Positions 1-26,482 of a stretch of 26,482 bases of DNA are shown here, in pieces (position 1 is the first letter of the stretch; every line of letters starts with the position of its first letter). Source of the stretch: a virus; the IMG/VR virus record IMGVR_UViG_3300030105_001443, positions 21,085-47,566 of that record. One strand, written 5' to 3'. The notes beneath the pieces were generated by a model. That model was not told the DNA's origin. It saw only the letters and a list, made by a program, of their open reading frames with translations, and searched no databases. Made by a program: the position numbers and the translations under genes.

Positions 1-1
1 T

Positions 2-3000
2 CAAGATATTACTAATGTAAATCCAGGAGAGCCAGGTAGTCCATACACTATATCTGGATCTTATTCATCAACTTATAACTCACAACCAACTGGTAGTGGA
101 ACAGGTGGAGTATCTTATACACTAACAACAGTACCGGATGCAACAAGTACAGGGGTAGCAACTATTCAAGTACTGTTTGGTGACTTACGATTTTCATCAA
201 GTATGGTTGGTGGAACAATGTATGTATCTGGTGGTATAAATCATTTATCAGGCTTACAACCATACCCTAATCAGTTTCATACAATACCAGCATACTACGC
301 AACTATTAGTGCAGTACTAAACGGTACTACAGCTGAAGTTATCCCCGCATACCAAGTGCAAGGTTCTGGTGATAGAGGTTTACCATATTATCCTACTAGT
401 TTTAATACAAAAAACGGTCACCAGCATACATGGACTGAGACTTCTAACTCTATATCATTTACGGACCCTACTGCACCAAGCTCAAGTATAACACGACAAT
501 TTTTAACAAAAGAAATAAATATTTCATATGCGGATATTGAAGTATTTGATCTTAAACCAGATTGTGGCGCTGCTACATTCATGGATATATATTGTAAGAG
601 TGATCGATACTCCGGTAACGAAACAAAACTCGCTCAAGTTGCAATAGAGCCTTTTAATTTTCTTATAGATGAGATATCTACATTAGGTACGAAGGTATTT
701 GCTAAACCTATCGGTGAGTTTCCTAACGATTTCGAAACTAATTTATATTGGGAAATAGGGAACGGGGGTAACACACATAAAGGGCAATCTACTTCTGCAC
801 AACATAATACTTCAACTCTAATGAACTCAGTAAAGGTAGATGGTGCAAATTTAACTGCTGATGATTATATAGTTTTTAATAATAAAGCAGATTTCGACCC
901 AACCCTGTATAAAGACACAAGTTACTTTATCGATTTTGATGCAACCTCTGACGTTGGTGGAGACCATAAACCAGTTGTGGATGTATATATTTCTGGTAGT
1001 AAAGTAACACCTACTAACCTTCAGAATCCATCAGAAACTATACTTGGACAACATATAGGTACTCTAACTAATAATTCAAATGGATATCAGCAATTTTTAA
1101 ATAATTCATTTGAATATCGCAATGAAGTCAGTACTGCGGTCAATTTACGGTTTGTAGTTAGATCTGGTACATGGCACATTAGGGGTGTTAGGTTAATGAA
1201 CTGCCCAGGTGAGATTAGAGATACTGGTATAACTCCAAACCATACTCGCTTATTAATACCTATGCCGACGTTAGCTAAAGCTGATGATTGTTATAGCTTT
1301 ACGTTGCGTTATTCAAATAAAAATGCAGTAGGTAATATTGAAACTAAAACTGCATCATGTACAATATTTTCAGGAACTGATCCTGGACCATTATTAGATT
1401 CACATGGAGGTGATGGTGATTGGTTTATTGGGCAGCATGTATTAACCTCTTCACGTGATGTTTGGATCTCTGGATCTTTAATAGTGAGCGGTACTATCTT
1501 TGCAGACGAGTTTTATACTAACATAGTATCTAAATCTATATCACAAATAAACGTATCAGGATCGAGTACATTTGGAGATGATTGCGCAGATACTCACGTA
1601 TTTACTGGATCAATAAAACAACATTGCGGGGATATATTCGGTGGTGGTAGTTTAACTATACAGAATATAACAGCTTCAGGTGACGTAAGTATATCAAATA
1701 TTTTATATGCTGATACAGTTATAGCATCAACAGCAAGTATAACTAATATGTACACTTATGCATTAACCTCATCATACATTAGTAATTCTTACAATATTAC
1801 TACAAATTACATTACCGCATCATATGGTAATATTTATCACTTGACTGGATCATTTACTGGTACTATCGGTGGATTAAATACAATAATACATGCAACTGGA
1901 TCAATAGAAGGAACTGCAAGTTATGGTAGAGATAATGACTGGTATGCTCAAGGAAGTACATATGTCGGAGGATTAGGAGGAATTGATCCTACAATTGGTG
2001 GCGAAATATATCACACAGGTAGGGTAGGAGTTGGAGATTTTTCTAGCAATAACTTACCACCAGGTGTTGGAGTACATAGCAGCCCTATGTTTACAGTTAC
2101 TGGTTCAACAAGCATGAGTATGGGTAAAGCAGGCTCTAGACCTTTATTTGTCCGTGCTAATACATCATCGATGTTTTTTCAAGATGTACCTAAATCAGAT
2201 AATCATGACTGGGATGGAGCTGCTCTCTATTTAGACGGTCAAAATGGTGACGGTATAGGTAATGATTATAGTGCAATAGCAAATACAAGCTTTGGTAGTT
2301 TAGTTTTAGTAACTGGTAATGGTCATAAATTGATGCCCAAAGTTGAGATAACTCCTTCAGGTAGTATGTTTATAAACTCAGGAAGTTTATCTGTTGGATT
2401 TAAACGGGATGGAATCGAAGGAGCAGGCTTCGGTGGAGACATAACTGCATCTGGTAACATAAGTGCAAGTGGTAATCTACATATTAGTTCTTCTGAAAAG
2501 CCGGATGATAATTCATTAAAAATATTATTAAAGGATCTTAGTACAGGTTTAGTTTACCACACTGGTAGTTTTGGTGGTGATGATCTAGGAAATCATACTG
2601 CTACTCAGGATCTAGATATGAATAATAGTAGCATTTCAAACAGTCTACATATCACTGCAAGTGGTACAGGTTCATTTGGATATATCCGAGTTACAGGTCA
2701 AGGTGTTATAGATGGCCCTCTCGGTGTAGGATTATTAGAGCCTACTGGTGGTATGTTTAACGTATCAGGAACATCCAGGTTCCAAGGAAATACATATATA
2801 ACTGGTAATTTATTCGTATCAGATATTGTAGTTGCACAAGAATTTCATACTGAATTTGTTTCTGCTTCTATAACATTTGCTTCTGGATCAAACAAGATGG
2901 GTGATACATCAGACGATGTTCATCAAATGTCAGGGTCAGTCAGAGTAACTGGTTCAGGTCCAAACTATTTTGTAGGTGGAGGTCATTTTGGTATAAATAC

Positions 3001-6000
3001 TTCAACCCCTACTACACATTTAACTATAGTTGGTAATACTAGTGGAAGCCAAACAGGGTCATTCCACTTTGGTAAATTTGGATCAAGAGGTTTATTACAG
3101 GTATATGATAACTCAACCAGTGCATTTGTAAAATCTCTAAACAGTGATCTCCATATAGGAACTAATCGAGATCAAGATAATGTATACATTAACGTAGGTG
3201 ATAACTGTCCTACGAGAATGTTTGTATCTAGCTCAGGTAAAGTAGGAATTGGTACAACAAATCCTGAACATGCATTAACTGTAATGGGTGATATCTCAGC
3301 AAGTGGTAGAATATTTGGATTAGAATTTCACACACAGCACGTCAGCTCCAGTATAGTATACGTAAGTGGAAGTACTAAATTTGGAGATACTCATGATGAT
3401 AAAGCTCACTTTACTGGTTCTCTACAATTACAGCATACTCAAATGTCTATATTTACTGGTAGCGGTAAATTTGGTTTTGGTATAGATACACCAGCAAGGC
3501 CATTTACACAAAAAAGCCATAAGTTAATGCATATTTCTAGTGGGAGTAATAGAGTTGTAGCGCTCGAGGTTACTAACTGGGAAACTGCATCTGCATTTAC
3601 TGCTGCAGGAGGATCTACCGGTGGTAGTAGTCCAAATACTAACGGTCCAAGAGCTGCTATATCAGTAGTTGCTTTTAATTCAAGTGCTAGTTATGGATTA
3701 GGAGGAACAAAAGGAGCCACGTCTGGAATATTTTCAATGCATCCAGATACATACGAAGGAGCTACAACAGGAAATGATCTTAGTGATGGAGGGGATGTAG
3801 ATTCAGAAGGAAATAGACTACTTCAAGAAGTTTTACATATAACTACTGGGGGAAGTCCTCAAGGTAGTATAAATTTACATGCTAGAGGGGATAGAGGTCA
3901 GCAAATTAGATTCTTCACCGGAAATGATGATGCTAGAAATACAGGTGGTCCAGCTGTTGAAACTCAAAGGATGACTATAAAGCATGATGGAGAGGTTGGA
4001 ATTGGTACTCACGATCCAGCTAGAAGATTACACGTATCGAAATCTATAAATGAAAGTGCAACAACACCTATAGTAAGATTTGAAACATTACCATCCGCAT
4101 CTGATGCTAGCTACAACATGGTGTTAGTAAATGCATCCGGAGATTTATACCAAGGAAATTATAGCCATGTAAATGAAGGTATAGGTATTAGTAGTGCAAG
4201 TATTACTAGCCTTAACAATTATAGTTTTACTTCATCAATAATTACATCATCGGTCTACATAGGATATACTTCAAGTATAACCCATATGCAAACATATGCT
4301 TTAACTTCATCTATAATAAGCGCATCACAAATCATCACGAATGGATTCACTGCATCTAATGCAGATATTACTTACCTTACTACTACACAACTAACAGCAT
4401 CTACTGCTAACATTACGAACTTAACTGCATCAAGTGCAACTGGATCATTTACTGGTTCATTTCTAGGTACCCTTACTGGGACAGCATCCTGGGCAACTAA
4501 TGTTGTTACATCGTCACACGCTTTATTTTCTGTTACGTCGTCACATGCATTAGGAGGTAGTGGATCTTTTCTTGGTTATTTTTCTGGTTCATTATTGGGT
4601 TCAGTTACTGGTTCATTATTAGGAACTGCAAGTTACGGTAGAGATAATGATTGGTACAAACAAGGTGAGATATACGGAGGGGCAGATCCTACTATAGACG
4701 GTCAAGTGTATCATACAGGCAAAGTTGGTATAGGTGATTTTTCTTCAACTGCAATAGCAAGTGAATTGACTGTAAATGGTAATATAAGTGCAAGTGGTAT
4801 AGTTTATGGACAAACTGGTATATCTGGAAGTTATATTAGTGCAAGTAAAGAAATTTATTCAAAAGGCCATATTTCTGCATCAGGTAATATAAGTTCAAGT
4901 GGATATATTATAACTAATGAAGCTCGTGTATTCGGTCATATAACAGCATCAGGTAATATAAGTGCAAGTGGTAATTTACATATTAATTCGTCTGAAAAAA
5001 TTAACGATAGTAATTTAAAAATATTAGTTAAAGATTTAAGTACTGGATTAGTTTACCATACTGGTAGCTTTGGTGAATCCGGACAAGATACTGATTGGTT
5101 TGATTCTAATACAGAGAACAGCGCACCTCATAATACAGGATCAATATACCATAGTGGTTCAGTTGGTATAGGAGATTTCTCTACTTCAGTACCAGTAAGA
5201 CAATTACATATTACACAATCACTTGCAGATTATAAAGCTAAAACTCCACCTGTAAGAATCAGCAGTCTACATAGTGATCCACAAAGAAATATTATGACCT
5301 GGAATTCAGGTTCTGGTGATGTATCTTATACACAATTAGGTTGCGCTTTAGACTTAATGGATAAAGATAATTGCTGTTGTCACCTCCATGAAGATACTAA
5401 TATTTATATTTTCATAGATGATACTAGTTTAAATATTACTGGTAACGCTACGCAGACACCTGACATATTAACAAGGTATGTAATTACCAAGTTTGAAAAA
5501 GATATGAGAGACAGGTACTCATACTGGAAAGGGAATATATATGTCGGTACTGGAGTAACTGGTGAACCAAGAGAACGGTGGTTGTCTTGGATGTCATGGC
5601 CAGCTGTAGGAAATCAGAATGAATTAGGTGCAGGATCTGGTATTACTGGTAGTATGGAATCTGTAAGATGGGCTTCTAACGACGTAACTAGTGAAACTGC
5701 AGGAACATTTGCTTCATCAGACGACTTTACAGCTTTCGGTCAAAGTACATCTAACTACTATCTTGAAAATTCTCCAATAAGTGCATCTGGAATACCTGAT
5801 ACAAATGTAATTATATTTAATATTGTTGATGAAACAAATGCAGCATACCATGGAAATACAGCTCTAACAGGACTCGCTGCAGATTTTAGTGAGCAACCGA
5901 CTGATGATTATAAAAAGGATTATGGATTATTCGTAGGTAACGCTCATACAACTTATGATTGTTTCTCAGGATTTGTTTATGCACTACCCTCTTCACAAAA

Positions 6001-9000
6001 TATAACGCATAATGCAAGGCAAGAATTTGCATTACATTTATATGGAGCAGTAGAACCTGATATTGTTTCACCACAGAATTTTATAGGTGATACTCCAACA
6101 GGGGGTAACTTATCTGCAATAACCGGATCTAATCCGTATGCAAATGCAGCTAACAGTGTCGGTTCTGGAGTATCACCTCACTATGAAGGTGGAATATATG
6201 GATTAAAAAGCCAATCAATATCAGAGAAACATAATTTTACAGCTGGTATAGCATCCTGGTATGGTAATATACCTTACGGAACTGGTATAGCTAGTAATGT
6301 TATAAATAAATCAGGTTCTTGGATACACGGTCAAGCCAGTTTTAGTAACGATATGTTTAAGTACTTCGATGGGAATTCAATAGGAGTTAAAGTTGATGGT
6401 AAGACAATTTGTATAAATGACGCTAATGAATTATTTGTTAGAACTGGATCATTTAGAAGCATGAATGTTACAACATCAACTATAACACACCTTACTGCAT
6501 CTTACCTAAGTTCATCAACTAACACTATCACAAATATGTTTACAGCATCATATGCTAATATTTACAACTTAACTGCATCAATAGCTAGTGTTACTTACTT
6601 TACTGCATCGTATGCTAACATCACACAGTTAACAGCATCTAATGCTACTATAACAAATTTAACTGCATCTAGTGCTAATATAACTAATTTAATTGCTACT
6701 GGATCATTCTATGGCAATCTTCAAGGAACTGCTTCATATGGAAAAGATAATGATTGGTTCGACGCACAGACTGCAACAGGTGACCCATTATTTACAGGTT
6801 CAATATACCATAGCGGTTCAGTTGGACTAGGTGACTTCTCAGGAGCAGGACCTGACCGCCAATTACATATATCTCAATCTCTAAAACAATATGCTGCAAA
6901 AGAATCACCAGTTAGAATAAATAGTTTACACAGTGATCCACAAAAAGCTGTTGTAACATATAATACAGGTTCAGGCGATTTATCTTATACCGAATTAGGA
7001 TGTGCATTAGACTTAATGGATAAAGATAATTGTTGCTGTCACCTAAACGCTAAGACTAATATCTACATCTTTATAGATAATACCAGTATGACCATTACAG
7101 GTACAAATACTGACACACCTCCTATCCTAACCAGATATGTAATTACCAAATTTGAAAAAGATATGAGGGAGAAATACCCTTACTGGAAAGGAAATATTTA
7201 TGTTGGAGAGGGAGATCAAGATTCTCCAGCAGTTAGTTTTGGTAACTATAACTCATCAGGAAATACAGTTAGAGAAAGATGGTTATCTTGGCTATCATGG
7301 CCAGCAATGGGTAATCAAGATGAATTAGGTGTAGGACATGGTATTACAGGTAGTATGTCATCTATTCGGTGGGACCAAACTGGTGCAGGGACTGTTGAAA
7401 CTGCAGGAACACATGCAAGTTCAGACGACTTCCACGCATTTGGATATAGTTCATCTGCATACTATCTTGAAAATGCACCAATTAGTGCATCTGGAACAGT
7501 AGATAAAGACTGTATTGTATTTGCAATGGTAGATGAAGTTAGCTCACTCTACCATGGCTCTTCTACTCTTAATGGTAATGATGCTGACTGGGGAACAGTA
7601 ACTGCGAATTATTATGATACTACACCTGAAGGTGCATCAGTAAATACTAACACAGTTCAACCAACTGCAAACTATAAAGCAGATTATGGAAACTTTGTAG
7701 GATATGCGTATCCTAAATACGATTGCTTCTCTTCATTTGTATACGCCTTACCGTCTTCAAATGGAATCACGCATCTAGCAAGACAGCAGTTTGCGCTACA
7801 TTTATATGGAGCAATTGAAACTGACACTGTAACTACAGCTAACTTTAATGGTGTCTCACCAACTCAAGCTAATCTAAATTCAATACTTACATCTAATCCA
7901 TATGCTAACGCACAAGCTTCTTGTAGTAACGAATCTGGAGGTAGAAATTATTCGAAATGGTACACAGGTGGTGTTTATGGGTTAGCTAGTCAATCTGTAT
8001 CTGAAAAACACGATTTTCCAACCGGTGTAGCAGGATGGTATAATAATTTAAGTTACCCGGTTTCAACAGCAAATATAAACAAATCAGGCTCCTGGGTACA
8101 TGGTCAAGCTAGTTTTAGTAATGACATGTTTAAGTACTTTAATGGTAATTCAATAGGTGTTAAGGTTGATGGAAAAACTATATGTGTAAATGAGTCAAAT
8201 GAATTATATGTAATCACAGGAAGCTTTAGGACTGAGCTTAATGTAACAAAATCAGTAATAAGACATTTAACCTCATCACATGCAGTAATAGATGATTTAG
8301 TTTTAACACATGCAACTATGAGTGGTAACTTCACTCAATCAGGTCATGGTACAGTTAGTGCTTGGGATGGTCACTTCCACTCCTTAAATGTACATACAGC
8401 TTTTACTGCATCCGGACATACAACATTAAGTCGAGTAAACGTTTCAAGGTGGATTCGTTCAACAGGTAGTATATCAACTTTAGGAAATATAACTGCATCT
8501 GGAAATATAAGCACAAGTAATACAATATACGCTAATAATATTGTTATCGGTAGAAGCAGTACAGGTGGTTCAGGTATAAGTGCAACGAATATAACTGCAA
8601 GTAATAATATAACTGCAAGTCAATTATTAATATCACGCAATATTAGATCAACTGGAAGTATATCAACCCAAGGAAACATAACTGCATCAGGAAACATAAC
8701 TGCAAGCCATTTACATGTATCAAGGGATATCCGAGTAACTAGAAACATCCACGTTACAAACAGTATATCAGTTTCAAACGATATTACCGCAAGTGGTGTA
8801 ATAAGTGGTCAAACAGGTTCATACCAATATCTAGGTTCAACTGGGCAATTTAGTGCAAGTGGGTTATTCAATGTATCTGGTACATCTAGATTTCACGGTA
8901 ATACTTATATCACTGGTAACTTATTTGTATCTGATATTGTAATAGCTCAAGAATTTCATACCGAGTTCGTATCAGCATCGATAATATTTGCATCAGGATC

Positions 9001-12000
9001 TAATGTCCTCGGTGATAACCCAACTGATGTACAGCATATAACTGGTTCACTCAGAGCATCAGGATCTGGACCACACTATATTGTAGGAGGTCCTGTTGGT
9101 ATAGGGACCATCCGCGGAACGGTACCAACTGTAAATCCAGCATTCAGCCTTACAGTGTCTGGTTCGATAAGTGCAAGTCAAGATTTATCAGTAGGTGGTA
9201 ATATAACTGCATCTGGTAATATATTCTCTAGCGGGTTTGTTACATCAAGTAAAGGTTTTTACTCATTCGGCGGATTTACAGGATCAATAAAAGGTAATGC
9301 AGATACAGCTACAGCAGCTACTCTTGCAACTAATGCAACTCACATTTCAGTAGCTGATAATGACACAACTAATGAAAATAATTTAATAACATTTATAGAA
9401 GATGAAACTGCTACTGGTAATGTAGGCCTAGAATCAGATACAGATTTTCACTATAATCCATCAACTGGTAGGGTAACAGCTACCCAACTTGCTGGTACTC
9501 TACAGACAGCAGCTCAACCAAATATAACTTCATTAGGAATGTTAACTAACTTAAGTGTTAATAATAATATTCATATTACTGGTTCAGTTATAGCTACGCA
9601 TTTAAGCGCAAGTGGAGGAGTTACTGCATCTGGAATTTATATTAGTGGATCAACTATTTTTGGAGATGGTGATAATGATACACACACATTTACTGGTAAT
9701 ATAACTGCATCTGGTAATATAAGCTCAAGTGCTTTATCTACAGGGTCATTTGGTGTATTAGAAACACCGAAAGGTATAAATTTTGCTAACGCAAACAACA
9801 ATCAAGGCTCTGGTATTATATTTAATCCTACTGATGGTGATAAGATTAAGATCATTGCAGGAACTCGGAATATGATTGAGATTAGAAACCCTAAACTATC
9901 AACTCAGTTATCTGCTGGTGAGGTGGTGATTAATGAGGATAGTTTAGTTATTGATTTCAGGGTAGAATCTGGTGGTAATGATAATATGCTTCTTGTTTCA
10001 GCATCCTCAGATACAGTAGGTATAGGTACAGCTAATCCATGTAAAACTTTAACAGTAGAGGGTGATATAAGCGCAAGTGGTACTGTATATGCTACTAACA
10101 TAAGCGCAAGTGGTGTAATAACAGCAAGCGGATTATCAATTTATGGAAATATAAGCGCAAGCGGGTATATAACAGCAAGTAAAGGATTCTATACTCCGAG
10201 TGGGTTTACTGGATCATTACAAGGAACTGCTGACACAGTAGCTACAAATGCAAACTTATCTGGTGATATAACTTCAATAGGTAATGAGACAGTGATAGCT
10301 GCAGGAGTTATAATTGATAATGATATAAATGCTTCAGCAGGAATAGTAGATACTAAATTAGCAACTATATCAACAGCTAATAAAGTAGAAATAAGTGCAA
10401 TAAATATTGAAGGTGGAACAGATATAGGGGAAGCGCTAGTTAGTACTGACTTGTTTATAGTTGATCACTCTGCCAATGGTACAAATAGATTTGTATCTGC
10501 AGAACGAATTCAAGATTACGTATTAGGTAGTTCAATGACTACTGATATAACAACTACAGGTACAATAACTGCACATACTATTATAGCAACTATAATTTCA
10601 TCATCACGAGTAACTTCATCAATAATATTCTCAAGCGGATCAACTATATTTGGAAATGTACACTCAGATAGTGCAGTACCAGCAGATACTCATACGTTTA
10701 TAGGTAATATAACTGCCTCAGGTAATATAAGCGCAAGTGGGTATTTAACAACACAGCATGTAACAGCCTCAGGTAATATAAGTGCAAGTGGAAATATAAT
10801 AGTTCAAAACATAACTGCATCTGGTTATATTAGTGCAAGTGGTAATATATACACTAACGAGTTACAGATTGGATCATCCTCAAATAGGATCCATGGGTTC
10901 TTTGAGGGTGGTGAGCAAGATTTAATTATAAGTGGTAGTGATAATGATGTAAAAATAATGTCTGGAGATGATATATCACTACGACCTAAAAATTCTGTAA
11001 AAATATATACAGGTAATGCTGCAGATGAAGGACTAATATTACAAGACAAATCAGGTAAAACATTATTCTCAGTTTTAAGCGATGGTTCTGGAGCAACTAC
11101 AGCAACTGGATTATTAAGCTCGAGTAGAATAGAAGTTGCAACTAATATATTTGCAACAGGTAGTGTATCAGCAAGCTTCATAAGTGCAAGTAAAGGTTTA
11201 TGGACTTCCGGTTCATTATATGCAAGAGATATATTTGCTACAGGATCTTTAACACTAGGTGGACCAACTTCAACACATACAATAAAAGGAAATATAACAG
11301 CCTCAGGTAATATAAGTGCAAGCTCTGTAAATGTTTCAAAGGGGATTCGTTCAACAGGTAGTATATCAACTTTAGGAAATATAACTGCATCAGGAGAAAT
11401 AAGTTCAAGCAGTACAGGTTCATTTGCATATTTGAGAGTAGTAGCAAATCCAGAACCAGCAGCAGCTAATAATGTAGTAATAGCTGAGTTTGTAGGTGAT
11501 TCAGATTCACTTATAATTAAGAATGAATCAACAGGTGACTATTCAATTGGTAATAGTGCACAAGACAATAAAATCATGTTCAAAGATGGAGCTGGTGGAA
11601 TAGATTTCTTTTATAATAATGTAAATACATTAAATGTCACTGAGCACGGGATAGGTATTGGTGGTAATTATCCCACAGACACAAACTTAACAAACGCAGC
11701 TGGAATAATGCTTCAAGTCCGAGGTAATATATCAGGATCAGAAAATATAACGGTTGAGGGATCAGGTTCATTTGGAGGTCACGTAACAGCTTCAGGTAAT
11801 ATAAAAGCAGGAGGCAATATAATATTAGATGATGGTGGTGAGATACAAGAAGCAGGAGGAACATCTGCATTTACATTTGACGGTAGTGGTAACGTTACAA
11901 AAATAGGTCAAGATTCACCATCAACAAATGAAGTTTTAACTTGGGATGGATCTAAATGGGTAGCTGCAGCAGGAGGGTCAGGAGGTTCTTCAGCAGCTGA

Positions 12001-12715
12001 TGATATTACAGCAGGAGATGCAGCAGTTGATATTACAACAACAGCTGGTAATATAACTTTAAGACCGCAACCAGCTGGTTCATTAATTGATTTAAGAGGA
12101 ACACTTACAGGTGGTGGTACTAAATCAATAATTATCCTTAATACAAGCGGAGATGGTGGAGCTCATATTAACGGACACGTTACAGCGTCAGGAAATGTTA
12201 GTCAATCAAATTGTGATTATACTGCTTCATTTGGTCGTTTAGAAGTTTGTGGAAGAGCTTTAATAAATGGTAATTTAGAGTTAGGTGGTGAAATAGTAAG
12301 AGAGGGTACAACCACTGGTACAGGAATAGGTATAGGTACTAATGGTCAAGTTACAGTAGCTGGAATTCTGATAGCTGACCAGGTAGTTCGCTCTGCAGAT
12401 GGTTCGACTGTAATAACGATAGATAATAATGGTAACGCAGCCATTGCAGGTAATCTAACAGTTAGAGGTGAGATAGTAAATAAAGCAGATGATGGTGATG
12501 ATGATAAGGGTATAAAATCAGAAGTGCGTGGTGATAAAAAAGATATAGTTACCAAAAATGAAGAGAATGGATCAAAAATTATTACCAGGATTCAAAATGC
12601 AGCAGACTCAAAATTTGAAGTTCAAAAGAATGACGGAAGTAAATCAGTCCTGTTTAGTGTAGATAAAGATGGTAAATTAGAAGGATTATTCGACTATGAT
12701 GGAGGAGAGTACTAA
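2..12715 (+). CDS. Giant repetitive tail-fibre/adhesin-like virion protein (5' partial)
   Basis: The reading frame is open to the left edge, so the Met at 203 is internal and at least 4237 residues are encoded. After a non-repetitive start (to about nt 1500) the protein is built from Ser/Thr/Gly/Ala/Asn-rich repeats. Recurring units include ITASGNISASGN, GTASYGRDNDW and HSGSVGIGDFS, with strings of TASxANITxLTAS. Such beta-rich repeats are typical of long trimeric phage fibres and other tail appendages, probably for host attachment. Two roughly 460-residue modules are duplicated (5093-6460 and 6752-8233). The C-terminus is charged and Asp/Lys-rich, and I see no S74 intramolecular chaperone domain. 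The last stop lies 8 nt before the next gene. The structural role is inferred from composition and context; a baseplate-linked or head-fibre role is also possible. Binding target unknown. Confidence 0.8.
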   Translation, partial: QDITNVNPGEPGSPYTISGSYSSTYNSQPTGSGTGGVSYTLTTVPDATSTGVATIQVLFGDLRFSSSMVGGTMYVSGGINHLSGLQPYPNQFHTIPAYYATISAVLNGTTAEVIPAYQVQGSGDRGLPYYPTSFNTKNGHQHTWTETSNSISFTDPTAPSSSITRQFLTKEINISYADIEVFDLKPDCGAATFMDIYCKSDRYSGNETKLAQVAIEPFNFLIDEISTLGTKVFAKPIGEFPNDFETNLYWEIGNGGNTHKGQSTSAQHNTSTLMNSVKVDGANLTADDYIVFNNKADFDPTLYKDTSYFIDFDATSDVGGDHKPVVDVYISGSKVTPTNLQNPSETILGQHIGTLTNNSNGYQQFLNNSFEYRNEVSTAVNLRFVVRSGTWHIRGVRLMNCPGEIRDTGITPNHTRLLIPMPTLAKADDCYSFTLRYSNKNAVGNIETKTASCTIFSGTDPGPLLDSHGGDGDWFIGQHVLTSSRDVWISGSLIVSGTIFADEFYTNIVSKSISQINVSGSSTFGDDCADTHVFTGSIKQHCGDIFGGGSLTIQNITASGDVSISNILYADTVIASTASITNMYTYALTSSYISNSYNITTNYITASYGNIYHLTGSFTGTIGGLNTIIHATGSIEGTASYGRDNDWYAQGSTYVGGLGGIDPTIGGEIYHTGRVGVGDFSSNNLPPGVGVHSSPMFTVTGSTSMSMGKAGSRPLFVRANTSSMFFQDVPKSDNHDWDGAALYLDGQNGDGIGNDYSAIANTSFGSLVLVTGNGHKLMPKVEITPSGSMFINSGSLSVGFKRDGIEGAGFGGDITASGNISASGNLHISSSEKPDDNSLKILLKDLSTGLVYHTGSFGGDDLGNHTATQDLDMNNSSISNSLHITASGTGSFGYIRVTGQGVIDGPLGVGLLEPTGGMFNVSGTSRFQGNTYITGNLFVSDIVVAQEFHTEFVSASITFASGSNKMGDTSDDVHQMSGSVRVTGSGPNYFVGGGHFGINTSTPTTHLTIVGNTSGSQTGSFHFGKFGSRGLLQVYDNSTSAFVKSLNSDLHIGTNRDQDNVYINVGDNCPTRMFVSSSGKVGIGTTNPEHALTVMGDISASGRIFGLEFHTQHVSSSIVYVSGSTKFGDTHDDKAHFTGSLQLQHTQMSIFTGSGKFGFGIDTPARPFTQKSHKLMHISSGSNRVVALEVTNWETASAFTAAGGSTGGSSPNTNGPRAAISVVAFNSSASYGLGGTKGATSGIFSMHPDTYEGATTGNDLSDGGDVDSEGNRLLQEVLHITTGGSPQGSINLHARGDRGQQIRFFTGNDDARNTGGPAVETQRMTIKHDGEVGIGTHDPARRLHVSKSINESATTPIVRFETLPSASDASYNMVLVNASGDLYQGNYSHVNEGIGISSASITSLNNYSFTSSIITSSVYIGYTSSITHMQTYALTSSIISASQIITNGFTASNADITYLTTTQLTASTANITNLTASSATGSFTGSFLGTLTGTASWATNVVTSSHALFSVTSSHALGGSGSFLGYFSGSLLGSVTGSLLGTASYGRDNDWYKQGEIYGGADPTIDGQVYHTGKVGIGDFSSTAIASELTVNGNISASGIVYGQTGISGSYISASKEIYSKGHISASGNISSSGYIITNEARVFGHITASGNISASGNLHINSSEKINDSNLKILVKDLSTGLVYHTGSFGESGQDTDWFDSNTENSAPHNTGSIYHSGSVGIGDFSTSVPVRQLHITQSLADYKAKTPPVRISSLHSDPQRNIMTWNSGSGDVSYTQLGCALDLMDKDNCCCHLHEDTNIYIFIDDTSLNITGNATQTPDILTRYVITKFEKDMRDRYSYWKGNIYVGTGVTGEPRERWLSWMSWPAVGNQNELGAGSGITGSMESVRWASNDVTSETAGTFASSDDFTAFGQSTSNYYLENSPISASGIPDTNVIIFNIVDETNAAYHGNTALTGLAADFSEQPTDDYKKDYGLFVGNAHTTYDCFSGFVYALPSSQNITHNARQEFALHLYGAVEPDIVSPQNFIGDTPTGGNLSAITGSNPYANAANSVGSGVSPHYEGGIYGLKSQSISEKHNFTAGIASWYGNIPYGTGIASNVINKSGSWIHGQASFSNDMFKYFDGNSIGVKVDGKTICINDANELFVRTGSFRSMNVTTSTITHLTASYLSSSTNTITNMFTASYANIYNLTASIASVTYFTASYANITQLTASNATITNLTASSANITNLIATGSFYGNLQGTASYGKDNDWFDAQTATGDPLFTGSIYHSGSVGLGDFSGAGPDRQLHISQSLKQYAAKESPVRINSLHSDPQKAVVTYNTGSGDLSYTELGCALDLMDKDNCCCHLNAKTNIYIFIDNTSMTITGTNTDTPPILTRYVITKFEKDMREKYPYWKGNIYVGEGDQDSPAVSFGNYNSSGNTVRERWLSWLSWPAMGNQDELGVGHGITGSMSSIRWDQTGAGTVETAGTHASSDDFHAFGYSSSAYYLENAPISASGTVDKDCIVFAMVDEVSSLYHGSSTLNGNDADWGTVTANYYDTTPEGASVNTNTVQPTANYKADYGNFVGYAYPKYDCFSSFVYALPSSNGITHLARQQFALHLYGAIETDTVTTANFNGVSPTQANLNSILTSNPYANAQASCSNESGGRNYSKWYTGGVYGLASQSVSEKHDFPTGVAGWYNNLSYPVSTANINKSGSWVHGQASFSNDMFKYFNGNSIGVKVDGKTICVNESNELYVITGSFRTELNVTKSVIRHLTSSHAVIDDLVLTHATMSGNFTQSGHGTVSAWDGHFHSLNVHTAFTASGHTTLSRVNVSRWIRSTGSISTLGNITASGNISTSNTIYANNIVIGRSSTGGSGISATNITASNNITASQLLISRNIRSTGSISTQGNITASGNITASHLHVSRDIRVTRNIHVTNSISVSNDITASGVISGQTGSYQYLGSTGQFSASGLFNVSGTSRFHGNTYITGNLFVSDIVIAQEFHTEFVSASIIFASGSNVLGDNPTDVQHITGSLRASGSGPHYIVGGPVGIGTIRGTVPTVNPAFSLTVSGSISASQDLSVGGNITASGNIFSSGFVTSSKGFYSFGGFTGSIKGNADTATAATLATNATHISVADNDTTNENNLITFIEDETATGNVGLESDTDFHYNPSTGRVTATQLAGTLQTAAQPNITSLGMLTNLSVNNNIHITGSVIATHLSASGGVTASGIYISGSTIFGDGDNDTHTFTGNITASGNISSSALSTGSFGVLETPKGINFANANNNQGSGIIFNPTDGDKIKIIAGTRNMIEIRNPKLSTQLSAGEVVINEDSLVIDFRVESGGNDNMLLVSASSDTVGIGTANPCKTLTVEGDISASGTVYATNISASGVITASGLSIYGNISASGYITASKGFYTPSGFTGSLQGTADTVATNANLSGDITSIGNETVIAAGVIIDNDINASAGIVDTKLATISTANKVEISAINIEGGTDIGEALVSTDLFIVDHSANGTNRFVSAERIQDYVLGSSMTTDITTTGTITAHTIIATIISSSRVTSSIIFSSGSTIFGNVHSDSAVPADTHTFIGNITASGNISASGYLTTQHVTASGNISASGNIIVQNITASGYISASGNIYTNELQIGSSSNRIHGFFEGGEQDLIISGSDNDVKIMSGDDISLRPKNSVKIYTGNAADEGLILQDKSGKTLFSVLSDGSGATTATGLLSSSRIEVATNIFATGSVSASFISASKGLWTSGSLYARDIFATGSLTLGGPTSTHTIKGNITASGNISASSVNVSKGIRSTGSISTLGNITASGEISSSSTGSFAYLRVVANPEPAAANNVVIAEFVGDSDSLIIKNESTGDYSIGNSAQDNKIMFKDGAGGIDFFYNNVNTLNVTEHGIGIGGNYPTDTNLTNAAGIMLQVRGNISGSENITVEGSGSFGGHVTASGNIKAGGNIILDDGGEIQEAGGTSAFTFDGSGNVTKIGQDSPSTNEVLTWDGSKWVAAAGGSGGSSAADDITAGDAAVDITTTAGNITLRPQPAGSLIDLRGTLTGGGTKSIIILNTSGDGGAHINGHVTASGNVSQSNCDYTASFGRLEVCGRALINGNLELGGEIVREGTTTGTGIGIGTNGQVTVAGILIADQVVRSADGSTVITIDNNGNAAIAGNLTVRGEIVNKADDGDDDKGIKSEVRGDKKDIVTKNEENGSKIITRIQNAADSKFEVQKNDGSKSVLFSVDKDGKLEGLFDYDGGEY
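2480..2575 (+). repeat. 32-codon fibre block, copy 1
   Basis: Encodes a block starting HISSSEKPDDNSLKILLKD and ending LVYHTGSFG. A second copy lies at 4979-5074. Both copies follow an ASGNISASGN repeat. Confidence 0.75.
2756..2893 (+). repeat. 46-codon conserved fibre block, copy 1
   Basis: Encodes a block beginning FNVSGTSRFQGNTYITGN and ending SASITFASGSN. It matches 8867-9004 in 43 of 46 residues, although 25 other codons differ synonymously. The protein sequence is therefore conserved while the DNA has diverged. Confidence 0.8.
4979..5074 (+). repeat. 32-codon fibre block, copy 2
   Basis: Second copy of the block at 2480-2575, differing at about six residues near its start. The second half (KDLSTGLVYHTGSFG) is identical at the protein level. 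Confidence 0.75.
5093..6460 (+). repeat. Duplicated fibre module, copy 1 (CCCH-containing)
   Basis: About 456 codons inside the giant gene, running from a DWFD sequence to DGKTICIND plus about 15 residues. It is non-repetitive and rich in aromatic residues (for example RERWLSW and YYLENSPISASG), unlike the flanking Ser/Gly repeats, so it is probably a globular domain inserted in the fibre. It contains the cluster DKDNCCCHL (Cys-Cys-Cys-His at nt 5372-5383). Copy 2 lies at 6752-8233. Confidence 0.8.
6752..8233 (+). repeat. Duplicated fibre module, copy 2 (CCCH-containing)
   Basis: Second copy of the module at 5093-6460, about 494 codons. The order of motifs is the same: DWFD, LHSDPQK, DLMDKDNCCCHL (CCCH at nt 7031-7042), LTRYVITKFEKDMR, RERWLSWLSWPA, YYLENAPISASG, FALHLYGA, SWVHGQASFSNDMFKYF and DGKTICVN. 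Insertions relative to copy 1 sit near the RERWLSW motif and in the surface-like middle part, while the core motifs are nearly identical. This suggests an old tandem duplication with loop divergence. Confidence 0.8.
8451..8499 (+). repeat. 49-bp perfect direct repeat, copy 1
   Basis: Identical over 49 bp to 11343-11391. It encodes the IRSTGSISTLGNITAS segment. A diverged third version of the same protein segment lies near 8640-8690. The two perfect copies are 2892 bp (964 codons) apart and in the same frame. Confidence 0.85.
8867..9004 (+). repeat. 46-codon conserved fibre block, copy 2
   Basis: Second copy of the block at 2756-2893. The three amino-acid differences are Gln/His, Val/Ile and Thr/Ile. 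In both places it is followed by a GD-containing spacer and a Gly/Ser repeat. Confidence 0.8.
11343..11391 (+). repeat. 49-bp perfect direct repeat, copy 2
   Basis: Identical over 49 bp to 8451-8499. Recombination between the copies would remove 964 codons in frame and leave the C-terminal end of the fibre gene intact. Confidence 0.85.
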
Positions 12716-12723
12716 TTATTATT

Positions 12724-15156
12724 ATGGATATAAAGGAAACCTTTGGTAGCTGGATAGCAGCTCAAGTTCTAAACGAACAGAAAGAGATTAAAACTGTAGT
12801 TGCAATTTACCCAGGTAGATTTCAACCTATGGGGGCACATCATGCTCAAGCTTTTAAATCTTTACCATTTAAAAATAAATTTATTGCTACTTCAAATAAA
12901 GTATCAAAACCTAAATCACCTTTTAGCTTTGCAGAAAAGAAAAAAATTATATCAGCTTACGGATTAGGTGGTAAGTTAAAACAAGTACGAAATACTTATA
13001 AAGCTGAAGAAATACTAAAACGTTATGATCCAGAAACTACTGCAGCTATATTTGTGGTTGGAGCTAAGGATGCATCTAGATTAGGTGGTAAGTTTTTTCG
13101 ACCTTGGAAAGGTACAGCCGAAGTAGGGTACAGAGAAGGTGCGTACACCTATATAGCACCGCATGTCTCAATGAACGTACCAGGTCACGGTGAGATGTCA
13201 GGTACCACACTACGAGCAGTGCTTGGTGATAAGAATTTAGAGGATTCAAAAAAACGCAAGATATTTACTAGTATATTTGGTAAAGCAAATATACGAAATT
13301 ATGACTGGATCACGAAAAAACTAGAAAGCTTATCAGAAGCAGTTATCGAGCAATTTATAGTAGATAATGATTTCGCTAAAATAATATCAGAAGTATCTAG
13401 CACAGGTACATCTAAGGGAATGGAGGTAGATGATGGACCATCGCACGGATTTGGAAGCTTAAAATCATATAAAAAGGTTCAAAAGAAGGTTGCAGAGAAA
13501 ATGGGATGGATGGTATTAAATCAGTTACTAGATTTAGGAGACGGCGAAACTGTTCTAGCTAGTGATGATATACCAACACCATCAAATCATAGACGCTCAG
13601 TAAAATATCCTAATGGACCTATTACAGCCGTATCATTCTTTCCAGCTGGAGATCAGGGAGTAAAAACTCCTAGTAATCAAATTGATATGTCAACTAGTGC
13701 AGCTTATAGAAAATGGAAAAAGCATATAAAGAAAATTGCAACAGAAGTTGGAATGCAATTAGTAAATTGGGTAGACTCAGATGTAGCTAAAGATAAGAAA
13801 AATATTGAAGGTGATAAAATAAAAGAACCAAATCGACCTGATAAAGCAATATCTAAAATGGTTAAGAAAATTGCTAAAATAAATAAACCTGATCGTCAAG
13901 ATAAGAAAGCAATTAAAAATCTTAAAGATTTATCTATAACTGAAGAGGTAAAGAAGTTAATAAATGAAGGTGGAGCATATGGACATATGTCTCACCCATT
14001 TGATGATAAAGGGTTAACGTTTGGTGACTTTAAGCAAATTATAGATAACTCACTACAAGGCCATTTAGACCTTGAAACATCTGCTACAGAAAAGACTGAT
14101 GGTCAAAATTTATTTATTACCTGGAACAAGAAGCTATTAGCTGCAAGAAATGGTGGAGATCTTAAACGTGGTGGAATGGATGCGAAAGGTGTTAAGTTAA
14201 AATTTGCAAATAGAGGTAATATTGAAAAAGCGTTTAACTATGCTATGAGAGATCTCTCAAAAGCAATTGGGAGTTTAAGCGATAAGCAAAAGAAAAAAAT
14301 ATTTGATGATGGTAACAATTGGGTAAATATGGAAATTATGTATCCAGCATCTGCTAATGTAATCGTATACGATGCGCCATATTTACAATTCCATAATGTG
14401 CTACAGTATAAAAACGGATCTGCAATTGGATCAGTATCAGGAGGAGCTAGAGTACTTGCAGGGATGATATCACAAATTAATCAGAGTTTACAAAAAAGCT
14501 TCAGTATAATTGGTCCACGATCATTAACTATTAAACCGCATCAAGATTTTGGAGCACGTAGACCATACTTTGTAGGTAGGTTAAGCAGTCTGATGTCTGC
14601 ATACGGGATGAAGAATAGTAATACATTTGGTGAATACCATCAAGCTTGGTGGGGTAATTTTATAGATAATAAGTTCAAAGGTATAGATAACACTATCCGA
14701 ACTGGGTTAATAAAGCGTTGGGCATTCTTTGATAAATCGTTTAGGTTAGATAAAAAAAACTTCACAGATGAGAATATGTTAGCAATAGCTAAAGGGTATG
14801 ATAAGATGGACCATGCAGGTCAAGTAAAGAAAAATATGCTGCCGTTTGAAACTCTATTCTTTCAATTAGGAGCTGAAGTATTAAAAAATGCAGAAGGATT
14901 CCTAGCGGCAAGTCCAGATAAAGCTGTTCAGAGTATAAGACGCCAGTTAGCAAAAGCCATATCTGATGTAAGAAAGGGAGGTGATCTTAAGAAGTTAAAT
15001 AGAATGACTCAGCAGTTAAACAAGATACAAGCTATTGGTGGATTTAAAACTATAGTACCTTCAGAAGGTTTAGTGTTTATTTATAAAGGTAAAACTTATA
15101 AATTAACAGGAGCATTTGCACCAGTCAATCAAATAACTGGAATGATGGCATTCTAA
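12724..15156 (+). CDS. Fusion: NMNAT/cytidylyltransferase-like + unknown + ATP-dependent ligase-like domain
   Basis: The 810 residues form at least three parts. Residues 23-200 look like a nucleotidyl-transferase: GRFQPMGAHH at 31-40 occupies the place of the GxFxPxHxGH motif, and MSGTTLR at 158-164 that of the ISxTxxR motif. Residues about 224-405 match nothing I recognise. Residues about 416-810 carry a ligase/capping-enzyme set: EKTDG with candidate nucleophile Lys457, RNG at 475-477, NMEI with Glu537, EGLVF with Glu781 and YKLTG with Lys793. The expected chemistry is NMN or CTP adenylyl/cytidylyl transfer at one end and nucleotidylation or strand joining at the other; substrates are unknown. 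Linkers contain LSE/A (205), ISE/V (223) and INE/G (415), and the N-terminus ends its leader at LNE (18), all fitting the T4 gp21 cleavage consensus. I recall related architectures in marine T4-like phages. Confidence 0.75.
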   Translation: MDIKETFGSWIAAQVLNEQKEIKTVVAIYPGRFQPMGAHHAQAFKSLPFKNKFIATSNKVSKPKSPFSFAEKKKIISAYGLGGKLKQVRNTYKAEEILKRYDPETTAAIFVVGAKDASRLGGKFFRPWKGTAEVGYREGAYTYIAPHVSMNVPGHGEMSGTTLRAVLGDKNLEDSKKRKIFTSIFGKANIRNYDWITKKLESLSEAVIEQFIVDNDFAKIISEVSSTGTSKGMEVDDGPSHGFGSLKSYKKVQKKVAEKMGWMVLNQLLDLGDGETVLASDDIPTPSNHRRSVKYPNGPITAVSFFPAGDQGVKTPSNQIDMSTSAAYRKWKKHIKKIATEVGMQLVNWVDSDVAKDKKNIEGDKIKEPNRPDKAISKMVKKIAKINKPDRQDKKAIKNLKDLSITEEVKKLINEGGAYGHMSHPFDDKGLTFGDFKQIIDNSLQGHLDLETSATEKTDGQNLFITWNKKLLAARNGGDLKRGGMDAKGVKLKFANRGNIEKAFNYAMRDLSKAIGSLSDKQKKKIFDDGNNWVNMEIMYPASANVIVYDAPYLQFHNVLQYKNGSAIGSVSGGARVLAGMISQINQSLQKSFSIIGPRSLTIKPHQDFGARRPYFVGRLSSLMSAYGMKNSNTFGEYHQAWWGNFIDNKFKGIDNTIRTGLIKRWAFFDKSFRLDKKNFTDENMLAIAKGYDKMDHAGQVKKNMLPFETLFFQLGAEVLKNAEGFLAASPDKAVQSIRRQLAKAISDVRKGGDLKKLNRMTQQLNKIQAIGGFKTIVPSEGLVFIYKGKTYKLTGAFAPVNQITGMMAF

Positions 15157-15165
15157 ACGTGTTTT

Positions 15166-15191
15166 AATAATTAATAACATACTTATTATAT
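15166..15191 (+). promoter_or_regulatory. Possible promoter-like element before the 15192 gene
   Basis: AATAATTAATAACATACTTATTATAT directly abuts the ATG at 15192, in the 35-nt gap after the fusion gene. It resembles the elements at 17728 and 21223, but the distance to the ATG is too short for a normal promoter unless the transcript starts at or inside the gene. It may instead be AT-rich spacer. Confidence 0.25.
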
Positions 15192-15422
15192 ATGAATCTA
15201 GATATTAACATAGGTGATACAATACTTACAGGTCGTTTTAAAAATAAACGGATTGTAGTTAAAGAGTTTGGTGTAGACGAAAAAGGTCAACCAACTATTA
15301 ATGGAAGACCTATATTAAAATTTAGAATAGAAAAATTAATGCCTTCCAAACAAGATAAAACTGAAAACGATATCACAGAGTTTGTTAGTAAAGTTATAGA
15401 TAATCAAATCAATAAAAGATAA
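15192..15422 (+). CDS. Small conserved phage protein, unknown function
   Basis: 76 residues. The pattern GDTILTGRFKNKRIVVKEF followed by GQPTINGRPILKFRIEKL suggests a small all-beta domain (alternating hydrophobic residues with Gly turns), then a charged helix-like tail. I recall similar small proteins near head and terminase genes of marine T4-like phages, but no function is known to me. There is no Shine-Dalgarno sequence before the ATG; the 16 bases upstream are a TA-rich promoter-like element. The next gene starts 3 nt after its stop, so the two are probably co-expressed. Confidence 0.65.
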   Translation: MNLDINIGDTILTGRFKNKRIVVKEFGVDEKGQPTINGRPILKFRIEKLMPSKQDKTENDITEFVSKVIDNQINKR

Positions 15423-15425
15423 GTT

Positions 15426-16034
15426 ATGTCAAAATTAAATAATGTAAAAGCAGTAAATCAAATGATCCGAGGGGAGCATAGGACTCAAACTCAAAAAACT
15501 AGAGGTTTTGAGCAACAATCGATTGAACGAAAAATAGGTGATGCATGGGTGGATAAGCACGGTCAAAAATGGATACAGAAAAAAGGTTACAAAGCTCGTG
15601 TTAGTAAACTTAGCAAGATACGAAATGTAATCGATCAATCACTATGTCCTGAGTGTAATAAGAAATCTACTAATTTTGATAAACAGTTTATAACACGTGA
15701 AGGTAAATGCCATGATTGTATTGTAAAATACGAGACTCTCTTAGTATGTGAAGGATATACAAAGAATGAACCTATTTATGAACAATGGGAGCGTGAAAAA
15801 ATTAGAAAAAACGTAGATAGCTTCTTACAAGATGCGTCTAAAGATGTTGAGATGTTAAAAAATAGATTCACAAGAACAGACTATGTTAATAGTGATGGTA
15901 CAATAGATAAATGGAAGCTACCTGAATCGGTAGAAGATATTGAGTCTAGTATAGATAAACAATTTAACAAGTTTAAAGAGCAACTCTTAAATAAATTAGA
16001 AAAGGGAGACAATCATGTCAAGTTGGGACGATAA
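15426..16034 (+). CDS. Conserved phage protein with zinc-ribbon motif
   Basis: 202 residues. Two CxxC pairs (CPEC at 74-77 and CHDC at 95-98) separated by 17 residues form a likely zinc ribbon. They follow a basic, Lys/Gln-rich N-terminal part that includes an IGDAWVDKHGQKWIQ segment. The C-terminal half is helical and charged. The gene overlaps the next by 20 nt, and the order 15192-15426-16015-16397 suggests one operon. Its position upstream of the terminase leaves a packaging role open, including a DNA-binding accessory, but nothing in the sequence identifies it as the small terminase. Confidence 0.65.
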   Translation: MSKLNNVKAVNQMIRGEHRTQTQKTRGFEQQSIERKIGDAWVDKHGQKWIQKKGYKARVSKLSKIRNVIDQSLCPECNKKSTNFDKQFITREGKCHDCIVKYETLLVCEGYTKNEPIYEQWEREKIRKNVDSFLQDASKDVEMLKNRFTRTDYVNSDGTIDKWKLPESVEDIESSIDKQFNKFKEQLLNKLEKGDNHVKLGR

Positions 16035-16404
16035 AAAATGGCGTAGAATGCAATTCGATTTGCAGGAACAAGAACAGCAAGGTGATGAGAAACTAACCCA
16101 GATGGTAACATCCATGACGGATTATGTAATGAATATGCAGACAACTTTAGGTACATTACCAAACTACCTTCCATTGTTAATGAAACCGAATGATCCAGCT
16201 AAATCACCAGAACAAAATAATATTGATAGAGATACTATTATTGCAACAATGAAAACTTTGGATGATAATCAGAAATTATTAACTCAAACATACGAATTCT
16301 TTAATAAATATATTAATCAAAAATATAAATTTAATCCAGGTTCAATGGAAAGCAAGCCCGGAGAACGTAGAAACAAGGTGAATAGAGGGAATAACAATGG
16401 GTAG
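16015..16404 (+). CDS. Hypothetical protein
   Basis: 129 residues, not recognised. It is acidic and Gln/Met-rich in its first 60 residues, with a TLGTLPNYLPLLMKP segment in the middle, helical thereafter, and a basic Asn-rich tail. It has no transmembrane segment or cysteines. The start is supported by a GGGAGA Shine-Dalgarno-like sequence 6 nt upstream, inside the preceding gene. It overlaps the following gene by 8 nt, indicating translational coupling. Confidence 0.6.
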   Translation: MSSWDDKKWRRMQFDLQEQEQQGDEKLTQMVTSMTDYVMNMQTTLGTLPNYLPLLMKPNDPAKSPEQNNIDRDTIIATMKTLDDNQKLLTQTYEFFNKYINQKYKFNPGSMESKPGERRNKVNRGNNNG

Positions 16405-16708
16405 TTTTAAAAAAATAATACTATTTATTATCAGCGCAATTGGGGTTTTATTAGCAGCTAAAAGTATGACAAAGCGAAAAATAAATCCTAAAATAGCAAA
16501 GAATGATGCAGAGGTTAAACGGTTAGGATCTCAAATTCAGGAAGTGAAAGCTGTAAAAAAAATATTAAACAAAGAACTAACCAACTTAACTAAAAAAGCT
16601 GATGGTAGAAGCAAGCAAGTTAAAGATGCAAAAACGAACGTTAAAAAGAACGATCAAACAATTGCAGACTTGGAAGCAGCTCTAGCAGAAGCAGAAAAAA
16701 ATCTATAG
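16397..16708 (+). CDS. Small membrane-anchored coiled-coil protein
   Basis: 103 residues. Residues 6-21 are one strongly hydrophobic segment (ILFIISAIGVLLAA) flanked by lysines, followed by a basic stretch and a long Lys/Ala/Glu coiled coil (about 34-103). This is the shape of an inner-membrane anchor with a soluble coiled coil, as in i-spanins or other small phage membrane proteins. A lysis role is only a possibility because no lysozyme or holin gene lies in the window. A GAGG Shine-Dalgarno-like sequence precedes the start. The stop codon abuts the Shine-Dalgarno of the next gene. Confidence 0.6.
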   Translation: MGSFKKIILFIISAIGVLLAAKSMTKRKINPKIAKNDAEVKRLGSQIQEVKAVKKILNKELTNLTKKADGRSKQVKDAKTNVKKNDQTIADLEAALAEAEKNL

Positions 16709-16711
16709 GAG
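16707..16711 (+). promoter_or_regulatory. Strong Shine-Dalgarno (AGGAG) of the virion protein gene
   Basis: AGGAG stands 8 nt before the ATG at 16720 and overlaps the TAG stop of the preceding gene. It is one of the two best ribosome-binding sites in the window; the other serves gp22. This agrees with high expression of an abundant virion protein. Confidence 0.7.
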
Positions 16712-16719
16712 ATTAAAAA

Positions 16720-17235
16720 ATGGCAACATTTACCAAAGTATCATTCAACAACGCAAGCCCAAGAGGGTCAGGAGACTTAAGATTAGCATCTATTCCTGCG
16801 AAAGCAAAACACGTAAACGATTTAATTGATTCATTAGAAGACAATCCTGTTTTAACTAATGGATTAACTATCACATCAGCAGCTCATGGAATTATCCATA
16901 CTAATTCAGGAGCTGTAACTCAAGCTACTAACCATACAACAGCTGTAACACTTAATGCTACAAGTGGAAAAATTACATTAGCTGCAGTTGCATTAGCAGC
17001 TACAACAAATGCTGAATTTACATTTACTAATTCTGCATTAAACACAACTTCAGTAGTTTTAGTTTCAATGGAAGATAATAATACAACTAATAATGCTCAA
17101 TTAGCAGTTTCAGTTCATTCAATTGCTGATGGATCTTGTAAAGTTAATCTTGTAAATCCTCATTCATCAGGTGCTACATCAACTACAGCAAGTAAGGTTC
17201 ACTTTTTAGTAATTAACGTAGCACAACAAAGTTAA
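16720..17235 (+). CDS. Probable virion structural (decoration-like) protein
   Basis: 171 residues, poor in charge and cysteine-light, rich in Thr, Ala, Asn, Ser and Val. The pattern of short beta strands (GAVTQATNHTTAVTLNATSG, then TTNAEFTFTNSAL and STTASKVHFLVINVA) matches in style small beta-sandwich proteins that I recall in many marine phages, usually labelled virion structural. An outer-capsid decoration or small fibre role is inferred. A strong AGGAG ribosome-binding site and a perfect terminator right behind the gene suggest a highly expressed last gene of its operon. Confidence 0.6.
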   Translation: MATFTKVSFNNASPRGSGDLRLASIPAKAKHVNDLIDSLEDNPVLTNGLTITSAAHGIIHTNSGAVTQATNHTTAVTLNATSGKITLAAVALAATTNAEFTFTNSALNTTSVVLVSMEDNNTTNNAQLAVSVHSIADGSCKVNLVNPHSSGATSTTASKVHFLVINVAQQS

Positions 17236-17265
17236 TAACTAACACTTATTAATAACAATAATAAA

Positions 17266-17293
17266 GCTCCCGGTTAACTCCGGGAGCCTTTTT
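17266..17293 (+). terminator. Rho-independent terminator
   Basis: A perfect 8-bp stem (GCTCCCGG at 17266-17273 with CCGGGAGC at 17280-17287) encloses a 6-nt loop and is followed by C and five T residues. It is the strongest hairpin in the window and closes the 15192-17235 gene group. Confidence 0.9.
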
Positions 17294-17309
17294 AACTAAA
17301 AGGTTACAT

Positions 17310-17705
17310 ATGAAAAACATACTCACAGTAATATTTCTATTATTCACGTTCTTGAGCTATTCTCAAACAAAGGATTATAAGCCAGCTTACGAACTTACCA
17401 AACAGCTAAACACTCAATACAAAATAAAAATTACTTCTCTTGATTCTGTTGTATCTACACAGGATCTATATATTGAAGATCTACAAAGCATTATCCTAGT
17501 TAATAAAAAATTAACTGCAAACGATTCACTACATATAAGTCTACTAGTTCAGCAAAAAGACTTTCTCAATAAGAATATAAACTTATACAAGAAAGAACTA
17601 GACCGACGCGACAAATTCTGGAATAGACCATTGTTTGGTGTTATACTTGGAGTTGCTGGTACAGTTGGACTTATTCATGTAATTGACTACTCTCTACCTA
17701 GATAA
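17310..17705 (+). CDS. Exported coiled-coil protein with C-terminal membrane segment
   Basis: 131 residues. The N-terminus is a signal peptide (MKNILTVIFLLFTFLSYSQ) with a likely cut before Gln19, a pattern common in Flavobacteriia. Residues about 25-105 form a charged, heptad-like helix. Residues 107-125 (PLFGVILGVAGTVGLIHVI) are a transmembrane segment, followed by a short tail. A periplasmic coiled coil tethered at the C-terminus resembles a spanin in outline, but there is no lipobox cysteine, so it is not a standard u-spanin. It starts 16 nt after the terminator's T-run, and I see no strong promoter of its own. An AAAGG sequence lies 7 nt before the ATG. Confidence 0.65.
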   Translation: MKNILTVIFLLFTFLSYSQTKDYKPAYELTKQLNTQYKIKITSLDSVVSTQDLYIEDLQSIILVNKKLTANDSLHISLLVQQKDFLNKNINLYKKELDRRDKFWNRPLFGVILGVAGTVGLIHVIDYSLPR

Positions 17706-17720
17706 CTTGCTTATTTAATA

Positions 17721-17745
17721 TATTTTTCGTATACTTATATATAAG
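17721..17745 (+). promoter_or_regulatory. Promoter-like element before the terminase
   Basis: TATTTTTCGTATA followed by CTTATATATAAG. The first 13 bases recur exactly at 25140-25152 before the bS21 gene. It ends 13 nt before the terminase ATG, which has no Shine-Dalgarno. Strand is inferred from gene direction. Confidence 0.45.
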
Positions 17746-17758
17746 CAGATAACTATAT

Positions 17759-19339
17759 ATGGCTAAATCATTAAAAGATGTAATAAAGTTAGAGTTCGCA
17801 AAATGTGCAAAAGATCCTGTACATTTTATGAGAAAGTATTGCTATATACAACATCCACATAAAGGTAAAATTAAATTCAATCTCTACGACTTTCAAGAAA
17901 GGACTCTAACTGAATTACGGGATCATGATTATAATGTTATCCTTAAATCTCGTCAGTTAGGTATATCTACTTTATCTGCAGGATATTCACTATGGTTAAT
18001 GCTATTTCATAACGATAAAAACATCTTAGTTATTGCAACTAAACAAGAAGTAGCTAAAAATTTAGTAACTAAAGTTAGAGTTATGCATGATGGGTTACCA
18101 GGTTGGTTGAAAGGTAACTGTGTAGAGGATAATAAGCTATCTCTACGATTTTCAAACGGCTCGCAAGTAAAGGCAGTTTCAAGTTCTGGAGATGCTGGTA
18201 GATCTGAAGCATTATCACTTTTAATAATTGATGAAGCAGCATTTGTTGATAGTATTGACGAAATATGGGCATCATCTCAACAAACTCTAGCAACTGGTGG
18301 TGGAGCAATAGTTCTATCAACACCAAATGGTACAGGTAACTTCTTTCATAAAACATGGGTAGGAGCTGAAGCAGGTACCAATGGATTTAATCCGATTAAA
18401 CTACACTGGACCTTACACCCTGATCGTGAACAAGAATGGCGATCAAAGCAAGATCAATTACTAGGTGAGAAGATGGCAGCACAAGAATGTGACTGTGATT
18501 TTATAACATCTGGTTACACTGTAGTTGATGGAACTACTCTTCAATGGTATTTAGAACAACAAGTTCAAGACCCGATTGAAAAACGCGGTTTTGATGGAAA
18601 CTATTGGTTATGGGAATATCCAGACTATGGTAAAGATTATATGATATCGGCCGATGTAGCTCGAGGCGATTCTACTGATTACTCAACATTTCATGTAATA
18701 GATGTTGAGACCTTAACACAAGTAGCTGAGTATAAAGGTCAATTACCTACAAAAGACTTTGGTAATATGTTAGTTAATGCTGCAACTGAATGGAATAACG
18801 CATTACTCGTTATAGAGAATGCTAATGTTGGTTGGGCAGCTATACAACCAGCAGTTGATCGAGAGTATCCAAATTTATTCTACTCATCAGCTGATTTATC
18901 AGTAATAGATACTGGTCAACAATTGAAAAAGCGGTATGATTTAAAAACAAAAGATAAGATGGTTCCAGGATTTACGACTACTTCGAAGACGAGACCACTA
19001 ATTATATCAAAGCTAGATACCTACTTCCGGGAAAAAGCATGTACAGTAAGATCAAAAAGATTAATTGATGAACTTTTTGTGTTTATTTGGAAAGGTAGTA
19101 AAGCGCAAGCACAAGGTGGGTATAATGATGACCTGGTGATGGCATTTAGTATCGGTATGTGGGTTAGAGATACAGCACTTATGTTAAGACAAAAAGGCAT
19201 GGATTTAACTCGAAGTGCTTTAGATAATATTAAAGTTAACCGAGGTCCTGGTGTTTATACTAATAATGCACCAGACAACAATCCTTGGGTTCAAAAAGGA
19301 CCAATGGGTGATCAAGATCTCACTTGGTTGATAAAATAA
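17759..19339 (+). CDS. gp17: Large terminase subunit (gp17-like packaging ATPase/nuclease)
   Basis: 526 residues. It would be the DNA packaging motor that translocates the genome into the prohead through the portal and cuts it. The ATPase domain shows a deviant Walker A (KSRQLGIST at 63-71), a Walker B (LLIIDEAA, Asp158 and Glu159) and a coupling motif (STPNGT at 187-192). The C-terminal RNase-H-like nuclease shows acidic positions in SADVARGDSTDYS (Asp299, Asp304 and Asp307), Glu353 in IENANVGW, and Asp457/Asp458 in GYNDDLVM. The usual P-loop lysine is Ile69, and Lys63 at the start of the loop may replace it. T4 gp17 is about 610 residues, so this one is somewhat short. The portal gene follows after 22 nt. 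There is no clear Shine-Dalgarno. Confidence 0.95.
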   Translation: MAKSLKDVIKLEFAKCAKDPVHFMRKYCYIQHPHKGKIKFNLYDFQERTLTELRDHDYNVILKSRQLGISTLSAGYSLWLMLFHNDKNILVIATKQEVAKNLVTKVRVMHDGLPGWLKGNCVEDNKLSLRFSNGSQVKAVSSSGDAGRSEALSLLIIDEAAFVDSIDEIWASSQQTLATGGGAIVLSTPNGTGNFFHKTWVGAEAGTNGFNPIKLHWTLHPDREQEWRSKQDQLLGEKMAAQECDCDFITSGYTVVDGTTLQWYLEQQVQDPIEKRGFDGNYWLWEYPDYGKDYMISADVARGDSTDYSTFHVIDVETLTQVAEYKGQLPTKDFGNMLVNAATEWNNALLVIENANVGWAAIQPAVDREYPNLFYSSADLSVIDTGQQLKKRYDLKTKDKMVPGFTTTSKTRPLIISKLDTYFREKACTVRSKRLIDELFVFIWKGSKAQAQGGYNDDLVMAFSIGMWVRDTALMLRQKGMDLTRSALDNIKVNRGPGVYTNNAPDNNPWVQKGPMGDQDLTWLIK

Positions 19340-19361
19340 AGGTTATTAAAGAGGAATAAAT

Positions 19362-21206
19362 ATGGCAGATAAATCAATATTTTCAAGGTTAAGGAAATTA
19401 TTTTCTAGTAACGTTATAGTTAGAAATGTAGGTGGAAAGAAATTAAAAGTACGTGATACATCGAGACTTCAATCAGTTGGTAATAAAGTTACTATGGGTG
19501 TTGACCGTTTTTCGAAGGTACGTAAGACTAATTCAAATTTAGGGTACGGGACACCATCTATGCAGAATTTTGCATATCAAAAAAACGAACTATACTCAGA
19601 TTATGAAACTATGGATCAGGATGCTATTATATCCTCAGCACTTGATATATATGCTGATGAATCTACAATGAAGAACGAATTTGATAAAGTTTTAACTATT
19701 TCTTGTCAAAATGAAAACGTTCAAAAAATACTTCACAACCTATTTTATGATGTTTGTAATATTGAATTTAATTTATGGCCATGGATTCGTAATATGTGTA
19801 AGTACGGTGATTCCTTTTTAAAGTTAGATATAACTGAAGGGTATGGTGTAGTAAATGTTGTACCTCTTTCATCATATGAGATGACACGAGAGGAGGGTGA
19901 GGATTTAGAAGACCCATATAAGGTAACTTTTAAACAAGATGGTGGTGGTGGAAATATAGAGTACGAGAATTTTGAGATAGCACACTTTAGACTATTATCA
20001 GACTCTAATTTTTTACCATATGGTAAATCTATGGTAGAGCCAGCTAGAAAAACATGGAAGCAATTAACCATGATGGAAGATGCTATGATGATTCATAGGA
20101 TTATGAGAGCTCCAGAAAAACGTATATTTAAAATAGATGTAGGTAATATTCCACCTAATGAGGTAGATGCTTATATGCAATCTATTATAGATAAAATGAA
20201 AAAGGTACCATATATTGATCAAAGTACCGGTGAATACAATCTTAAATTTAATATGCAGAATATGATGGAGGATTTCTATTTACCAACACGAGGTGGTGAA
20301 TCAGGTACAGGTATAGAATCAGTTAGTGGGTTAGATTTTAACGCGATTGATGATATTGAGTATTTACGTAACAAAATGATGTCAGCCTTGAGAGTTCCGA
20401 AAGCATTTTTAGGTTATGATGAACAAGTTGAAGGTAAAGCAACACTAGCAGCTGAAGATATTAGATTTGCAAGAACTATAGAGCGGTTACAACGTATAGC
20501 AGTATCTGAGTTAACTAAAATAGCTATAGTACATCTATATACACAAGGCTTTAAGGATGAAGATTTAGTTGATTTTGAACTATCACTAACAACACCATCT
20601 ACAGTGTATGAACAAGAAAAGATTGCAATCTGGCAAGAAAAAGTACGGCTTGCTACTGATATACAAGGATCAAAACTTTTATCAGACGAGTGGATATATG
20701 AAAATATATTTAATATGGGTGATGCAGCTTGGCAAGTAGAGCGCAAGAATGTAGTATCTGATTTAAAATTAAAATTCCGTCAATCACAAATTGAAAATGA
20801 AGGAAACGATCCAGCTAAAACATTAAGATCGTTTGGTACACCTCATGATATGGCATCACTAGGTCAACAAACAGGTGAGGAGGAGAGTGATGCACCAGTT
20901 GGTAGACCAGATATAGGTATGAAGTATAAGTCAACAGAACACCCTGGAGGTCAGGATCCAATAGGTGATAAAGACTTAGGTAAAACTTTTAACAATTCTA
21001 AGCAACCGTTAAAGCATAATTTTAGAGGCAATAGCCCTCTAGCTAGAGAAGATAAACAAACTAAATATAAAAATGTAATTAAATCACTTCAATCTAAGGG
21101 TAAATCAAAGCAGGTTTTGAAGGAAACTTTGAGTGAAGATAAAAAACAGTATAACGATAAAGGTAGTCTACTCGACGAAGGTAATATTATTGACGGGAGT
21201 ATATAA
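19362..21206 (+). CDS. gp20: Portal protein (T4 gp20-like)
   Basis: 614 residues. It would form the dodecameric ring at the head vertex through which DNA is packaged and ejected, and would nucleate prohead assembly. Gp20-family features include MDQDAIISSALDIYADES (84-101), MCKYGDSFLKL (145-155), APEKRIFKIDVGNIP (250-264), FYLPTRGGESGTGIESVSG (305-323) and LRVPKAFLGY (343-352). The C-terminal 100 residues are hydrophilic and Gly/Lys-rich. They contain three (Leu/Ile)-x-Glu sites (Glu588, Glu592 and Glu606), consistent with trimming by the prohead protease encoded downstream. A good AGAGGA ribosome-binding site precedes the start. In T4, genes 18 and 19 (sheath and tube) separate 17 and 20; here they are absent. 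Confidence 0.93.
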   Translation: MADKSIFSRLRKLFSSNVIVRNVGGKKLKVRDTSRLQSVGNKVTMGVDRFSKVRKTNSNLGYGTPSMQNFAYQKNELYSDYETMDQDAIISSALDIYADESTMKNEFDKVLTISCQNENVQKILHNLFYDVCNIEFNLWPWIRNMCKYGDSFLKLDITEGYGVVNVVPLSSYEMTREEGEDLEDPYKVTFKQDGGGGNIEYENFEIAHFRLLSDSNFLPYGKSMVEPARKTWKQLTMMEDAMMIHRIMRAPEKRIFKIDVGNIPPNEVDAYMQSIIDKMKKVPYIDQSTGEYNLKFNMQNMMEDFYLPTRGGESGTGIESVSGLDFNAIDDIEYLRNKMMSALRVPKAFLGYDEQVEGKATLAAEDIRFARTIERLQRIAVSELTKIAIVHLYTQGFKDEDLVDFELSLTTPSTVYEQEKIAIWQEKVRLATDIQGSKLLSDEWIYENIFNMGDAAWQVERKNVVSDLKLKFRQSQIENEGNDPAKTLRSFGTPHDMASLGQQTGEEESDAPVGRPDIGMKYKSTEHPGGQDPIGDKDLGKTFNNSKQPLKHNFRGNSPLAREDKQTKYKNVIKSLQSKGKSKQVLKETLSEDKKQYNDKGSLLDEGNIIDGSI

Positions 21207-21222
21207 TCTTTTTGCAAAACAT

Positions 21223-21240
21223 CATATTTATATATGATAA
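21223..21240 (+). promoter_or_regulatory. Promoter-like element before the head-protein cluster
   Basis: CATATTTATATATGATAA lies in the 59-nt gap after the portal gene, 25 nt before the next ATG. It shares its core with elements at 17728 and 25147. On the minus strand it reads TATAAATA, the T4 late promoter, but no minus-strand gene would use it. Confidence 0.4.
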
Positions 21241-21265
21241 CTACTATGTATAATGGTGAAAAAAT

Positions 21266-22111
21266 ATGAGCACACTAAAGCATTCAAAATTTAAAAATAC
21301 AGGTATCCTGTTCGAATTACTTGTACGTCAAGTAGCGTCTGATACTCTATCTAAAGATAACTCTGAAGCAGTCAGAATAATTAAAGAATATTTTTCTAAA
21401 AAAACACAATTAGGAAAAGAACTTGAATTGTATCAGACTATATTAACTGAAAAGTTTAACTCTGAATCACAAGCTAATCGGTTTATTGATGCAGTGTTAT
21501 CTAATAGACAAAAACTAAATCAAAGTACACTTCGTCGCGAAAAATATAATCTTATTAAAGAGATTAAAGAACATTACGATTTAGATAAATTTACTAAAGC
21601 TAGAGTTGATAATTATAGAACTCTAGCATCTACATATACTATATTTGAAAATACATCTTTAAAACCAGCTGACTCAGTTAAGATACGATATAATTTAGTT
21701 GAAGCAGTTACAGGCAAACGCGCAAATAAAGCAATTAAAAAGCAGATTGTATCTGAATATCAGAAGCAGGATAAAGATATGCAGTTACTATCATACCAAA
21801 TACTTGTTGATAAGTTCAATGAGAAATATGGTGACTTATCAGTAAAACAGAAAAATGTTTTGCGTGAATACATAAACAATGTGTCTAATACAAGCAACTT
21901 GAAGGAACTTATATCAACAGAAGTACCTCATATAAAACGTACACTTCGAAATAAGATACGTTCGATGAAGGATCCAGTTATGAGAATTAAGTTGAAAGAG
22001 GTAGCTAAACAAGCAACTGCTTTAGGTAAACGTAATGTCATAAAAGATCAAGAAGTTTTATCTTTAATGAGATTCTACGAGTTAATTAAAGAACTTAAAA
22101 ATATAAAGTAA
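21266..22111 (+). CDS. Conserved head-region protein, unknown function
   Basis: 281 residues, almost entirely alpha-helical, Lys/Glu/Gln-rich, with no cysteine and no transmembrane segment. The N-terminal stretch (LKHSKFKNTGILFELLVRQ) is one I recall as strongly conserved in marine T4-like phages just after the portal gene. No function is known to me. Location between portal and protease, where T4 has gp67 and gp68, suggests a prohead core or assembly role. It lacks the N-terminal (Leu/Ile)-x-Glu leader seen in its downstream neighbours. It has only a weak ribosome-binding site (GGTG). Confidence 0.65.
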   Translation: MSTLKHSKFKNTGILFELLVRQVASDTLSKDNSEAVRIIKEYFSKKTQLGKELELYQTILTEKFNSESQANRFIDAVLSNRQKLNQSTLRREKYNLIKEIKEHYDLDKFTKARVDNYRTLASTYTIFENTSLKPADSVKIRYNLVEAVTGKRANKAIKKQIVSEYQKQDKDMQLLSYQILVDKFNEKYGDLSVKQKNVLREYINNVSNTSNLKELISTEVPHIKRTLRNKIRSMKDPVMRIKLKEVAKQATALGKRNVIKDQEVLSLMRFYELIKELKNIK

Positions 22112-22120
22112 GGGTTAAAT

Positions 22121-23251
22121 ATGCTATTCAATATTAAAAACTGGCAAGATAAACACTTAATCAAGGAATCTAAATTGAAAGAGATAGATTTCAAAGATAA
22201 AGCTGCGTTTGATAAATATCAATCTAAACTTAAAACTAAAATGCGATCAACTACCAAAGTGAACATTGCTGGTAAAGATACAACAGCTGGTGAAGCAGGT
22301 GGTAAAGAAACGACTGCAGGTGGAGCAGCTTCATCAACATCATCTGCTCACGCGAGTAAATTTACTCCAGAACAAAAGAAATCAGTAGTAAGTTCTGCAG
22401 CTGTACGGATCTCCAGAGATATTTCAAATGAATTTGGAAGAACTAAACATCCTAAATACGACTCACAGATGATGATGAGCCCTATAAGCAAAATATATAT
22501 GACTGGAATGTCAATTGATGACGCTATGACTGAGATAGGCAGCCTTATGGGTACTGAATATGAAAACACTCGTATGACTTCATATGGTGAACCCAAAAAA
22601 GAAAAGCATTCTCTCGTACCCATGACAAAGAAATTTGAAAAACAATTGCGTACTCAAATGGAACGTGTGTATACCGGAGAGGCTGATAGTTGGATTAATG
22701 GAGTCAGTAATAATAATGATGAATTTGAAAATATAGATCCAGAAGTCGGTAAGCGAATAAAGGCTAATGCAGCCAAGCAAGACGCTGTAAAACGGGCAGA
22801 GTCCGACAAAAAAACGAAAGCATATAATATTCAGCAAGCAAAGGATAAAGCTGAAAAGCTAAAAAATAGAACACCAAAAGAAACTGAAAAAGCAAAAACA
22901 CAATTCAAATTTAGTGAATCTGATTATGAATCTCCAAAAGAGTATCGAGATAATGTTAAGGATATATTGCAAAAGACATATGATTTAGATAAAGTTGATC
23001 CAGATAGAATGCAACAAATGATTGATGGTGCAGACGAATACTTTTACGATGAAGCAAGATCAGCAGGAAAAGCTGGCAGACGGTCTAAACCCACAAGTGC
23101 AAAAAACTTCGCTAGTTATATAGAGCAGTACTTTGATGAAGATGGTGTTAAGCCAAAAAATGAATCAATTACATCTCGATCCACAAGAATACAAGAAGCA
23201 AAGATATATCGAACTATTCAAGAGCTTAAAGGGTTAGAGAGAGGTTTATAA
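22121..23251 (+). CDS. Conserved head-region protein with capsid-targeting-like leader
   Basis: 376 residues. The leader MLFNIKNWQDKHLIKE ends in Ile-Lys-Glu followed by Ser, a good T4 gp21 cleavage consensus. A Gly/Ala/Ser/Thr low-complexity linker follows (about 50-80), then a conserved-looking segment around YDSQMMMSPISKIYMTGMS, a charged coiled-coil-like region (about 205-265) and a helical C-terminus ending with further sites (IQE/A at 357-360 and IQE/L at 366-369). I do not recognise the fold. Position before the protease gene suggests a prohead core protein cut during maturation, comparable in place to T4 gp67/gp68. It abuts the next gene exactly. Confidence 0.6.
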   Translation: MLFNIKNWQDKHLIKESKLKEIDFKDKAAFDKYQSKLKTKMRSTTKVNIAGKDTTAGEAGGKETTAGGAASSTSSAHASKFTPEQKKSVVSSAAVRISRDISNEFGRTKHPKYDSQMMMSPISKIYMTGMSIDDAMTEIGSLMGTEYENTRMTSYGEPKKEKHSLVPMTKKFEKQLRTQMERVYTGEADSWINGVSNNNDEFENIDPEVGKRIKANAAKQDAVKRAESDKKTKAYNIQQAKDKAEKLKNRTPKETEKAKTQFKFSESDYESPKEYRDNVKDILQKTYDLDKVDPDRMQQMIDGADEYFYDEARSAGKAGRRSKPTSAKNFASYIEQYFDEDGVKPKNESITSRSTRIQEAKIYRTIQELKGLERGL

Positions 23252-23758
23252 ATGGAATCATACATCAAAAAAATGTTAAGCGAGCTAGAAGAATCTCAAG
23301 AAGAATTAGATGAGATGAGTGTGACTGGCAATCTTGATGGTGGTGAAGGACCTCCAAAAACTCCTATGGCATTTGGTAAAGGTCGTAACATGGATAAAAA
23401 GAAAACTAAAGATATATCTACAAACAGTACTGGATTTTCTTTAGTAAAAGAAAAACCAAAAAAGGTATACAAAGGAAATATGGGTGAATCAGTGTACAAG
23501 CAGGTAATGAGTGAGATAAACTATCGCGATTATAAAAAAGACGAATCCATGTCAGCTAAGAAAAAGGTTAATACATCTATTAGAGAAGTTAACCGAAAGC
23601 TTTACGAAATAGAACGAATAATTCATCAGAACAACAAGTTAAAAACTGAGATGGGTGTAACAAGTGAAAACTATTGGAAGTCAACACAAACTAAATTTTC
23701 AAAAATTAGTGAGCGCATGGTACGAGTAGGTCACGCAATGAGGAAACTGGGATCATAA
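23252..23758 (+). CDS. Conserved head-region protein, unknown function
   Basis: 168 residues. A leader MESYIKKMLSE ends in a Leu-Ser-Glu site, followed by an acidic stretch and a Gly/Pro segment (MSVTGNLDGGEGPPKTP) that I recall in marine T4-like phages. The C-terminal half (about 95-168) is a basic helical region, NYRDYKKDESMSAKKKVN onward. No catalytic motif is visible. The start codon directly follows the stop of the gene before, and the stop overlaps the protease start as TAATG, so the three are translationally coupled. Confidence 0.6.
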   Translation: MESYIKKMLSELEESQEELDEMSVTGNLDGGEGPPKTPMAFGKGRNMDKKKTKDISTNSTGFSLVKEKPKKVYKGNMGESVYKQVMSEINYRDYKKDESMSAKKKVNTSIREVNRKLYEIERIIHQNNKLKTEMGVTSENYWKSTQTKFSKISERMVRVGHAMRKLGS

Positions 23759-24390
23759 TGGAAAGAAAAGTATTAGTAGATTATATACCATTCAAGGTAT
23801 CACCACAGCAGATTAATGAATCAATAGCTAATAATGATGGTAGGGTAATAGTTGAAGGTGTGCTACAACGTTCAGGAGCTAAAAATCAAAACGGTAGAAT
23901 ATATCCAAAAGATATTCTAGCAAGAGAGGTAGCTAACTATAAGAAAACTCAGATAGCAGAAAAACGAGCTTTAGGAGAGCTTGATCACCCAGAATCATCT
24001 GTAGTGAATTTAAACAATGTATCTCATAATATATTAGATTGTTGGTGGGATGGTGATGATGTAGTAGGTAAAGTAGAGATTCTAGGTACTCCATCTGGTA
24101 ATATTTTAAAGGAACTATTAAAAGCTGGTATCCTATTAGGTATAAGCTCAAGAGGATTGGGTTCAGTTAGAGAGCTAGATGAAGGTACAGTAGCAGTTGA
24201 AGATGATTTTGAACTTATATGTTGGGACTTTGTATCTAATCCATCTACACATGGAGCATTTATGAAGCCTGTACAGAGTGAAGGTGTACTAGCAGAAGGT
24301 GTATTAAAACAAAATCAAAGTTATGCAAAAGCAAATACAATTATTAGAGACATCCTCTGTGAGATGAAAGGTTGCTGTCCAATAGACTAG
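23758..24390 (+). CDS. gp21: Prohead maturation protease (T4 gp21-like)
   Basis: 210 residues, near T4 gp21 in size. It would be a serine protease that acts inside the prohead, degrades the scaffold, trims capsid, portal and core proteins after (Leu/Ile)-x-Glu, and then digests itself. The family pattern is clear: NGRIYPKDIL (45-54), ALGELDHPES with likely catalytic His77, then GILLGISSRGLGS (124-136) with likely nucleophile Ser130 or Ser131, and ELICWDFVSNPS (142-153). A self-cleavage candidate (INE/S at 19-22) lies near the N-terminus. Three cysteines end the protein (Cys196, Cys206 and Cys207), with no evident role. Its overlap by 1 nt with the upstream gene implies coupled translation. 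Confidence 0.9.
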   Translation: MERKVLVDYIPFKVSPQQINESIANNDGRVIVEGVLQRSGAKNQNGRIYPKDILAREVANYKKTQIAEKRALGELDHPESSVVNLNNVSHNILDCWWDGDDVVGKVEILGTPSGNILKELLKAGILLGISSRGLGSVRELDEGTVAVEDDFELICWDFVSNPSTHGAFMKPVQSEGVLAEGVLKQNQSYAKANTIIRDILCEMKGCCPID

Positions 24391-24399
24391 GGAATAATT

Positions 24400-24885
24400 A
24401 TGATTAGAATGAAAAACATATTAAGTGAAACTAAGCAAGAAGAAAATTACAAGAAATTAAGTAGTAAACAACGTAAGCTTGTACTTGACGCAGTTAATAA
24501 ATTTAATAAATTTGAACAACATGTATATAGACAGAAGGATGTCAAAGAAGTTGTAGAAGCTATTAAAACTATTAGTGAATATGCAGGTAGATTAGCACTG
24601 GATGAAACAGAGGATTGGTTTGATGGTGTAACTGTTAAGAAGGATGTTAAAGATATTAATGAAAGTGTTAAGATTTTTGAAAAAACTGCAAAGGAGGTTA
24701 GTACTTTACAACACCGCTTAGAAGCTATGTACGAGAATATTGGTGGTAAGTTAAGCCGTTATTACGAAATAGATAACGTTGATGTAACAGTACCAGTTGC
24801 TCCTAAAAATGCTAACCTTAAAGAAAAACAGGTCTTCTATACAGATAAGCAAAATAGAAAACGTAAATTTGACGATGGCAAATAG
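24400..24885 (+). CDS. Conserved head-region protein with capsid-targeting-like leader
   Basis: 161 residues. The leader MIRMKNILSE ends in Leu-Ser-Glu. The body is helical and heptad-like (about 15-125) with a WFDGVTVKKDVKDIN segment that I recall from marine T4-like phages, and a basic C-terminus (DKQNRKRKFDDG). Function unknown. It follows the protease by 9 nt behind a TAGGGA ribosome-binding site and is likely a prohead core or internal head protein. Confidence 0.6.
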   Translation: MIRMKNILSETKQEENYKKLSSKQRKLVLDAVNKFNKFEQHVYRQKDVKEVVEAIKTISEYAGRLALDETEDWFDGVTVKKDVKDINESVKIFEKTAKEVSTLQHRLEAMYENIGGKLSRYYEIDNVDVTVPVAPKNANLKEKQVFYTDKQNRKRKFDDGK

Positions 24886-24891
24886 AGAAAT

Positions 24892-25113
24892 ATGATGAAC
24901 TTTAAAGAACAATTCAAAAGAATAGGTGGCAAGTTAAACGAAGAATATGTTGAATCTATGGATTCTATAAAACTAGATAAGCATTTAGGTGAAATTGAAA
25001 AGCTTTGGAAGAAATGGAAAACTGGTCCTATGACAGAGAGAGATGATATCAAACCTGCTGGTGACGAATTAACACATTATATTTTGTTATGGATGAGAAA
25101 AACGTTCAAATAA
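24892..25113 (+). CDS. Small conserved protein, unknown function
   Basis: 73 residues from the first of two adjacent ATGs (24892 and 24895). A leader ending GGKLNE fits the gp21 site. It is followed by LDKHLGEIEKLWKKWKTGP and a helical tail ending LLWMRKTFK. I recall a similar short Trp-containing family in marine phages but no function. It is the last gene of the group that begins at 21266, and a 75-nt gap with a promoter-like element follows. Confidence 0.6.
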   Translation: MMNFKEQFKRIGGKLNEEYVESMDSIKLDKHLGEIEKLWKKWKTGPMTERDDIKPAGDELTHYILLWMRKTFK

Positions 25114-25139
25114 GCTACTATTCAGTTGGTAGTTTAAAT

Positions 25140-25164
25140 TATTTTTCGTATATTTAATATAAAT
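25140..25164 (+). promoter_or_regulatory. Promoter-like element before the bS21 gene
   Basis: TATTTTTCGTATA followed by TTTAATATAAAT. The first 13 bases are identical to 17721-17733. It ends 24 nt before the bS21 start codon. The leader between them (AAACTAAACAAATTAA) has no Shine-Dalgarno. Confidence 0.45.
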
Positions 25165-25188
25165 TAAGTAATAAACTAAACAAATTAA

Positions 25189-25602
25189 ATGGCTTACAAC
25201 AGAAACCAAAAACATCGTAATCAATCTGATACGAATTCTAAGAACTTCGATTCTAAGAAACCACATTTCAAAAAAAGAAAAAAATTAACCCGAGAAGATT
25301 TTCAAATACCTGGGTGTCCAACTGCAGTTAGAGTACCAGAAGGAGATATAGGTCAAGCATTGAAGCGTTTTAAAAAAATGATGAAGATGACAGGAATCAT
25401 TGATGAATATAAAGATAGGAGGAGATATGAAAAACCTTCTAAGCAACGATATATAGAGAGGGTGAGAGCTGAGGGAATGCAGAAGAAAAACACTAAACGT
25501 GAGATATCTATGGATAACAATTATGTCTGGGAGATGAGAGATATGAATGCAATTTCACGCTCTACTCCAGTTAAACGCACACGTGTATCGAATAATAAGT
25601 AA
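25189..25602 (+). CDS. rpsU: Phage-encoded ribosomal protein bS21 with N- and C-terminal extensions
   Basis: 137 residues, roughly twice the length of a bacterial bS21 (about 70). Residues 46-87 carry the family signature: VRVPEG, then ALKRFKKMMKMTGIIDEYKDR with RRRYEKPSKQR, the same order as E. coli S21 (ALRRFKR, AGVLAE, YEKPTTER). A basic N-terminal extension (1-45, with a Lys/Arg run at 28-32) and a 50-residue C-terminal extension flank it. bS21 sits on the 30S platform next to the anti-Shine-Dalgarno, so a viral copy could replace the host protein and alter mRNA choice. Phage bS21 genes are known, including in marine T4-like phages. This one has its own promoter-like element, no Shine-Dalgarno, and a terminator behind it. 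Confidence 0.88.
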   Translation: MAYNRNQKHRNQSDTNSKNFDSKKPHFKKRKKLTREDFQIPGCPTAVRVPEGDIGQALKRFKKMMKMTGIIDEYKDRRRYEKPSKQRYIERVRAEGMQKKNTKREISMDNNYVWEMRDMNAISRSTPVKRTRVSNNK

Positions 25603-25630
25603 AATTATTAAAATATATACATTAATTAAG

Positions 25631-25657
25631 AGAAACCCGAGTGGTTTCTTTTTTTTT
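25631..25657 (+). terminator. Rho-independent terminator after bS21
   Basis: A 7-bp stem (AGAAACC at 25631-25637 with GGTTTCT at 25643-25649) has a 5-nt loop and runs into a continuous T tract to 25657. It isolates bS21 from the scaffold gene. Confidence 0.85.
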
Positions 25658-25659
25658 GT

Positions 25660-25679
25660 CATATTTATTTCTAGATAAG
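25660..25679 (+). promoter_or_regulatory. Promoter-like element before the scaffold gene
   Basis: CATATTTATTTCTAGATAAG immediately follows the terminator T tract and resembles the elements at 21223 and 25147. It would give a leader of over 100 nt for gp22. Confidence 0.35.
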
Positions 25680-25682
25680 AAT

Positions 25683-25719
25683 ACACCACGCTTTTATTTA
25701 AGCATTCTTTATGTGGTGT
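25683..25719 (+). promoter_or_regulatory. Hairpin in the leader of the scaffold gene
   Basis: ACACCAC (25683-25689) pairs with GTGGTGT (25713-25719) across 23 nt, and inside it GCTT/AAGC (25690-25693 and 25700-25703) forms a small second stem. No T tract follows, so it is not a terminator. It lies 73 nt before the gp22 start and could stabilise the mRNA or bind a regulator. Confidence 0.45.
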
Positions 25720-25779
25720 GAAAATATAAAATTAATTATTATTAAGAATCCCAATATTCTTATTTCCACAAACAAATTT

Positions 25780-25784
25780 AGGAG
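25780..25784 (+). promoter_or_regulatory. Strong Shine-Dalgarno (AGGAG) of the scaffold gene
   Basis: AGGAG stands 8 nt before the ATG at 25793. It fixes the start of gp22 and contrasts with the absence of such a sequence before bS21 and terminase. Confidence 0.75.
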
Positions 25785-25792
25785 AATAGACA

Positions 25793-26482
25793 ATGAACGA
25801 TCTATTAAAAGAAGCAATCGCTGATGCTAAAGCAGTACGTAAGACAGCTCTTGCAAATGCTAAACTTGCCCTTGAGGAAGCTTTTACACCAAGACTTCAA
25901 TCTATGATTTCTGCAAAAATCCGCGAGGAAGCAGAATATGATGAATTAGAAGAAGACGAAATGGAAGATCATAACGAAATGCGAGAAGATGAGCATGAAG
26001 ATATGACTGAAATGGACCACGAAGAAATGGAAGAAGCTGACGAAGAGCATGTAGAAGGTATGCGAGAAGATGAAGACGAAATGCGTGAGGATGAAGAAAT
26101 GGAAGATCATAATGAAATGCGAGAAGATGAGCATGAAGATATGGACGAAGAAATGGACACAGACGAAATGGCACACGAAGAGCCAGTAGCAGAAGAAGAT
26201 GATTTAGAACTTGAAGCAATTATCAAAGAGCTTGAAGACGAAATCGAAGAAGATGGGCATGATGAACTAGAAGAAGCTGATGAAGATGAGCTTGAAGAAA
26301 GTAACGATGCAACATCTGGTATCGGAGGATCCGATAACAAACAACCTGCACCAGCAGCTAACGCAGACAGCACAGATGATCCAGAAGGAACAGGTGCTAA
26401 AGTAGTAGCAGAGTCAGAAGACGGTATGGAAGGTGAATCTGAAACTTTAGATACTTTAAAAGAAGAAGATGAAGACGAAATC
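25793..26482 (+). CDS. gp22: Prohead core scaffold protein (gp22-like), 3' partial
   Basis: 230 codons are visible and the frame runs off the right edge. The N-terminus (MNDLLKEAIADAKAVRKTA, then LEEAFTPRLQSM) matches what I recall of gp22 scaffolds in marine T4-like phages. The rest is extremely acidic, Glu/Asp/Met/His-rich, with the 16-residue unit EMEDHNEMREDEHEDM appearing twice. Gp22 forms the core around which the major capsid protein assembles and is then destroyed by the gp21 protease. An LLKE/A site at residue 7 fits that protease. Position after the protease gene fits the T4 order 21-22-23, so the major capsid gene probably follows beyond the window. A strong ribosome-binding site and a long structured leader suggest high, controlled expression. 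Confidence 0.85.
   Translation, partial: MNDLLKEAIADAKAVRKTALANAKLALEEAFTPRLQSMISAKIREEAEYDELEEDEMEDHNEMREDEHEDMTEMDHEEMEEADEEHVEGMREDEDEMREDEEMEDHNEMREDEHEDMDEEMDTDEMAHEEPVAEEDDLELEAIIKELEDEIEEDGHDELEEADEDELEESNDATSGIGGSDNKQPAPAANADSTDDPEGTGAKVVAESEDGMEGESETLDTLKEEDEDEI
25958..26005 (+). repeat. 48-bp acidic repeat in gp22, copy 1
   Basis: Encodes EMEDHNEMREDEHEDM. It is identical to 26096-26143 except for one synonymous change (AAC to AAT). Diverged fragments of the same motif fill the gap between them. Confidence 0.85.
26096..26143 (+). repeat. 48-bp acidic repeat in gp22, copy 2
   Basis: 47 of 48 bases match 25958-26005, and the copies are offset by 138 bp (46 codons). Near identity at third positions implies a recent duplication or gene conversion. 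Confidence 0.85.

Follow-up and report, generated by a model that had tools for sequence, protein, structure and literature searches.

Conserved candidate prohead-protease sites lie between NMNAT-like and RNA ligase-like domains of a putative head-packaged phage polyprotein

An 810-residue protein encoded by an uncultured T4-like phage is likely to be a polyprotein that is packaged in the head, processed in trans by the prohead protease and delivered into the host. Packaging, cleavage and injection are inferred, and the family lacks virion and cleavage data. The comparisons do show that (Leu/Ile)-x-Glu sites, hereafter (L/I)xE, are conserved at the domain borders, that the ligase portion of some relatives is instead released by an internal start codon, that the gene is split at the same border elsewhere, and that capsid proteins of related phages carry the same type of site. 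The window, by which we mean the whole 26,482-nucleotide stretch of DNA that was analysed, makes up the right-hand 26.5 kb of an uncultured virus record of 47.6 kb that is itself a fragment, and relatives of the polyprotein are present in at least 547 viral stretches. The relevant features of the window are as follows, with arrows marking candidate cuts.

12724..15156, + strand: polyprotein coding sequence, a real open reading frame of 810 aa with an ATG start
12724..12777, + strand: N-terminal leader, residues 1-18, with a modelled helix at 7-17, ending LNE18↓Q
12787..13323, + strand: NMNAT/cytidylyltransferase-like domain, about residues 22-200, with GRFQPMGAHH and MSGTTLR (PF01467, Foldseek)
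13336..13338, + strand: Glu205 codon, candidate cut site LSE↓A, (L/I)xE in 97% of 61 homologues
13339..13392, + strand: helical peptide 206-223, ending at Glu223 (13390-13392), candidate site ISE↓V, (L/I)xE in 100%
13393..13758, + strand: middle "DDGP" domain, about residues 224-345, function unknown, with conserved VDDGP and a low-confidence model
13759..13968, + strand: variable linker ending at Glu415 (13966-13968), candidate site INE↓G, (L/I)xE in 100%, pLDDT below 50 over residues 387-423
13969..15153, + strand: Rnl1-like ligase domain, residues 416-810, starting GGAYGHM (model pLDDT 87.3; T4 Rnl1 match)
14092..14094, + strand: candidate nucleotidyl-lysine K457, in motif I EKTDG
15192..15422, + strand: free-standing 76-aa module, found inside the polyprotein in other phages
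23758..24390, + strand: prohead protease of the Peptidase S77 (gp21) family, proposed to make the cuts (PF03420, E 3.9e-34)

The original prediction, made without database searches, held for all four candidate sites (LNE18↓Q, LSE205↓A, ISE223↓V and INE415↓G), each at its stated position, and for the ligase-type residues EKTDG with K457, RNG (475-477), E537, EGLVF (E781) and YKLTG (K793). The neighbouring prohead protease that it invoked was confirmed only in part, since the enzyme belongs to the same head-gene cluster but is encoded 8.6 kb downstream rather than adjacently.

The folds are predicted by modelling to be NMNAT-like and T4-Rnl1-like, with modest scores. Searches of Pfam, PHROGs and PDB sequences with the single window protein as query gave no significant match, and the protein itself misses the Pfam CTP_transf_like family (PF01467), which matches 31 of 38 homologues (best 3.2e-5). 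By Foldseek, the first domain matches the NMN adenylyltransferase NadM (2qjo, E 1.7e-3, prob 1.00). With PF01467 in 31/38 and this structural match, the domain has the fold expected of the HIGH superfamily, and it also has the SxTxxR motif, S159-G-T161-x-x-R164 being invariant in the alignment. It does not have the canonical HxGH: the window clade carries GAHH or GKHH, and other relatives HSGH or HRGH. It is possible that GAHH in place of HxGH reflects altered or lost NMNAT activity.

For the ligase model, the best PDB match by Foldseek is T4 RNA ligase 1 (2c5u, E 3.4e-3, prob 0.98), which is weak at a TM of about 0.28. Next in rank come Rnl2, a capping complex and DNA ligases. In a profile alignment, motifs I, Ia and III line up with their T4 Rnl1 counterparts, although the alignment by itself falls short of significance (E 0.28). 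Residues K457, E537, E781 and K793 are invariant in homologue alignments. An hmmsearch of the PDB with the ligase alignment returned only chance matches (ribosomal protein eS6) and was set aside.

The position of the (L/I)xE sites provides the first line of evidence for cleavage. The window protein has seven such motifs (positions 5, 18, 205, 223, 368, 407 and 415), and in 61 distinct close homologues taken from IMG/VR only those ending at E18, E205, E223 and E415 recur in more than 50%, with frequencies of 87%, 97%, 100% and 100%, respectively; at position 18 the glutamate itself is kept in 97%. The middle residue of each site and the surrounding linkers vary freely, and the linkers differ in length and content while the site glutamate persists. 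Within the folded NMNAT-like domain there are 0.07 (L/I)xE motifs per protein, compared with 0.93 in shuffled sequences, and within the ligase domain 0.49 compared with 1.99. In linker 201-235 there are 2.59, compared with 0.69. The motif is thus depleted in the folded domains and enriched in the linkers, a pattern that is not due to chance.

For calibration, (L/I)xK and (L/I)xG are also conserved, at 5 and 7 positions, but mostly inside the folds, and therefore it is the position of (L/I)xE, not its count, that constitutes evidence; the informative point is that every conserved (L/I)xE sits at a domain border. For the same reason we rejected the idea that the conservation is a general property of hydrophobic-x-charged motifs. 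A further set of 102 distinct proteins, mostly from a second, more divergent clade with NMNAT and ligase domains in one frame, has, in 83 of 99 cases, a pair of sites ahead of the middle DDGP domain, compared with 1.1% of control windows. The segments around E223 and E415 have a pLDDT below 50 in the full-length model; E18 sits where the leader helix ends, and E205 is part of a helix, modelled with low confidence, outside the folded domain. The proposed check of site conservation and exposure, insofar as it could be run on sequence, was passed, with the sites kept at domain borders in homologues and E223 and E415 falling in the pLDDT <50 segments.

The junction before the ligase occurs in alternative states. 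In a census of 226 distinct ligase-domain starts, for which the search patterns left out the junction residue, Glu precedes the ligase GG in 187, and every one of these (187/187) has Leu or Ile at -2. Met replaces the junction Glu in 37 starts, with an AGGAG Shine-Dalgarno sequence just upstream in 35 of the 37 (typically AAAGGAGTTATTATTAATG) and GGGG or GGGAG variants in the remaining 2; AGGAG is found at none of the 187 Glu junctions. The upstream reading frame is still open in the Met cases. The Fisher value for this association overstates independence because the sequences are related. A tree of 224 ligase domains requires 12 changes between Glu and Met by parsimony, at least 7 of them forced on well-supported branches, although some of these switches could stem from recombination in the upstream part of the gene. 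Most simply, there is selection for a ligase that begins at or just before GGAYGHM, achieved through either a protease cut or a second start codon. Because an internal start replaces the cut site in some relatives, the pieces are most likely released as separate enzymes. The first residues, GGAYGHM (window 13969-14000), are almost invariant yet modelled as disordered, and may have a role after release. There is one leftover fused case with Cys at the junction (L302:3053, RILLLC|GGAAGHM), which has no protease site and no ribosome site, and one locus, L083, has no recognisable ligase junction.

Gene fission occurs at the same border. The uncultured jumbo phage LR756500 encodes the ligase as a gene of its own (421 aa), which starts MKFLKSYEEFLNENLILE↓GGSYGH with its own leader, and the next gene encodes an NMNAT-like protein. 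A second copy of the leader precedes E415 in 24 of 60 close homologues, counted where no stretch of the protein resembles its own N-terminal leader more closely than the 11 residues ahead of E415, with a shift of one residue allowed. From sequence alone, we infer that two leader-bearing proteins may have been joined. The helical peptide 206-223 is possibly another such second leader. The 76-aa module forms part of the polyprotein in 90 loci and is encoded separately, just downstream, in 6, with no locus having both, and a leader-like (L/I)xE was not seen in the stand-alone frame at 15192-15422. A P-loop kinase module (Zeta_toxin/AAA_33) is embedded in the polyproteins of five loci (L106, L107, L112, L130 and L145), that of L107 matching polynucleotide kinase weakly, and these modules fit an RNA-repair kit, as would be expected for RNA repair. 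A separate AAA_33-type kinase was not found on the window's record, which is a fragment. The polyprotein of L097 carries an embedded PF05618 Zn_protease-like module. In another module, Cys is the first residue after the candidate site in all eight copies ((I/V)xE↓CIA...GKNRDRN; L151 at about 5200, L152, L147, L292, L301, L307, L309 and L313). It is possible that this module resembles an N-terminal-nucleophile hydrolase activated by the cut, which is a mere lead, as Pfam and PDB gave no support for an Ntn-hydrolase identity.

The gene neighbourhood contains a candidate protease. Downstream of the polyprotein gene are encoded a terminase, a portal, the S77 prohead protease and a ribosomal-S21-like protein, which together we read as a T4-like head cluster. 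The order of protease, S21 protein and terminase is also kept in an isolate, Microcystis phage Mel-JY01 (PP395634), whose homologue of the polyprotein is annotated merely as a cytidylyltransferase-like protein. The S21-like gene (window 25189-25602) adjoins the prohead protease and scaffold, and has the same place in Mel-JY01. A strongly acidic, repetitive reading frame at 25793-26482, which runs past the end of the record, is probably the scaffold protein. Directly upstream of the polyprotein gene is a 4170-aa reading frame (203-12715) without a confident Pfam match.

T4 gp21 cleaves after L/I-x-E, removing leaders of 7 to 65 residues, and a 10-residue capsid-targeting sequence is enough to package foreign proteins in T4 (PMC9026906). 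In T4 IPIII, an Asp at position 10 prevents processing (PMC9026906). The T4 internal proteins IPII and IPIII begin MKTYQEFIAE↓A, a useful comparison for the polyprotein leader; residues 1-18 are, by inference, a candidate capsid-targeting propeptide with its cut site. Of 10 proteases related to the one in the window, 9 have an (I)xE site of their own at residue 21. At about residue 60, gp23-like capsid proteins from related phages carry QLI(S/K/D)E↓(A/S/N), in all 8 distinct sequences; the site is taken from relatives because the window's own record ends before the major capsid gene, which is absent from it. The polyprotein's E223 site, commonly IIKE↓AS, is of the same type. The relatives' capsid site is followed by A, S or N, and E415 by G. 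Hence the polyprotein combines what is found for gp21 substrates and T4 internal proteins: a leader ending in (L/I)xE, an S77 protease in the same phage and, in relatives, the capsid type of site. A conserved leader could not be demonstrated for every head protein of the window, as there were too few homologues for 22121-23251, 24400-24885 and 24892-25113.

NMNAT-like proteins have been detected in the virions of cyanophages. Mass spectrometry identified them in S-SCSM1, S-CREM2, S-CBWM1 and S-SZBM1 (PMC9602691, PMC10665884), with the caveat from its authors that CsCl-purified virions can carry co-purified non-virion proteins (PMC9602691). The S-SCSM1 virion NMNAT (PMC9602691) begins MKSFLQFLKE↓A, and its domain is related to the NMNAT-like domain of the polyprotein (hhalign E 4.7e-5). 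Namat of NARP1 was dropped as a comparison, since it is Nampt-like, not NMNAT-like.

In the mechanism that we propose, the leader would take the precursor into the prohead core, as the capsid-targeting sequence of T4 does for internal proteins, and the S77 protease would cut it after (L/I)xE at 18, 205, 223 and 415 during maturation. Three products are predicted: residues 19-205 as an NMNAT-like enzyme, residues 224 to about 415 as a DDGP protein and residues 416-810 as an Rnl1-like ligase with GGAYGHM at its N terminus. They would remain in the head and be delivered into the host along with the DNA. In the host, the most likely roles would be repair by the ligase of RNA that defence systems have severed, similar to the tRNA repair carried out by T4 Rnl1, and restoration of NAD by the NMNAT-like enzyme. 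The literature describes phage RNA ligases as acting with polynucleotide kinases to mend tRNA that host defences have cleaved, and NAD-synthesis enzymes of phages as countering NAD depletion (PMC7824862, PMC9503650). Several points count against the proposed mechanism: the lack of virion and cleavage data, a capsid site known only from relatives and not followed by G as E415 is, the modelled helix around E205, the weak ligase fold match, the missing CTP_transf_like match of the window protein, the altered HxGH and the stand-alone module without a leader-like (L/I)xE. Both roles are guesses from family, with no activity data: taken alone, RNA repair might as readily prove wrong as right, and NAD repletion is slightly more doubtful than that. 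The originally inferred release by the protease and injection are supported by the conserved sites, the start-codon switch, the fission, the duplicated leader and the capsid motif, with packaging, cleavage and injection remaining inferences. Nothing specific supports NAD-linked capping, also proposed then; the families are a better fit to NAD repletion and RNA repair.

Three alternatives were considered, and each is very unlikely. First, the protein might be an uncut bifunctional enzyme in which (L/I)xE is kept for structure. In its favour, cyanophage S-PM2 has a fusion of reversed order (591 aa), which suggests that the two domains are functionally linked, and helices commonly end in hydrophobic-x-Glu. 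Against an uncut enzyme, the changes from Glu to Met coincide with Shine-Dalgarno sites, the ligase has a separate gene in LR756500, the linkers vary while the glutamate stays, the sites are in disordered linkers and the motif is depleted in the folds. Second, only the ligase might be retained, with the NMNAT-like and middle parts forming a long disposable propeptide, as SPN3US head proteins have multiply-cut N-terminal propeptides of 111-254 residues (PMC10052503). However, the NMNAT-like fold and SGTxxR motif are conserved, the domain comes with a leader of its own, and mass spectrometry has found NMNAT-like proteins in virions of cyanophages. Finally, an unpackaged enzyme of the infected cell, encoded by chance in the head cluster and with unused (L/I)xE motifs, is suggested by T4 Rnl1, which works in the infected cell (database record note), and by the possible contamination of CsCl-purified virions (PMC9602691), but has against it the conserved (L/I)xE leader, the duplicated leader before the ligase, the motif shared with capsid and protease sites and the head-gene neighbourhood also kept in Mel-JY01.

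If the head-packaged polyprotein is real, the head protease would be a polyprotein processor, with a logic comparable to that of eukaryotic RNA viruses and beyond the removal of scaffold and leaders. Head-carried phage enzymes and their cut points would become predictable from sequence alone, for the unannotated cargo of many uncultured aquatic phages. Packaged NMNAT-like proteins have turned up repeatedly, and without explanation, in cyanophage virions; their roles would become directly testable, and the packaged NMNAT-like protein and ligase could be tested together as an immediate counter-defence. A bolder reading, which as a whole we consider more likely than not, is that aquatic T4-like phages widely carry multi-enzyme polyprotein "infection kits", with each module behind a prohead-protease site. 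The modules would be NMNAT-like, P-loop kinase, ParB-like, a possible N-terminal-Cys hydrolase and ligase; capsid maturation would free, and perhaps activate, the injected enzymes, and evolution would freely exchange protease sites, internal starts and separate genes to make the same pieces. In the open-access literature searched, outside which most subscription papers fall, we found no description of an NMNAT-ligase polyprotein cut between its enzymes by a head protease, nor, in that open-access literature, of a switch between protease site and start codon.

Several known systems share parts of this arrangement. T4 Rnl1 is the best, if weak, PDB fold match of the polyprotein ligase, and motifs I (KxDG), Ia and III of the two line up in an alignment that lacks significance by itself, but identity is about 10%, an alpha-helical insertion separates motifs III and IV, and T4 Rnl1 is not listed among the T4 internal head proteins. 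Phage NadM/NadR NMN adenylyltransferases share the HIGH-superfamily fold, and NMNAT-like proteins are found in cyanophage virions, whereas the window clade has GAHH for HxGH and the polyprotein has no Nudix or NadR kinase domain attached. The S-PM2 protein S-PM2d138 (L164:262-2037, 591 aa, annotated as hypothetical) also couples a ligase-like with an NMNAT-like domain, but in reversed order (ligase-like first) and at another genome location; since its profile comparison with the polyprotein is not significant, the link is supported solely by fold and motifs.

Polyvalent proteins (Iyer et al. 2017, PMC5512222) likewise combine disparate enzymatic domains in one polypeptide, with predicted injection and mosaic shuffling. 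Two or more unrelated enzymatic domains, which define them in part, are present here as NMNAT-like and ligase-like folds, with more modules in relatives. The NMNAT/ligase architecture is not described in the relevant sections of PMC5512222, according to which 2H domains of polyvalent proteins never associate with RNA ligases. Their processing has been proposed to occur via embedded zincin peptidases (PMC5512222), which are common but not universal among them and of which Pfam finds none in the window protein, whereas the polyprotein sites match the capsid protease acting in trans. The closest parallel is with T4 IPI-III and Alt, which likewise have a short N-terminal leader, (L/I)xE cleavage, an S77 protease in the same phage and delivery with the DNA (PMC9026906). 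Unlike those proteins, which are single enzymes with propeptides at their ends (Alt being cut at both), the polyprotein has its domains joined with sites between them, and its cargo is NMNAT-like and ligase-like.
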